This document shows positions 1 to 64,000 of a stretch of DNA of 64,000 bases, piece after piece. The notes under the pieces are model-generated. The model ran no database searches and was not told where the DNA came from. It was given only the letters and a program-made list of their open reading frames with translations. Position 1 is the stretch's first letter; every line of letters starts with the position of its first letter. The position numbers and the translations under genes were made by a program. Source of the stretch: Symbiodinium natans (Eukaryota; Sar; Dinophyceae; Suessiales; Symbiodiniaceae); contig CAJNDS010002744.1 in assembly GCA_905221605.1 (NCBI GenBank), positions 232,548-296,547 of the forward strand, in the 5' to 3' direction.

Positions 1-93
1 TGGGCGGCGCATTTGGACTTAGTGCGTCTCAATGAGCCTGAAGATGAGTTGAAGCGCAGCAAGAACCACAAGACTGGGAGCAAGAAGTACTAA
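1..93 (+). CDS. C-terminal end of an upstream gene (partial)
   Basis: Frame 1 is open from the window edge to a TAA at 91-93. It gives 30 residues rich in acidic and basic side chains (begins WAAHLDLVRLNE, ends TGSKKY). There is no stop, and the codon mix suits a GC-moderate dinoflagellate gene. The rest of the gene lies outside the window, so no function can be given. It has the same direction as everything up to 43.6 kb. Confidence 0.55.
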   Translation, partial: WAAHLDLVRLNEPEDELKRSKNHKTGSKKY

Positions 94-2061
94 ATGACAT
101 CTAAATGACAATAACTAAGGGAGAAACAGAGGAAAGAGGAATTCAACGTGCAGAACAAAGAGGCAATGGAGGTAAGGAGGAAGAGAGTGCCGGAGGAAGA
201 GACGAAAATCTGAGACCAATTTCGAATGACAGCAAGAGAACAACAACAACAACAACAACAACAACCGTGCAGAAAGCACAAGAAGATCAAGAGGTGATGG
301 TTTTGAGCAAGAATCCCTGGCCTTTCGATGGCCCTTTTTTGAGGTGCTGCTTTTTCGCAAGCGCCACTTCGCGCGGGCAGTTTGCGCGTCTGTTTCTTGC
401 CTCGAGACGCTCCTGGTTGCTTTAAGCGCCCTGGCCGGAGCTTCGAAAGCAACATGACTGGGTGTAGGATGGCGCATGCGGGTAGGATCGCCAACTTAGG
501 CATTTTCGAGTGCGTAGCCTTGCTGGTCCCAATTTTGGTTGACGTTCGAACCGGCCGTTCCTTGACAGCATTGTGGACTGAATGCTGTTGTCATTGCTTG
601 AGTTTTTCTCCATGGGTGTCTCCATGGGTGTCTCCAGTTTTTTTTTCTCCGGTTGATCCACATGAGGCACAAGCCTGGACAACATCGTTTTGGGCGTATG
701 GTCTGGGGCTTGAGTCCTGAGCACCTGGTAAAAGCTTGCAATCCTTTGAGCTAGGCTGTGTGAAAGCGTCGCCGCTGCGTTGTTCACAACTCTTGAGGCT
801 TGGCGCAGTATTGGTTGTCTGGCTGGTGTTTCGCTGTGTTCGCCCTTGGCGCCCGATGCTTGGCGTGAATTCGGTGTTTCCTGGATCTGGCATCAACATG
901 CATCAGCTACAACCCTTGGTTTTATCTTAAAAGCCAGGGGTTTTCAGGCAAACAGGGAAAGATCATGATTTTACCATGATGTGTGTTGATAATCGTGAGT
1001 CAAACATGGCTCATGGTTGGGTAAATCAGAACAGCATGCTGCATTGTCAAGTAATTGCAACAACTTGTAAATCCTTGTGGGCTGGCGAGCGGTTCTTCAT
1101 GGATTTTCCCGCAAGCAATGCGGGAACCCCGCAGGTGGGTCAACTGACCACCATGGATACCACATGATATCACATGGGTTGGTTGCGGGCCGCCTTCACT
1201 GCAAGGTGTTCCTTCAACTTGGGGTTTCAGTTCAACTATCACGCTTTGCCGTAGCATGGGTCGTAACGGGTTTGCCAAGCACGCCTTTGCGTTCCGACAC
1301 CAACTACATCCAACCACCAATGGCATGTTGAGCATGGATACACGCCCAAGTCCACACCTAAAATTCAATTCAAATCCCAGCCGAAGCCTCCGGTCATCGT
1401 AAAGACAAGCGTCGCACCGCTCCATGATTGCTTTGCTGGACCAGAACTACCGTAGGTAGCTGCCTTTCCCTGCCGACAGCTTTGTGGATGAATGGCCATG
1501 ATTTGCTGCACTGAGGTCCCCGCCAGTGCGGAAAATTTTTGCAAGCATGCGCTTCCCTGGCAGGAAGCCGTTGCCGCAGGCAGATAAAGGGGCCAATGCC
1601 GGTGGAGAGATTGTGCATTGACAAGCTTGCCACCGAATACATCATGCATCGTCATGCATCAGAAAAGATGTGCCAATGCCTACGCGTGTCCTCATTTGGT
1701 CATGTGATGTGTGTATGTATGTGTGTGTGAGAGAGTGATTTTATTTGTAGTTAATGCCACCTCATGTCAGCCAATTTGCGGATGCAAGATGTCACCGTGC
1801 ACAATCTATTTTTGTTTACGCGCCGATCTGCATTTCAATGCACATGCCGGCGTGTGAAACTATAGGTCGCGACAGTTGAACTTGCCAGTACGGTCGGGAA
1901 TGTCGGCTTTCCACGCCAAACAGTCAGGTGAAGAAACTGCAAAGGGACCTCGCCCGTTGGTCTGTGGAGCTGGTCATTGCCCCTTTGATGCAGCTGAGCA
2001 TGCGTGAGACATGACAGCCATGTGCCTTGTGTTGGCTGTGTCAACTTTTTGTGTTGCACAG
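94..2061. other. Intergenic stretch, no gene seen
   Basis: This stretch presumably holds the 3' flank of the first gene and the 5' flank of the next. A CAA trinucleotide run lies near 241-264. A short tandem duplication of CCATGGGTGTCT lies near 609-636, and a TG-rich run near 1708-1730. The open frames here are short, overlap on both strands and lack splice-flanked coding character. Confidence 0.5.
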
Positions 2062-2078
2062 CCGCTCCAACTTCCAAG
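2062..2078 (+). promoter_or_regulatory. Putative spliced-leader acceptor and short 5' UTR
   Basis: A pyrimidine- and T-rich tract (CAACTTTTTGTGTTGCACAG) ends in AG at 2060-2061, 17 bases before the first ATG of the long plus-strand locus. Dinoflagellate mRNAs receive a trans-spliced leader at such AG sites. The leader itself is not encoded here. This is inference from position and sequence. Confidence 0.4.
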
Positions 2079-2152
2079 ATGGACGGCGTGGTGTGGGGCG
2101 AAGACATCGAAAAAGAAGTCTTCACCGCCATAGAGGACAGTGCCGCTTGGAG
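2079..2152 (+). CDS. Probable first exon of the long plus-strand locus
   Basis: ATG at 2079 follows the putative leader acceptor by 17 bases. The exon encodes an acidic start (MDGVVWGEDIEKEV, then FTAIEDSAAW) and ends before the donor GTGCAAG at 2153, leaving phase 2. The frame stays open past the donor, so the exon end is less certain than the start. Confidence 0.55.
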
Positions 2153-5100
2153 GTGCAAGCAGGGAACCGGCTTACGACTCCCCCCATGCCCCGCCACATC
2201 AGGTCACATCTTCGGGTTTCCCGCAAGCGCTCAAGCAGACCTCCGGTGTCCTTTCAGGATTTTGTTGCCACCCGTGGTTTTCCAAAGTCTGATGTGTAAC
2301 AGTAAACAGGATCGACAAGGCATTGCTAAACGAGCAAAGTTTTGACGGGTGGCCCCCATGATGAGCAGGCATTACCTCCCTATCATCCATCATCTGCCCC
2401 AATGTGATGAATCAATTGCTCCGGCTTGTCACATTCATGCTGAGGTGGCCAAAGGCCGGTCGCAAAACATTATCACAATACCCTTGGTCTCCGTAAAGAA
2501 TCCAATCATCCAATGTGGCAATGCTACCAAAGAATGTGCAATTCAAATTAGTGTAGATCGGAGCGAGGCATGTTCAGTTTAAGATTGCCAGAGGAAAATA
2601 GGGCGGCTGCAAAGTAGCAGCTGCAAAGAGGCAGAACTCTTCCAATACTGTTGCGATGTGCATCCTCAAGCGTCAAACCAATTCTTGCATCACCGGGGAT
2701 ACCTTCAGAGGGGCACCCCTCATCAGAAAGATGCGTCGCACACTCTCCTATCACAAGCTGCTCTGCAGCTGCGGCTGGCCGTTACAGCCAGCACCGCTGA
2801 ACTTAGGATGCCTTCTTGGTTTGTGGCACCATCACCTGGGGCCAGAAAACCGAATGTCCAGCATGTACCTTCCATGAGTACCAGAAGTGGCGGCAGGATC
2901 TTTGGCTTGTTTTTGGTTTAGTGGTTTGATAGCTGGCCGGGACTTCGGTGGAATTCTGACATTGGGACAGGGCGTGTCAATGCGTGTCATTTCCCTTGCA
3001 AGGTGTGTGACCTTGTTTGTGTTCACTATGACGTGGCTTGTGTAATGAATGTAATGTTTTAATGTTTTGTTCTGCTTTTGTTGGCGAATTTTGTCGAACA
3101 TCATCACCTGCACGCGCCGCGAGGTCAAGAAAAAAAAGGGCAGTGGCAAACGGACCCTTTTGCTGGACTTGCGGTCACCTGGAGAGGAATGGCAGGAGGA
3201 GCTTGCCAAGGACCAAGCTTTGCACTCATGCCCTTGAATCTGCAGATATTTCTTTCATTTTTTTCATTTTGGCCATGGTTCGCATGTCTCGTTCACGGGT
3301 GGCCTTTGCGTGTCACTGCCAGCACGTGGTTCACGGATTCCCCATTTACTGCAGCACTTCCATCATTTTGATGAAAAGTTGTGCATGGTCAGGTGATTCA
3401 TGGAGTCTCATGAGGGATCATTCAAGTAGCCCCCGAAAACAATCTTTGCCAAGAGGCACCGTGCCATTTTGCCTTCGGGTTCACGCAGGAACTCTTCGGG
3501 CAGCCGCGGATGCTCCAGGTCCAGTGGCCCAAGGGCCAGGAAGTGGCGCAGGTGACGCGCTGCGGTTTGCGTTTTGGGCGGAGGATGGCAGTGGATGATG
3601 CGCATGGATTCTGCAAAGCGCTAATTTTTGGAAGAAATTCTGAAGCATGTCAAAACATGTCGAGAACCAGCATTTTCTGGGTACCAAGCATATCAAAGCC
3701 CATGCCGTCATGCCCTTTAGCAAGGAAACCTGTCCACCCCGCGAAGGTCACACATCAAATGCTGCTTGCCGTGTATAAGTGGGGCCATCCCGGCCACTGC
3801 CGGGCAGTTCGAGCAAAGAGAATCTTGGATCAAAGAGTTCAGCCGCAGGTTTTTAAAGTGCCTTCGTAAGTTTTATCGTCCATTTGTTTTCGCTGATGCT
3901 CGGGGTTCCTGAGGACAGTGCACGTGCGGACTCGCGCAAATTGGCAGCCACTTGATGCACGAGGAGCTGTGAGAGAGGAATGAGAGGAGAATAGCCGAGG
4001 CCAAAGAAGCCCAGATACGCTGTGCCCGCCGCCGGCGGGCGGTAGGATGGAGTCCCGGCAATGGAAGTAACTATAAATTACTGAGCAAGTGCACCCTCTG
4101 CCAAGTCACAACTTGTACCGTATCTATTTCGACAATTCTTGTATGGTTCCTGGCCCGGCCTTTTGCTCATGACATGTGTCATTGGGGGGAGGGGTTGGGG
4201 GTTGGGGGTTGGGGGGGGGGGGGGGGGGGGAGGGGTGGGGGGGGGGGGGAGGGGGGGGGGGGGGAGGGTGGGGGGGGGGGGGAGGGGGGGGGGAGGGTGG
4301 GGGGTGCCGGTGGGGTCCAGGCTCCACAAACTCGGTGGGAAGCCTGAACCCCCTCAACCGCACACCCCGAACGGCAGTGGTTTTGGTGGTTCTTGGGTGG
4401 TTTTGGTGGGTGCGATTTTTCCCTGAACCCCCTTACCGGCTTCCCGAAACCAATTCTGAAATTGGGTTCTCGTTTGGCGCTTCAATGCGGAAGGCGTTCT
4501 ATCGGATCGCTCCTTGGAGGGTCGGACGGAAAGGGGGTTCGGAACATTTTGCTGGAGATGTGGGGAGGCGTGGACCATGCATGGAGGTTGACGGACGGGA
4601 TGGGCAGGGGATATGGGGACACGTGGATGCCGCGCACCCTCTTTCCGCCCTCTGCACGCTCCGCGCCCTCCGTGCCCTCCGCGCCCTCCGCGTGCTCCCG
4701 TGCCCTCCGCGCGCTCCGTGCGGCCTCCGCGCTCTCTGCACCCTCCGCGCCCTCCGCGCCCTCCCTCTCCCCGCCCTCCCTCCGCGCCCTCGCCTTCCCT
4801 CCGCGCCCGCCCTCCGCTCCGCGCCCTCCGAGCTCCGCGCCCTCCGCGCCCTCCCTCCGCGCCCTCCGCGCCCTCCGCGCCCTCCGCGCCCTCCGCGCCC
4901 TCCCTCCGCAGCCCTCGCCCGCCCTCCGCGCCCTCCGCTTTGCTCCGCGCGCTCGCCCTCGCGCGCCCACCTCCGCGCCCTCTGCGCCCTCCGCACCCTC
5001 CGCGCCCTCCGCGCCCTCTGCGCCCTCCGCGCCCTCTGCTCCGCGCCTCCGCGCCCTCCGCGCCCTCCGCGCCCTCTGCGCCCTCTGCGCCCTCCGCGCG

Positions 5101-8100
5101 CCCTCCGCGCTCTCCGCGCCCTCCGCGCCCTCTGCGCCCTCCGTGCCCTCCGCGCCCTCCGCGCCCCCGCCCAGGACACAGTGCGCTGACAGGGTGCTTG
5201 CATCTATTCTGCGGGTGCGTTGCGTCTATTCTGCAGGCGTTTCCTTTGTAAAGTATTTGTTTACAAGGCACGCACGTAGCCTTTAAGTGTCCATTTTACG
5301 GGGGGGGGGGGGGGGTGGGGGGGGGGGGTGGGGGGGGGGGGGGGGGGGGTGGGGGGGGGGGAGCTCCACAGCATCGGTTTGCGGGGGGGGTGGCGTCAGA
5401 AAAATGGGGGGAAGGGTTGGGTTAGGGGGAAGGAGGCCCGATCCGGGTCTGCTTGTTCCAGACGCTTCTCGGCAGGAAGCCGAGGCGAATTCAGGATTTT
5501 CTAGACCAGCTGTTTACAGGGTGTTGTTGATTCGGAAAGTTTGGCATCAGAGCTTTGTGATGACGATCCTAGCATAGAATGTTTAGAGTTGTGGCTGAAG
5601 CTTGCAGGACCAGCCGTAAGCAACAAGGTAAGCTTCTGTATGTCCTTTTCGAGACTAGTGACTCTGAATAGCCCTGCTCCCTGAAGGACCCGTCGCTGTC
5701 TTCAACGGCTGTGTACTGGCACCAGGCCAGGCAGATGGGGCCGTCATCCGAATCCCTAATCAGTGGGGCATGGGTATGTAACTTGAGTGTGATGGATCCC
5801 TCTGAAACCTGAACGACATTGCTTCATGCATGAACCCGAAATCAGAGGAGTCGCTATCACGAACTGCCGTTCAGGCAGAAGATTTCCTGCAGCGAAAGGC
5901 CAGGCCTACAAGTGGCATTGCAAGCATTGCAAACACCACTCGTAGGAGGCCCAAAGTTCATAAACCCCATGGTGGCTCGAAGCCCCCAAATTCCTGAAAT
6001 TGGCGAGGCCTCAAACTAAGTGCGACAATTTTCACGAACTCGTGACTCGTGGAGGGTTTGCACTGCTGATGCCGGAGCCCGGTGTGCTGCTTGCAGGTGC
6101 GTCCAGCGAAGCAAGCCATTGCGGCTGAGGTAGCTCGGGCTTCCACCATAAGGTATTCACGGCTTGTGTGCTCAAGATTGGCTTAGTCCTTAGCTCTAAA
6201 CGTGCCGAAGGCTTGTGCTTGGTTGCTTAGGGGGTTGCACCAGCACGACAGAAGTTTCGACTCCATGCAGAGTGCATTCTTCAGTCAGGACGACAGTTGC
6301 CCAAAATTGGAGCCACGTCCTCAAAGCCCCTGACCCCCACATTCCGTAAACAGAGCCCAATTGTGCGAGGATTGGTTGGGCTGAAGGGTGCAGGAGGAAA
6401 CGACTTTGGGTAGAGGGTCATTGGGGTTTAAGCGGGCCCCATTTGATCTCAACTTCCCGAGCATGCTACCGGAAGCAACAGGAGGGTGATGCGGCTGCTT
6501 TCGAGGCGGTACGTGTGCTGCATTCCTAGCTGCCCTAGATGTGTTTTTTGCAGGCACAGGCTGCCCTCAGATCAGCTGGTTTGCGTGATATGAAGATCTG
6601 GGAAGGTGGATGTTTTTGTAGGCCCGCTAGACACTCTGGAACCTTCACCGCAGCGGAAGATTCCAGATCGGAGCTGGAGCGATTAAAGATCATATGGTCA
6701 TGTTTGCAAGCGAGCATCTGTGCGGCGACCGACTACCCTGTAGGGGGTGTCTGGGATTCAGGCCCCGCAACCTCAGTCCCACGCCCAGCCCAGCTAACAT
6801 GAAACCTGTTGATTTGTTTGGTTGTTTTTGGTAGTGGCCTTGAACCATCATCCTCATCCCCACTTCCCCAAGCCCTGCTTGCTAGGCGGACCTCTCCGAG
6901 CGACTTTCGTGGCTCGTGCGCCACGTGGTATGGCCCAGGGCCTCAGTCGCCCTTGTGGATACAAGGGATTGGGCATGTCGGCCATGTCCGTCATTTTTAC
7001 ATATTCATTCTTGCGATGGTTTACACTGAGGCGCCGCCGCGGCCAGTATAATATTTGCAGAGGCATTCGTCTTGCTTGTGCCCCCGACACTCCGACCCCA
7101 CCAAGGTCGGTGCACATCGACGCGCCGCCCGCTCCGGAGCTAGGCGCGCGCTGGATTCATGACTAAAGCTCCCGAAGATCCCAAAACACCCCGAATCCCT
7201 CGGAAGGATCAATCCCTGAAACCCCAAAGTCGTCCAAAAGTCCCAAGCCCTCTCATCCTGGAGAGGTCGCGCCTCCACTTCGCCAAGCCGCCGGCCCAAG
7301 GCGTCCAGGGCCCATGCGCCCCGCTGAGGGTGTTCGGTTCCAGGGGTCCAGGATGTCCCGCACAAAAAGGAAGCCCAGCTCGATGCCTTTCTTGCGGATC
7401 CGTGTGTTGGCTTCTCATAGGCCTTATATGGTGAACATCCAAGCAGCCTGTGGAAGCTTGGGTTTGGATGAGGGCTAGCCTTTACTTGAAGAGACTTTAG
7501 ACCTTGCTTGTGGGAAGGGGCCCCGAGCCTGCGCCTTCATGACAGGCCACAGAGGCAGAGACAGAAAGCCAGTGCAGAACCCGGTTGGCCGATGCATGCT
7601 GCCACCCCTGACAGTGCTCCACTCCCACCCCATTGGGTTGAGTTAGAAGGCTTCCATTGTGGTCGAGAGTTTCAGGTTGAAGGTGTTTAGGACTTTTTGG
7701 GTCTGAGGCCCTCTGTTGGCAGTTGGCCGAGATCTGCCCAGGCTGCGATGGCCGCTGTCACCCCCTGGCGACGCCGCGCGCAAGAGGCTCCATTCTCAGG
7801 GTTCGGGATGTTTGAAGCCCTTCATAGCCCCAAGCCCTAAAGCCCGAACCCGTACCAGAAGAGCCGAAATGTCATCCAAGCTCTGAGATTTGGAAGCAAA
7901 GGTTGGCGGAGTTGCAGCGTCTGGTGCTGAGTGGATCTCGGGCTTCCGCGGCTTCCGGAGATTCTGGGGCTTTCGGGTTTTCCTGGTGAGGCAGGAAGTT
8001 CAGGACTTTGGGGTTCGGCTGTTTCGCAGTTCGCAGCTGAGCCCGAAAATCCCACCAGCAGATGCTGGGCGTCGGCGATGCTTTTGTGAAAAAGCTGCTG

Positions 8101-11100
8101 CGCATGTAGCCCTTTGTCGCCGCCGCATGCCCCCGTCGGATGGACACAGCATATGAGTGGGAGATAGCTTCATGCTACGCTTGTCTTGCAGAACCCGAGG
8201 GCAGGACTAGGCCGGTTTCAAGTTTAATCTATCCAAGGCCTAGACCTCTAAGTCACACAGAAGAAGACTTGGCGCACGTTTTAACGTAGATTCCAAGATT
8301 GTTTCGGGTTGCATCCAAGGTGTAGTGTTTTGACCCGTACGCCCCAACAATGTTGTTCTCAGAAGTAGGTGCGTTGGGCGCCGTGGACCGTCTCAGCTTA
8401 GGGCTCGATTCCCAAATTTGCCGCAAGCTTTGCAAAGCCCTTTGACTGTGCTACGATGACCAGGCGCAGGGTCACGGGATGGCTCCGACACGGACGAAGG
8501 CGACCGCAGGGCAGGAGTGGGGATTTTTCTTTAGCGAAGCGCAATCTGGTATCCAGAAGCAGTGCCCCAGAGGCCCTAAAATATCCTAAGCCGCTTCTTG
8601 AAAGGGACCCCCCCCGCCCCTCAAGCCACCCCCCAAAAGAACGAGCAGCTCGTCCCATTCTTAGCAGGCCCGCGTCCACGTGGCATCTGGGGAGTCCAGC
8701 TGCAGCTTCTGGCCTCAAGCTCAGAAGAGAGGGTTGATCTCAGTTTGTTTTCGGGGCTTCTCGGGAGGGTTCAGGGTGAAGTCAGCATGGTTCAGGTTGC
8801 ACGTCTTTAGGGCCGGCCAAAAAGACCTCCTCAACGTTCAAAAATGGCTTGGGGTCTGAACCTGTAGCTGTTGTGTCCATGCGCTGGCGGCCCAGGAACT
8901 CGTCTCGGAGGAGTATGGCAAGGGTGAGGCTGCGTCTGCTGCGTCTCGGCGAACGTTGAGACTTTCGGCGTTTTGGGTTTGAGGCCTGGGGCCCTTTGAC
9001 CTTTTCGGTGAACCTGCGTGTGCAGAGGTTGTCCAGAGCAACACCGGCGATGCGGCAGTGTCCAATGACACCCAATGACTTTTCTTAAGAAAGCGGAGTG
9101 TTGCTGCTGGCATGTCGGCCTGATTTCCTTTAATGCCGTGGACGCCTTACCCAGAGGGAGATGTTGCCCGTGATACTGCATCTCTCCAACACACCGCTGG
9201 CCGGGTGTGGGGCTCGAGTACGACGTCTTAAGCAGAAGGAGGCACCTTCATGGCCAACATGCTCTTCGGGCAGGAGCATGAAGCGGAGCACATGAGCTAA
9301 TGCGTCCGCTGGGGTGTCCTCGTGTTGTCAACGGCGCCGGAGGGGTGGTGGCAACAAGCGTCGTACTTCCAGTAGGGGAGGCCTTCTTTCCTTCTTTCCC
9401 CGTGCCAGACGGCGAGCCGTGCAACAGCATTAGATGGGGCGACTTGCACCACAGAGCGTGACCATTGAAGCTTGCGAATTTGCGAGGTGTTGTTGTCTCC
9501 TGAACTAGGGTCCCGTATCTTTCCAAGACGCTGCCGTCTGGGCTTGGCCGCACGCACCAGCTTCAGCTTGGTAGCCTCAACAAGCGTCTTTTGCCATCTG
9601 GGTGCGTTGCTTCTTTTTTGCGTTTCGATCCCACAAACTCAAAGCTAGGGCTAGCACAGCTTAGCACAGAGTGGCTGCATCATGAGACACGCATCGGAGT
9701 CTCGGTGTGCAGATTGCTCTGAGGATCGCCAGAACGGAGCAGGTTCAGGTGGGACCGAACCTGCCAGACTCAAGCCGCTTAAGCCCATTTTGGCCGTCAG
9801 CCATACCCGCTATATACCCGCATAGAAAAACCTGTTTTTCCAAGGCTAGTTTGGGGCGTTGGTCTTGCGGCCTGATAGTGCGGGAATGTCCAGGTTGAGG
9901 AGGGATGCTCTAGAACACAGCTGAAGTCTGTGTTAAAGTTGTTGAAGTCTGGGGCTCAGGCTCAGGCCCTGATTCCACTTAAACTTAGGAACACCACCGA
10001 AGCCGCGAACTTGCGCAAAGCACATGCATCGGCTTGCGGCTTGCAAAGCCCCCCATGCGTCCAAGAGCAGCTTCCGCTACCTCAGACAGCGTCGGCTGCG
10101 GACTCCTCGAAGCCGTGGTGCGAAGCCAGCGCAGAGACCTCGGCGGATGGCTTCTGTGTGGAGTTTCAGGGTTCAGCCCGAGCAGTCAGCCCAAACCCTG
10201 AGGGAGAACGTGGGAATTAAAGGAGGGCCGCCATATGTAGGTGCATCTGGTGCATCTGTGAGTTGAATTTGGGGTCTCGGGCCTTAGGGTAGTACCTCGT
10301 CCGAGGCCAGCAGGCAATTCGCAAGCAACTCGGCCTTCGTCTGCCCGGGCTCCTAGATAGGCTTGCCCTCAGAGCCATCGCAAACGGCTTGCAATTGCTC
10401 CCAGAAACGTGCTTGCAGGGTTCCCTCTAGGCCTCTCAAGTCTCTTGTTCATCCCTCGCCTCACCTTGCCCACGCCGATGCTGCCCAAGGCCCCTAGAGT
10501 TTCCTTGGGTTCCGAAATCCTGAGGCAGGAGGTTGGTCCTAAACCATCCTAAGCCTGCAAACTCTCAAATCAGGTTGCGGCACCTGGTCAAGACTGCGGC
10601 CCAGGCCCAGGTGGGCTTGTGACCGTCGAGGGTTGACTTCCACCCGCGGGTGGGGCTTCTGGGTTTGGGGTTCAGGGCGTAAGCTGGGGTTTTGGGTGTG
10701 CGGGTATCCTGCTTTCATGCCAATCGACTGAACCCCGAGAAATATTCACATGGAGTCTTGGGCCTGGAAAGTCACATGACAGCTGCTGTTGCCTTCGCTG
10801 TGCCAGCAATCGGCCCCTTAAGGTCCACATATCCAACCAAAGCTACCGGGCGCTCAAGACCCTTGCAATGCCTCACAAGCAAGCCCAAGAAAGATTTCGC
10901 GGCACCGTAAATGCACTGGCTCACGGTGCCCAGACCCTAAATGTCCAGCAGGATCTGGACCTGCTCTTGCCGCCTCTTCAGGACCTCGTGTCGTGCAGGC
11001 TTTTGCAGCCTTGAGGTCGCTACGACATTTCCGAATTCAGGTTCGATGCCCGCCGAGTTCTTCCCAAACCTGGACCAGACCACCACCACCCGAAATCCCA

Positions 11101-14100
11101 AACCCCACGGAAACTATACCCCTGACCCCAAGACTCGACAATACGTGCAGATCTGAAACCTTCCTGATTCCCACAGATGGCGATGAAAACAGCATGAGCG
11201 CCCCCATCATCCGTGTCAGCACACGCATCTTAACAAGTAGGGGCCTCCGGAGCTCTTGTGCATTACGATTGAAGGAACGAGCTTGGCTTTGTTGTACACC
11301 CTTTAATCTGTTTGGCCATGTGGACCATCTTACGTGGCATGGCCCTTTTTTCACCCTAATTCCCTACACCTCCTAAAGCCTGCACCAGGAGGCCTTGGAA
11401 CCAACCCTGTCCAGCCCTCTCCGCGGCATCGCCCAAAGTGGCACCAGCGCCCGCTGTGGCCCCGGTGAGGGCTTCCGGGCTGATGGTTTGGGGAGGGCTC
11501 CTTTCGGATTTTTTGGTTGAAGGGTTCGCGGATGTTTGCGGGTTTGGAGTCTTGAGCTTGCCAGGGCTACAGGATTGTTTTCATTGTGATTAGGGTCTTG
11601 AGGGGGGCTTTGGCAAGTGAAGGTTTCGACCTCTTGAGGTTTGCATCCCCAGCTCAGGGTCTTTTGGGAGGTTGGAGTTCAAGAGTTGAAGCTCTCATGA
11701 TCTCTCATGATCTCTCATGTAGGCGCTTGGAAGTGTCGAATCCTGCCTCTGTGAAGCATCATCTCTGGCACCTGACTGTTGCAGCAGTTTTGCGTGCCCA
11801 TGCCCCAATTGGGCACCGAAACCAAGCTGGCCCATTTCATGTTCTTCAAACGAACAGCGGGTAGTCAACCTAGGGCGACAGAAATGAAGACTTGCCAGGT
11901 TAAAACGCGTCCAGGAATAGTAGGCCTTAGTATCCCTTAGACTGATGGTGCGCAACATATCACAGCCAGTGGCACTTCCAGGGTGTAGGCTCCTGTCGTT
12001 TCACCCCTGGACAACCGACCGTTGTGAGCCTTGGCCCCCAACCCTCAACCCTCGTCAAATCCCAGGTCGGGCGGCCCTTGACGAGCTCTCGCGTCTTCTT
12101 CGTGACGTCGGATCCTTGTGCAGTAGAGGGTTTGCAGTTTGGGTTCAGGTTCAGGGAGCTTCTGACTTGATCCCACCGCCATCCACATAAGGCAAGGAGC
12201 TGTATGCCTGGCAGCCCAAATCGGCCTAACCCTTTCTGATGTAAGGCTACATGGCTTCAAATCCTCCATTCATGAACATGAGCCACGTTCTTCAAACCCG
12301 CGCGCTCACAGAGGTCTACACCACCTGCACCACGGAGGCAATTGCACGGTGGAAGGGCAAAAGATTTCGGGTTTGGGGGTGGCAGTTCAGAGTCTGGTGG
12401 AGAGGCTTGAGGATGCAGAGGTACGGGGGAGTTCAGGGCTTACTGATTACACTTCACCTTGAACCCTGCTTTGACATGCTCAGCTCCCGGACCCTGGTTG
12501 GAGAAATCTCAACCCCTGAGCCCCAGCCTCAACCGTCAGAAATGACCCGAAGATGCAGTGCTTGGAGAGGTTTAGGCCTTTTTGGGGGTCTTGGTTCCAA
12601 ACTCACGTTCAGGATGAGTGGATGAGGGCTTCAGTCCACCGGGTTGGAGGGTTACCAAGAGCCCAATTGCGTCTCGAACTCCAGGTCTTACGCCCACTGA
12701 GCCTCAGCTTTCTCTGCAAGAGCCTCAGAGCCAGGAAAAAGAGGCACTGAACAAACGGCATCCCCAGACGCTGAATCAAGGGGCTGGTTCGTTCGCCTTT
12801 TTTTGTTCCGCCAGCCCATGTGCGCGAAAACTATGTGCCAGCCAGGGCAGTCGAGATCTCAACCTTAAGAGCCTGTTAAACGCCTTTGAGATCTGAAGTA
12901 CACACCGCGTGGGCCCTCAGCTCCAAGCCGCAAGCCCTGAACTGCTCATTCGGCACCGAACAGCTAGAGCAGCCAGTAGCCAGATGGGCCCGGATGCAGA
13001 AGTTGGCTCCGGGTTCCGAGGGGTATGTTGAGCTTGATGGCAGCTCGAGGCTCTTGTGTCTTATAGTCGCTCAAGAATCTGGTGAGGATCACACCAATCC
13101 CCCGGCCCACTGCACTCCAGGTAGGGTTGAGGGTCCAAGTTGAGGGTGCGAGTCCGGAGGGTTGAGGGTTTAGTTCGAGTTTGGAGGTGTAAAGGCTTAA
13201 AGGAACTGGTCGAGGGTTTCAGGCTGGGGTTGACGATCACGGACTTGGCCTGCGACCTATCGCAAGGCATGCCACTGCCGAAGCTGGAGATGGAGGCTGG
13301 ACCCAGTTCGAAAAAGGGCCGGAGATTGCAAGACTTGCCCTTGCAGTTCTGCTGGAATCCTCAGCTCTACCAGAAGATCAGGGCAAGATCTAAAGGCCTC
13401 TCGGACATTCTCGGACTCTCAGAACCTCGAGCCCTCCTGCCAAAACTTCCAAACTTCCCCAAGCCCCCTTCCCAACACCATCTAGAATCTAGACCCTTGC
13501 CCCTTCAGCTGTACACCCTTCAACCTCAGGCTGTGCTTGGCAGCTTGCTTTCGGGGCTCCCCGTCCGGGTCTCTGCCCTGCGGTTTCACCACCAAGGTTG
13601 CTTTTCAATGCTGGCAGTGGGGGTTTGCGGTTTGGACTTGGGACTTGGGACTTGGGACTTGTGAGGATGCAAGGGGGCGGTCGGTGTGCCAGCGGACGTT
13701 CTTGCGATTGTTTATTTCATCGCTGTTGCAGTGCAGTCAGGTGGCAAGGTGATGCAAGGTGCATTGCAAGGCGTATCCTCAACCCTCTTCAGCCCTCTTC
13801 TCGTCCTCACAAGGGCCTCTTGAGCCATCAGGCCGGAGACCTTACTTAAACGATTCAGCCTAGACTCTTGCCCGTGGGCCCGATATCCCTCTTCGCCTTT
13901 CCATGCCGGTGATCTCCTTGAGCCTTGAACCCTACTCCGAAGAGGGCAAGAGCATGCCCAAACCACCACAACCGCACACACCCTCTTTGCTTGGCCACAA
14001 GCCTGTCCACTTCTTGGTACCATCGAGGCCCTGGCTTTGGATTGCCAGCAAGGCTTGGAAGTTGGTTGCCATGGCCATAAACCCCAACAGGCTTGAGAAA

Positions 14101-17100
14101 TGTCCAAACCCTGGTGCCCTGAACCATCCCTACAATATCCTACACCCCCCCATACATAGACCTTTTTTGGCGGGCTTGGGATCAGGGCTTTCATTGGGTT
14201 CTCTGCCCGGATCCAGTTCGGAATCCCCCTTGGCGCAAGCTGTCTGACACCACGAAGCTGAAGAAACCGTAGCGTGTCCCTGCCGCAGAGCAAACAGAGA
14301 GGCCCTGCCGAGCTCCTCGCGGCCCGGGCCGCCAGCTTGGCCCGCCACTTACCAATTTACTCCAGGCTTCGTATCTCGGGTGGTGTCAGTAGAACTAAGT
14401 CCTGGGTCGTTTTGGCACTTCGTGGGGTACAGGTAAAGGCCGAAGACTCTTCAGCGCTTGAGCTACACAAGCACCCGAAATAGGATCCGGTCCGAATCCC
14501 GAAGACTTGTTTTGCACTAGAAAACCGCGGAGTTGTTGAGCTCCTGGCATTTTTTACCGCAAATCTTACATCCCCGCTGCAGGATTCCAGCTCCTCAGAC
14601 CCGAAAGCGCCATAGAGCCGTAGTCCACCCACATCACCAACCACCAAAGCGCAAACCGACCCCCGAACTCCTCTGACCCTCAAAAACGCCCCACACCGTA
14701 ACCCTAACCCAACCCCTAAGCTCTCCAGGTTCTTCGAGTCTACCTTGACGGCCCAGGCTCGCGTATTCGGGAAGGAGATGTTTATTGGGCAGGTCCATTT
14801 TTTTATGGGAGTTCAGGGTGGCCTACTTGGGTCGGGGTTGAGGTCTTAGTCTTTCGTGCCATAAAAAAGCAAGCTTGCCGAGCTGCCAGAACAGCGATTG
14901 GGTTTCGCTTCGCTATCGCTTCGCAGTGCATGCGCTTAATTATGGCACACGACCCACGCCATCAGAGGGTTGAAAGCGGCACAAGGACCCGAAATGCAAG
15001 ACACAAATCCTATAGCAACCTCCAACCCCACGCCTGTTCAGGTTCGGGCGGCGCAGTGGAGGCAGCAATCTTGAGCCAGGCAGATGCCAGCCGGTCAGTC
15101 TCCCTCCTATAGCTTCGGATGGTCTATGATGGTTGGGGCATCAGGATTGCAAGTGTAGGAGCACTGCATGAGAGTGGGAAATCTCCACTGATGGTCTTTT
15201 GCAGGATGTGGTGCGTCGGGAGGTGCTCTTACTCAGGTCTCTCCAGTTGCTATCCGCGGCGGCACTCAAGATTGTTTGCAACACAGCTAGTGTCAAAGAT
15301 GAGGTCGAGAACGTACGGCCTCTGAAATTGAAGCCGAAATTCGGTTAAACTCGCAAGCCCCAACCGCAAATCGCCCGAAAGCTTCAACTCCTGGACCCCC
15401 CCTGAACCCCAGAATCGCCATAATCCCTGTAGAACCCAATCCTCAAACCCAACACGCCCGACAACCCAAGCCCCGAAGCCTTCGCTGCAGGTGGCGAAGC
15501 TCCTGGAGCAGATCAGCCTTGTAGAGGGCCAGGCCGTCCTCCCTTCTCCGGCTGCCGTTTTGAGGAGTCTTGTGGCTATAAAGTGTAGGATTTAGTGGCT
15601 TAAGGTGGGACGTGCAAGCCCGACAATGCCTATAGGCCCTGAGCCCGAAGCCTTTGCCAGGGCGCGGTACCTTTCGCAAGTTCGATCACAGAGCCCCTCG
15701 AGGCGCGCCTGTGCTCTCTCGCAGTTGACGAAATGCCCACGCTCACACTCAACTCAACGATTCGTCATTTGACACCCTCGACTTCCCAGACCTCAAAACA
15801 GCCTGAAATCCTGAATCCACAGGTGGACTGGGATCTTGGTGCATTCGGACGTCTCAGATCCAGGACCCCAGCTCCGACAGGGTGTTTGTTTAAGCGCTTG
15901 AATCAAGGGTCAAGGCTCAGGTTTTGGGTTTCGAGTCTTCGAGTCTTCGAGTCTTCGAGTCTTCGAGGCCTCGCCCCCCAAGACTCATCTTCGTAGAACA
16001 GTCGGACTGCAACGCGGCTGCAGCCTCTGAAGCTTCAAATCTCCAACCGCGGCTAGGAAGCTGGATCTCAGTGGCATCAAGCAGATGGCAGCTGCAACGC
16101 CAGGCGGGGGGGTCGAGAAGCATCAGATTGGCGTTGACGGGTTGAGTGGGGATTTTGGGGTCGCTCTGGGGTCGACAGATGTTGGCTTCCGCCGACTTTT
16201 GCCGACTTCGCCTTCAGATTGATTTGGTGGCTTTTGGCCAGCCTCCAGCCGCGGAGTCGCAAAGTATACGTGGACAGGATGGACATTTCGAGGAGCTGCT
16301 GTAACTTGTGCATTTGTTGCAGAGTAGGGGTCTCTGTGTCAGAGCGGTCAGGTGAGAGTTCTCCATCCCCTGAGGCACCGCGATTATCTGGAACTTTTGC
16401 GTTTGGGGCTTTTTTCAGGTTTTGGGCTGAATAGCTTGGGCACAGAAGGATTGCATGGTCAGTCAGCTCAGTTTTGCATTCAGATCGCCTCCATCAGATG
16501 GACTCGAGACTCAGAGTTGAATTCTTGGGCTTAAGTAGGTTGCAAACGTTTTCGGGATCTCGCCGAAGCCAGCTCCATCCGCTTAGGAAACGCACCTTTG
16601 GCACACTTGCTATGTGCTCGAGCAGAGTCAGTTTCCAGGTGTCAGGAGCGAGCCCATCTGAACTCATCCGAGCCCGTTTTGAGGCTCTGCAAAATGGCCA
16701 GTTGCAGCACCTCAGCCTTGGCAAGCTGCGCCAGCTGCGAGCATCGGGCGTTCCTGGGCTGCTAACATGCAAGGCCTTCTACTGTACCGACTTCAACCAA
16801 ATCACTTTTGCAACTTCCGGCTCTGCCCTGCACTCACCTTCGGAAGAGTGCTTTCTGTGAGGGCAGAGGGGGCTCCGCGGGGCTCAGGTGCTATCGGAGG
16901 CAGCCTTTTGCGCCATGCTCCTGCGGCTCACCCAGGCCCTCGGTGTGTCTCTGATGCCGGTCAAGGTACTCGTGCTCTCAGCGACTCAGGGTCTCGCCAT
17001 TCTCCATCATTCTTCTGGTTGGGAGGAAGTGAGGAACGAGGGATCGGTCCCTTTGGGGCTTAGAGGGCCACTTGGGGCTACAGTTTAGGCACCTCATGTC

Positions 17101-20100
17101 GGCTCTGCTGAGTTTTGGAGGCCGAAGTCGGCCGCGCCCCGTCCTCGTTTCCTCGTTGCCGCGGTGTTTGGTTGCCGATTTCTGTGCTTGGAATAGTGTT
17201 CGGCGGGCTCATCGGGCTTTTAGACTTCAGGATTGCAGGCGCTTCTCACGTAGAAGGGGCTGCGAAAGGATGTGAAGGAAAGTTGAAGTACGAGTTCTAC
17301 GCTGCGTTCAGAGCCTTGAACTTGAGGACTTGTGATCACCAGTCTTTCGGTTCTCGTTGGGCCGCAGTTCCCTTTCCCCCCACACAAGCTATCACAAGCT
17401 CCTCGACAGCCCCAAGCCTCCCAAACCTCGCAAACCTTGCACCCTAAAGCCAAAACCTTCAGCCCAATCCTACATGAGGGCCTGAACGACGTTCACGTCG
17501 ACGCAGTCGAGTTTCAGCATGCCGTACGTGTGGCGAAGGGGCAGTGGACCGGGCATTGTTCTGTCAACGGAGTCCGGGTTTAGAGTGTAGGGCTTGCTTG
17601 TAGTTGGTTTGGGGTGATTCGGATTCACGACCTCCACCCGAAAGCCCCGCCAGTCGACGGCATCGGACTTCGACACGGGCCCAACCCAAAAAGGGGACCA
17701 TGATGTCACAATATGTCACATGATGCCATGATGTAGAGAACCGGCAGGTGAAAGATTGATGCCTGGATTGAGGGCTCGCTGCGGTTCAGGTTAGATGTGG
17801 AGTTGAGGGTCAAGGTTTCGGGTTTCGTTTGGGCTTCGTAACACTTCAGGAAAGTTAAGCGGCTTAGGCCTGGCACAGGGAATCGTGGCTTGTGTTCAGA
17901 TTTAAGAATTCGGGTTTCCGGTTTAGGGTCGGTAGCAAGCTTTGACACGAATCATCGGGATGATGCGCTTTTTTGGGACTGCTTTAGGGCCTCAGGCCCC
18001 CGAAGCCCTTACGCAGTGTCGCACCAGGCAGAGCCCGTGGGCGTGCTCCATGGGCGAGTCCGGCTGGATTCTTCGTACTGTTTCTTCTGTGCAGAGCTGG
18101 GGATGCGCATCTGGGGATGAAGATTTCGGAAGGCCGCCGGCCAGATTGCTGTAGGCTAGACAATTCTTGAAAGCTGTTGGGTTCTGGGATGCTTGTGCTT
18201 TGGCTTTGGGAAGCATGGCCATCTCCATGAAATCGGCAACTTCGGCTTCTTGTTCTCACGAAGCTGTTGCGGTCGGACAACAGATTCCGAGGACTGGGTG
18301 GAATCCTCCAGCCCCACGCCGCCCTCTCAACAACAAAGCAACACAGAAGAAGAAGAAGAAGAAGAAGAAGAAGAAGAAGAAGAAGAAGAAGAAGAAGAAG
18401 AAGAAGAGGGATGCCTCATCCGCCAGGTCCCGGTGTGTGCGCTGCCGCGCTCTGCTTGCTCCGTCGGGCTGGGACTGCTCGGGAGGCTCCATTCGAAGTG
18501 CCTTTGGGGGTTTCTTCGGTTTTCGAGGCAGAGGCCTCTGAGCTTGGAGATGTAGGGATGGCGCACATCCCTGTCCCGAAACTTATGCCCTGAACCTGAA
18601 GCTGAGCCCTTGCCCCGACCACCCAGCTCCCGAATCCAGCAACGTGGACGCCAGGTGCCCCAGATCGCGGAGAAGCTGATCCAAGTTGCATCCCGGAGCA
18701 TCCGGACAGCACAGTAGGGTTGACAAGGAAGGGAAGACCGAGACTGCCATTCACAACTGACACAACACTGAGGCCAACTGGTCAACTTGTGCAGTGGCGT
18801 TGTGTATGGGCTCCCACGGCTACTTCTACTAGGACCTCTCTTCCACGCCCCAGCACCGGCATCATGTACCCCTCCAAGGCAACTGTGGGGAGAGTGTTGA
18901 CATGTGTTGACTTTGGTTACATGGTGTAGCGCCTGGGGTTCGGCGCATCGTAAGACACCGTGAGGGTAGGGCTGGACCCCAAGAAGCCTTGGAAGCTTCG
19001 AGGCACGAGCTTGGTGTCTGCGCTGGCCATCATCTTGCGCCCATGCATGTGAATATCAGAGGGCCTGTTTAGCCCTGAAGGCTAAGCCCACTTCGATTTT
19101 CGACTCTGAGGTTGAAGGTCTAGGCTCGGGGGCGGCCCAAACTGGGAAGGAGCTGTCAGCCACGTTTGTGGGCTAATGGGCATGTGAGCTCATGTATCAT
19201 TCTCATGAAGTCTATGGATGCAGGAGGATTGATTGTCCGGTGATGCTGCATTCTCCGTGGATTCGAAACATTCTCACGCACCAGGTACTTCAAGCTTCAG
19301 CCATCAGATGAGAAGGCAGGATCGGATCGAATCGAATAGCTGCATCGGTCGCTATCTGCGTCGTCACTGCTGACCCGTGTCCATACGGTCATGTATCATT
19401 CTGAACGCCTCGCCTCCCCTGCAACGTGGAATTCACGAAATAGCTAGTGACTACCCTACCTGGAAAAAGGAGTTTGATCAGGGTCTGCGTACGGCGCCGG
19501 AGGATACCAACATGAGGTTGAGGCTGAGGGTTTTCACTAGAGCCCGCAAAAGTCATCAAAGCTTGAGCCCTCAAGCCTCGAGAAACTCGAGAACCTTGGA
19601 ACGGGAGTCCCGGCAGCACTGGCCTAAGGTGGCTGCGCATGCGCCGAAGCTCGTGGCTCTTCTCGGAGAGGCACGTGTGGCTTCATTATCTTGTGGTCAA
19701 GCTGCAAGATCTTACACCCTCGACATCCCTCAACACTTTGAGCGCTACGCCTTCTTCGGTAAGACTAGTTCTGCTAGCAACCCCCCTCGCCCCAAACCCT
19801 GAACCCCGAAGCAGGCTGAGGAAGCGCCGCAGAACCCGTCCTCGGACAGGCGCAGCTCTTGGGGCTCTTGGGACTCTTGGGACTCAGGGGCTTACAAGGT
19901 GTTGTATCGAACTCTTGAATTCGGGCAACGCTCACAAGAAACAGGATGGTTTCAGTTTAGGGTTAAGGTTGTCCTTCCTGTGCTGCCTTCAGTTGCTGCA
20001 CACTGCTACCTGGACAAATGCTTTCCAGTGTTTTGTTGGGCTCGCTTTAAACTTCAAAGTTTCCCGCGCTTGGCGTCGCATGACTTCCATCTGCCGCAGC

Positions 20101-23100
20101 GTTTCCATGTGTCGCATCATCCGGAACAGGCAGCAACCTCCCTGTGCTAAACTGCGCCAAACTCTGAACCCTACACTCGTGCATACCGAAGGCCTTAAAC
20201 CCCTTGTTCTTCAGGGCACGGGCAAGAGAGCCATCCCTCCTTCTACCGGACCAGGCGGCGCGGATGCCTTGCACTGGCCTCATGCCTGCGGAAGTCTCAG
20301 ACCTCTTGCGGGATGGCCAATGTGCTGGATCTTGCGGGTTGTCCGGAAGCCAGGTGGCTGTGAAGACACGAGACAAAGCGCAAGGAGTGGTACTACAGTG
20401 CGCGATGACGTCCGTTCTCTCGAGGACAAGCCATTCCTTGTTACGGCCAAGGTCCACGGAGCTGGCCAAGAGGGCTACGGCTGTGATTCCCACCGCCCTG
20501 CTCTCACACCGTTGGGAGAAGCTTCGGACGGTTAAAAGTTAAGAGATGATAGAGATGTCTTGTCTAGCTGTATTGTTGCCCTAGACCCCGGGGCTCAGGG
20601 CGCATCCATCACGAAGACCATCTGCCTTCCCTGACGGCCCTGCAAGCACTCCTATACTCCAACTGACAGTGGGTTTGGAGGCGTTTCTGGAATACTGCGC
20701 ATGCCAGCGGAGATGCAAGCATGCTCTGGAAAACCCTTGCGCCTTTGTGCCATAGCACCCCAAAGACTTGAACCCCTTCAACTTTGGACGCCACCACCCA
20801 AAGCACCCTCCATAGCCCTTAATCCCAAGTAGCCTTCTAGGCCTCAACTCAAGCGCCTGGATCCCCAAACGCCCAAAACCCTCAACTCCTAAATCCACAA
20901 CAATCCCCAACACCCTCTTAAGGGAGAGCCGACCGTTCTGGCCGATCCGTGAGGTTCGCGACCTGCTGCGCAACGCTGGCACGGAGGACGTCTCGGCACC
21001 CTCCCCAGTGCACATGGGCCTTCTTGGCTGTTTGGAGATGTTTGCATTTGGATTGGGTCTTGGCGTTTTGAAGCCTCAGTCAAAGATGAATGTGAGGCTG
21101 AGGGTTTCCTAGGGTTCTGGTTTTGGTTAAAAGGTCGGTATGGCATCCTTGACCCCAGAAGACGATATTATAAGAGCCTTCCGTTGTCCATACGTACTTC
21201 AAAAGATAAGACGTAGCTTAGCTTTGTAGACCATAGTCGAGGTCTCTGCACTTCGGGTTCTGGGCGGGGTCCGCCGCTGCTCGAGCTACCACATGCAGGC
21301 GAGACGCGCTTTTTGGGTCGGGGCTGATTGGCTTCATCTGCCGGCTCAGAATTTGAGCTGCTTAGTGGGCTTCTGGGCCACGCGAAGCTACCCCACGCAG
21401 GTTGTGTCCACAAGCTCGGGCGCAGCCATTGTGGCATCGGCCTCGGGCCCCTCAGACAATCTTCTTCAAAGCCGAACTTTCAACTTTGGGAAGCTCAAGC
21501 CCTGAGACCACCAACCTCAGGTTTAGAGCTGCATGTTGTGCGCCTTGTCTAGTATGTGAGCCAGACATGATGCCCTGTAAGAGCCTGGCCCTTCACTCCC
21601 AGCCCAGCAAATTTCCCCGAGGTGGGCGCCGATGAGCGCTCGGCCACGCTGCTGACCCAGCAGGGCCGCGGACTCAAACAACAAAAGTGCATCTAGTGGT
21701 TCTAGTGGTTCTGTGACAGGACGTTTTGGGTTTAGGCCGGCGGGAGGAACATCTTGCGGCTTCGAGACTTGAGAAAGGGTTTGGGACCTTCTGGAAGGGA
21801 TGCAGAGTTGTGGAGTTGCATGGCTTTTCAAAGAACGGTTCCCGGCGGAAAACGAGGTGGGCCCAGACCCAAAGCCACAAAAACGAAACGGGCCGCAAAT
21901 GGCAGGCGAGACCAAGTCCCTGACCCGGCTCGCCTGGTCGGCGATCGAGGCCTCGGATTCGGCTTCGGTTCTTTAAGTTCTTTATCCTTCTTTGTTTGGT
22001 ATTTCGGGTCTGTTTATGCGAAGGGCTGCGGATTGTCCTGCAGGCTCGAAAGTTTTGCTGTGGAAGGGTATCGCCCAATCAGTGCCGACGAGCTGTCGTT
22101 GACTAAATCCCGAGCAATCCCGACTGAGACGAGGAGTATCAGCGATGATCAGCGGGCATTCGGTTCCAAGCTCCCGGACCATCTCTGCACTTCATAAGGG
22201 CTTGGAGTCCTAGTCTAGTACTGTGCATCCTGACACCTCTGAAGTGAAGGCCGAAGGCCACCTGCCACCTCTCAAGCGGAGCCAAGCGGAAAGCAAGAAG
22301 CGAAGGGCCACCACGGCACTTGGCCGGTGGATTGGCAGGACGAGCAGATCCTCGCACGCCCGTCAGACTTGGGAGGGGCAAATGTTGGCTGAGTTTTCGG
22401 GCTGGTGTTTCGAGTTTAGGGCCTGAAGCTTGTGTAGATGTGTGTAGTGTGTCGAACAAGGTCGAGGAGTTGATACCAGAACCGTCTGCCTCGGGAGCAC
22501 GACTCTGTAGCTACACAATTTCAAAAACTGACCGCAAACAGGCACGTGCGGAGGGCTTTGCACCTAGCAAAGTTGCCTGAATCTTACCAGAGTCGTCCAC
22601 GGCTGAACTTTATTGTGCTCCCAGAAGCCCTTTTTCACCCCTCCCCGAAGAGTCCCGCAGGCCTTGCTTCGACGCGCCCTGCAACAGCGCCTGCGCGAGG
22701 CGTTTTTTTTTCTTTCCGCCGGGGTGGGCCCAGGGGCGGTGGGCCTGCGGATGTATACGACGCATATTCAGGGTTTTGCTTATTGACAATGAAGTAAGAT
22801 ATACAGAGGTGTGATAAAACGTGCGGGTTTGTCGTTTCGTTGCCGGCCAAAGCGATTGTCAATGTGGGCCTTCAGGCAATCCCAGACTGAAAAGAAACTC
22901 GTACTTGCACCGGATTGCTTCCAACCATGTATTCTGCGTTCGACTCGCAACTAAACATCGACTCGACCATCGAAACTACACAGCTGCCCTGAACCAGGGA
23001 GCCATGCATGCCGGCGAAGGTGGGAAGTGCCGCTGCAGTCCGGAGTAGACGCCGAATTCAGCTGAGTCTAGAGGGTTTGGTGCCCTTGCATCTATTCCAG

Positions 23101-26100
23101 TCCAAGATGTGGTGGCCAGGAAGGTTGGCTCCAGAGTCTGCAATGTAGTTTCGCATCACTGATCCAACAGGTGGTTTAGGGATCCATGCCTCTGGCAGCG
23201 CAGAACTTGGCTCGAGGTTTCGGCTGAGGGCCAACCCTTCTAAACTAGGCTGAAATCGTACAATCCTCAACGCCGCAAGCGATCAGGAACCGTCATCCCT
23301 CATCATTTCACACGAAAATGGTCTGTGTGTGGAAGGGGCTTGCGGAAGCAAGTGGAACAGCATCCCCCGCGGAAGATACGCGAAGCTACCTTTCGAGCTG
23401 TGGACGGTCGGCAGAAGCCATTGCTTTCGTCATCGAATAAAAGCCGCCACTCAAGCAAGATGCTTGAGTTCATCTGACTGAGCCTCAAGACCCTCTCCAC
23501 ATCCTGAGCCCACGCCTCAGACTCAAATCTAGCAGGGCCCGGCCCACCGCTGGAGCTCCTCCGTGCAACGGCAGCTGCCCGGGTGCCCAGCTGGGCACAC
23601 TGTAGAGAAGAGAGGCCTCGACTCCTGTACATTCAAAGTTGCACCTGGAGCGTCAACCTACAAGCCCTAAAAAGTTGCGGCCACTGCGGTTTGAAACAGA
23701 GAGGCCTTGCACGGTTCCGGATGCTGGGACGCAGCGCTGCTGGCCGAGGCTGGCGCACACAACATCTTTTGTGTGTGCAGGGTTTGTGACTTCAAGCTGC
23801 GAAACCGAAAACCTCATAGCCCGACACAGATGAGCCCTCAACTGGACTTTCAAGCGTTGGAGCTTGGTGTGCTGCCGTGCTGAACTGCAGTCCAGTACTG
23901 TGTCTGTCTGTTGTGGTGGGTCTGAGCGGAGTCTATGCCCCGACTGAAACTCGAATCCCCTCGCTTTAAACCCTCAGCCGCAAAGCACGGATGCCCAAGC
24001 AGCTTTAAACGCCTCAGCCCCCACGTGGCCCCAAGCCCGTGCCCTGCGCCCCTGGCTCGTGAGAGGTGGTCCGGACGTTGGACCGGCTCGCACCCAACCA
24101 GAAGCCACCTCCCAGTACGCCCCGGGCATTCTGTTGTTTGGGCTTTTGGGGCTATTGGGGGCCTTTGGGGCTTTTGTGGTCTGTTGAAACCGTCTCGAGG
24201 ACGTCCCAAAGTTGAGCCTTCCCGGCCGTTGGGCAGAACGTGAGACCTGAGAAGCCCTAAGCACCTAAGCCTAAACTGTGGACCCGAAGGGTTTTAGCAG
24301 AAGGAAGACGGAGCTGCCGCAGGGGGCAGAGACCCCACACTCATCCAAAGACATGCCGAGTAAGCCCTTTTTGAGCTTTGTAAAGTCTATCCCTCTACAT
24401 TGTCATTGTCCCTAAAACCCAAACGCCTAAACTCCAGTGAGCCGCAAACCCCTTTTCTGAGTTCCTATCTAGCAGCAGGGCATTGCAGCAGTGTGAGCTG
24501 ATCACTCTTGCAACGATTCCTCAAAGGAGCAGTTCTTTTCCTGAGATGTGGTGCACGCTGCGAGATCTAATGTGCGGAAGTTGCTGAAACAAGTTCCTCA
24601 TCATCCAAGCATCCCCCTTACACACTGACGTTTCTCAAAACCTGAAAGCCTCGAAACATCAAACCCCTTGGCAATGGGCACCCCCCCCTTTTCCCCCCCT
24701 CCCCCCCCCGCCAAGGAGCCCACAATAGCAAGCCCGGGAGCCCTAAAGCCCTCAAAGCCCTGGGTCCTCAGCCAGAAAGCCCGGAACCCCCTGATTGCTC
24801 TGATGAACCAATATCGACGACCACACCAGCGGGCCAGGTGGTTGCTTCGTGGAGTTGGCGGAACACAGGTGTTTGCTGCTGAGGTGGGGACATGTGGGGA
24901 CAGCTCCGGGCTGCTCGGGTTGGGGGTTGTTTGTGCTTGGTTGGTTCGTTCGATTCATTCCTCAAGTCCCGAAGCCGCCCAAAGCAGGCTCTCCATGGCG
25001 ATGGCTGGCACAGCAAGCGCCGAAGTCGAGCCCAGGAGGATTCTCAGCATGGGTCACATGTTTGCATGTCGGGGTGGCTGTTCGCCAAGCAATTGAAACC
25101 TCAACGCCAAAGCCCTTATCCAGCCCTGAAGCCCTGAAGGCTGAATTTTCACCTTAAACTTAGAACCCTAAAGCCCTATCTTGGTGGTCGGGTTCGGGGA
25201 TTTTGTCGATGTGCTTTTTGCAGGCGTTCAGGGTGCCTCGGCCCCCCAACGGCACAAACCGACAAACCGCCAGAATACCCACAAAAGCCACGAAAAAACC
25301 ACACATCCTAAACCCAATAGCTTGGGTCCCCATGCTTGCACGCTGTGTTCTTGAGACGGACGTGCTTACATACTTGTACTGCCGAATTCCCAAAATCATG
25401 GCAACTTTACACAAACTTGCCTGATTCCTCTTGATCGTGTCAAGGCCAAGGCGTTCAGAGTCTTCAGCCTTCAACCGCAGCCAAAACGCCTCCACCCACC
25501 AACAGTTCGAATGCCATTGAAAGCTCAAAGCCGCATGTATTGAGGAGCCATACTCTGGCAAAGGCATCGTTGCCTCCCGTCTTCATGTCACTAAGCTTCG
25601 GGGAGTTTAGCATGAAAGCACCCCGAAGTCTTGGCCGCTGTGCACGGCTGTGGATTGGGTCTTTGTTCTGCTTCTTGGGGCAGTTCTACTCGTATCTCTA
25701 CTTTTCCAGATTCTAGTTTGCTCCAGTTTGGGCTCGGTCTTTGGATGGGATGAACTAGCAGACACAGGGAGGGCACCCAGCAGCCGTTCGACGAGATAAT
25801 TCCATGCTTTCCGGCTCTTCCCAAGATGTCAGATCACCGGCCCTTCATCACGATGTCAAGCTTCCAGGGTGCTCCTTTGAGTTATGCTTTCAGATTAGCC
25901 GTCTCTTCGGCCGAAGGCCATTCTAAAGAAGCCATGAGCCTCCTCAACGTACCTTCCTGGCCCCAACATCCTTACACCCCTCCTTCCACCTTTTCCACAG
26001 CGAACTCTGAAGTCATCGAAGAAGAGCTCCAAACTCCAAAAACTCGTGCTGCCAGCCGCCTCCGGCGCCGTCTTCACCTCACAGCTGGGCTCCCAAGCTT

Positions 26101-28071
26101 TTGAGAGGAGAGCCCTCGGCTTTCCATTGTGCCCCGAGCTTCAGGGCCCTAGACGAGCAGGCGGACCGTGCCACCTCAGAGTGTATGGACTTGAAACCTG
26201 CTGCTTGGTGTTGGCGGTCCCGGTTTAGGGGTTTCCCCGCGTATTCAGTGCCACTCTCCTTTCTGGCCTACTTACAAAGGATTGGGGTCTTGGCCTCAAT
26301 CCCCGAAGCCAATCCTTGGATCCTCACCCTGCTGACTTTGATGAAACTATTACAATGTGTGCTTCGATGTAATGCTTCGGCCAGAATTTGGTGGATTCGG
26401 GATGCGAAGAGGGCAGGTGTAGGGATGAACCGGATAAAGGTTCTCCCCGAGATGGCGTGGCGCTTGGCCTGACGCAACTTTGAACTCCAAATCCTAAAGA
26501 TCGTCAATCCCCCGCACCTCCCGGAATGACAAAAGTCTTGCAGTCCAGGTCCTTCATTCGTAGAGGAGGCCCTTTGACGCGCGGCTTCGGTTGTTTCAGT
26601 TGCGCTGCTGGTCAGGGCCAAGTGCCGCTCAGTTCCGGTGGATACGTGGCCAAAACCCCAGAAGTTCACACGTTCCGTTGAGGGCGAAATGCTCTTGGGC
26701 TTCGGAAGACTTCTGGTCTTGGGAGGCGGCCACCTTGCCGAACATCTTGAACCAGAGTGCCGAGCGCTGGCAGCACCCAAGAGGGATTGGCGTTTGGGTT
26801 TTGCGGGGTAATATTCAAGAGTGGATCATCTCACCTGCCCAAGCAACAAAGACTCTTGCGGTCTTGCGTTGTCCTGGAGACCGGCCTGTGCAGGGCCCTG
26901 TGCTGGAGGAACTGCATTTGAGGTAGTCAATAGGCGCAGCAGAGATGGGTCTGGCCAAGCCTCACGCACCCGTAAATCCGTAAAAGCCTGAACCCCGCAA
27001 AGTGGGCTGTGCGTCCTAAGACATCAGCTTGGCATGTGCCAGTATCTCAAGCCAAAATTCCCGCACCTACTGCATCCACTGCATTCGCCGAGGACTGGCG
27101 CGGTCGGTACAAGCTCAAGCGACACACGGACACCTGGTTCAAGGCGACGCAGATGCAAAGCAACTCCTATAAATAGTAGTTCCTCAACCCGAAACCTTTC
27201 AAATCCCACAACACTTTTGGTCAGCCCTCAACGCCATTACATAATGTTAATGGAGTATGCATACGTCCTTCCTCCTCCCGCCGACCCCCAGAAGGCCTGA
27301 AACTTTCGAGGCGAAATGGCAGATCCAGTTCAACCTCAACTTTTCCGAGACGGGGAGCTTGTATGTCACCGTACGGTGCGCCTGCTTCCTCCTTCAAAGC
27401 TGAACTGGGCATTGTGGCTTTGGGCAACTGACGGTGGATGGTTTGTGGGTTGGAACGTTGACGGCAGTGACTTCCACATTTCTCTTGGTATTCGCCGACT
27501 TCAGTTTCTACTTACAGCAATCAAGGTTCCACATCCTGGATCAACATCCTTCAGCGTTCATTGGCACATGCAATGCTGCCTGCCTTCCTCTCATTAGCTC
27601 CGTGTCACGGAAGCTGTGACCAAAGCTGCGACCATGACCCTTGGCAAGTGGTTTTGTGTGTAGAGTGTGTGAGCCCGCTTACATGATCATGTTGCTCAAG
27701 ATACCTTGGCTCGTTTTCACCGGGGTTCGTGACATCATACGTCAAGTCCGAGCTGTTGGACCCTCAATCCTTCCAGCCTAAATCACCTCGAATCGTTGAA
27801 GTCCTCTCAGTGCCGTCTATGTACCATTGTGTGCTCTTTTTCGTGTAGAATATGTGTAGACTGCTGGTTCGTTGTCGAACCACAGGTGGCCAAAGTTCGG
27901 GCAGCCGGCGGTCGCGCGCCTTGGGCGCTGGTACAAGGATACAGGAGGTGGGTCACAGAAGGTCAGTGTAGGTGTGGCGGTGAGGGCTCGTGGGGGAAGA
28001 GTTTGGCTCCTCACCTGGCCACCCGCGCAGGCAGAGGCGGAATCGTGCGAACCCAAGCCGGAGACGCCGGA
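2079..28071 (+). CDS. Large multi-exon gene (or several), unidentified protein
   Basis: I group the plus-strand exons listed below into one provisional locus, because they share direction, splice style and exon size (27-150 nt) and because phase carries through many neighbouring pairs. The exon pieces read as alpha-helical, often Leu/Ala/Arg-rich protein with a few Ala-Pro linkers. No catalytic motif or named domain was recognised. Introns of 100-1000 nt make up most of the length. Donors are mostly GT with several GC; acceptors are mostly CAG. The true number of genes is uncertain, since possible stops occur at 18,927, 22,195 and 27,174. An additional weak exon lies at about 8464-8548. Other open segments with more than one plausible frame lie near 3.1-3.2, 10.9, 12.7, 19.5-19.8, 20.1-20.5, 25.2 and 25.9-26.1 kb. 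Confidence 0.45.
3489..3551 (+). CDS. Exon, 21 codons
   Basis: Acceptor CACGCAG and donor GTGACG bound a phase 0-0 exon reading ELFGQPRMLQVQ then WPKGQEVAQ. The opposite strand is also open here (LDLEHPRLPEEF), so strand choice rests on the splice sites and on the direction of neighbouring exons. Confidence 0.5.
3976..4041 (+). CDS. Possible exon, basic helical segment
   Basis: The open frame encodes ERRIAEAKEAQIRCARRRRA and ends at donor GTAGG (4042). The acceptor is not clear, because several AGs follow a TGA just upstream. It lies directly before the poly-G tract at 4.18 kb. Confidence 0.35.
4184..4312 (+). repeat. Poly-G tract with T and A interruptions
   Basis: About 130 bases are almost all G, broken by single T, A or GTGG steps. 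Long G runs of this kind can form G-quadruplexes. The glycine- and proline-rich open frames here come only from base composition. Confidence 0.9.
4625..5172. repeat. 9-bp minisatellite, unit GCGCCCTCC
   Basis: Roughly 60 imperfect copies of GCGCCCTCC run on the plus strand, with variants CTGCGCCCT and CCTCCCTCC. Nine is divisible by three, so all six frames stay open as ALR, APS or RPP type tripeptide repeats. The long open frames reaching 337 codons are therefore artefacts of the repeat. It sits between two poly-G tracts. Confidence 0.9.
5299..5362 (+). repeat. Poly-G tract
   Basis: Near-pure G run with single T interruptions, followed by further G-rich sequence to about 5440. It resembles the tract at 4.18 kb on the other side of the minisatellite. 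Confidence 0.9.
5884..6129 (+). CDS. Exon at 6097-6129; weaker coding segment at 5884-5951
   Basis: The exon at 6097-6129 is bounded by GCTTGCAG and GTAGCTCG and reads VRPAKQAIAAE in phase 0-0. Upstream, 5884-5951 is open in a coding-like frame (FLQRKARPTSGIAS), but its ends are not clear. Confidence 0.5.
6554..6696 (+). CDS. Two exons with matching phase
   Basis: Exon 6554-6605 follows TTTTTTGCAG and precedes GTGGATG. It reads AQAALRSAGLRDMKIWE and leaves one base. Exon 6654-6696 follows CACCGCAG, supplies the two missing bases and reads EDSRSELERLKI up to donor GTCATG. The joined segment looks like a charged alpha helix. The second donor is less sure than the first. Confidence 0.6.
6886..6927 (+). 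CDS. Exon, 14 codons
   Basis: Acceptor GCTTGCTAG and donor GTATGG bound ADLSERLSWLVRHV in phase 0-0. The pyrimidine tract before it (CCCCACTTCCCC) is good. Confidence 0.6.
7352..7583 (+). CDS. Two exons with compatible phase
   Basis: Exon 7352-7401 reads DVPHKKEAQLDAFLAD and ends with two spare bases before GTGTGTTGG. Exon 7546-7583 follows CATGACAG, takes one base to complete Pro and reads PQRQRQKASAEP up to GTTGGCC. A second frame of the latter exon is also open. Confidence 0.5.
7742..7923 (+). CDS. Two exons, coiled-coil-like
   Basis: Exon 7742-7786 (AAMAAVTPWRRRAQE) is followed by a GC donor. Exon 7897-7923 (QRLAELQRL) follows GGAAG and precedes GTGCTG. Both are phase 0-0, so the join gives a continuous basic helix. 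Confidence 0.5.
8062..8105 (+). CDS. Exon, 44 nt
   Basis: Acceptor CACCAGCAG and donor GTAGCCC bound MLGVGDAFVKKLLRM. The ATG here is internal. Phase is 0 on entry and 2 on exit. Confidence 0.5.
8896..9204 (+). CDS. Three consecutive exons with matching phase
   Basis: Exon 8896-8923 (ELVSEEYGK) exits in phase 1 at GTGAGG. Exon 9026-9057 follows GTGTGCAG, completes Glu and reads VVQSNTGDAA in phase 0 to GTGTCC. Exon 9155-9204 follows TTACCCAG and reads REMLPVILHLSNTPLA to GTGTGG. Three exons in a row with no stop and consistent phase make this one of the firmer parts of the locus. A further open segment near 9243-9299 (FMANMLFGQEHEAEH) probably continues it. Confidence 0.65.
9528..9742 (+). 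CDS. Two exons
   Basis: Exon 9528-9570 reads TLPSGLGRTHQLQL before GTAGCC. Exon 9713-9742 follows CGGTGTGCAG and reads IALRIARTEQ before GTTCAGG; an alternative donor lies six bases later. Phase between them is not continuous, so an exon may be missing. Confidence 0.45.
10086..10170 (+). CDS. Exon, hydrophilic segment
   Basis: The acceptor CTACCTCAG is followed by TASAADSSKPWCEASAE, continuing to FCVEFQ before GTTCAGCC. It is Ser/Ala-rich. Another frame (SSFRYLRQRRLRTP) is also open, which lowers confidence. Confidence 0.45.
10880..11040 (+). CDS. Exons, partly mutually exclusive
   Basis: Exon 10880-10906 reads QAQERFRGT before GTAAATG. Exon 10949-10987 reads QDLDLLLPPLQDL before GTGTCG. 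Exon 10999-11040 follows CGTGTCGTGCAG and reads AFAALRSLRHFRIQ before GTTCGATG. The last two lie only 11 bases apart, so they cannot both be exons of one transcript. They are either alternatives or one is wrong. Confidence 0.45.
11415..11464 (+). CDS. Exon, Ala/Pro-rich linker
   Basis: Acceptor CCTGTCCAG and donor GTGAGGG bound two completing bases plus LSAASPKVAPAPAVAP. The upstream intron end is C-rich and CCCTAAA-like; the downstream intron start is G-rich. Confidence 0.6.
11785..12223 (+). CDS. Three consecutive exons with matching phase
   Basis: Exon 11785-11860 follows CTGTTGCAG and reads QFCVPMPQLGTETKLA then HFMFFKRTA, exiting in phase 1 at GTAGTC. Exon 12066-12106 follows AATCCCAG, completes Gly and reads RAALDELSRLLRD to GTCGGATC. 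Exon 12197-12223 reads ELYAWQPKS before a GC donor. Phase carries across all three. This is a firm segment of a folded, unidentified domain. Confidence 0.65.
12314..12348 (+). CDS. Exon, 35 nt
   Basis: Acceptor CTCACAGAG and donor GTGGAAGG bound VYTTCTTEAIAR. Entry phase 0 agrees with the preceding exon. Confidence 0.45.
12964..13022 (+). CDS. Exon, 59 nt
   Basis: The exon follows ACCGAACAG and reads LEQPVARWARMQKLAPGSEG, to donor GTATGTTG in phase 2. Phase does not connect to the previous listed exon, so at least one exon between them is unseen. Confidence 0.5.
13267..13381 (+). CDS. Probable exon, strong coding pattern
   Basis: The frame reads HATAEAGDGGWTQFEKGPEI then ARLALAVLLESSALPEDQ, ending at a possible GC donor at 13,382. 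It looks like folded protein with an amphipathic helix. Two other frames are also free of stops here. Confidence 0.5.
13666..13748 (+). CDS. Probable exon with a hydrophobic helix
   Basis: The exon follows ACTTGTGAG and reads CKGAVGVPADVL, then the hydrophobic AIVYFIAVAVQ, then SGGK before GTGATGC. The 12-14 residue apolar run could be part of a membrane segment or a buried helix. A competing frame (RTFLRLFISSLLQCSQ) shares the region. Confidence 0.45.
14289..14365 (+). CDS. Exon, Ala/Leu-rich helix
   Basis: Acceptor CCTGCCGCAG is followed by SKQRGPAELLAARAASLA then RHLPIYS. It ends at a GC donor (GCTTCG) in phase 2. Confidence 0.55.
15042..15312 (+). CDS. Two exons with matching phase
   Basis: Exon 15042-15097 follows CCTGTTCAG and reads SGGAVEAAILSQADASRS before GTCTCCC. 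Exon 15205-15303 follows GGTCTTTTGCAG and reads DVVRREVLLLRSLQLLSAAA then LKIVCNTASVKDE before GTCGAG; alternatively it runs to 15312 before GTACGG. The second exon is among the most convincing in the window, with an excellent pyrimidine tract and 33 stop-free helical codons. Confidence 0.7.
15491..15822 (+). CDS. Two exons, the first very firm
   Basis: Exon 15491-15584 follows CCTTCGCTGCAG and reads VAKLLEQISLVEGQAVLPSP then AAVLRSLVAIK, ending near GTGTAGG/GTAGG. With the second of these donors, exon 15725-15822 (acceptor CTCTCTCGCAG) continues in phase with DEMPTLTLNSTIRHL up to donor GTGGAC. With exon 15205 it suggests an alpha-helical repeat fold, but no family is certain. Confidence 0.65.
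16057..16140 (+). CDS. Exon, 84 nt
   Basis: The exon follows CCGCGGCTAG and reads KLDLSGIKQMAAATPGGG then VEKHQIGVDG before GTTGAGTG, in phase 2. The following intron is G-rich. Confidence 0.6.
16323..16757 (+). CDS. Three consecutive exons with matching phase
   Basis: Exon 16323-16351 follows TTTGTTGCAG and reads VGVSVSERS to GTGAGAG. Exon 16484-16534 follows TTGCATTCAG, completes Asp and reads RLHQMDSRLRVEFLGL to GTAGGTT. Exon 16646-16757 follows GGTGTCAG, completes Arg and reads ASPSELIRARFEALQNGQ then LQHLSLGKLRQLRASGVP to a GC donor. Phase is kept at both joins. This is a helical, charged segment. Confidence 0.65.
16888..16965 (+). CDS. Exon, 26 codons
   Basis: Acceptor GGGGCTCAG and donor GTACTCG bound VLSEAAFCAMLLRLTQALG then VSLMPVK, in phase 0-0. 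The amphipathic helix pattern is clear. Confidence 0.65.
17254..17571 (+). CDS. Two exons, the second possibly terminal
   Basis: Exon 17254-17281 follows TTCTCACGTAG and reads KGLRKDVKE before GTTGAAG; entry phase agrees with exon 16888-16965. Exon 17464-17571 follows AAACCTTCAG and reads PILHEGLNDVHVDAVEFQ then HAVRVAKGQWTG, ending at GTCCGGG or running on to a TAG at 17,581. Confidence 0.5.
18017..18160 (+). CDS. Coding-like segment, frame unresolved
   Basis: After CCTTACGCAG one frame reads SHQAEPVGVLHGRVRL then DSSYCFFCAEL to a TGA at 18,118. Inside it, the excellent acceptor GTTTCTTCTGTGCAG opens other frames (SWGCASGDEDFG, AGDAHLGMKI). Exon choice cannot be decided by eye. Confidence 0.4.
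18346..18410 (+). repeat. GAA trinucleotide microsatellite
   Basis: About 21 copies of GAA/AAG lie between coding-like segments. If translated they would give poly-Glu, poly-Lys or poly-Arg. It sits in a probable intron. Confidence 0.9.
18640..18929 (+). CDS. Two exons, the second possibly terminal
   Basis: Exon 18640-18713 follows CCCGAATCCAG and reads QRGRQVPQIAEKLI then QVASRSIRTA before GTAGGG. Exon 18854-18923 follows ACGCCCCAG and reads TGIMYPSKATVGRV then LTCVDFGYM, before GTGTAGC. The frame reaches TAG at 18,927, so a gene could also end here. Confidence 0.5.
19224..19284 (+). CDS. Exon, 61 nt
   Basis: Acceptor GGATGCAG and donor GTACTTC bound RIDCPVMLHSPWIRNILTHQ, entered in phase 2 and left in phase 0. 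It is convincing as folded protein but not assigned to a family. Confidence 0.6.
19993..20058 (+). CDS. Exon, 22 codons
   Basis: Acceptor GCTGCCTTCAG and donor GTTTCCC bound LLHTATWTNAFQCFV then GLALNFK, in phase 0-0. The region 20.06-20.54 kb downstream is open in all three plus frames, and the right frame cannot be chosen. Confidence 0.5.
20385..21007 (+). CDS. Two exons
   Basis: Exon 20385-20451 reads SGTTVRDDVRSLEDKPFLV then TAK before GTCCACG. Exon 20923-21007 follows ACCCTCTTAAG and reads ESRPFWPIREVRDLL then RNAGTEDVSAPSP before GTGCAC. The second is firm: its upstream intron is strongly C-rich and its downstream intron G-rich. Confidence 0.55.
21350..22197 (+). CDS. Four consecutive exons with matching phase
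   Basis: Exon 21350-21400 (FELLSGLLGHAKLPHA) exits in phase 1 at GTTGTG. Exon 21608-21664 completes Ala and reads NFPEVGADERSATLLTQQ to a GC donor. Exon 21906-21936 completes Gly and reads ETKSLTRLA to GTCGGC. Exon 22044 onward follows TGTCCTGCAG, completes Trp and reads LESFAVEGYRPISADEL then SLTKSRAIPTETRS. The frame reaches TAA at 22,195, but a donor at about 22,163 is more likely to end the exon. Four joins in phase make this one of the best supported stretches. Confidence 0.65.
22245..22699 (+). CDS. Three consecutive exons with matching phase
   Basis: Exon 22245-22334 reads KAEGHLPPLKRSQAES then KKRRATTALGRWI to a GC donor. Exon 22438-22541 follows CTTGTGTAG and reads VCSVSNKVEELIPEPS then ASGARLCSYTISKTDRKQ to another GC donor. 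Exon 22661-22699 follows AGTCCCGCAG and reads ALLRRALQQRLRE. Read through its donor, the second exon reaches a TGA at 22,578, so it could instead be the last exon of a gene. Confidence 0.55.
22876..23406 (+). CDS. Three consecutive exons with matching phase
   Basis: Exon 22876-23019 follows GGGCCTTCAG and reads NPRLKRNSYLHRIASN then HVFCVRLATKHRLDHRN and YTAALNQGAMHAGE. Exon 23101-23144 completes Val and reads QDVVARKVGSRVCN. Exon 23349-23406 reads QVEQHPPRKIREATFRAVD. The minus strand at 23.3-23.6 kb is also open, with a good-looking exon (LLEWRLLFDDES), so strand is less certain at the end. Confidence 0.55.
24066..24550 (+). CDS. Three exons, the last two phase-matched
   Basis: Exon 24066-24114 reads VVRTLDRLAPNQKPPP before GTACGC. 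Exon 24301-24359 follows TTTTAGCAG and reads KEDGAAAGGRDPTLIQRHA to the consensus donor GTAAGC in phase 2. Exon 24473-24550 follows CCTATCTAG, completes Asp and reads SRALQQCELITLATIP then QRSSSFPEM to GTGCACG. Confidence 0.55.
24780..25052 (+). CDS. Two exons
   Basis: Exon 24780-24837 reads RNPLIALMNQYRRPHQRAR before GTGGTTG. Exon 24985-25052 reads QALHGDGWHSKRRSRAQ then EDSQH before GTCACATG. Both other frames of the second exon are open, so only the first is firm. Confidence 0.5.
26145..26368 (+). CDS. Two exons with matching phase
   Basis: Exon 26145-26207 follows CCCCGAGCTTCAG and reads ALDEQADRATSECMDLKPAA, exiting in phase 2 at GTGTTGG. Exon 26309-26368 follows CCCCGAAG, takes one base and reads QSLDPHPADFDETITM then CAS before GTAATGC. 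An overlapping longer hydrophobic frame at 26,258-26,440 is an alternative reading. Confidence 0.55.
26894..27176 (+). CDS. Exon plus a coding-like segment
   Basis: Exon 26894-26922 follows GCCTGTGCAG and reads GPVLEELHLR before GTAGTC. From 27,028 a frame reads WHVPVSQAKIPAPTAS then TAFAEDWRGRYKLKRH and TDTWFKATQMQSNSYK to TAG at 27,174. It may be a terminal exon, or it may end earlier at GTCGGT or at a GC donor. Confidence 0.5.
27323..28071 (+). CDS. Four consecutive exons with matching phase
   Basis: Exon 27323-27375 follows GAAATGGCAG and reads IQFNLNFSETGSLYVTV, exiting in phase 2. Exon 27505-27601 follows CCGACTTCAG, completes Arg and reads FYLQQSRFHILDQHP then SAFIGTCNAACLPLISS. Exon 27849-27947 follows TTTTTCGTGTAG and reads NMCRLLVRCRTTG, running on to RIQE. 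Exon 28031-28071 follows CCCGCGCAG and reads AEAESCEPKPETP before GTAGCCC. The first exon has a beta-strand-like alternation; no domain assignment is claimed. The last exon of the locus beyond 28.07 kb was not located. Confidence 0.6.
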
Positions 28072-28604
28072 GTAGCCCAACAGCCATTCCAGCGAACAGC
28101 GTGAAAATAAGCCCTAAAGACTTCATCCCCACCCGCTCTCAGATGATGATCCGTGAGCCCGCCAGCCAGCCCAAAACCGAGCTCCATGCACTTAGAGAGC
28201 CCTGACAGCGTTCTCAAGAACTTTCAGAACCTCAGGAAACGGAAATCCAAGCTCCTGTAGGGGGGCTTCTTTCCACCTGAGGCCATCACCTTCGAAGCCG
28301 AGTTGCCCGAGGGACGGCGGGAAGGCGGAAGGACGCGCGATGGCCAGGCTGGACTTCTAAAACCCCTAACTCAAGTAAGCCCCGCTCCATCTGGAAAGCC
28401 TAGTCAATAAAACGCCCTTCAAACAAAGCCAGCGTGAACACCAAAGCCTAAGTCTTCAGAGGCTGAGTCCGAACCCTTAACCCTGAAAATCGAACTGGGG
28501 CAAACGTCTGAACTGATTTGCAAGCGTCTAGCCGTAGAGTTCGTAGTCTGCGGCTTCAGGCAGGGACCGCCAGAATACTATACCATGCACACATACGCAT
28601 AACT

Positions 28605-28744
28605 ATACATATATATATATATATATATTTATATATACATATACATATGTCTGTGTGTATATATATAGATATATAGATAGATAGATAGATATAGATATAA
28701 ATATATATATATTTATGCTACGCCCCCCCCCCCCCCCCCCCCCC
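28605..28744. repeat. AT/GATA microsatellite followed by poly-C
   Basis: TA dinucleotide and GATA-like steps run from 28,605 to about 28,715. They are followed by an uninterrupted C run at about 28,721-28,744. This marks the start of an AT-rich block unlike the flanking introns. Confidence 0.85.
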
Positions 28745-28869
28745 GCCATAGGCGCCCACGTTTTATCATGCGTTAGGAACGTTTGCGACGGGGTAGGTTT
28801 GGATGTGGCCGGCGCACACGGCGAACCCTCGAGCCTCCACCACCCTGCAACCTGGTTATCGGTACAAAC

Positions 28870-29573
28870 ATCAAAATCCAATCCTTTGGGTCAGTTCAAA
28901 AAGAATCAATTCTTCAAATATGCGTACATGTTCAAGTCATTTCAAGATCCATAGTCACGAATTTGATTCTAAAAGTTCATAAAATCCCATTTCCCAAGAT
29001 GTCAAATCACGTCCGCAAAACACGTCCCAACCACAAGCAAAAAAGCAAAAACAAATCCAACGAAAACCCTTTCAAATCTGGATACGAAACATGAACTCTA
29101 TGAAAAACAACATACAAACTTGAATAGCAACGATTGGGGCAGATATGCCAGAAATTAGTATGTAAATAGTAGTTTTCATAGTACCAGCAAAACAAAACAG
29201 AAAATCCAGAAACAGAAAAAGAAAATGATTCAACAACTGAAATGACCTGTCAGGGCAATGATGCCTTTAACCATAATAGTTGTGCTGAAGATGGTGATTT
29301 CAGGCATGGAATGACACTTGAAGAAGACGGAGCTGATGACCATTTAGTATTTAATAGACAACTCAGAGGAAGAATGTTGAAAAGGAAGAGTATGGAAAGG
29401 AAGAGAATGTCTATGTTGAAACTGAAACTATTGAAGATGTTCAAATGAAAGATTTGAATAGAACTTTTGATAGGGAAGAGGAATAGGAGGGCACTGAGGA
29501 GAAGATGGTTGATAGTGATTCTGGTACGTCAATTGTTGATGGTAGGAGGATTGAAGTGGGAAAAGGGGCTGAA
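28870..29573 (+). pseudogene. AT-rich decayed coding block of unknown origin
   Basis: From about 28,870 the base composition turns A-rich. The plus strand reads as acidic protein in broken frames. Near 29,200-29,370 it gives ENDSTTEMTCQGNDAF then HGMTLEEDGADDHLVFNRQL. After a frame change it gives KNVEKEEYGKEENVYVET then DVQMKDLNRTFDREEE, a stop at 29,487, and DSDSGTSIVDGRRIEVG to 29,573. Codons end mainly in A or T, unlike the surrounding exons. It could be a remnant of a transposon protein or transferred AT-rich DNA. No family was recognised. Confidence 0.45.
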
Positions 29574-29589
29574 TAAATCCGATGATAAA

Positions 29590-29930
29590 GGATTTCAATA
29601 CAGGCGCCCAACAGATGGGGACAGTACAGCGACACGCGGGACTGGAGCCAAAAAGATTGGGAGAATCTAGCGTTTTTGGTTCCAGTGATGCAGAAATGCT
29701 GGACAGTCTCAATCCTCCTGGGGATGGATTTGCAAAATTGCCGGACTGTTCCAATCTTTTTGGGTTTCCAGCTCCAGGGACCCTCAACAGAATTTTTTGC
29801 GAATCTTTTGGGACAGCACGGCGTTTTTACACCTCCGTCCCCAAAAGATTTTGACAGTACAGCGTTTCGGCCTCCCTCTCCTTGAGACAGTAAAGGGTTT
29901 CTGGCCTCCCAGCCCCTTCTCAAGCTTGTA
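29590..29930. repeat. Degenerate short tandem repeat
   Basis: Imperfect repeats share GGACAGT, CAAAAAGATT and TTTTTGGGACAG-type pieces, spaced about 40-60 bases apart. On the minus strand they keep an open frame with recurring TVRQFC/TVQHFC motifs. No gene is claimed. Confidence 0.4.
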
Positions 29931-30105
29931 GCTTATCGGCGTGAAGTTTCTAGGGGGCCACAAAGGCAAAATGGTGTGCGTATATGGGAGGGGGGGTACC
30001 ATATGTATGTATATGCATAAGCACATGTATGGCATTATATTGTACGATTTGTCTCGTGTCATGCCAACCTCTGCCTTGAAGCCTTGTGAGGTCTTCTCTT
30101 GGCAG

Positions 30106-30700
30106 GGGCATCTCGTCTGCTCACGGGGCTGCCCGCACTTGGAGGGCACGGCAAGGAGTGCGCGGACCCAGACCTCCAATTGGGGTTCAGGATTTGAGGT
30201 TGCTTTTGGATTGCTGTTTGGGGTTTTTGCATTTTGTGTCGTGTAGAAGGGGTTTGTCCCTTCGGCCTTCCTCTTAAGCAGGTGAGGTTTTGTGGACTAG
30301 GCAGTCGTCCTGCCTGGAAAGATGATGAGAGCCTTGTCATCTTTTCGGAGGCTCGATGGTGCAGAGGCCTTGCGAAGGCATTCTTGATAGACGTGAACTG
30401 CTAGGTTTGAATTTGGGCGTTTGTTTGGGGAAGGGCATTCAGGGGTTCAGGCTCCCGCGGATTGTCTTTGTTGGACATAAGGTGGGATCCCGAGGCCCGT
30501 CGCGATTTCAGATAAGAGCGACAGGGCCAAAGACTCCAGAGAAAAGGGGTTTAGGTTTTCAGGGGTTGGGGTTTAGGGCATCGGCCCTGAGCCCTACTCG
30601 CAAGTCCACCAGGTCGAGTCAGCGACCTTTCCTACGAGTGGTGCCCACTTTTTTGGCGTTGGCTTTATACCACTTCAGAACTGCACATGGCTACAGGGGC
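30106..30700 (+). CDS. Isolated exon-like segments
   Basis: After CTTCTCTTGGCAG (30,105) a frame reads ASRLLTGLPALGGHGKEC. Exon 30365-30404 reads RPCEGILDRRELL, and the phase-matched exon 30451-30481 reads SRGLSLLDI before GTGGGATC. From about 30,618 the acceptor GTCCACCAG opens VESATFPTSGAHFFG. Whether these belong to the locus before or after the AT-rich block is unknown. Confidence 0.4.
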
Positions 30701-30884
30701 CATGTCTAATCTTTGCCTTTTTGCGGTGCGATGACCCGGCCCGGTCGTAGGGGTGTTGCTATGGCTGTAGGGCCAACGACCAACTTACATCCTGCTCCTG
30801 CAAGGCCACAGCTGCAGAATTATTAGCTGGGGACATCGTTTCTTCCGTCATTTTTTGTTTGTTGTTTGTTGTTTGGCGGGTCGG

Positions 30885-30921
30885 GGGGTGGGGGGGTGGG
30901 GGGGGGGGGGGGGGGGGGCTG
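30885..30921 (+). repeat. Poly-G tract
   Basis: G-rich run with T interruptions, immediately upstream of the probable start of the second long locus. Confidence 0.9.
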
Positions 30922-31017
30922 ATTGATTTGTTGTTCAATGGAGGGGGGTTTATAGGTGAGTTCCGGAAGTTGTTTCTCAGGAAATTGTGGGCGCGTTGCA
31001 AATAGCAAGTCAACACT

Positions 31018-31226
31018 ATGGCTGCTCTACTAAGGAAAGGTAGTTTGTGCTTGCCGGGGTCCAGGCAGCTCAGGCTAAACTTTGGACTCGCGCGCACACC
31101 CTTGGCTCAACGTTCACGGACATGCTGTGCTTTCCTCCAAGGCACCAGCTCCAGAGTCTCCAAGTCTTTAGCTGATCAACCCGCCCCCCCGCCGCCGAAA
31201 CCGCGTAAACCTGCATCAACATCAAT
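31018..31226 (+). CDS. Probable first exon with targeting-peptide-like N-terminus
   Basis: The start codon lies 36 bases after TTGTTTCTCAG, a plausible leader acceptor, and 12 bases after CAAATAG. The frame reads MAALLRKGSLCLPGSRQLRL, then LARTPLAQRSRTCC, then a Pro-rich stretch (PAPPPPKPRKPAS), up to the strong donor GTAAACC at 31,227. The first 40 residues carry eight Arg/Lys and no acidic residue, as in mitochondrial presequences. An overlapping frame (KLWTRAHTLGSTFTDM) is also open. Confidence 0.5.
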
Positions 31227-34200
31227 GTAAACCCAAAACCATTGCAACAAAACTTTTGTGAAAGCCCCAAACTCCAAGATCCTGGGGCCCCAAAGCCCGA
31301 ATACGCAGGTACGTCGTTCCCCCGGAGCCTCTATCACTCCTCAGAGCTCCGATGCTGGACGCTGGGCGACAAACGTGTTTCTGTGGAGCGTTGAGTATAG
31401 ATTTTGAGCTTTGGGGCGTGGTTCAGGGCGTGGTTCAGGGTGGGCTTACGCGTGCCAGGATTTGCTCGCAAAGACCCTCACTTTTCAGAGCCTGGATCGG
31501 CCTGTCATGAAGCCAAACGCTGCAACACCTAAGTTCTTTCACGCCTTTGCACAAGCTCGCCCATTTGGATTCGTCTGCATGCCCCTGCCTGCCCAATTGG
31601 GTGCCACGAGTTAATTTGCTCGTCCGACTTGTTGATGAAGCAAGTGTCCATGGGCGGTACATCCTGCAAAGTGAGCGCAGGGGTACTGCACTTGGGGTCC
31701 TGTGGAACCCACCTTCATTCGGGAAATTGGCCATGACCCATCAATCATCGGAGAGTGCCATGTGGGCGATTTTGGCCGTGGGGGTGAAAAGGGTTTGTTA
31801 GGCTGCCTTGCGTTCCCGGGGGACCCGCCCACTCGGACCTCTTGCTCTTGTGGCCAGTCTCGCGACGTCACATCGTGAGGTGAGACTTCGCACGCCCTAT
31901 GTGGTATCGGACCAGTTCCACGGCTTCGGTGTCGCCACTCAGCGTGCTGAGTCCTCGACAGATCTCCGGCGCATCGGCATCTTCATGTTCCTCGGATGGT
32001 GCTCGCGTCGTGACCGAAATCTAACTCCCTTTGCAACGCACTTTGCATGCCTAGATCTTCCAAAACAGGTTCACAAAGGACCCTAAACCCTAAACCCGAA
32101 ACCCCAACCCCAAAACCCCAGCCATGTAAAGCATGACACTCCAAACCCAGAAGCCGAAACCCACACACAGTAAGTTCCTACACGCTGAAAGTCCAAGCAA
32201 GACATGCCCCGAAGTCCCCGTCTGGTCAGGACCTTTTCGGGGAGCCGGATGAAACTTTGCAAGGGCCCAAGGGACATTGCTTGGGGTTTAGAGTTGAGAG
32301 TCTGTATATGTTGCATAGAGGGTGGGGCTCATGGCTCTGGCGTCGAAAGGGTTGGGGGCTACTGTAGGCTTTTTGCTCGAATTCTTGGGTTCTTTGCTGC
32401 CTTGGGCTTCCATTTACAACGTTGTTGGTTTGCTTGCTTTTTGTTGTTCCTGGTCTATAATGAAACCAAGGCCCCAACACTAGACCTGAAACCCGATACT
32501 CTGAAGGGCGTAGCACGAATCCCTGAGGCAAAAACTCGGAAGACAGCAATTCTGAACCATTCTGAACCCCAAACTCTAAATCCTAAGCCAAGCTGCCCTT
32601 GGCCTTAGCCTAAGCCCCAACTCCTTTTTCATCCTAACTCCAGGATGCGCCCGTACAGCCTTCTGAGCTTCAACAGCACTCCTGACCTGTGGCTGAGGGC
32701 TTCAGGGCTTCATGAAGTGCCTCCGAATTCTTAAGGTAAGCCAGAGCCGCTACGCCAAAGAGAAGCCAACACCTCAGTGCAACCCCCCTGAGCCTGCGCA
32801 ATGCCCCAAGTCCCTCAACCGCAAGACGCGCGTACTGAGCGAACGCCCACGAGTTCCTCCTTGCCAGTTGGCTTCTCGGGGCCGAAGATGGAGCATTTCG
32901 CCCACGCCCTGAGGCTCCTTCCGCCCCTCAACTTGAAATATTAAACAACTTAAACCCTTCGCCCTGATCAAAAAGCAAGCTCATCGGCAGCTTCGCGTTA
33001 GCTGCAAATGCATGCGCGTCGACCTTGACTCGGCCCGAAGATGCAGCAAGCCCGTTGAAGGTTGTCTGTTGGGAGTCCGGAATGGAGAGTTTAGGGGAAA
33101 TCCGCTGGTTTTGTCGTGTCTTTCTACTCGGAGGCCCTCTTGGGGCCAAGCGTTAAGAGTGAATGGACTCGGAGGTCCTGGGGTGGGGGTCTGTTAAATC
33201 TCTTAACGACGGGGGGTTCAGGTTGGAGTGGAGAGTTGGGCCAGGTCTGTGATGGGGGGCCTTCGGGTGCTTCAGGGTGTATCAGAGACGGGAGCCAGCA
33301 CTTGAGTTTGCTGTCTCAGAAGAAGTTCTGGTTGAGTTTGCCTCGGGTTTCGGATTTTCACGCCGAAAGGCCTCAGCTCCTTCTATGCACGTCTGTAGCA
33401 GGCTGACGCCGGTCGAAGGCGATGGTGCCTTTGCTGAGTTCGTGCGTCTGCTGCAGGGTATGGGTTTCGTGGTGGCTTCGGGTTTATATCTTCTGGACGG
33501 CGCAGATTTTGGAGAAGCCTGTTTTGAATTTGGAAGGGGGGGGGGCTCTGCAAAACCCAATGTCCCAACTTCAAACCTGCCCATGGCCACAGTTACCCCC
33601 AAAGGCCAGAAAGGAAGAGGAAATAGAAATCAAAGAGGCCTTTAGCACCCACACCCAGCAACTCCATGAGAAGCCCCACCTAAACCCTAGGCCCTATATA
33701 TATATATCCATACAGAATCCGAACGAAGGAGGCCCACAAGCACCGAAGCTCGTGCAGGCAAGGAGCCAGCCACGCCGCTGGAGCTGGCGGCGGTGGGGAG
33801 CTGAAGTTCGGAGTTTCGTGCCACCAGGAATGTGCGGTTTCAGGGATTTCCACGTCCTTGACAAATTTGGATGCTAAATGGCGCTGTAGGGGTTGTGATT
33901 TTTAGGGTTCCAAGGGAGCATCCTTGACAGAATACGGAGCATGCCTCCCAGTAGCCTCAATGTGCCAGAAGTCCGGATGTACTGCCAGTTAAGAGTCATG
34001 CAACCCGACCGGTCTCTGAGGCTGCCGTTGCCAACAGGCCGAGAGACACCAGCAATGCCAGGTGATGTCATAGCTCTACGGGGATCAATTTCTCAAGTTC
34101 CCTTGAACTGTCTCAGTACGATGGTTTAGGGAAACACCCAGCTGCTTGGTCAAATTGCTTTGGCACGTGATGTTAGTCCTGTTTCGACCTGGTGTTCTGG

Positions 34201-37200
34201 GCACCCCGGCTCGCATTTCTGTGCCTCTTTCGGGTTGCCTCGGGAACCTGCAAGAGGTCACCGAGTCCTGGCTAAATCCAAGGCCCGGGAGATTTTAGGG
34301 GCCTTGGTCAGGCATCAGTACAGCTACGTCCATGGCCCGCCCAGCGTGGGCAAAGCACCTTTGCTGCAGAGAAATTTGTTTTTCAGTGTTTCGGTAGTCC
34401 TAGTGTTCTGGGCCAGGGTGTCCTCGACACTCAAGCGCGGGTGTGGAAGTCTCGTATTTTGGGATTCTTGAGTTGAAGGCGCTGCATCTGTGAATGGTGC
34501 AGCGCGAGATTTCCTCCACGTCAACACTTACCGAGCAGAAGTGAAGTGCGTGGGAAAGACCACATGCTCCGGAAACGTGCAACTCATCACCTCAAAGTTC
34601 TCAGCACTGAATTCCAACCCGAAACCCTGGCGCAGGCATCGAGGCAAGGTGTGGAGGAAGAGGCGTGCGCGCTAAGCGGGCTCAGGATACATCATTCGCC
34701 CTGAGGGTTCGGTTAGTAGGGGAAGTTTGGGAGTTTAGGGGTCAAGTTCGCAGCCTTCTAATTAAAAACCTGCAACCCTCAATCCTCAATCAACTCGCAG
34801 ACGGCCCTTCTACCGCCCTACATAGCTCATAAAGCCCGGACTCCGGGCTCGTGTAGTCGTCTCCGGTCGCGTCGGTCGTCGTCCGCCATGAGGGTCTCAC
34901 AGCATCATGTGTTGCTGTAAACATGTTGATGCGAAGCGTCCTTTATCCTCAATCGCACCATCATCCCCTGTGAGAATAGGTGTGCCCTGCGGCCTTGCAC
35001 CCCCGGCCCCGAATGGATGTCAAGTCCCCGGCTTTTGTCAGACCTTTGGCCTGTGCCAAACAGCCGAGCGTCATGAAGGCTGGTATGTCGAGTGCGCGAA
35101 GCAGGGCTCTGGACTAGCAATTTTCTCAGCACTGGTATCCTTGAAGGGTCTCCTCGCTTCGGGATTGAGGAGCTGTAACTGTAAGGCTTCGGAATTGTCT
35201 CATTGCCTGTCGGAGCCGGAAATCGAGCTTAGGATGCTAACCATGATGGCTCAAGCTCATCGGCCAGGGGACGCCGACAGCGGCCAGGGGCGCGGCCCTC
35301 AAGAATAGGAGTCTTGTGGACATGAATAGTTTGGAGAGTTTGATGACCTTGTTTGCAGCTGTGAGGGCACTGTAGCTGGCATGTGAACTTAAACCTAGAG
35401 GGCTTCAACAAACGGTGGCCCAATGGCTATGTCAGCAGCCCTATGCTGAACTTGGAGTCTCAAGGCAGGGAATTAACCTGACAAGCCGATGGACTTCTCA
35501 GCCAAGTTAACAGCAGGTCGAGCCTGGGAAGCCCCGAAGGGTTTGCGTGGCTGTAAGTGCAGCCCCTTGAAGCAGACCAAGGTGCAGCGCAGCTCAAGGC
35601 CAGTTGAGACTTGGGTCTTGAAGGATTTTAAGGATCTTTGGGGTTCTTCCCGCTTGATCTGCAGTATGGTTGTAAGGCTCAGTCATCCCAAAGCCTTGCT
35701 GCGACGAATGCGACGACAACAGCGTCAGCCCTAAGCAGCCCTAAGCAGCCATACAGAGATACAGAGCAGTGTGCAAGGGGCTTCTTTGTCTCAGCTGTCC
35801 TTACCGAAGCCTCGCAGAACCGTGATGCTGGAGGCGTAGTGGTGCTTAAGAACATGTGCTTCTGTAAGGATGTGGCGTCAAAACTCCCGATGAGCCCCGT
35901 AAGGCTCGCAAACTTCAATTAAAGCAAGCTTCGTCCTCCGGCCTTGGAGCTCCCTCCGGGTTTTCAGAGCAGGCTGGGAATCACTGGCGGCAAGCCTGGC
36001 ACCCTGGGATGCCATGTCTTCATACGGAAGCTTCCCAGCACTCAACTTCACTTACGCTTATCACCCTGACCGCTCCAAAATCGTAGAGACCCTGGACGAA
36101 AACTGAATCACCTTTAGCCCCCTAATTTTGCGAAGCCACAACCCCCCTTACTAAGATTGAGTTTTAAAGTTTCGCCTGGTCAACTAGAGAGCTGGTGATT
36201 AAGGGTTTGCGTCCAGGTTTTCGTTTGACTGTCACCCTTACAGACTTTGGCCTTGAGGAGGCCTAGTGAAGGATTCAGGCTTATTGAGACTTAGGGCTAG
36301 GTTTGAGGCATTTAAGGAAAGAGGGTTGAGGGTTGTGTTCGGCTTGGGCTTCAGGGTACGGCAAGGCCAAGCGCGCTGGTGTTCGACGAACGAGGTGCCG
36401 ACGGCGGCTCTTGGCGTGAGCTTTGCATACGCTGTAGGTCGAATGCTTGGTGCAGCTGCGCTCCCTCTTGACTTGAAACAAACCCGACATTTCCCCAAAA
36501 CCAATGCAACTTCTAGGCTAACCTCGCTCTTGAAAGCCGGGCTAGGCCTTGAAGCCGTTTGGGTTTTTACGGGTGCGCTTCAGGAAGCCTCAAGGGCATG
36601 GAGGGGCTCAAAACAGGAATATCCGGGCTTTGGCTTGGTCCACTTGGTTAGGTGCCTCTGGTGTAGTGCAGTCTTGAAGCCAGGTCCTGAGCTTGATTGG
36701 CGGAGAGCAGGACCCAGATCCAGAAGATATGGAAAAATGCCGCAAGAGCCCCAAAACCCTCTCACGCCCAGAAGGCGGTACGTTTGTATCATGAATCGTT
36801 TCGGCAGCTCTCAAACAGGCGGCCTTGGAGATGTCGATTGGTCCATAGTGCCTGGGCAATTGCTGAACGTGATGTAAGAAGCCCAGGGCTTTCGGCTCCA
36901 GAGGCTCTGAGGCTCGAAGGTCTGGCTGTGTGAGCCTTTCTCTAAGGGCTTTAAACGGGCTTTGACTGCCTTGAGATGTCGAAGTGTTTTTGAAGGACCT
37001 CGCGGAAGGCAGCGGTGATGAGGCGTGTGGCCCTGTGCCTGAGAGGTGGCGGAGTTTTTGGAAGTCGGCATGAGGTCCTGAGGTGCAGGCCTGTCGGGCC
37101 TAGCAGCCTAGCAGCTGCTTATGCACTTATGTCAAACTCGAGCCCGTGCTTATATTGGCTTGTATTGTGTGGCTGCAGCTGTAGAATTTAATTGCAGCAC

Positions 37201-39476
37201 ATGGTGCGTTTTCTTGGAGATTCAGGCTAGACCTGGCTCAAAAGAGCATCTTCGGATAAGATTGCGAAGACTACGGTATGAAGATCCTGAGTTTTGTCTG
37301 TCTGCAACATTCAAGGTGTAGTGACTCAGGGTCCAGGGTCTTGCTGATGAGTAAGGCCTGGCACAGGCTCCTGCTTCTGGAAAAGCCCCCTCCGCCAAGT
37401 CTGGCGATAGGTCTACCCTTCGAAACCTCGAAGAAATACAACCCAGAGATCCAGAAAAGCCCTAAACACCCGCAAAGCCTCTGAAAAGACGTGGCCTTCA
37501 TGGATAGGTGCAGATGGCTGAGCCTGCGCCGGGATCCGTAGAGCGATCTCCAACAGCCAGGCCGAAGTTCGTGCTCGCCTTCGCCGAGTGGCTGAAATTC
37601 CGGGGATTTGAAATTGAGGGTTTTTAAGTTATCTTCTTCCGGGTTTATTCAGACCTTATATTAAAGTCTCGAAGTTAGGGGGGTTTAGGGTCTTGAGGCA
37701 GTGCAGAGGCTTTCGTGCGTTTTTGGTGAGAGTGTTCGTGCTTCAGATCTTGTGGTGTTGTGATCACGCTGTTTTGAGCGAGATGCTCTGGGCTCTGGGC
37801 TGTAGTTTTTCAAAGTGCCTTCCAGAGTTTGGTACAGGCTACGCTACATCTTGTACCTAGAGTGTTGGGCATCTTCGCGCCCTGAGACTTGGGGGCCTGG
37901 GGGGCTCCAGGCTCCAGGTTTCGGGCGCAGGAGCTTTTCCTGCCTCTCAGTATAACTTAGAAGGCAAAGTGGGCACTGAAAGCCGGAGGACGGGGGCTGC
38001 CGTCAGCGGCGACACCACGGAGCGTGGCCTCCTTTGGGCTTCCATGTTGGGAGGGTTCAGGGAGGGTTCAGGGTTCAATGGGGAGCTCAAGGGAGTTAAG
38101 GAGTATCTGCGAATGGTTGTGGTGTGTCACTCAAGATGCTTGCTGAGAGTGGCGGTTGAGGATTCAATCTGGGAACCTTCTCCTCAGAGCCCAAATCGTC
38201 AGCCCCGTTAGTTCCATGATGGCTCACAGAACATGTTTGTGGGTAGAAGCTCCCGGCTGTAGAGCGTTGGTGGTCTTAGAGAGGTCTGGCGTGCTTCTGG
38301 TGTCGTTTTTTGGGTTTGCCGTTGAAATGTCTTGTTTTCTGTACTTTGCAGTGGGGGTTGTCTATTGAACCGTCCAGAAGAACATTCGACAGATAAGGGA
38401 CCTGCAACCTTCTGCAGTGGCTACACACGCCTGTGAGCGCATCATCCAGCACAATACTGTCATAGCACTAGAGCTCCATGTAGTCTCTCTGGTCAGATGT
38501 TGCGCAGTCCTGGTCCATACATCCCAAATCCCAAAGACCCCACACCCCAGAACCCTAACACCGCCCCCGCCCCCGCGCGTTGCCCAAAAGAAAAAAGACC
38601 TTAAACCCGAACGCCCTGGATGGTCAGCCCCCACCTTCAAGGCAGCATGCGGTCCAGGGTGACGGAGTCGCCAGGCACCTCGGGAGAGCGGACGCTGAAG
38701 CAAGAGTTGAGAGGTTCAAGGCTGAAAGTTGAAAAGGTCAAATCTTCACAGCTTCGGGGAGGAGTCTTTCTATAAAATAAATCCCAACAACATTTTGCTC
38801 TTCAGGTGCTCGTAGCACCCGCTCCTTTCCACTGCTCATCCCGCCGCCGCTGCGGCGGGCAAGCGCGCGCGGAGGCTGCGGCAAAGTTCCTGACAAAGCA
38901 GGGGGGGGGGTTTGGATTCCAGTCTTTGAGGCGCTGGCCTTCGAGCGCATGTACAGGTTGTCCAGCCAGCATGTGTCATGTACCTAGAAAAACTGAAGCC
39001 CCAAAATATCTTATAAGCTTTCTCGAAACCCTTTGATTTGCCTGTCTATTTGTTGCTGCCACTAGACAGGGCGACATGGAGCTTAAACTTGTACAGAGGC
39101 TCCAAGACCCCCTGAACTTCAAGGTGTCCACTTTGGAGACAGCGGCTAGCGAAGGCCAAGATGATCAACATCCTAAACGCTTCGTCAGTCTGTGAGTTTG
39201 ATGCCCTCCATCTCCGCACCATTCAGCCGACAGGAGAGCGCCCGCCTTGCTCCATCCGGGCGAATCCGCCCTTGGGCCGCTGGGGGCTCGGAGCCAGTTC
39301 TCAACGCTTCGGAGGAAAGTCGGGGTTTCTAGAAGGGGGTGCCAGCAGTGGCGCGCGCGTTGTGCAAGCAGATGTCACGGGCACAGGCCTCTGTGGGAGT
39401 TGCACCCGAGGTCCTGTTATTACAAGGGCTTCTGTCACCACAAGTCTCTAAAGCACTGTTGATCACTATTGCCTGA
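31018..39476 (+). CDS. Second multi-exon gene, unidentified protein
   Basis: This provisional locus runs from an ATG at 31,018 to a TGA at 39,474-39,476. About 25 exons are listed below, many phase-matched. The N-terminus is Arg-rich with few acidic residues and could be an organelle-targeting presequence. Later exons are mostly helical. A loop resembling a P-loop occurs at about 34,340. Phase does not connect everywhere, so exons are missing or more than one gene is present. There is no recognised family. Confidence 0.45.
31459..32068 (+). CDS. Three exons, the last 267 nt
   Basis: Exon 31459-31503 (DLLAKTLTFQSLDRP) follows ACGCGTGCCAG. Exon 31611-31670 reads NLLVRLVDEASVHGRY then ILQ before GTGAGCG. 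Exon 31802-32068 follows GGTTTGTTAG and is open for 89 codons: LGPLALVASLATSHREV, then YVVSDQFHGFGVATQRAESS, then DLRRIGIFMFLGWCSRR, ending LDLPKQ before GTTCACA. This is the longest firm exon of the plus block. Confidence 0.65.
32230..33060 (+). CDS. Three exons
   Basis: Exon 32230-32285 follows CGTCTGGTCAG and reads DLFGEPDETLQGPK, running on to CLG. Exon 32706-32735 reads GFMKCLRILK between GGCTTCAG and the consensus donor GTAAGCC. Exon 32991-33060 follows TCATCGGCAG and reads FALAANACASTLTRPE then DAASPLK before GTTGTCTG. Confidence 0.6.
33276..33457 (+). CDS. Long coding segment, possibly with one short intron
   Basis: From GGTGCTTCAG the frame reads VYQRREPALEFAVSEEVL, then FGFSRRKASAPSMHVCSR, then LTPVEGDGAFAEFVRLLQ up to GTATGGG. 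A good acceptor (CGTCTGTAGCAG) inside it suggests that only the last part may be a separate exon. Confidence 0.55.
33952..34123 (+). CDS. Exon, 57 codons
   Basis: The exon follows GCCTCCCAG and reads SLNVPEVRMYCQLRVMQ, then RSLRLPLPTGRETPAMPG, then DVIALRGSISQVPLN, ending before GTTTAGG. The frame itself would stop at TAG (34,127) if not spliced. Confidence 0.6.
34255..34354 (+). CDS. Exon ending in a P-loop-like sequence
   Basis: The frame reads GHRVLAKSKAREILGALV then RHQYSYVHGPPSVGK and meets a possible GC donor right after the Lys codon. A Walker A motif (GxxxxGK followed by Thr or Ser) would be completed if the next exon starts with Thr or Ser. The genomic read-through gives Ala instead. 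NTPase function is therefore only a possibility. Confidence 0.45.
34503..34650 (+). CDS. Exon, basic segment
   Basis: The exon follows GAATGGTGCAG and reads RDFLHVNTYRAEVKCVGKTT then CSGN before GTGCAAC (34,577). The frame continues as VQLITSKFSALNSN to a second donor, GTGTGG, at 34,651. Confidence 0.5.
35268..35360 (+). CDS. Exon, 31 codons
   Basis: The acceptor ATCGGCCAG is followed by GTPTAARGAALKNRSLVD then MNSLESLMTLFAA before GTGAGGG, in phase 0-0. It lies within 34.9-35.3 kb, where another frame is open for 133 codons. Confidence 0.6.
35514..35552 (+). CDS. Exon, 13 codons
   Basis: Between AAGTTAACAG and the consensus donor GTAAGTG, the exon reads QVEPGKPRRVCVA in phase 0-0. Confidence 0.55.
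35770..36433 (+). CDS. Three consecutive exons with matching phase
   Basis: Exon 35770-35863 reads CARGFFVSAVLTEASQN then RDAGGVVVLKNMCF and exits in phase 1 at GTAAGG. Exon 35970-36082 follows GTTTTCAGAG, completes Ser and reads GWESLAASLAPWDAMSSYGS then FPALNFTYAYHPDRSKI to GTAGAG. Exon 36355-36433 follows GGGCTTCAG and reads GTARPSALVFDERGADGG then SWRELCIR to GTAGGT. All joins keep frame. Confidence 0.7.
36684..37315 (+). CDS. Five consecutive exons with matching phase, including an 18-nt exon
   Basis: Exon 36684-36777 (VLSLIGGEQDPDPEDMEK, then CRKSPKTLSRPEG) ends at GTACGT. Exon 36808-36840 follows TTTCGGCAG and reads LKQAALEMSI. The 18-nt exon 36902-36919 (ALRLE) lies between TTTCGGCTCCAG and GTCTGG. 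Exon 37009-37045 reads SGDEACGPVPE, up to GTGGCG. Exon 37198-37315 follows TTTAATTGCAG and reads TWCVFLEIQARPGSKEHL then RIRLRRLRYEDPEFCLSA, ending before GTGTAG. Phase is kept through all four introns. This is the strongest multi-exon chain in the window. Confidence 0.7.
37508..38023 (+). CDS. Two exons with matching phase
   Basis: Exon 37508-37619 follows CATGGATAG in phase 0, as the previous exon requires. It reads VQMAEPAPGSVERSPTA then RPKFVLAFAEWLKFRGFEIE. Exon 37961-38023 follows CAGTATAACTTAG and reads GKVGTESRRTGAAVSGD then TTE before GTGGCC. The intron between them is G-rich with GGGTTTAGGG-like pieces. Confidence 0.6.
38230..38713 (+). CDS. Three exons, the middle one very firm
   Basis: Exon 38230-38258 reads NMFVGRSSRL. 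Exon 38378-38479 follows AACCGTCCAG and reads KNIRQIRDLQPSAVATHA then CERIIQHNTVIALELH before GTAGTC, 34 codons in phase 0-0. Exon 38658-38713 follows GCGGTCCAG and reads GDGVARHLGRADAEAR then VER before GTTCAAG. The middle exon looks like a helical hairpin of the ARM/HEAT kind, which is inference only. Confidence 0.65.
38806..39476 (+). CDS. Last exons of the second locus
   Basis: A segment from 38,806 follows TTTTGCTCTTCAG and reads VLVAPAPFHCSSRRRCG then AEAAAKFLTKQ. Exon 38923-38956 reads FEALAFERMYR. Exon 39070-39191 reads GDMELKLVQRLQDPLNFKVS then TLETAASEGQDDQHPKRF, to the donor GTGAGTT. The phase-matched exon 39234-39318 reads RAPALLHPGESALGPLGA then RSQFSTLRRK. From 39,346 a terminal frame reads ARALCKQMSRAQASVGVAPE then VLLLQGLLSPQVSKALLITI to TGA at 39,474. 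The last join is not in phase with the donor I chose. Confidence 0.6.
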
Positions 39477-39499
39477 TGTTGTGCCCTCTTTAGTGTGTG

Positions 39500-39528
39500 C
39501 CCCCCCCTCCCCCCCTCCCCCCCCCCAG
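39500..39528 (+). repeat. C-rich tract
   Basis: Near-pure C with T interruptions, directly after the probable end of the second locus. Confidence 0.85.
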
Positions 39529-39607
39529 AACAGTTGAAGGTGGTCTTCGCCCCGTTTAAGCGGTCACGGTTTTTAACGGTTTTAAAAGGGAGGAGTTCTG
39601 AGTTTAG

Positions 39608-42600
39608 AAGGGACAGCGATATGCTGGGGGTTCTTCTTGGTGGACACACCGTAAATGATAGTTCTTGGAAGAGGCCTTCATGCTGGCAGCCTTCATGGGG
39701 CTGTAATTTGCTTACTTGGCCTTGGGCGGACAACATGAATGACGGTACAATAGAAGGCCCAACTGAGGTTTAAGGGTTTAGGGGTCTAGTGTTCTCCATG
39801 AGCAGAGGTGTTCAAAGCGGTGGTTCAGTTTTCAAGCCACAAAGCAGTTCGAAGCCGCCCTGCTCCGAGGCGATGCACAGAAGAACGAGGCCCCGATATG
39901 AGTTTCGCTGCTCTTGGAGTGGCCCTCTCGCAAGAGCAAAGCAGGGCTACGGGTTTTCGAGTAGACAAGCTCCAGAAACGAGGTGTTCAGGCGGTTGGAG
40001 GAGTTGGGAGCATCGGGTTGGCAACTTCGGGGAGTCGCAGTTTAGGTTGTAGGCTTGTCTTCATCACCTTATCTGCTTCAGAATCCTATGAAGCACGGCG
40101 AAGAGCGGCGGAAGGAGACGAAGAAGTGATCCTCGGCTTTTTGCCTCTCCTCAGGAGTCGGCGCGCCAGCTCCGTCTCCAGGCGCTGTCGGCTGCCCTGG
40201 ACGGGGAGGACGTGGGCCGGGAGTGTGGCGGAGGGACTCCCCAACTTCTTCATATATAGGTTCACATGGCTTCACGTACCCTGCAGCATAAGTCCGAGCG
40301 CTTGAAGCCTACGCCGCCTAATTCCCATTCAATCCAGTGAGGAGCGGCAGCTGCGCTACGCCATCCTCATGCGCATCCTGGAGGTCCGTGTTTTGATCTC
40401 TGCAAGTCTTTTTGGCGACCTGTTTCTTTGCATGGAAAAGCCGAGTGCGTCTGGCCTCCAGGACCTGCTTGCGCCAGAGCCTTACAGCAAGCTCCGCAGC
40501 AGTGGTACGTGACAGTTGGCTGAGTTCCCGCGCGTTTCAAGAAGACTGTTGTGCGTGTTGTCGGGATCTTGGTGGGGCTTGAAGGCGTTGAAATCCTTCA
40601 GTTAGGGGTTGGGTAGTGGATTCAAGATGTCAGCAGATCCGCAACCTTCAAGTTCTTGAAATCGAATCAGAATTCCCGCACTCTAAGTTTCAAAATACAA
40701 GCCAGGAGCCGCGACTCGCCCCAACGCCCCCAAAAGCCCTCCAAAAGGTATCGGCCCGCCGAGGCGGGGAATCGGAGCCAAGCCAGGATCAGATTGGCCG
40801 CGCTTTTGATTTTTAGGGTTTTGTGGTTGAAAGGTTGAAAGGTGCTTCTCTTGACAGGGTGTGCCTGGCTTTCTGCGCATCGGGGGTGCTGTTTCAGTAG
40901 AGGCGCCGTGCCATGAGATGCTCCCGGTGAAGGGTTCTGTGCTGTAAGCAACTGCATAGCGTGGTTACCACCGGTTCCGAGGGATTTTACCAACCGTACT
41001 GCAGTTAACCCGAAGCTTCCGGCCACATTGGCGACGACATCCTAAAACCCTACGAACAGTAAGACGTAACACCCCTCCCCCCCTCCACACTTTGAAGGGG
41101 TGCGTGTTGGTTATAGGAGGCTGTGAACCTAATGGCAGCAGGTCTGCGTGGCATCATGTTTTGATGGTGCCGCCGAACGTCAGGCACTACCCGGGACCCT
41201 ATTTTTTGGACAATGTTTGGCTTCGGTCTTACGTATGGCTCTGGGGGTTCTGTAGGGGTGGTCTGGAGATCGCATGCTACTACAAGCCCAGTAGGTAAGA
41301 AGATGTAAAAAGGTGATTTCTTTGTTGGCCTGCTCCCAGACGAGTCCAAGGTGAATCGTGAATTGTTTGTCGATTTCGGGCGCCTTCCCTTGTGATTCGG
41401 GACATTCCTCTGAAGAGAGGAGGCGCTCGACTGTTGCGGTTATAGGGGGGCCTTTAAAGAGCTCTTTTTTCTGTGCGTTTCCCCAGGCCTTCCTGTACCG
41501 AGCGCTGCAGCTGCGGAACTCCGAGCAGGTCCTGGCTCGGCTCTCCGAGGTGCCCCCTACTGGCAACTACTTAGCAATTCCTAGGTAGCACGGGTAGCAA
41601 GCTCTTTAGGGCTTTGTCTTATTTGGAGTTTCGGGGCTCAAATGGCCTCGAGGGGCTCGAGGGAAGCATTCTTGTTCCCGGCAGTTAGACTCAAAATTCC
41701 GGGACTTGGCTAACTTCGGGCTCAGGACGTGTTGCTAAGGTGACAGGCTGAATGTCTGCTGGGGCTTGTGGGTTTGGGGTTTGGGCTGGTCCAGGGTCCC
41801 GAGACTGCCCGATGTCAGGGTTTGAGGGCTTTGGCTGAATCTTCAAGGGGGAAGGGGTGCCAACAAGACCACACGCTTTCCTGCCCGTGAAAGATGCAAA
41901 GTTCAAGTTTCAGTTTCCAGCTCGGCGCAGCTTGTTCCAGCTGTTTGCCTGATGTGGATTTGAGTGGCTCGGTGTTGCTGAAGTCATATTCAGATTGTCT
42001 GGAGTCCTTTTGGAAGTTTTCAGGACTTCGCCGCTTCGGAGGAGCTGATGAAGTCTGCCCTGGTGGTGCCTTGGGCTTTCTTGAGCAGTCTGGCATGTGC
42101 CGCAGGCCACCACGCACGAAGTTCAAGTTGCCTTGCAAATCCGTTTTCTTCTCCAGGTTGCCATGAGCGGGCTGGTGGCGCCCTTCACCAGCAAAGGGCC
42201 ATATCCTCGGACCCGCACGGAGGGTTTAGATACACAAGCTCCTAAATCTATGCGACATCACCAAACAGGTCCTCCATCACGGTCGACACGGACCATGAGT
42301 ATCATCCAAACGAGGCTGGGGGATTCAACATCGCCTCACCCGCCGTTGGAGTCTTGAACAGCAGCTTGCGCACCTGTGGGTGGCCCCAGCAATGCAGGGA
42401 AGATGTTGCGATGGTGCAGGCGTGACTTTGCGATTGATCTCGGCCTGGCCCAATGCAGCTCCCGGAGACGGGGCCGACGTTGGGGCGGGGGGGAAGGTGG
42501 GAGGGGTGGGCGGGCTGCAACGCCCCGACGCAGGAGTCAACGTTCTATAGCGGGAGCCCAGCTGGCCCCCGGTCCCGGCAAACCGTCCGCTTTCAGATAC

Positions 42601-43578
42601 GGGGGGTACCCATTCCAGGCAACAAAAGAGGGCGGACATGTGGCTGGGCTTGGGGAGGATTGGGAGGGGGGTGCCTGTTCTCACAACCTAGACACCTTCG
42701 GCCCGAGGCCTCGGCGGATTTTGAAGTTCAGGACAGACCAACTTGCTCCCACCAAGACTTAAACCTCCAAAGAGTCCTCCACCCCTTCAAGACATGAAGC
42801 TTAAGTAAGCTTAAAGCCCTTGACTGCTCTGACATGCTCTGACAGGACTGGGAGTTCTGCTTGCGACTTCCCGGCGCTTCTAGGATTCGCTTTGGGGAAT
42901 CTGAGTTTGAATAGTGCTCACAGCTGAGAGTTGTTAGGCATGTGTAAGAGGTGTTTGCAATGGCAGGAATTGCAGGATGAGTTGCAGAGGGATTCCTTTG
43001 GAAAATGGTGTTCCTCTGTGCCCCGAGTTCCGAGTTGGTGCGGCAGGAAGAGCATGGCAAGAAGGCCTAAGCCTTCGTGGAAGAAATACACGATCTCTTC
43101 ATGCGCACACGGGTTTAGACATGACTTGGCTGCAAGGGCTTCTGGCCGACAGGACCATGAGCCATGAGCCACTTTGGAGTTCGGCCCCCCTTGCAGGATG
43201 ACCCTGAAGTTCGATTCGCGCAGCCGGACCGAGGCAATTTGCGGACGAGCAGTGTGGGGTTTAGTAGGGCTATTGGGTTGAGGGTCGCTTTGGGCTCCAA
43301 AAGTGTGACTTTCGAGCCCTCCGGAGGTATCGTGGGAAATGTAGGGGTCCGCGCGTGCTTGTGGAAGCCCGGCAGCTTGGGAGATTGAGAACTGTTGAGA
43401 GCTGTTGGGAGTTGCGGCTGTTGCGCACAAATTGAAGGATTTAACGGTTTACCGGGTTACCCATATTGCTAATCATAGTACCCACACCCTCGCAAGCAAG
43501 GCGGGGCGCGACTTCGTTCAGTTCTTTGCCCATCGAGACCCGGAGACTGGCGAGCTGTCGAAGCGCGACTTGGCTTGA
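39608..43578 (+). CDS. Third multi-exon gene, unidentified protein
   Basis: A provisional locus ends at a TGA at 43,576-43,578. The start was not found. The first visible exon, 39608-39650, reads RDSDMLGVLLGGHT before GTAAATG. The N-terminal half is a charged helix rich in Glu, Arg, Leu and Ala; the C-terminal half looks globular. It is the last gene of the plus block before the satellite complex. It may instead be part of the second locus. Confidence 0.5.
39837..39889 (+). CDS. Exon, helical
   Basis: After TTTTCAAG the frame reads TKQFEAALLRGDAQKNE to a GC donor. A long alternative frame (39,808-40,305, 165 codons) overlaps it, so only one of the two can be right. Confidence 0.5.
40082..40504 (+). 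CDS. Four consecutive exons with matching phase
   Basis: Exon 40082-40125 follows ATCTGCTTCAG and reads SYEARRRAAEGDEE to GTGATC. Exon 40155-40222 follows CTCCTCAG and reads ESARQLRLQALSAALDGEDV then GR to GTGTGG. Exon 40338-40383 follows CAATCCAG, completes Asp and reads EERQLRYAILMRILE to GTCCGTG. Exon 40462-40504 follows GGCCTCCAG and reads DLLAPEPYSKLRSS to GTACGTG. Strong splice sites and continuous phase make this one of the most secure chains; it is likely coiled-coil. Confidence 0.7.
41127..41293 (+). CDS. Probable exon, aromatic-rich
   Basis: After TGGTTATAG the phase carried from exon 40462-40504 gives GCEPNGSRSAWHHVLM, then VPPNVRHYPGPYFLDNVW, then GGLEIACYYKPS before the donor GTAAGAAG. 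Two other frames also look coding (EAVNLMAAGLRGIM and CVASCFDGAAERQALPG), so the frame is not settled. Confidence 0.45.
41487..41549 (+). CDS. Exon, 21 codons
   Basis: Between TGTGCGTTTCCCCAG and GTGCCCC, the exon reads AFLYRALQLRNSEQVLARLS then E, in phase 0-0. The acceptor is very good. Confidence 0.7.
42024..42375 (+). CDS. Three exons of a globular segment
   Basis: Exon 42024-42062 follows GGAAGTTTTCAG and reads DFAASEELMKSAL to GTGGTG. Exon 42157-42223 follows TTTTCTTCTCCAG and reads VAMSGLVAPFTSKGPYPRTR then TE to GTTTAG. Exon 42269-42375 follows CACCAAACAG and reads SSITVDTDHEYHPNEAGG then FNIASPAVGVLNSSLRT to GTGGGTGG. The first two join in phase; the third needs a different donor or a missed exon. 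A short GC-donor exon near 42,399-42,420 (EDVAMVQ) may follow. Confidence 0.65.
42967..43578 (+). CDS. Last exons and stop of the third locus
   Basis: Exon 42967-43007 reads ELQDELQRDSFGK to GTGTTCC. Exon 43197-43251 follows CCCCCCTTGCAG and reads DDPEVRFAQPDRGNLRTS to GTGTGG. Terminal exon 43479-43578 follows GCTAATCATAG and reads THTLASKAGRDFVQFFAHRD then PETGELSKRDLA to TGA. All codons of the last exon are typical of the block, and the stop is followed at once by AT-rich DNA. Confidence 0.65.
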
Positions 43579-43675
43579 AGAGAGATCTCACCCAAGCGAC
43601 TTTGGAAAGGATGTGTATGTCAACAACAACCGCGGGGTCTTGACGCTTCTGCTCTGTGGTTTCAGCTTTGGGTAA
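43579..43675. other. 3' flank of the last plus-strand gene
   Basis: There is a short stretch between the stop and the left inverted repeat. No polyadenylation signal of the AATAAA type is seen. Confidence 0.4.
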
Positions 43676-43712
43676 AAAACATACATAAATACCATATATA
43701 TATGAGCCCGCC

Positions 43713-43733
43713 GCCTTTAGGGTCTATTTAGCT
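43713..43733 (+). repeat. Left copy of 21-bp inverted repeat
   Basis: It begins GCCTTTAGGG and ends TATTTAGCT, and is identical to the reverse complement of 54,106-54,126. Flanking similarity extends it to about 90 bases. Confidence 0.8.
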
Positions 43734-43959
43734 TTGGGTTTTTCTTATTGCTTAAAAAGAGCGAATATAAATATCGTAATACAAAAATACATATTTACAC
43801 CTACATATGGCACGCAAATCTCATGCCCAGCGGTTCTAGGCCTAGCCGCACGCCATTACGAACTGCGAATTTCTGGTTGTTCTTATTTTCATTTGTTTCT
43901 CTTTGCTATCTGTGTATGCGTGTTCTTTTTTCAGCCTGCGTGAAAAAGTCGCTGTTTGG

Positions 43960-46900
43960 CTGCGGCAGAAGGGAAAGAGAAGTGAGAGAGGAGAGACAAC
44001 AAGGAGGCCATTTTAATTTTCTGGAAGGGTATTGATTGAAAAGAAAAGAAGAGACAAGAAACAAGGAGGCGGATGGCACTCTTCTTTATCTATCATCTCT
44101 CCCTTCCTTGCCTCTCCCGTTTCCCTCTATAATTCAAAAGACAAGACCATTCTTGCTCTTCGCAGATCAGAGGAGAGATCAAAAGGAATGCAATTTTAAT
44201 GGGAAGAGCAATGAAAAGAATGGAAGAGAAATGAAGACAGGAGAGGGAGGTGCAAAATCAGGCTAAGAGAAGATGGTGCTCGTTTTCATCTTTCTTCTCT
44301 TGCTCTTTTCCTTTTCAAATAAACAACAAAAGGAAGAACAATGAACATGCAAAGGAACCCGTTTTCTTTTTCCATGTGGGAACAAGGAAAGAACAGAGGC
44401 GATAAGGCGAGAGGAGGGATTTGCTGAAGCATGGGGAGGGTCTACGGACAAGGAGCCAACCCCGCTCACTTTCCCCATCCATTGAAACAGGAAAAGAAAG
44501 GAACAGGGCCTCCATTCCCCTCTTGTTCTTCCTTTCTTGTGTTTTTGTCACATCAAGGGGAACAGGAGAAGAGAAGGGAGAGAGAAGGAGAGAGGAGAGA
44601 CAAAAAGGATTGCATTTGTACTGGGAAGAGCAAAGAAAAGAATAGAAGAGAGATGAATAAAGGAGAGGGAGAGACAAAATAAGGCGCAGAGAAGATGGCA
44701 CTCTTCTTTATCTATCCTCTCCCCCTTATCTCTCCCTGCCCTCTTTCTTTTCGAAATAAGAAAACAAAAAGGAAGAACTATGAGAAGGAGAAGGGGACGG
44801 AAAGGAACAGAAGGGATAGGCCGATAGGAGGGGGTATGGCAAGGTCCACGCGCAAGGAGTCACCCTCTGCTTACCCTTCCACTGCCTTATCATACAAGTT
44901 CCTTTCTTGCGCTGTATCAGTTGAAAGGAAACAGAAGGAGAGAAGGGAAAGGGAAGTGAGAGAGGAGAGATGACAAGGATGGCATTTTTCTGGAAGCGCA
45001 ACTGTACCGGAATGTGGCCACAATAAGCAGGCCAGGGAGACTCAGGCGGGGCAACTGTAGCGGAATGTGGCCACAACAAGCAGGCCAGGGAGGCTCAGGC
45101 GGGGCAAGTCTCTCCCTAATTAGAAAAAAACCAATCTTGCTCTTCGCAAATAGATAAGTGCCCTTCTTCCTCTTCAGGAAATCGCCTTTCCCTTATTTTG
45201 CTTTCTGAAGCGAATAAGAAAAAGAACAGATAAGAAGAGAGGACAGGGAATGACTAGGTAAAGAGAGGAGCTCTTCAATTTTGCATTACTTTTCCTTCTT
45301 GGGGGGTCCTTTTTTCTCCCTTGAAGATGCAGGAACTCTCAAAAGGAACACCCGTTCCATCGCCCATTTACTCTTCCCTTCCTTATCTCCTATGCTTTTT
45401 TCCTTAGTCATTGCAACAGGAGAAGACAGGAAAAGGGCCTCCATTCCCCTCTTGTTCTTCCTTTCTTGTGTTTTTGTCATATAAAGGGGAACAGGAGAAG
45501 AGAAGGGAAAGAGAAGGAGAGAGGAGCGATGAAAGGAACACAATTTTAATGGGAAGAGCCAAGAAAAGAATGGAAGAGAGATGAATAAAGGAGAAGGAGA
45601 GACAAAACAAGTTGCAAAGAAGATGGCGCTCTTCTTAATCCATCCCCTCTCCCTTTTCTCTCCCTTCCCTTTTTCTTTTCGAAATAAGAAAAACTAAGCA
45701 GGAAGAATTATGAAAAGGAGAAGGGTAAGGAAAAGAGCAGAAGAGATAGGCCGAAAAGAGTGATATGATGAAGTATGGCAAGGTCCACACGCAAGGAGTC
45801 ACCCTCTGCTTACCCTCCCACTGCCCTTATCATACAAGTTCCCTTCTTGTGGTTTATCAGCTAAACGGAAACAGAAGGAGAGAAGGGAAAGAGAAGTGAG
45901 AGAGGAGAGACAACAAGGATGCCATTTTAATTTTCTGGAAGGGTATTGAAAAGAAGAGAAAAGACAAGAAACAAGGGGACGGATGGCACTCTTCTGTATC
46001 TATCATCCTTGTCTTTCCCTTTTCCCTCTATAATTAAAAAACAGGCGCCATCTCTCGTCTTCAGGAACCCGTTCACTTTTTCCGTTTGGGAACAAGGAAA
46101 AGAACAGAGGCGATAGGGCAAGAGGAAGAATTTGCTGCAGCATGGGGAGGGTCTACGGGCAAGTAGCCAACCCCGCTCACTTGCCCCATCCATTGTGAAA
46201 AGAACAGGGCCTCCATTCCCCTCTTGTTCTTCCTTTCTTGCGTTTTTGTCATTTAAGGGGGAACAGCAGAAGAGAAGGGAAAGAGAAGGAGAGAGGAGCG
46301 ATGAAAGGAACACAATTTTAATGGGAAGAGCCAAGAAAAGAATAGAAGAGAGATGAATAAAGGAGAGGGAGAGACAAAACAAGGCGCAAAGAAGATGGCA
46401 CTCTTCTTTATCTATCCTCTCTCCCTTATCTCTGCAAGGAATAGAACAGACAGGAAGCAAGGAGACGGAGTGACAAAACTTGTCGCAAAGCTTTATATAT
46501 CTCCCTTGTCTCTCCCTAATTAGAAAAAACCAATCTTGCTATTCACAGATAGATAGGTGCCCTTCTTCCTCTTCAGGAAATCGCCTTTCCCTTATTTTGC
46601 TTGTTGAAGCGACTAAGAAGAACAACAGATAAGAAGAGAGGACAGGGAATGACTAGGTAAAGAGAGGAGCTCTTCAATTTTCCTCCCTATCTCTTATGTT
46701 ACTTTTCCTCCTTGGGGGATGTCCTTTTTTCTCCCTTGAAGATGCAGAAAACTCTCAAAAGAAACGCCCGTTCCATCGCCCATTTACTCTTCAATTCCCT
46801 TCCTTATCTCCTATGCTCTTTTCCTTATTCATTGCAACAGGAGAAGACAGGAAAAGGGCCTCCATTCCCCTCTTGTTCTTCCTTTCTTGTGTGTTTGTCA

Positions 46901-48880
46901 TATAAAGGGGAACAGGAGAAGAGAAGGGAAAGAGAAGGGGAGAGGAGCGATGAAAGGAACACAATTTTAATGGGAAGAGCCAAGAAAAGAATGGAAGAGA
47001 GATGAATAAAGGAGAAGGAGAGACAAAACAAGTTGCAAAGAAGATGGCGCTCTTCTTAATCCATCCCCTCTCCCTTATCTCTCCCTTCCCTTTTTCTTTT
47101 CGAAATAAGAAAAACTAAGCAGGAAGAATTATGAAAAGGAGAAGGGTAAGGAAAAGAGCAGAAGAGATAGGCCGAAAAGAGTGATATGATGAAGTATGGC
47201 AAGGTCCACACGCAAGGAGTCACCCTCTGCTTACCCTCCCACTGCCTTTATCATACAAGTTCCTTTATTGTGGTTTATCAGCTAAACGGAAACAGAAGGA
47301 GAGAAGGGAAAGAGAAGTGAGAGAGGAGAGACAACAAGGATGCCATTTTAATTTTCTGGAAGGGTATTGAAAAGAAGAGAAAAGACAAGAAACAAGGAGA
47401 CGGATCGCACTCTTCTTTATCTATCATCCTTGTCTTTCCCTTTTCCCTCTATAATTAGAAAAACAGGCGCCCTCTCTCGTCTTCAGGAACCCGTTCACTT
47501 TTTCCGTTTGGGAACAAGGAAAAGAACAGAGAGGCGATAGGGCGAGAGGAAGAATATGCTGAAGCATGGGGAGGGTCTACGGGCAAGGAGCCAACCCCGC
47601 TCACTTGCCCCATCCATTGTGAAAAGAACAGGGCCTCCTTCCCCTCTTGTTCTTCCTTTCTTGCGTTTTTGTCATTTAAGGGGGAACAGCAGAAGAGAAG
47701 GGAAAGAGAAGGAGCGAGGAGAGATAACAATAACACCATATTAATGGGAAGAGCCAAGAAAAGAATAGAAGAGAGATGAATAAAGGAGAGGGAGAGACAA
47801 AACAAGGCGCAAAGAAGATGGCACTCTTCTTTATCTATCCTCTCTCCCTTATCTCTGCAAGGAATAGAACAGACAGGAAGCAAGGAGACGGAGTGACAAA
47901 ACTTGTCGCAAAGCTTTATATATCTCCCTTGTCTCTCCCTAATTAGAAAAAACCAATCTTGCTATTCACAGATAGATAGGTGCCCTTCTTCCTCTTCAGG
48001 AAATCGCCTTTCCCTTATTTTGCTTTTTGAAGCGACTAAGAAAAACAACAGATAAGAAGAGAGGACAGGGAATGACTAGGTAAAGAGAGGAGCTCTTCAA
48101 TTTTCCTCCCTATCTCTTATGTTACTTTTCCTTCTTGGGGGATGTCTTTTTTCTCCCTTGAAGATGCAGAAAACTCTCAAAAGGAACACCCGTTCCAGTT
48201 CCATCGCCCATTTACTCTTCAATTCCCTTCCTTATCTCCTATGCTCTTTTCCTTATTCATTGCAACAGGAGAAGACAGGAAAAGGGCCTCCATTCCCCTC
48301 TTGTTCTTCCTTTCTTGTGTTTTTTGTCATATAAAGGGGAACAGCAGAAGAGAAGGGAAAGAGAAGGAGAGAGGAGCGATGAAAGGAACACAATTTTAAT
48401 GGGAAGAGCCAAGAATAGAATAGAAGAGAGATGAATAAAGGAGAGGGAGAGACAAAACAAGGCGCAAAGAAGATGGCACTCTTCTTTATCTATCCTCTCT
48501 CCCTGATCTCTGCAAGGAATAGAACAGACAGGAAGCAAGGAGACGGAGTGACAAAACTTGTCGCAAAGCTTTATATATCTCCCTTGTCTCTCCCTAATTC
48601 GAAAAAGCCAATCTTGCTATTCACAGATAGGTACAGTACCCTTCCTCCTCTTCAGGAAATCGCCTTTCCCTTATTTTGCGTTTTGAAGCGACTAAGAAAA
48701 ACAACAGATAAGAAGAGAGGACAGGGAATGACTAAGTAAAGAGAGGATCTCTTCAATGTCCCTCCCTTTTTCTTATGTTACTTTTCCTTCTTGGGGGGTC
48801 CTTTTTTCTCCCTTGAAGATGCAGAAAACGATCAAAAAGGACACCCGTTCCATCGCCCATATATAGGGAGACAGAGAAAT
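43960..48880. repeat. Purine/pyrimidine-rich tandem units of about 1.4 kb
   Basis: The marker AATCGCCTTTCCC recurs at about 45,180, 46,579, 48,002 and 48,658, and the marker ACCCGTTCACTTTTTCC at 46,069 and 47,488. The period is therefore about 1,400-1,420 bp, with a shortened last copy; a diverged partial copy starts near 44,350. Each unit alternates GA-rich and CT-rich stretches. These often form hairpins, for example AAAGAAGA-tggcac-TCTTCTTT in the segment near 46,388-46,409. Open frames here (Leu/Ser/Phe- or Lys/Arg/Glu-rich) follow from the biased composition and are not called as genes. Confidence 0.75.
44998..45106 (+). repeat. 53-bp tandem duplication
   Basis: Two copies of a GC-richer segment (GCAACTGTA...CTCAGGCGG), starting at 44,998 and 45,051 with four or so differences, lie inside the first purine/pyrimidine unit and are absent from later units. 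Confidence 0.8.
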
Positions 48881-49194
48881 CATGAGCATCAGCTGGGTTT
48901 GCTGCACCACTCAAAACTTCTCAAGTGACCTAGGCACACTCTGCGCCTATACGAGTACATTACAAGTACAAGTGCAAGTACAAGCCTTCGTTTTTGAGGT
49001 AGAGGGCACGAAAGGTGGAGGAGGGCTGGGGGGGGTGGGGTAAAAGAATTATGTAGAGCTACTTATAAGGTTTATACAGTTTATGAAGTGGGCTCTTTTT
49101 TCTCCTTTGGCTAATTTTGGGCAACATTTGCCCTTTGGGCCCAATTTGGCCCCAAAAAAACGGCCCCAAAGGGCCCAACAATGGGAAACGTGCG

Positions 49195-49745
49195 GCTGGA
49201 TTTGGCCAAATTTTGCCGGACAGTCTGCGGGCAAAATTTGGCCAAATCGGGCTGCTCGTCGTACGCGATGAGAAATGCGCGGCTCGATTTGGCCAAATTT
49301 TGCCAAGCAGCCTCCGGGCAAAATTTGGCCAAATCGGGCTGCTCTTCGTAGGCGATGAAAAAGGTGCGGCTCGATTTGGCCAAATTTTGCCGGGCAGCTT
49401 TCGGGCAAAATTTGGCCAAATCGGGCTGCTCTTCGTAGGCGATGAGAAAGGCGCGGCTCGATTTGGCCAAATTTTGCCGGGCAGCTTTCGGGCAAAATTT
49501 GGCCAAATCGGGCTGCTCTTCGTAGGCGATGAGAAAGGCGCGGCTCGATTTGGCCAAATTTTGCCGAGCAGCTTTCGGGCAAAATTTGGTCAAATCGGGC
49601 TGCTCTTCGTAGGCGATGAGAAATGCGCGGCTCGATTTGGCCAAATTTTGCCAAGCAGCCTCCGGGCAAAATTTGGCCAAATCGGGCAGCTCTTCGTATG
49701 CGATGAGAAATGCGCGGCTCGATTTGGCCAAATTTTGCCCGGAGC
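49195..49745. repeat. 87-bp tandem array with a 17-bp hairpin in each unit
   Basis: CGATTTGGCCAAATTTTGCC recurs at 49,285, 49,372, 49,459, 49,546, 49,633 and 49,720, exactly 87 bases apart, with a degenerate copy before. In each unit TTTGGCCAAATTTTGCC is followed about 13 bases later by its exact reverse complement. Because 87 is 29 codons, frames stay open on both strands for more than 200 codons (repeats of RFGQILP/KFGQI on either strand). Confidence 0.9.
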
Positions 49746-49960
49746 TTCCCCCCCTCCCAAGAATTAAATAGTGATTAATTTAAGTACGACGGGGAGGTTT
49801 CGGATTGAAATTATTTAAATTATTTAATTCTTAGGGGGCGGGGAGGGTGGTTCCCCCCCCTTTTCGGATTTCAACTATTTAAACTATATAATGTATTTAC
49901 ATTATTTGAATTGTTTAAATTGTTTAAATTACATGATGTAAATCATTTAATCAAAGCTTT
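49746..49960. repeat. AT-rich spacer with inverted repeat
   Basis: CCCAAGAATTAAATA near 49,757 is mirrored by TTATTTAATTCTTAGGG near 49,820. Both are flanked by C-rich and G-rich runs respectively. The rest consists of TTAAAT-type repeats. Confidence 0.6.
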
Positions 49961-50029
49961 ATATATCTCCCTTGTCTCTCCCTAATTAGAAATACCAATC
50001 TTGCTATTCACAGATAGGTGCACTTCTCA

Positions 50030-50365
50030 TGCTTTTTTGTGTTAGCACGGCTCTACTGACACATATTCCGCGAAAAATGTGTCATGCTTTTTGTCTTAGC
50101 AGAACTCTCGTGACACATATTCCGCGGAAAATGTGTCATGCTTTTTTTTGTTAGCACGCCTCTACTGACACATATTCCGCGGAAAATGTGTCATGCTTTT
50201 TGTGTTAGCACAGCTCTACTGACACATATTCCGCGGGAAAAGTGTCATGTTTATGTTGCTAAGAGAACTCTGGTGACACATATTCCGCGAAAAATGTGTC
50301 ATGCTTTTTTTGTGGTAGCACGGCTCTACTGACACATATTCAGCGGAAAAATTGTCATGTTTTTG
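50030..50365. repeat. 54-bp tandem array with hairpin cores
   Basis: TGACACATATTCCGCG starts at about 50,057, 50,111, 50,166, 50,220, 50,274 and 50,330, with spacing 54-56. Each unit contains TGACACAT, a 12-base CCGCGG-centred loop, then ATGTGTCA, a perfect 8-bp stem. The units differ by a few bases. Confidence 0.85.
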
Positions 50366-50639
50366 GTGAAATTTACGAACACTTACCCCCCGATAAGCAA
50401 GACTTGGAATCACTCCGTTACAAGCAATCAATATTGGCACGCGGCCATTTTTTTCTTCTCAACTATCTCAAAGGGCGCAGTGTCTAGATCGCAAGCATAA
50501 TTTCATTGTGTCTTGACGCATCATAGTGTACCAAAGTCTCTGCATCATAAGCATTGTTTTCTTTGCGCTTTAGTACAGTTTTTTGTACTAAGGTCTTTAA
50601 GCTGTAAGCACTTTTAACGGGAAAGGGCGAGGAGGATAG

Positions 50640-50885
50640 CTTGTGATAACTATGACAATTTATCATAATTATGATACCTTATCATAAGTATGATAACTTA
50701 TGATAACTTATCATAATTATAATAACTTATCATAATTATGAAAAGTTGCTTATCATATTTATCATACTCTGAGATAAAGAACTTGAAGTTATCATAATTA
50801 TGATAATTTAGATCGGGAAGCTAAAGTTATCATAATTATGATAACTTATGATGGGGAAGTTGAAGTCATCATAATTATGATAACT
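50640..50885. repeat. Array of TATCATAATTATGATA palindromes
   Basis: Seven or more copies of the perfect palindrome TATCATAATTATGATA, or close variants, are separated by GTTATC/AACTT linkers and by GGGAAGCTAAAG-like spacers. Confidence 0.85.
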
Positions 50886-51084
50886 TCAGGTTGGTAGTTT
50901 GGAGTGGAGGGGCAGGAGGGGTTAGGTGCGAGTGGTGTGGGTGTAGTAAATTGTTGCAAGGGGGCTTGTTGGGGGTGATGGGGTCGGGGAGCAGGTTGCA
51001 GGTGCGACGCGGTGCGTGGGGTGGCGCTCTGCGAAGTGAGGTGGAAAATTGGGGAGGGGTAGGGGAGGGGAGAGGAGGGGTTAA

Positions 51085-51405
51085 AGCACAAGCCCTCCAG
51101 CCCCTCCAACCCCTCCAGCCCCGCAGAGCCCTCCAGCCAGCCCCTCCAGCCCGCCCCTCCAGCCAGCCCCTCCAGGCGCCCCTTCAGCCTCCAGGTTCCT
51201 CCAGCCACTCCAGTTCTTCCAGTTCCTCCAGCCCCTCCAGCCTCTCCAACCCCTCCAGCCCTTGCAGCAGCCCCTCCAGCCAGCCAGCCCCTCCAGCCCC
51301 CTCCAGCCCCCTCCAGCCCCCTCCAGCCCCTCCAGCTCCAGCCCATCCCTTCAGCCTCCAGGTTCCTCCAGTTCCTCCAGCCCCTCCAGCCTCTCCAGCC
51401 CTACC
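51085..51405. repeat. CCAGCCCCT minisatellite
   Basis: About 35 imperfect copies of the 9-mer CCAGCCCCT occur, with variants CCAGTTCCT and CCAGCCTCT. The 180 bases before it are G-rich on the same strand (GGAGGGG steps), so the pair forms a loose inverted arrangement. Open frames of about 170 codons are composition artefacts. Confidence 0.85.
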
Positions 51406-51424
51406 TAAATAATTTAGTTTATGG

Positions 51425-54010
51425 CTTGGCTGAGTTTCCCCACAATTACATTAATTTAAACGATTTAAACGATTTAAACGATTTAATTGGGTCCAATTAA
51501 ATCGTTTAAATCCGACGCCTCAAATAAATAATTTAGTTAGACCGTAGGATTTAAACGATTTAATTGGGTCCAATTAAATCGTTTAAATCCGACGCCTCAA
51601 TTAAATAATTTAATTAGACCGTAGGATTTAAACGATTTAATTGGACCCAATTAAATCGTTTAAATCGTTTAAATCGTATAAATTAATTTAATTGTGGTGG
51701 GAGGTGAGTACAGACAAGCACAGAGCCAATCAAATTATTTAAATCCGACGCCTCAATTAAATAATTTAATTAGACCGTAGGATTTAAATGATTTAATTGG
51801 TTTATGGTTTGGCTGAGTCCCCCCACAATTAAATTAATTTAAACGATTTAAACGATTTAAACGATTTAAACGATTTAATTGGGTCCAATTAAATCTTTTA
51901 AATCCTACGGTCCAATTAAATTATTCAATTGAGGCGTCGGACTTAAACGATTTAATTGGGCCCAATTAAATCGTTTAAATCCTACGGTCTAATTAAATTA
52001 TTTAATTGAGCCGTCGGATTTAAACGATTTAATTGGACCCAATTAAATCGTTTAAATCCTACGGTCTAATTTGAATTATTTAATTGAGGCGTCGGATTTA
52101 AACGATTTAATTGGACCCAATTAAATCGTTTAAATCGTTTAAATCGTTGAAATCGTGTAAATCGTATAAATTAATTTAATTGTGGTGGGAGGTGAGTACA
52201 GAAAAGCACAGAGCCAATTAAATTATTTAAATACGACGCCTCAATTAAATAATTTAATTAGACCGTAGGATTTAAATGATTTAATTGGTTTATGGTTTGG
52301 CTGAGTCCCCCCACAATTAAATTAATTTAAACGATTTAAACGATTTAAACGATTTAAATTAAACGATTTAATTGGGTCCAATTAAATCGTTTAAATCCTA
52401 CGGTCCAAGTAAATTATTTAATTGAGGCGTCGGATTTAAACGATTTATTTGGGCCCAATTAAATCGTTTAAATCCTACGGTCTAATTAAATTTTTTAATT
52501 GAGCCGTCGGATTTAAACGATTTAATTGGACCCAATTAAATCGTCTAAATCCTACGGTCTAATTTGAATTATTTAATTGAGGCGTCGGATTTAAACGATT
52601 TAATTGGACCCAATTAAATCGTTTAAATCGTTTAAATCGTTTAAATCGTTTAAATCGTTTAAATTAATAATTGTGGTGGGAGGTGAGTACAGACAAGCAC
52701 AGAGCCAATTAAATTATTTAAATACGACGCCTCAATTAAATAATTTAATTAGACCGTAGGATTTAAATGATTTAATTGGTTTATGGTTTGGCTGAGTCCC
52801 CCCACAATTAAATTAATTTAAACGATTTAAACGATTTAAACGATTTAAACGGTTTAAACGATTTAATTGGGTCCAATTAAATCGTTTAAATCCTACGGTC
52901 CAATTAACTTATTCAATTGAGGCGTCGGATTTAAACGATTTAATTGGGCCCAATTAAATCGTTTAAATCCTACGGTCTAATTAAATTATTTAATTGAGGC
53001 GTCGGATTTAAACGATTTAATTGGACCCAATTAAATCGTTTAAATCCTACGGTCTAATTTGAATTATTTAATTGAGGCGTCGGATTTAAACGATTTAATT
53101 GGACCCAATTAAATCGTTTAAATCGTTTAAATCGTTTAAATTAATTTAATTGTGGTGGGAGGTGAGTACAGACAAGCACAGAGCCAATTAAATTATTTAA
53201 ATACGACGCCTCAATTAAATAATTTAATTAGACCGTAGGATTTAAATGATTTAATTGGTTTATGGTTTGGCTGAGTCCCCCCACAACTAAATTAATTTAA
53301 ACGATTTAAACGATTTAATCGATTTAAACGATTTAATTGGGTCCAATTAAATCTTTTAAATCCTACGGTCTAATTAAATTATTTAATTGAGGCGCCGGAT
53401 TTAAACGATTTAATTGGACCCAATTAAATCGTTTAAATCCTACGGTCTAATTTGAATTATTTAATTGAGGCGTCGGATTTAAACGATTTAATTGGACCCA
53501 ATTAAATCGTTTAAATCGTTTAAATCGTTTAAATCGTTTAAATTAATTTAATTGTGGTGGGAGGTGAGTACAGACAAGCACAGAGCCAGTTAAATTATTT
53601 AAATCCGACGCCTCAATTAAATAATTTAATTAGACCGTAGGATTTAAATGATTTAATTGGTTTATGGTTTGGCTGAGTTTCCCCACAATTAAATTAATTT
53701 AAACGATTTAAACGATTTAAACGATTTAATTGGGTCCAATTAAATCGTTTAAATCCGACGCCTCAAATAAATAATTTAGTTAGACCGTAGGATTTAAACG
53801 ATTTAATTGGGTCCAATTAAATCGTTTAAATCCGACGCCTCAATTACATAATTTAATTAGACCGTAGGATTTAAACGATTTAATTGGACCCAATTAATTC
53901 GTTTAAATCGTTTAAATTAATTTAATTGTGGGGGGAGGTGAGTATAGACAAGCACAGAGCCAATTAAATTATTTACATCCGACGCCTGAATTATTACAAA
54001 ATACAGGGCG
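51425..54010. repeat. AT-rich satellite with higher-order unit of about 490 bp
   Basis: The cassette GTGGTGGGAGGTGAGTAC marks unit ends at 51,694, 52,182, 52,673, 53,152, 53,554 and, slightly changed, 53,928. Spacings are 488, 491, 479, 402 and 374. Between cassettes lie subunits of about 80 bp built on the stem CGATTTAATTGG / CCAATTAAATCG, with linkers CCTACGGTC and GACGCCTCA in either orientation and runs of ATTTAAACG. Shorter spacings reflect loss of whole subunits. There is no coding capacity. Confidence 0.9.
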
Positions 54011-54105
54011 TAGGATTTAAATAGTTTAATTAAGCTTTCTCTATTTAAATAATTTAGTTATTTAAATACATTAAATTATTTTCTGCTTATTATAAAAAAG
54101 GAATG

Positions 54106-54126
54106 AGCTAAATAGACCCTAAAGGC
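54106..54126 (-). repeat. Right copy of 21-bp inverted repeat
   Basis: Exact reverse complement of 43,713-43,733, followed outward by TA repeats and TATTTATGTATGTATTTA, as at the left edge. Confidence 0.8.
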
Positions 54127-54340
54127 TGCTCTTTCATATATATATATATATGTATATTTATTTATGTATGTATTTATAGACACCTTGTTTGGCCCCTATA
54201 TACCTAAGTAGCCCCTAAATAACCCGTCAGTAACCCCTAAGGTCCCTTGTAAGGGCCCTCCTTTCGTCCCCTGACAATTCTGGTGGTCACTGCAAGCTTG
54301 GTATCACGAACCTGCGCAGGGATGAGATCTAACAACCCTG

Positions 54341-54620
54341 TAGGGTTTAGGGTTTAGGGTTTAGGGTTTAGGGTTTAGGGTTTAGGGTTTAGGGTTTAGG
54401 GTTTAGGGTTTAGGGTTTAGGGTTTAGGGTCTAGGGTTTAGGGTTTGGGGTTTAGGGTCTAGGGCTTTTTGAGGGTTTAGGGTTTAGGGTTCAGCGTTCA
54501 GGGTCTAGGGTTGCTGGTTTAGGGTTCAGGGTTCAGGGTTTAGGGTTTAGGGTTTAGGGTTTAGGGTTTAGGGTTTAGGGTTTAGGGTTTAGGGTTTAGG
54601 GTTTAGGGTTTAGGGTTTAG
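54341..54620 (+). repeat. TTTAGGG array (G strand on plus)
   Basis: About 35 telomere-type heptamers with a degenerate middle (GGGTCTAGGG, GGGTTCAGGG). Sequence continues on both sides, so it is interstitial here. Confidence 0.95.
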
Positions 54621-54738
54621 TTCGGGTCTGTATTTCAGATATTCCACGTGCGGCCGTGACCACCACAGAAGCCATAACCATCCTCGCCTCACCCGGCTGC
54701 TTAAAAGTTGATGTGGCGCCTTGCCTGTATGTCACATA

Positions 54739-54836
54739 GCCCCTAAACCCTAAACCCTAAACCTCAAACCCCAAACCCTAAACCCTAAACCCTAAACCCT
54801 AAACCCTAGACCCTGAACCCTAAACCCTAAACCTCA
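54739..54836 (-). repeat. CCCTAAA array (G strand on minus)
   Basis: About 13 heptamers in the opposite orientation to the preceding array, 120 bases away. Confidence 0.95.
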
Positions 54837-54961
54837 AGATTGGGTGAAACCTTCGTCGCAATTTAAATGAGTTCGCAGGATGCAGTCCCGCAACCCCCAA
54901 AAACTGGTGGATCCGACGAGCTTTCCGACGCAACGCTTACGCCTCAGAGTGCGAAGAATTT

Positions 54962-55029
54962 TGGGGGTTTAGGGTTGAGGGTTGAGGGTTGAGGGTTTAG
55001 GGTTTAGGGTTTAAGGTTTAGGGTTTAGC
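54962..55029 (+). repeat. TTTAGGG/TTGAGGG array
   Basis: About nine heptamers, mixing TTGAGGG and TTTAGGG, back in the plus orientation. Confidence 0.9.
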
Positions 55030-55391
55030 CTAGGTGGGCCACAAATCCCTATCACTATCATTCAGAATCATTCACGCATATCCTTGCGCGGAGGCATACC
55101 AACAACCAGAAACAAAACCAAAGACATGCAGTGTCCTAGGGTCGAAGGGGGGTTCATGCCCAATGCCAACGCATGCAAGGACAAAATTGACACTACCAGA
55201 AGAACAGAAAGGATGCCACTTCCACTCACATGGAATGGGAACGGCAAGCACGAGGCTTCTCGACAAAGAAATCCATCTGCACTCTTTGGATCAGCGCCTT
55301 GCGCAGGTGCCATACCTACGAGCGGCTTACCAGTTGACAGTGGGATGTTGTGTGCTCGTACTTTGCCTCGGGCCTTGAGCACGCGCGGTGA

Positions 55392-55970
55392 CTACTTGGG
55401 GTGACTGATCTCGGCCACTTTGCCGCGGTTGTCCCGCAAGTTCCTGTCTGCCCCAGCTTCCAGCAGCAAATGCACGATCTCAGTATGGCCGTTGCCAGCA
55501 GCGTGCATCAGAGCGGTCTTGCCTTCGAAGTCCTGCAAGTCCAGTTTGACACTAGCTTCCAGCAGCAAACGGACCATCTCAATGTGGCCCCGGCCACACG
55601 CATGCATGAGAGCTGTCTTCTCGCTTGTAACACCGTCCTGCCAGTTCTTGTCGGCCCCTCCGTCAAGCAGAGCGCGGGCCACTTCAACATGGCCTTGCTT
55701 GGCGGCGTACATCACGAACTCTTCTGTAGCACGGCGTTCCAGGTCTGGCCTGCCCAATGTGGGGTGCACCACTAGCTGCCACTCACTCGTTTTCAGAGCC
55801 ATGCCAGGAAGTTCCTCGAAGCCGCTCTCAGACTCAAAAAGCCGTTGAAAGCACATTGGGTAGTGATACTTGTCACGCAGGTGGCGCTTCACGGACACCA
55901 CATCCCAGAAATTCTTCTTGGGCTCAGCGGCAAGCTCTTCCCCGGAAACACGGCTCCACACGCGCAGCAT
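55392..55970 (-). CDS. Ankyrin-repeat protein with ubiquitin-like N-terminus
   Basis: An uninterrupted frame of 192 codons runs from ATG at 55,970 to TAG at 55,392-55,394. Residues 1-75 (MLRVWSRVSGEELAAEP...) match the pattern of the ubiquitin-like N-terminus seen in many Symbiodinium ankyrin proteins: a short hydrophobic strand, SGEEL, a V.S.KRHL helix and a final W.LVVHP strand. From about residue 84, three ankyrin repeats follow, with the TALMHACGRGHIEMVRLLLE and TALMHAAGNGHTEIVHLLLE signatures and AAKQGHVEVARALLDGGAD. Ankyrin repeats bind protein partners; no catalytic residues are present. The gene is intronless, unlike those of the plus block, which suggests a retrocopy. It lies alone among telomere-like arrays. 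The last repeat is followed by only about ten residues. Confidence 0.9.
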   Translation of the reverse strand: MLRVWSRVSGEELAAEPKKNFWDVVSVKRHLRDKYHYPMCFQRLFESESGFEELPGMALKTSEWQLVVHPTLGRPDLERRATEEFVMYAAKQGHVEVARALLDGGADKNWQDGVTSEKTALMHACGRGHIEMVRLLLEASVKLDLQDFEGKTALMHAAGNGHTEIVHLLLEAGADRNLRDNRGKVAEISHPK

Positions 55971-56019
55971 GGCACTGGCGTCTATTCAATCTGCCTCACC
56001 CTGATAGGGTCCTTAAAGG

Positions 56020-56034
56020 GGGGGGGGGGGGGGT
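56020..56034 (+). repeat. Short poly-G run
   Basis: Uninterrupted G run just upstream of the ankyrin gene start (on its 5' side). Confidence 0.85.
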
Positions 56035-56210
56035 TTCGATGGGTGTAACCCAAGGTTCCCGAATAAAAACCCACTTAAACCTTAAACCATACACCGCTAC
56101 TCCCTAAGGCTCCACCCCTGGCTTGTCTAAGATTCCCTAGGTACCTACCCCCCATGAACCCTGATGATGGCTCGGCCAAATCCCTGCGGACCAGGAGTAC
56201 CCTTAATACC

Positions 56211-57045
56211 CCTAAACCCTAAACCCTAAACCCTTGATATGTTCACTTGGTAGCACCCAAAGAAACCAACTATGACAAGGGCACCCGTTCTTTGGTTGGC
56301 TACTTTAAAAATAAGTAAAGGGCCCCACTGGGCTGCCAAGCTCAGCAAACTCCACCCCAACCCCTAAACCCTAAACCCGAAACCCTAAATCCGAAGCCCG
56401 AAATCCGAAACCCTAAACCCTCAACCCTCAACCCTAAACCCTAAATCCGAAACCCTCAGCCCTAAACCCTCAACCCCTTAGGCTCCTTGCGCTGCCCCTT
56501 ACCCCCTCAACCTGCCGGACCACAGTTTTCTGAGCTCAAGCCTAGCGTCAAAAGAGCCATATGGGGGTTTCAAATGATGCCTGGAGGTGCGTGGCACTTA
56601 ATAGGATCCAGGGTTTAGGGTTTGGGGTTTGGGGTTTAGGGTTTAGGGTTTAGGGTTTAGGGTTTAGGGTTCTCGCTCCAAGACGGTGTATTGAAACTCT
56701 GTTCTTTGGGCATTGGGGGGAGGGGGGCTAAGCCGCCAACCGCTAAATCTAAGCAGCTAATGCCCAAACATCTAGTTCCAAGCTCCGAACATCTAACCCC
56801 CAAACCCTAAAACCCTAAACCCTGCATGAACCCTAAACCCCCAATCCCCAAACTCCACCAAAACAGGGTGCTGGAGGCCAAAGCCAAGGTAGGCGCCACC
56901 TGCAACAGGTGCTGGCGACCCTCCAAGCCCAACACTCTAAGGCCAAACCCTGAGAAGACGGCCGGAACACACTGATTCCTAAACCCTGAAGCCCTAAACT
57001 CCTAAACTCCTAAACTCTAAGCCCTAAGCCCGAAGCCCTATAGAC
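56211..57045. repeat. Degenerate telomere-like blocks, mixed orientation
   Basis: CCCTAAA-type runs lie at 56,211-56,233, 56,365-56,476, 56,795-56,825 and 56,975-57,045. A TTTAGGG run lies at 56,610-56,670. Between them is unique sequence with no gene I can support. Confidence 0.85.
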
Positions 57046-57205
57046 TTGTACTTTAGGCGATAAACCCAAAAAAACTGAACCTAGACTTTCCAAAGCTCTA
57101 CGAGTGTAAACTCCTTACAAAAACTATACCAAGACAAGACACTAAGCCGCAAGCCTTGGGATGTTCCCCCTTATGTGAAGAGTCCTTAATAGGGATTAGA
57201 ATGGG

Positions 57206-57430
57206 GGGTTTAGGGTTTAGGGTTTAGGGTTTAGGGTTTAGGGTTTAGGGTTTAGGGTCTAGGGCTTTTTGAGGGTTTAGGGTTTAGGGTTTAGGGTTTA
57301 GGGTTTAGGGTTTAGGGTTTAGGGTTTAGGGGTTTACACCACGCACAAGTCCCTCAACTCCCAAAACTTAGGGTTTGGGGGCTTAGGGTTTAAGGTCTAG
57401 GGTTAGATGATGGGGTTTAAGGTTTAAGGT
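57206..57430 (+). repeat. TTTAGGG array and degenerate tail
   Basis: About 18 heptamers at 57,206-57,332, then degenerate GGGTTTAAGG copies to 57,430. Confidence 0.9.
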
Positions 57431-57603
57431 CCTCCCAACACCCCTGCCCTCGAAAACCCTAACCTCCCCCGAACCTCCCTAAACCCCACACCTGCGCCCT
57501 AAGCTACCAAGCGCCGCCTGACAACAACCGAAAAACAACACAAAGCCCTGAAGCCCGAAAAATCGATTTGAAACGCATGTGCCCCAAAGAAACTTGACAA
57601 ACT

Positions 57604-57604
57604 C

Positions 57605-57636
<32 letters not shown>

Positions 57637-57653
57637 ACCCCCAACCCTCAAGC

Positions 57654-57685
<32 letters not shown>

Positions 57686-57774
57686 ACCCCCAACCCTGAA
57701 CCCTCAACCCTCAACCCTAAACCCCCAACCCCCAACGCTCAACCCTAAACCCTAAACCCTAAACCCCCAACCCT
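57604..57774 (-). repeat. CCCTCAA variant array
   Basis: About 24 heptamers of CCCTCAA (TTGAGGG on the minus strand), ending in CCCTAAA. The homogeneous variant suggests local amplification rather than telomerase addition. Confidence 0.95.
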
Positions 57775-57889
57775 CCTGCGGACCTTGCGAGGCCGACAGG
57801 GCCAGGAGGCCCAGCTGCGACCAACGCCGGTCGGGGCTCTCCCCGGACCACTCGATGGACGCCATGGCGCCGAGGTCCGCAGTAGGGTT

Positions 57890-58095
57890 CAGTAGGGTTA
57901 GGGTTTAGGGTTTAGGGTTTAGGGTTTAGGGCTGAGGGTTGAGGGTTTAGGGTTTAGGGTTTAGGGTTTAGGGGTTTAGGGTTTAGGGTTTAGGGTTTAG
58001 GGTTTAGGGTTTAGGGTTTAGGGTTTAGGGTTTAGGGTTTAGGGTTTAGGGTTTAGGGTTTAGGGTTTAGGGTTTAGGGTTTAAGGTCTTGAGGG
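57890..58095 (+). repeat. TTTAGGG array
   Basis: About 28 heptamers in the plus orientation, the second-longest clean run in the window. Confidence 0.95.
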
Positions 58096-58640
58096 TTCAG
58101 GGTTGAGAGTTTGAGGCTTTGAGAGGTTTTTTGAAGGCTGTTGTGATTCAGGGCTGAGGGAGGACCTCTTCACGTCTTCGGCGCGGTCTACAAAATCCGC
58201 CCGGCATGGAGGGTCGTCTACGTGTTCCCTGCCATGCTCCCAGCGAGGCACCGCAGTTAGTTTGTTAGTCCTTCTGGCTGGATGGGGGATGGCTTTGGCT
58301 TTTTTGGTTTTTTTTGTGGATTTCTTTTTCCGTCTTAGGGCAATATAATCTAGGTGGAATGGAGGTACGGTCTCGGTTCGGACTGCGAGCAAAGAGCAAG
58401 GTGCCACGTCACAACCGCCATGCAAAAAAGAACGATGCTGAGCCACTTCACTCCTTAAACCCCACACCCGAACCCTGAAACATTAAGGCCTCAAGCCCTT
58501 AAAACTCCCAAGCCCAAACCCTTCAAGCCGTAAACCCTAGCCCTGAAACTCTAAAACCCTTAATCCCATAAACCGCACCCTTCAACCCCTAAACCCTCAA
58601 ACGCTCAACTCCTGAGCGAGCCAGGAACGGAAACTTTTTG
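58096..58640. other. Unassigned stretch with coding-like frames on both strands
   Basis: On the minus strand a basic frame (RRKKKSTKKTKKAKA, then RTNKLTAVPRWEHGREH) is open for 128 codons. On the plus strand VFGAVYKIRPAWRVVYVFP is open in the same place. Neither has clear splice support. CCCTAAA-like pieces follow at 58,500-58,600. Confidence 0.3.
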
Positions 58641-58644
58641 AGTT

Positions 58645-58778
58645 CATCAGTTAGGGTTTAGGGTTTAGGGGTTAGAGTTTAGAGTTTAGGGTTGGGGGTT
58701 TGGGGTTTAGGGCTCAGGGTTTAGGGTTTAGGGTTTAGGGTTTGAGTTTAGGGTTTAGGGTTTAGGGTTTGAGGGTAA
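58645..58778 (+). repeat. TTTAGGG array, partly degenerate
   Basis: About 18 heptamers, including GGGTTTAGAG variants. It is the last telomere-like array before the minus-strand gene block. Confidence 0.9.
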
Positions 58779-58779
58779 A

Positions 58780-60120
58780 ACAGAGGGGGTCGGTAACTTG
58801 GGGGGCCAGCACAAAAATGAGACGAACCTATTGCGAACCCAAAAAGGCACAGCGAACTTCTGCGAAGCCTGCGGGGGTTCGAGGTGGGTTAGTGGTCGGG
58901 CGGGTTGTTGCACAAATCTCAGGAACGCAAGAGAAACAAGAGCAGCCCTTCTTTTCCACAAATCTGCAGCATCGACGAATGGAATGGCCCTGTACCTGCC
59001 AAGGGCAGGAGAAACTCTGCAAAAACAATGTTTCACTTCTGGCTGACAAAGCACTGCAACGCTCCTTTTTATGGCCCGGCCCCATCGATGGGAGTATGAA
59101 GAACCCGATACTCTTGAAACAATACTACAGATGACCCACAACAAGATCGTGAAAGGTGCCTCACTGAATTTGACTCCTGAAGAATAGTTGAGAAGATTCA
59201 GTTGCTTGGGTTATCGGCAAGATGAACCACGGCTTTTAGCAATGAGTTCCGTAATGGACCTACCTTGTACGACCAACCAATCAGGAATGACCTCAGAGTC
59301 ATGGCCACGGCCCAGGCGTGACTCTATGTCAGCACTCACCCAGTCACGAACATTTTCGTACCAAACCACTTGGCGCTCAGCAATGGCGAGACGAGTTTGA
59401 AGGTTTGCTGCGCTCTTCTCCAAGGCGTCTTTCTCTGAGCGGAGGGACCCGAGCTCCTCCCTCAAAGCCACGCTTTCTGCACGAGCTTGGGCAGCTTCCT
59501 GAGCAGTAGCCGAGCGGGCAGGAATGAGCCCTGGTGAGTAGCAAGGGTGGTTGGGAGGGACCTGAACTGATGATGCTGCTGCAAAGGCTCTGCACACATG
59601 GGGCACTGGATGGGGATGTTCTCGTCTTCTGCATCCGAAAACTCCTCCTGAATTGATTTCTTGTCGCTTTCATCGATGCAGGACAAAAACCTTTAAATAA
59701 AAAACTCCCATCCCCAGTGACGCAAGGCAAACCAGTTTCCTGTTTGACGACAACCTCCTTCTTCACCCTCTCTTCCTTCACGGCATCGAGGAGTGGAGGG
59801 GCCTCCGCCTCATCGCAGTCGACTGAAGGGCCTTTTTTTTTTGAGGCATAGAGCTTGTTTAAGGCAGCTCGCCTCTCTTTTGCTGTCTTGGCCGCCTTCA
59901 CCGTGGGATGGTCCTCGAACTTGGACTTAACCCTCTTCCTTCGACTGGCCCGGTTCCTTTCGTACAACTTGGCCAAGGCTTTTCGGCGCTCAGCAGGAGG
60001 AAGGTCAGCGATTTCTGAGTCATACTTCGACACGTTCTTGCGGACCTTGGCTTTGGCCTTGGGTGAGTCTTGAGGAACCACCGCCTCATCTTCTGACTCA
60101 TCATCATCCTCATCATCCAT
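58780..60120 (-). CDS. Spliced gene: acidic/basic N-terminus, CPMC motif, coiled coil
   Basis: ATG at 60,120 opens MDDEDDDESEDEAV. Basic segments follow, with two similar AERRKALAKLYERNR / KERRAALNKLYASKK repeats, about 140 residues in all. After a frame change near 59,700 (a short intron is likely), a segment reads DKKSIQEEFSDAEDENIP then QCPMCAEPLQQHHQFR. It ends at donor AG|GTCCCTCC (59,561). A 63-nt intron leads to acceptor CTACTGCTCAG. The next exon, 59498-59264, reads EAAQARAESVALREELG, SEKDALEKSAANLQTR and ERQVVWYENVRDWV, a coiled coil, to donor GTAGGTCC. CxxC with no visible partner pair suggests a partial zinc knuckle or RING. Small exons probably continue toward 58.8 kb (for example after TTGTTTTTGCAG on the minus strand near 59.02 kb). 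Function is unknown. Confidence 0.6.
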
Positions 60121-60677
60121 TTTAATAGTCAGTGCGCCGACACTGGACTAGGCTGGCTAAGAAAAACCTCAAGTCAAGAAGTATGGCACTCAGCTATTAT
60201 GTACTTTTATTAGAAAATATTAAAAAATGACTCTGTCTGTACTGTACTTCCTGCATTGAAGTGAAACCTTTGAATAAGCCAAAACAGAATCGCTGAAAGC
60301 TGCCAGCAAATACAAAGCAAGAGCAGCGCAACAAAGATAAACCTCTGACTCAAAACTGCTGGCTCACTGGCACGGGCGCCCGGACGGGCCCAGCGAGTCG
60401 GTGACCGTGCCTCAGCGTCACAAGAACATCCAGCTGTGACACTTCAATGGTGTGCTTCCAGAAAGTGACTGAATGCAATGCCTAGCTTTTGTTCTCTGGA
60501 GCGCTCGCGTGCACTGACTGAAGTGAAGCGAAGGTCCTCTGCCAAAATGTCTTTGTCCTCAGGCCACCCTACTCCGGAGATGTGATCTCTACTCAGAATA
60601 TTATATTAACAATTCGGTTGATTCAATGAACACCTGCGAGGATGAATCTGAAGGACAAAATGACAAACCACTGGAAA
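60121..60677. other. Intergenic stretch between two minus-strand genes
   Basis: About 550 bases hold the 5' flank of the downstream gene and the 3' flank of the upstream one. An AT-rich part lies near 60,195-60,235. No gene or clear motif was seen. Confidence 0.5.
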
Positions 60678-62064
60678 CTAGTCCACTGTGACGCAGCCCG
60701 GCTGCTTATTATTCGCAGCCTCCTTGAGCGGAGAGGAGCCGGTCTTCGGCTTCGACTTGGCTGGGGAGGAGCCGGTCTTGGCGGGCTTGCTTGGGGAAGA
60801 GCCGTCAACATCCAGCACACCGCCCTTGCCTTTGGGTGGAGTGGGCATCTTTGATGGCTTGCCTCGGCTCTTGCTGATGGACGGCGACTCAAACCTCTTC
60901 TTGATCTTGCGCGGGGACGGTGAGGCATGGCTACTGGCCTTTGAGGACAAAGGGCTCGAGGCGGAGCTGCCCTTCTGCCGGACCCTCCTGGGCGGCGTGA
61001 ACAAGGCGTCACCGTCAGCATCGCGTCTCTTGTGGATCTTGCTCGCCTCAGCGGGAGGGGCCTTCTTCGTCTTCCCGAGCTGCCCATCTCCACCAGGGAC
61101 CTCCTTCAAGAACAATGGACGGACCCAACGGTTCGCTTCGCCCAGTTCCGAAAGCAGATGGACCACATTCCTCATCAAAGCCCCCTTCTTGATGATCGCA
61201 CCATCAAAGGAAGCCGCATTTTCCACAGTTGTGGCATGAGAGACAATCTCCGAAGGAAGAGCCACCCTGTTCTTCTTGTCTGTCGGGTCGACGCCAGCTC
61301 CGTAGCAGAGGAACCCCTCAGTCGCGTCCGAGTTGATGTCGATGGACCAATAGGCATGATGGTCCCAGAACTCCTGCTGTTGCTACTTAACCGTGATCAC
61401 ATCAACAAAGCAGAAGGACAACTTGATTCATCATTACTTAACTTGTAACAAGAAAACTCGCCAGTTATTTAAATAATTTAGTCTGTCAAACTGTCAGTGC
61501 CCATGCATGTCACGTAACACATTCCGAGCTCCAGTCCTGGACCTTGTCGCTGATGGGCCTCCAGTCTTTGGCACGCTTGCCAAAATCAGCCCATCTTTCC
61601 TTGAACTCTTCGAGGAGCCGGCTCAAAATCTTTGTCGGAAGGGCCGATGTTGGACTCATGTGCACAAGGAACGCAAGGATCGCTGCCAGCTCCTCCTTCT
61701 TCGTCTTTCGGGGAAGGACCTTCAGCCATTGATGGGCCTGCGGGAGCAAGTCGGAGAGGATGTCCAAGAGCTTGGGCTTGGAGATGAGCCTGATCTTGTT
61801 CATGTAGGGAGCCAGTCTGTCCTCATCCTCGTCGTCACTGGAGGAACCATCCCACACCCCTTTCTTGACGGACGCCAACATTGAGGAGCACTGCGCTGGA
61901 TGGGCCCGCAGCCATTGGATCATCTCTTCCAGCGTGGCCTCCTCCCCCTCAGCCATCGTCGTCTTTGCTGCGCAGCGAAGATTCTTCTTCGCGGCGGCCT
62001 CCTTAAGAAGGACCTTCTTCTCCATCTTCTTGCTCGCAACACCTTTCTTCATCGCCTTCGGCAT
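60678..62064 (-). CDS. Two-exon Lys/Ser/Pro-rich protein, unidentified
   Basis: ATG at 62,064 follows CGGTGGTCCTTCAG by six bases, a plausible spliced-leader acceptor. Exon 1 (62,064-61,519) starts with a basic MPKAMKKGVASKKMEKK. It continues with TLEEMIQWLRAHPAQCSS, the acidic SSSDDEDED, and helical KLLDILSDLLPQAHQWL and LLEEFKERWADFGKRA. An AT-rich 136-nt intron (donor GTTACG, acceptor GTTAAGTAG) leads in phase 0 to exon 2 (61,382-60,678). Exon 2 reads QQEFWDHHAYWSIDINSD, ATEGFLCYGAGVDPTD and RNVVHLLSELGEANRWVRP. It then has a disordered tail of KTGSSPSKP-like repeats ending at TAG. The total is about 417 residues. It could be a nuclear protein by composition; this is inference. Confidence 0.65.
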
Positions 62065-62099
62065 TGCTCACTGAAGGACCACCGGTTCAACTACTCACA

Positions 62100-62760
62100 G
62101 ACAGTTGACTTCGAGGGACGAAGGCTTGATCACGAGAGCTGCGCGCAGTAAGATTTCAATGAAAGACCTGCGCTTCGCAGATTTCCGCTCCGGCTTGAAA
62201 CAATCTTCGTCATTTATCTCAGCTGCCAGCAGTCAGCAGAACCATGTCCTTCTGCGACGATTCATCGGGGGAAGAACCTGCGAGAAGGGCACGCTCGCAT
62301 TAATGGATCCCTAAATTTGATAAGCAGTTGCATACATCAGACTGGAAACGATGAGAAGAACCATAGCTGAGTCCGTGGCGGAGTTCGGAGGCGGGTTCGA
62401 AGGACCTGCCGGCGGAGAACACGAGGTAAGGTTTCCAAGTTGACCTTTAACTTATTATTATGAATTCTACATATAAATGTATATATATATATATATGTGT
62501 GTTTCTTCATCGTCTGTGGGCTTGGCGTGGGTCCTGCTGCAGTTCTACATTACATCATCACCTCGTCTGTGCTGACCACGCACGGTACTTTTTTTCCTGG
62601 CCTCTTGAAGTTCCAAGGCCGGCTCCAAATTGAAACACTTTTCAATAGCGGCAGACTGCCGGATGGCCCCACACAGTAAGACGGAACTGATCAGTAGTGA
62701 CAGTGCAAATTCAGGATGCTAAACGTTACTCTAACTTTTATGAATCTCGTCCAGGGCCTA
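62100..62760. other. Intergenic stretch
   Basis: It includes a TA microsatellite near 62,472-62,497. No gene is supported, although short plus-strand frames exist. Confidence 0.5.
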
Positions 62761-62785
62761 CTGGATGGACCCTGGCGCTCGAATT

Positions 62786-63830
62786 TCAATCATCAAGAAA
62801 GTCCCAGGGGCAGGGGTCGTTCGGATGAAGTGCCTCATGGCGTGTCCATACGCCACGAAGGACCAACCGTGCTGGAACGCTTTCTTTGCCACATCTGCCC
62901 CACGACCTCGATAGACTCCAATTGTAGCTTTTATGGAAGGCCCTGATGCATTTGTTGAACTCGTCCCTGTACATGCGGTACTCGGCAGGTGCGAAACGCT
63001 GAAGAACCTCAGCAGGCCATGCTTCATCTCCCGGGAACCGGACAGCCTTGCGCTTGACCTTCTTCTTCCCAGCAGGCCGCAGCCGCTGGATGGACCTTGT
63101 GATTGAGAGGACCTGCCTCTGACTAGCCTGGGCTTCCTTGATTGCCTGCTCCAGTTTTTGTTGGTCCTGCTTTGACTGAAGGACCTCGTTGAACAGGGGG
63201 TTCTGGAGAAGGTCCAAAAGCTCTGCATCGTCTTTTTCACGCTCATGCAACGCGAGCTCCAGCGCATCCGCCGCTTTCTCATCGGATGGACCCAACACGC
63301 ATTTGATTCCTGACAGGAGAAGGTCCCCCACCAAAGACTCATCCGAGGAACCCATGTCCTGCCCGAACTCCTCCTTCAACAGCAGTTTCAGGACCGTCAT
63401 CGATACATTCGGGAACCCCCTCTCGGCGCAATACTCCAGAATGTCTTTCTCAGACCCACTTCGCCACAAAAGAGGGACCTCGTGCTCGGACGTGTCCTTT
63501 GTTCGGACCGAATGTTCCAAAGGACTTATCGCCGAGGCAGGCTGGACGGACCACTCATCGAATACACACACCTGCACCCAATGAAGCCTCTCGGCGGTCA
63601 CAGGAAGGACCTATGCCAGGGGCCGTTCAGTTAAGTTTCAAAAAAATTGCCATGCCCAATTTGTCTGCCCAATGTTCCACCCCCGGGCCTGCCAGCCACC
63701 ATGTGCAGTCTGATGGACCTCCATGGTCAAGACGCCGGCATTGCTCGGCCAGGCGCCCATGCTCAATCTCGGCTTGCTCCAAGACTTGCGTCGCACGAGA
63801 AGGCCCATGGTCAACATCGCGCTCCGCCAT
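62786..63830 (-). CDS. Helical protein of unknown function, probably two exons
   Basis: ATG at 63,830 lies nine bases after ATAACGGCTCAG, a good leader acceptor. The first segment reads MAERDVDHGPSRATQVLEQA, then IEHGRLAEQCRRLDHGG. The main frame opens after GGCATAG (63,613) and runs 275 codons to TGA at 62,786. It contains RLHWVQVCVFDEWSVQP, then LEYCAERGFPNVSMTVLK, acidic DESLVGDLLLSGIKC, a Lys/Gln-rich coiled coil (SKQDQQKLEQAIKEAQ) and basic AGKKKVKRKAVRF. Its C-terminus is rich in aromatic residues (EYRMYRDEFNKCIRAFHK, then WDFLDD). The exact splice between the two segments is unresolved, because no donor fits in phase cleanly. No enzyme motif was seen. It resembles dinoflagellate-specific proteins only by general style. 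Confidence 0.6.
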
Positions 63831-63884
63831 GACTCGGACCTGAGCCGTTATTTAATTCAACTACACTCTTTTCCGCTGCCATCG

Positions 63885-63901
63885 CTCGTGCTCTCTCTCT
63901 A

Positions 63902-64000
<99 letters not shown>
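63885..64000 (+). repeat. TC dinucleotide microsatellite
   Basis: About 115 bases of CT/TC with few interruptions reach the window edge, upstream of the minus-strand gene start. Confidence 0.95.

Follow-up and report, generated by a model that had tools for sequence, protein, structure and literature searches.

Among described systems, the closest to the locus considered here include the SaTars of guayule and rice, Micron among them, which the available part of the source presents as non-autonomous elements with terminal inverted repeats (TIRs), often flanked by TA microsatellites and occurring in modular, non-nested clusters (PMC5907723). According to the accessible portion of a second source, the internal repeats of Galileo carry further sites to which its transposase binds (PMC4079207). 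The present locus is a block of palindromic arrays in a dinoflagellate genome, located in the window, by which is meant the whole 64,000-base stretch of DNA that was analysed. This block is in our reading, with a probability of roughly 80% that concerns its identity as a mobile element and not the role of its arrays, the right-hand portion of a class II (TIR) transposon, giant and non-autonomous, which inserts in TA microsatellites. The assignment rests on the common ends of its copies, on TIRs of about 30 bp, on many dispersed copies with closely similar interiors, on AT runs bordering most flanks that were read, on the crowding of stems into the right part of the 12 copies measured, and on the window copy itself, in which a six-frame Pfam search recognised no coding domain above the cut-off. 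This search gave no transposase in the window copy, and no autonomous partner came to light. The features of the element are collected in Table 1.

Table 1. Features of the element, in window coordinates.
Feature	Position	Strand	Remarks
Whole element, 10,432 bp (10.43 kb)	43704-54135	+	Ends of other copies coincide here
Left TIR, GAGCCCGCCGCCTTTAGGGTCTATTTAGCT	43704-43733	+	25/30 bases match right TIR
Left terminal region	43704-43966	+	Common to L045, L047 and L048 despite different interiors; 91.7-96.2% identity
Long tandem repeat, 5 kb, ~1.4-kb higher-order unit	43967-49130	none	From self-comparison
87-bp array	49181-49739	none	6.4 copies; recurs in other element copies
Linker	49952-50027	+	91-94% identity to 5-kb-array pieces at 46486, 47909 and 48564
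54-bp array	50027-50365	none	Every unit with a 28-bp near-palindrome such as TGACACATATTCCGCGGAAAATGTGTCA
TATCATAATTATGATA cluster	50640-50886	none	Stems up to 21 bp
CCCTCCAGC array	51093-51402	none	Without long stems of its own
490-bp array	51410-54010	none	Six units, 21 palindromes, 15 in-core spacers
Right TIR (GAAAGAGCAGCCTTTAGGGTCTATTTAGCT on minus strand)	54106-54135	-	

The palindromic arrays are real and lie far above chance. In the window-wide list of non-overlapping perfect inverted repeats, 37 of the 41 fall within 49.13-54.07 kb, and extreme hairpin folding is seen in 22 of the 31 tiles inside this block versus 4 of the 368 tiles elsewhere in the window. The chain of 87-bp, 54-bp, TATCATAATTATGATA and 490-bp arrays claimed by the original prediction is present, with dyad symmetry in the units of each, but it is an interrupted chain, since the CCCTCCAGC array, a G-rich stretch and linkers separate its members. 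The predicted 8-bp arms of the 54-bp array were found, intact in four of its six units, but the other stem sizes require correction: the stems of the 87-bp array are perfect over 19-20 bp, not 17 bp, around a 12-nt loop in five of six units (12 bp in the sixth), and those of the 490-bp array are mostly 20-22 bp, not about 24 bp. Of the palindromes in this last array, 19 have stems of 11-22 bp with loops of 0-2 nt, and the other two are longer-looped. Between 50661 and 50882 there are three exact and four one-mismatch copies of TATCATAATTATGATA, compared to none in 100 shuffles.

Stems of at least 10 bp exceed the mean of shuffled sequences in the 87-bp block (6 observed versus 0.1), the TATCAT block (3 versus 0.03) and the 490-bp block (26 versus 0.8). 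The 54-bp block has no stem at this threshold; one of its units, folded singly, gives a z of -3.0, with an equally good fold in 2 of 200 shuffles. The expectation that this symmetry would not be shared by other repeats holds in part, in a comparison that covers a few repeats of the window: there is no stem excess in the 5-kb array (1 stem versus 0.5 in shuffles, with fold z never below -2.7), in the CCCTCCAGC array (whose left edge pairs partially with the preceding G-rich stretch) or in the telomere-like arrays, but of the four tiles rich in hairpins that lie elsewhere in the window, three belong to the telomere-like stretch.

The evidence that the block is part of a mobile element comes from its other copies. 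The window copy sits in a TA microsatellite, between AT runs at 43694-43703 and 54136-54151. A 21-mer of the TIR has 108 exact copies in the 759-Mb assembly (0 for the reversed control), and among the 100 of these 108 places that were listed there are at least 24 facing pairs 8.2-13.2 kb apart. With a query that spans the left edge, 38 of the best 40 of 137 candidates begin at query positions 15-42, the remaining two being the window and contig C2455. With a right-edge query in which the element ends at position 116, for which the best 40 of 2327 candidates were scored, 39 non-window main matches end at 118-164, with one exception at 191; among these 40 the whole flank is matched by the window alone, and three weak pieces (74-81% identity; two in C1802, one in C1744) overrun the right end to query positions 233-255. 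The copies are dispersed, in microsatellites, and AT runs of at least 10 nt, which make up 98 of the 64,000 window bases, adjoin the element at 12 of the 16 left flanks and 11 of the 14 right flanks that are distinct. The marks of a class II element, TIRs at common ends and many dispersed copies with unlike flanks, are thus both found. The target-site duplication is unreadable because AT repeats lie on both sides of the element, and no empty insertion site turned up: apart from the window and C2455 themselves, a search with the left flank yielded only a 36-base piece that is repeated on C2053. The left flank of C2455 is 100% identical to that of the window copy while its right flank is different, so one of these two assembled copies may be misjoined.

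The arrays of the window recur jointly in other copies of the element; 24 places, including the window, carry the 87-bp array at 99-100% identity across no fewer than 555 of 570 bases, and 41 carry it at 94% or more. The proposal of independent satellites at this place consequently falls: since the block belongs to a single mobile element present in many copies, its arrays occur together as one inherited arrangement. Array content and length differ between copies. In 12 of 12 copies measured, out of 15, stems are commoner beyond the first 5.2 kb than within it. A second subfamily, of which one copy (C1775) was read to its right end, carries in the same right-terminal place a diverged array of the same palindrome design, in which both arms have TA in place of CG.

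A plausible history is that the element is moved via its ends by a transposase whose gene lies elsewhere, and that each transposition would spread the whole arrangement of arrays. The arrays themselves may have been seeded and then have grown, flipped and been homogenized inside the element, driven by replication slippage, by template switching at hairpins and by recombination between inverted arms. Indirect support for recombination in the block is provided by the 490-bp array of the window, where the cores of units 2-5 (four of six) are inverted relative to those of units 1 and 6, and by an inverted internal module in L048.

The main alternative concerns the role of the arrays and not the identity of the element: hairpins may have grown selfishly or neutrally inside a mobile element in which the arrays do nothing, an explanation to which we give nearly an even chance. 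Among 212 palindromes there are 114 single-arm changes versus 2 positions altered on both arms, and this dominance of one-arm decay, which favours the alternative, speaks against strong selection for perfect pairing. The variability of the arrays among copies, the residence of stemless arrays in the same element, and the precedent of palindromic repeats in Volvox organelle DNA, which in the available part of the source appear selfish (PMC2670323), point the same way. Divergence is lower in the palindrome arms than in the spacers (118/8480 versus 193/4785), in counts which are not independent owing to shared ancestry, which omit C2455 as a near-copy, and which derive from a palindrome-finding pattern (at most 4 substitutions in a 24-base core) that is biased towards conserved arms; arm-to-arm conversion could have lowered arm divergence as well. 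Against growth without a role stand the crowding of stems into the right part in every copy measured and the C1775 array, which keeps the design, though in a single copy. This retention is compatible with something favouring hairpins, but the argument for it from adjacent independent satellites fails. The role that we favour, tentatively and by analogy with Galileo, is that the arrays may act in cis, offering the transposase or a host partner additional symmetric sites to bind close to the right end. A much bolder version, which we consider unlikely, is that a lineage of giant TA-targeted dinoflagellate transposons needs palindrome arrays beside one end, that extruded hairpins or cruciforms would be the structure recognized, so that the sequence changes under a persisting design, and that each insertion would place a hairpin-rich, AT-rich island, possibly a structural landmark, in the chromosomes. 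Dinoflagellate chromosomes are largely without nucleosomes.

The original view, in which four independent satellites have had their hairpins selected at this place as a boundary or as a replication or recombination site, is now very improbable. The symmetry that it invokes is real, and the fall in GC from about 0.55 to 0.30-0.48 across 10 kb resembles the dip reported, in the accessible part of the source, at Hi-C boundaries of S. microadriaticum (51 to 46%, sharp at convergent sites; PMC8110479), but this dip is the element itself, and the same block occurs with common ends at dozens of loci. An ankyrin-repeat ORF to the right of the block is oriented towards it, but the ORFs on that side are evenly split by strand (12 and 11), and with no recognised gene on the left side convergence is not demonstrable. 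There, a codon model trained on five right-hand ORFs picked out a GC-rich repeat (4581-5177) and an AGA run (18344-18475) and nothing else, while Pfam gave one sub-threshold match in six frames of 28.6-43.6 kb (Velvet, E 0.1) and one in four of six frames of 13.6-28.6 kb (SR-25, E 0.0009); the first 13.6 kb were examined through single ORFs. The spliced-leader core, whose 205 exact occurrences mark the 759-Mb assembly as that of a dinoflagellate, is absent from the window at up to 5 mismatches. A scan of a virus collection with a palindrome 20-mer gave one contig, with a short match only.

Slimmer still are the chances that the 10-kb unit is a macrosatellite whose dispersed copies are array fragments. 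Four head-to-tail junctions, in four contigs, have an equal TIR spacing of 41 bp (two were read in sequence), and further ends lie about 1-30 kb from another copy in C1224, C1744, C1827, C2197, C2215 and C2311; among the 100 TIR places listed, however, the four junctions compare with 24 facing pairs, and copies have unlike flanks in microsatellites. A nuclear insertion of organelle DNA is the least likely of all. Dinoflagellate mitochondrial non-coding DNA rich in inverted repeats has been described in C. cohnii, K. micrum and A. carterae, but the stems in the first two are, in the available part of the source, typically G+C-rich (PMC2151934), and those of the 490-bp array and the TATCAT cluster here are A+T-rich. 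Such an origin would not be expected to give dispersed, TIR-bearing copies that share their ends; moreover, the six-frame search of the element showed no domain of cox1, cob or cox3, and there is no rRNA at the Rfam gathering threshold. At that threshold Rfam gives nothing in the window; a permissive search gives 124 matches, nearly all to microRNA precursors and all below gathering scores, which we read as generic hairpin matches.

What appeared to be a puzzling coincidence thus becomes one mobile object, and shows how several unlike palindromic satellites can be planted together across a genome. Should the arrays prove necessary for transposition, the transposon would be one that reads the shape of the DNA next to its end; otherwise it clearly illustrates how hairpin arrays grow, flip and spread within mobile DNA. 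In both cases, dozens of similar islands are available for asking whether such DNA affects dinoflagellate chromosome structure.

The macro-dyad satellites of Tribolium madens share dyad symmetry and orientation changes within arrays, but they are multi-megabase and putatively (peri)centromeric (PMC13081366), whereas the arrays here are below 3 kb and, in the copies read, are internal modules of a dispersed element, which is not the organization of stand-alone satellite DNA. The introner elements of Amoebophrya are likewise non-autonomous dinoflagellate elements with inverted repeats, but they are intronic, with inverted repeats of 8-20 nt near splice sites (PMC7789003), in contrast to a 10-kb element in a TA microsatellite. 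In its working the element is most like the TA-targeted SaTar and MuTAnT elements and the satellite-bearing Tetris. With SaTars it shares non-autonomy, TIRs, TA-microsatellite flanks and a modular, non-nested clustering; in guayule these measure about 400-1700 bp and are Mutator-like (PMC5907723), whereas the copies here are 8-13 kb with an interior of mostly tandem repeats. A further mark of the TA-targeted Mutator-like group is a target-site duplication of 9-10 bp at insertions outside microsatellites. A link to Mutator was not seen: PF10551, confirmed by the genome search to be the MULE (Mutator-like) domain, occurs at eight places genome-wide, with none of the eight contigs among the 65 that carry the 100 listed of 108 TIR places, and the one such locus read has neither the element's TIR nor a TA run of at least 12. 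MuTAnT of Medicago shares the TA-microsatellite target, foldback propensity and a non-autonomous majority, but is mostly 200-300 bp, has a mean TIR of 47 bp and has a putative autonomous Mutator-like element (PMC4486113), whereas here the TIR is about 30 bp and the hairpins are internal. The element does not have the long TIRs of subrepeats that characterize foldback elements, as clear TIR similarity stops about 30 bp in and the palindromic arrays lie only towards the right. With Tetris, the foldback transposon of Drosophila virilis, it shares the condition of a DNA transposon with internal tandem repeats, which in Tetris lie inside the TIRs (PMC4079207) and here lie between short TIRs, the palindromic ones towards the right.

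The arrays that the original prediction took for four independent, unrelated satellites belong to a single element with common ends and copies elsewhere in the genome, and the whole-genome search settles the matter. The AT-rich island in which they lie spans ~43.7-54.2 kb of the window, and its edges bear one sequence in opposite orientation, an 18-mer of which occurs only at these two edges in the window when 3 mismatches are allowed. The stretch linking the 87-bp array to the 54-bp array matches pieces of the 5-kb tandem array at 91-94% identity, which ties the two halves of the island together.

The genome searched (759 Mb, 2543 contigs) is that of a dinoflagellate, since the dinoflagellate spliced-leader core occurs in it 205 times without mismatch and the reversed control not at all. 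Because whole-genome DNA searches assign scores to the top candidates alone, the counts are minimum values. Matches to the 490-bp array number at least 408 and are spread over many contigs. For the 87-bp array, no fewer than 24 places, the window included, match over 555 or more of 570 bases at 99-100% identity, and 41 or more places reach at least 94%. The left-edge query has at least 40 scored matches; 38 of them start between query positions 15 and 42, and the remaining two are the window itself and a near-copy on contig C2455. The right-edge query, in which the element ends at position 116, returned the window and at least 39 main matches ending at 118-164, with one at 191, together with six short or weak pieces, three of which (74-81% identity) extend to 233-255. 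The exact 21-mer of the terminal inverted repeat (TIR) has 60 forward and 48 reverse occurrences (control 0). The 100 places listed, on 65 contigs, include 24 facing pairs with a separation of 8.2-13.2 kb, a count that leaves out one further pair 28.5 kb apart.

Positions of the element and of other features in the window
Feature	Window position	Strand	Length or remark
Element	43704-54135		10,432 bp
Ankyrin-repeat ORF	55395-55985	minus	
Further long ORFs without Pfam matches above cut-off	59380-63610	minus	
Telomere-like TTTAGGG arrays, right of element	54341-58776	switches several times	
CCTCAAC array	57604-57775		inside telomere-like stretch
G-rich runs and long CGCCCTCCG-type array	4184-5361		
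Contig end	window end		

Left ends of the element read (AT)n followed by GAGCCC, and right ends CTCTTTC followed by (AT)n. Alternating AT runs of 10 nt or longer adjoin the element at 12 of 16 distinct left flanks and 11 of 14 distinct right flanks, some of each run being possibly element sequence; such runs make up 98 of the 64,000 bases of the window. One exception on each side is a junction of two elements, and the remaining three left and two right flanks are degenerate AT-rich repeats. No target-site duplication can be read at the flanks, which are AT repeats. Among the 100 TIR places listed, head-to-tail element pairs occur in four contigs with an equal TIR spacing of 41 bp, and the two junctions read have a single AT common to both elements.

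The copies fall into more than one form. The copy on contig C1775 matches the window at 99.4% identity from its left end up to window position 51811 and differs beyond. Its right part comprises an array that does not look palindromic, then a diverged array with the same palindromic design, and finally, at a TA repeat, a variant TIR; within this part, local matches to the 490-bp array have 65-70% identity. In a by-eye comparison its palindrome cores differ from those of the window by CG to TA changes on both arms, which preserve pairing. Contig C516 enters the same replaced region, the right end of this second subfamily having been read in C1775 only. Two copies, L045 and L047, of each of which 2.5 kb was read, have only the left 266 bp in common with the window and form a further subfamily; past this point their interiors are rich in CCCTAAA repeats and 97% alike. 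In copy L048 (222-2052) the left end is followed by an inverted internal module, the 54-bp array region. Behind the first 490-bp unit of copy L033 (contig C2158), from ~7936, comes a long open stretch, probably a LINE insertion, in which one motif, GVQQGDPLGPLLFA, resembles reverse transcriptase.

The C2455 copy has a 691-bp left flank 100% identical to window 43000-43690, an element 96.7% identical and a different right flank (L018, L019, L050), so that one of the two copies may have been joined wrongly through the repeat in assembly; recombination inside the element may also account for the difference. On contig C2053 (177854-187156), 36 bases of the left flank recur six times, 1.6-2.1 kb apart, and may be an exon in a family of tandem genes.

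That the arrays are palindromic was borne out, the predicted stem lengths being slightly off. When perfect, non-overlapping inverted repeats (stem at least 10, loop at most 30) were counted and those with very simple-sequence arms discarded, 37 of the 41 in the window fell within 49130-54068. Against the mean of dinucleotide shuffles, 6 stems were observed versus 0.1 in the 87-bp block, 3 versus 0.03 in the TATCAT block and 26 versus 0.8 in the 490-bp block; the 54-bp block has none at this threshold, and one of its units folds with a z of -3.0, equalled by 2 of 200 shuffles. The CCCTCCAGC array and the 5-kb array, in the same island, have no excess of stems over shuffles. Folding of the window in 160-nt tiles (RNA parameters, 20 shuffles per tile) gave z below -4 in 22 of 31 tiles in 49121-54080 versus 4 of 368 outside, three of these four falling in the telomere-like stretch. 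Stems are commoner past the first 5.2 kb in all 12 copies measured, out of 15 collected.

The 490-bp array of the window contains 21 palindromes and 15 in-core spacers over six units. The spacers run one way in units 1 and 6 (4 spacers) and the reverse way in units 2-5 (11 spacers), while two single-copy words of the unit hold one direction throughout. Of 16 loci parsed, 13 have all called spacers oriented as in units 1 and 6, and the window and C2455 are mixed; the spacers of L009 read opposite, yet the right end of that locus is on its minus strand, and it therefore agrees with the 13. It follows that cores between inverted arms flipped and were then copied.

Excluding C2455, 212 palindromes from 14 loci show 118 departures from the reference word in 8480 arm positions and 193 in 4785 spacer positions (in the window alone, 9 in 840 and 24 in 495); these counts are biased towards conserved arms by a search pattern that tolerated no more than 4 substitutions in the 24-base core, and the tests are inflated by shared ancestry. 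Of the columns of the 87-bp array, 2 of 40 in the arms vary and 12 of 47 elsewhere. Low arm divergence could also result from arm-to-arm conversion. Perfect symmetry is retained by 142 of the 212 palindromes; changes on one arm only number 114, versus 2 positions changed on both, which tells against a strict need for pairing. Given these considerations, the absence of any role has nearly an even chance, and a cis-acting role is somewhat less likely.

The suggestion that the hairpin block is a chromatin boundary, argued from its place, draws on PMC8110479, in which GC content dips at boundaries in S. microadriaticum and does so sharply at convergent sites, and on the ankyrin-repeat ORF, which points towards the block; the GC dip here, however, is the element itself, no gene is recognised to its left, and long ORFs to its right are evenly split between strands.

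Six-frame Pfam scans of the island gave no match above cut-off, the best being to a transporter model (E 0.004, half its cut-off). A genome search with the PF10551 (MULE) profile found eight Mutator-like transposase places (contigs C2107, C2459, C1091, C2248, C58, C257, C2380 and C280), none of them on any of the 65 contigs that carry the TIR places listed (8 further TIR places are unlisted); the single locus read has neither this TIR nor a TA run. Seven of the eight have equal scores, which suggests a recently multiplied family.

The titles and abstract openings listed for dinoflagellate palindromic tandem repeats, satellite DNA and non-autonomous TIR transposons, few of them from subscription papers, describe no such element. 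Non-autonomous elements inserted in TA microsatellites are described in PMC5907723 and PMC4486113 as small and Mutator-like, those of guayule forming modular non-nested arrays (PMC5907723). PMC4079207 describes a foldback transposon in which internal tandem repeats gave rise to satellites, and states that the corresponding repeats of Galileo hold additional transposase binding sites. The present element resembles all of these in behaviour, but it is far longer and its palindromes lie towards one side.
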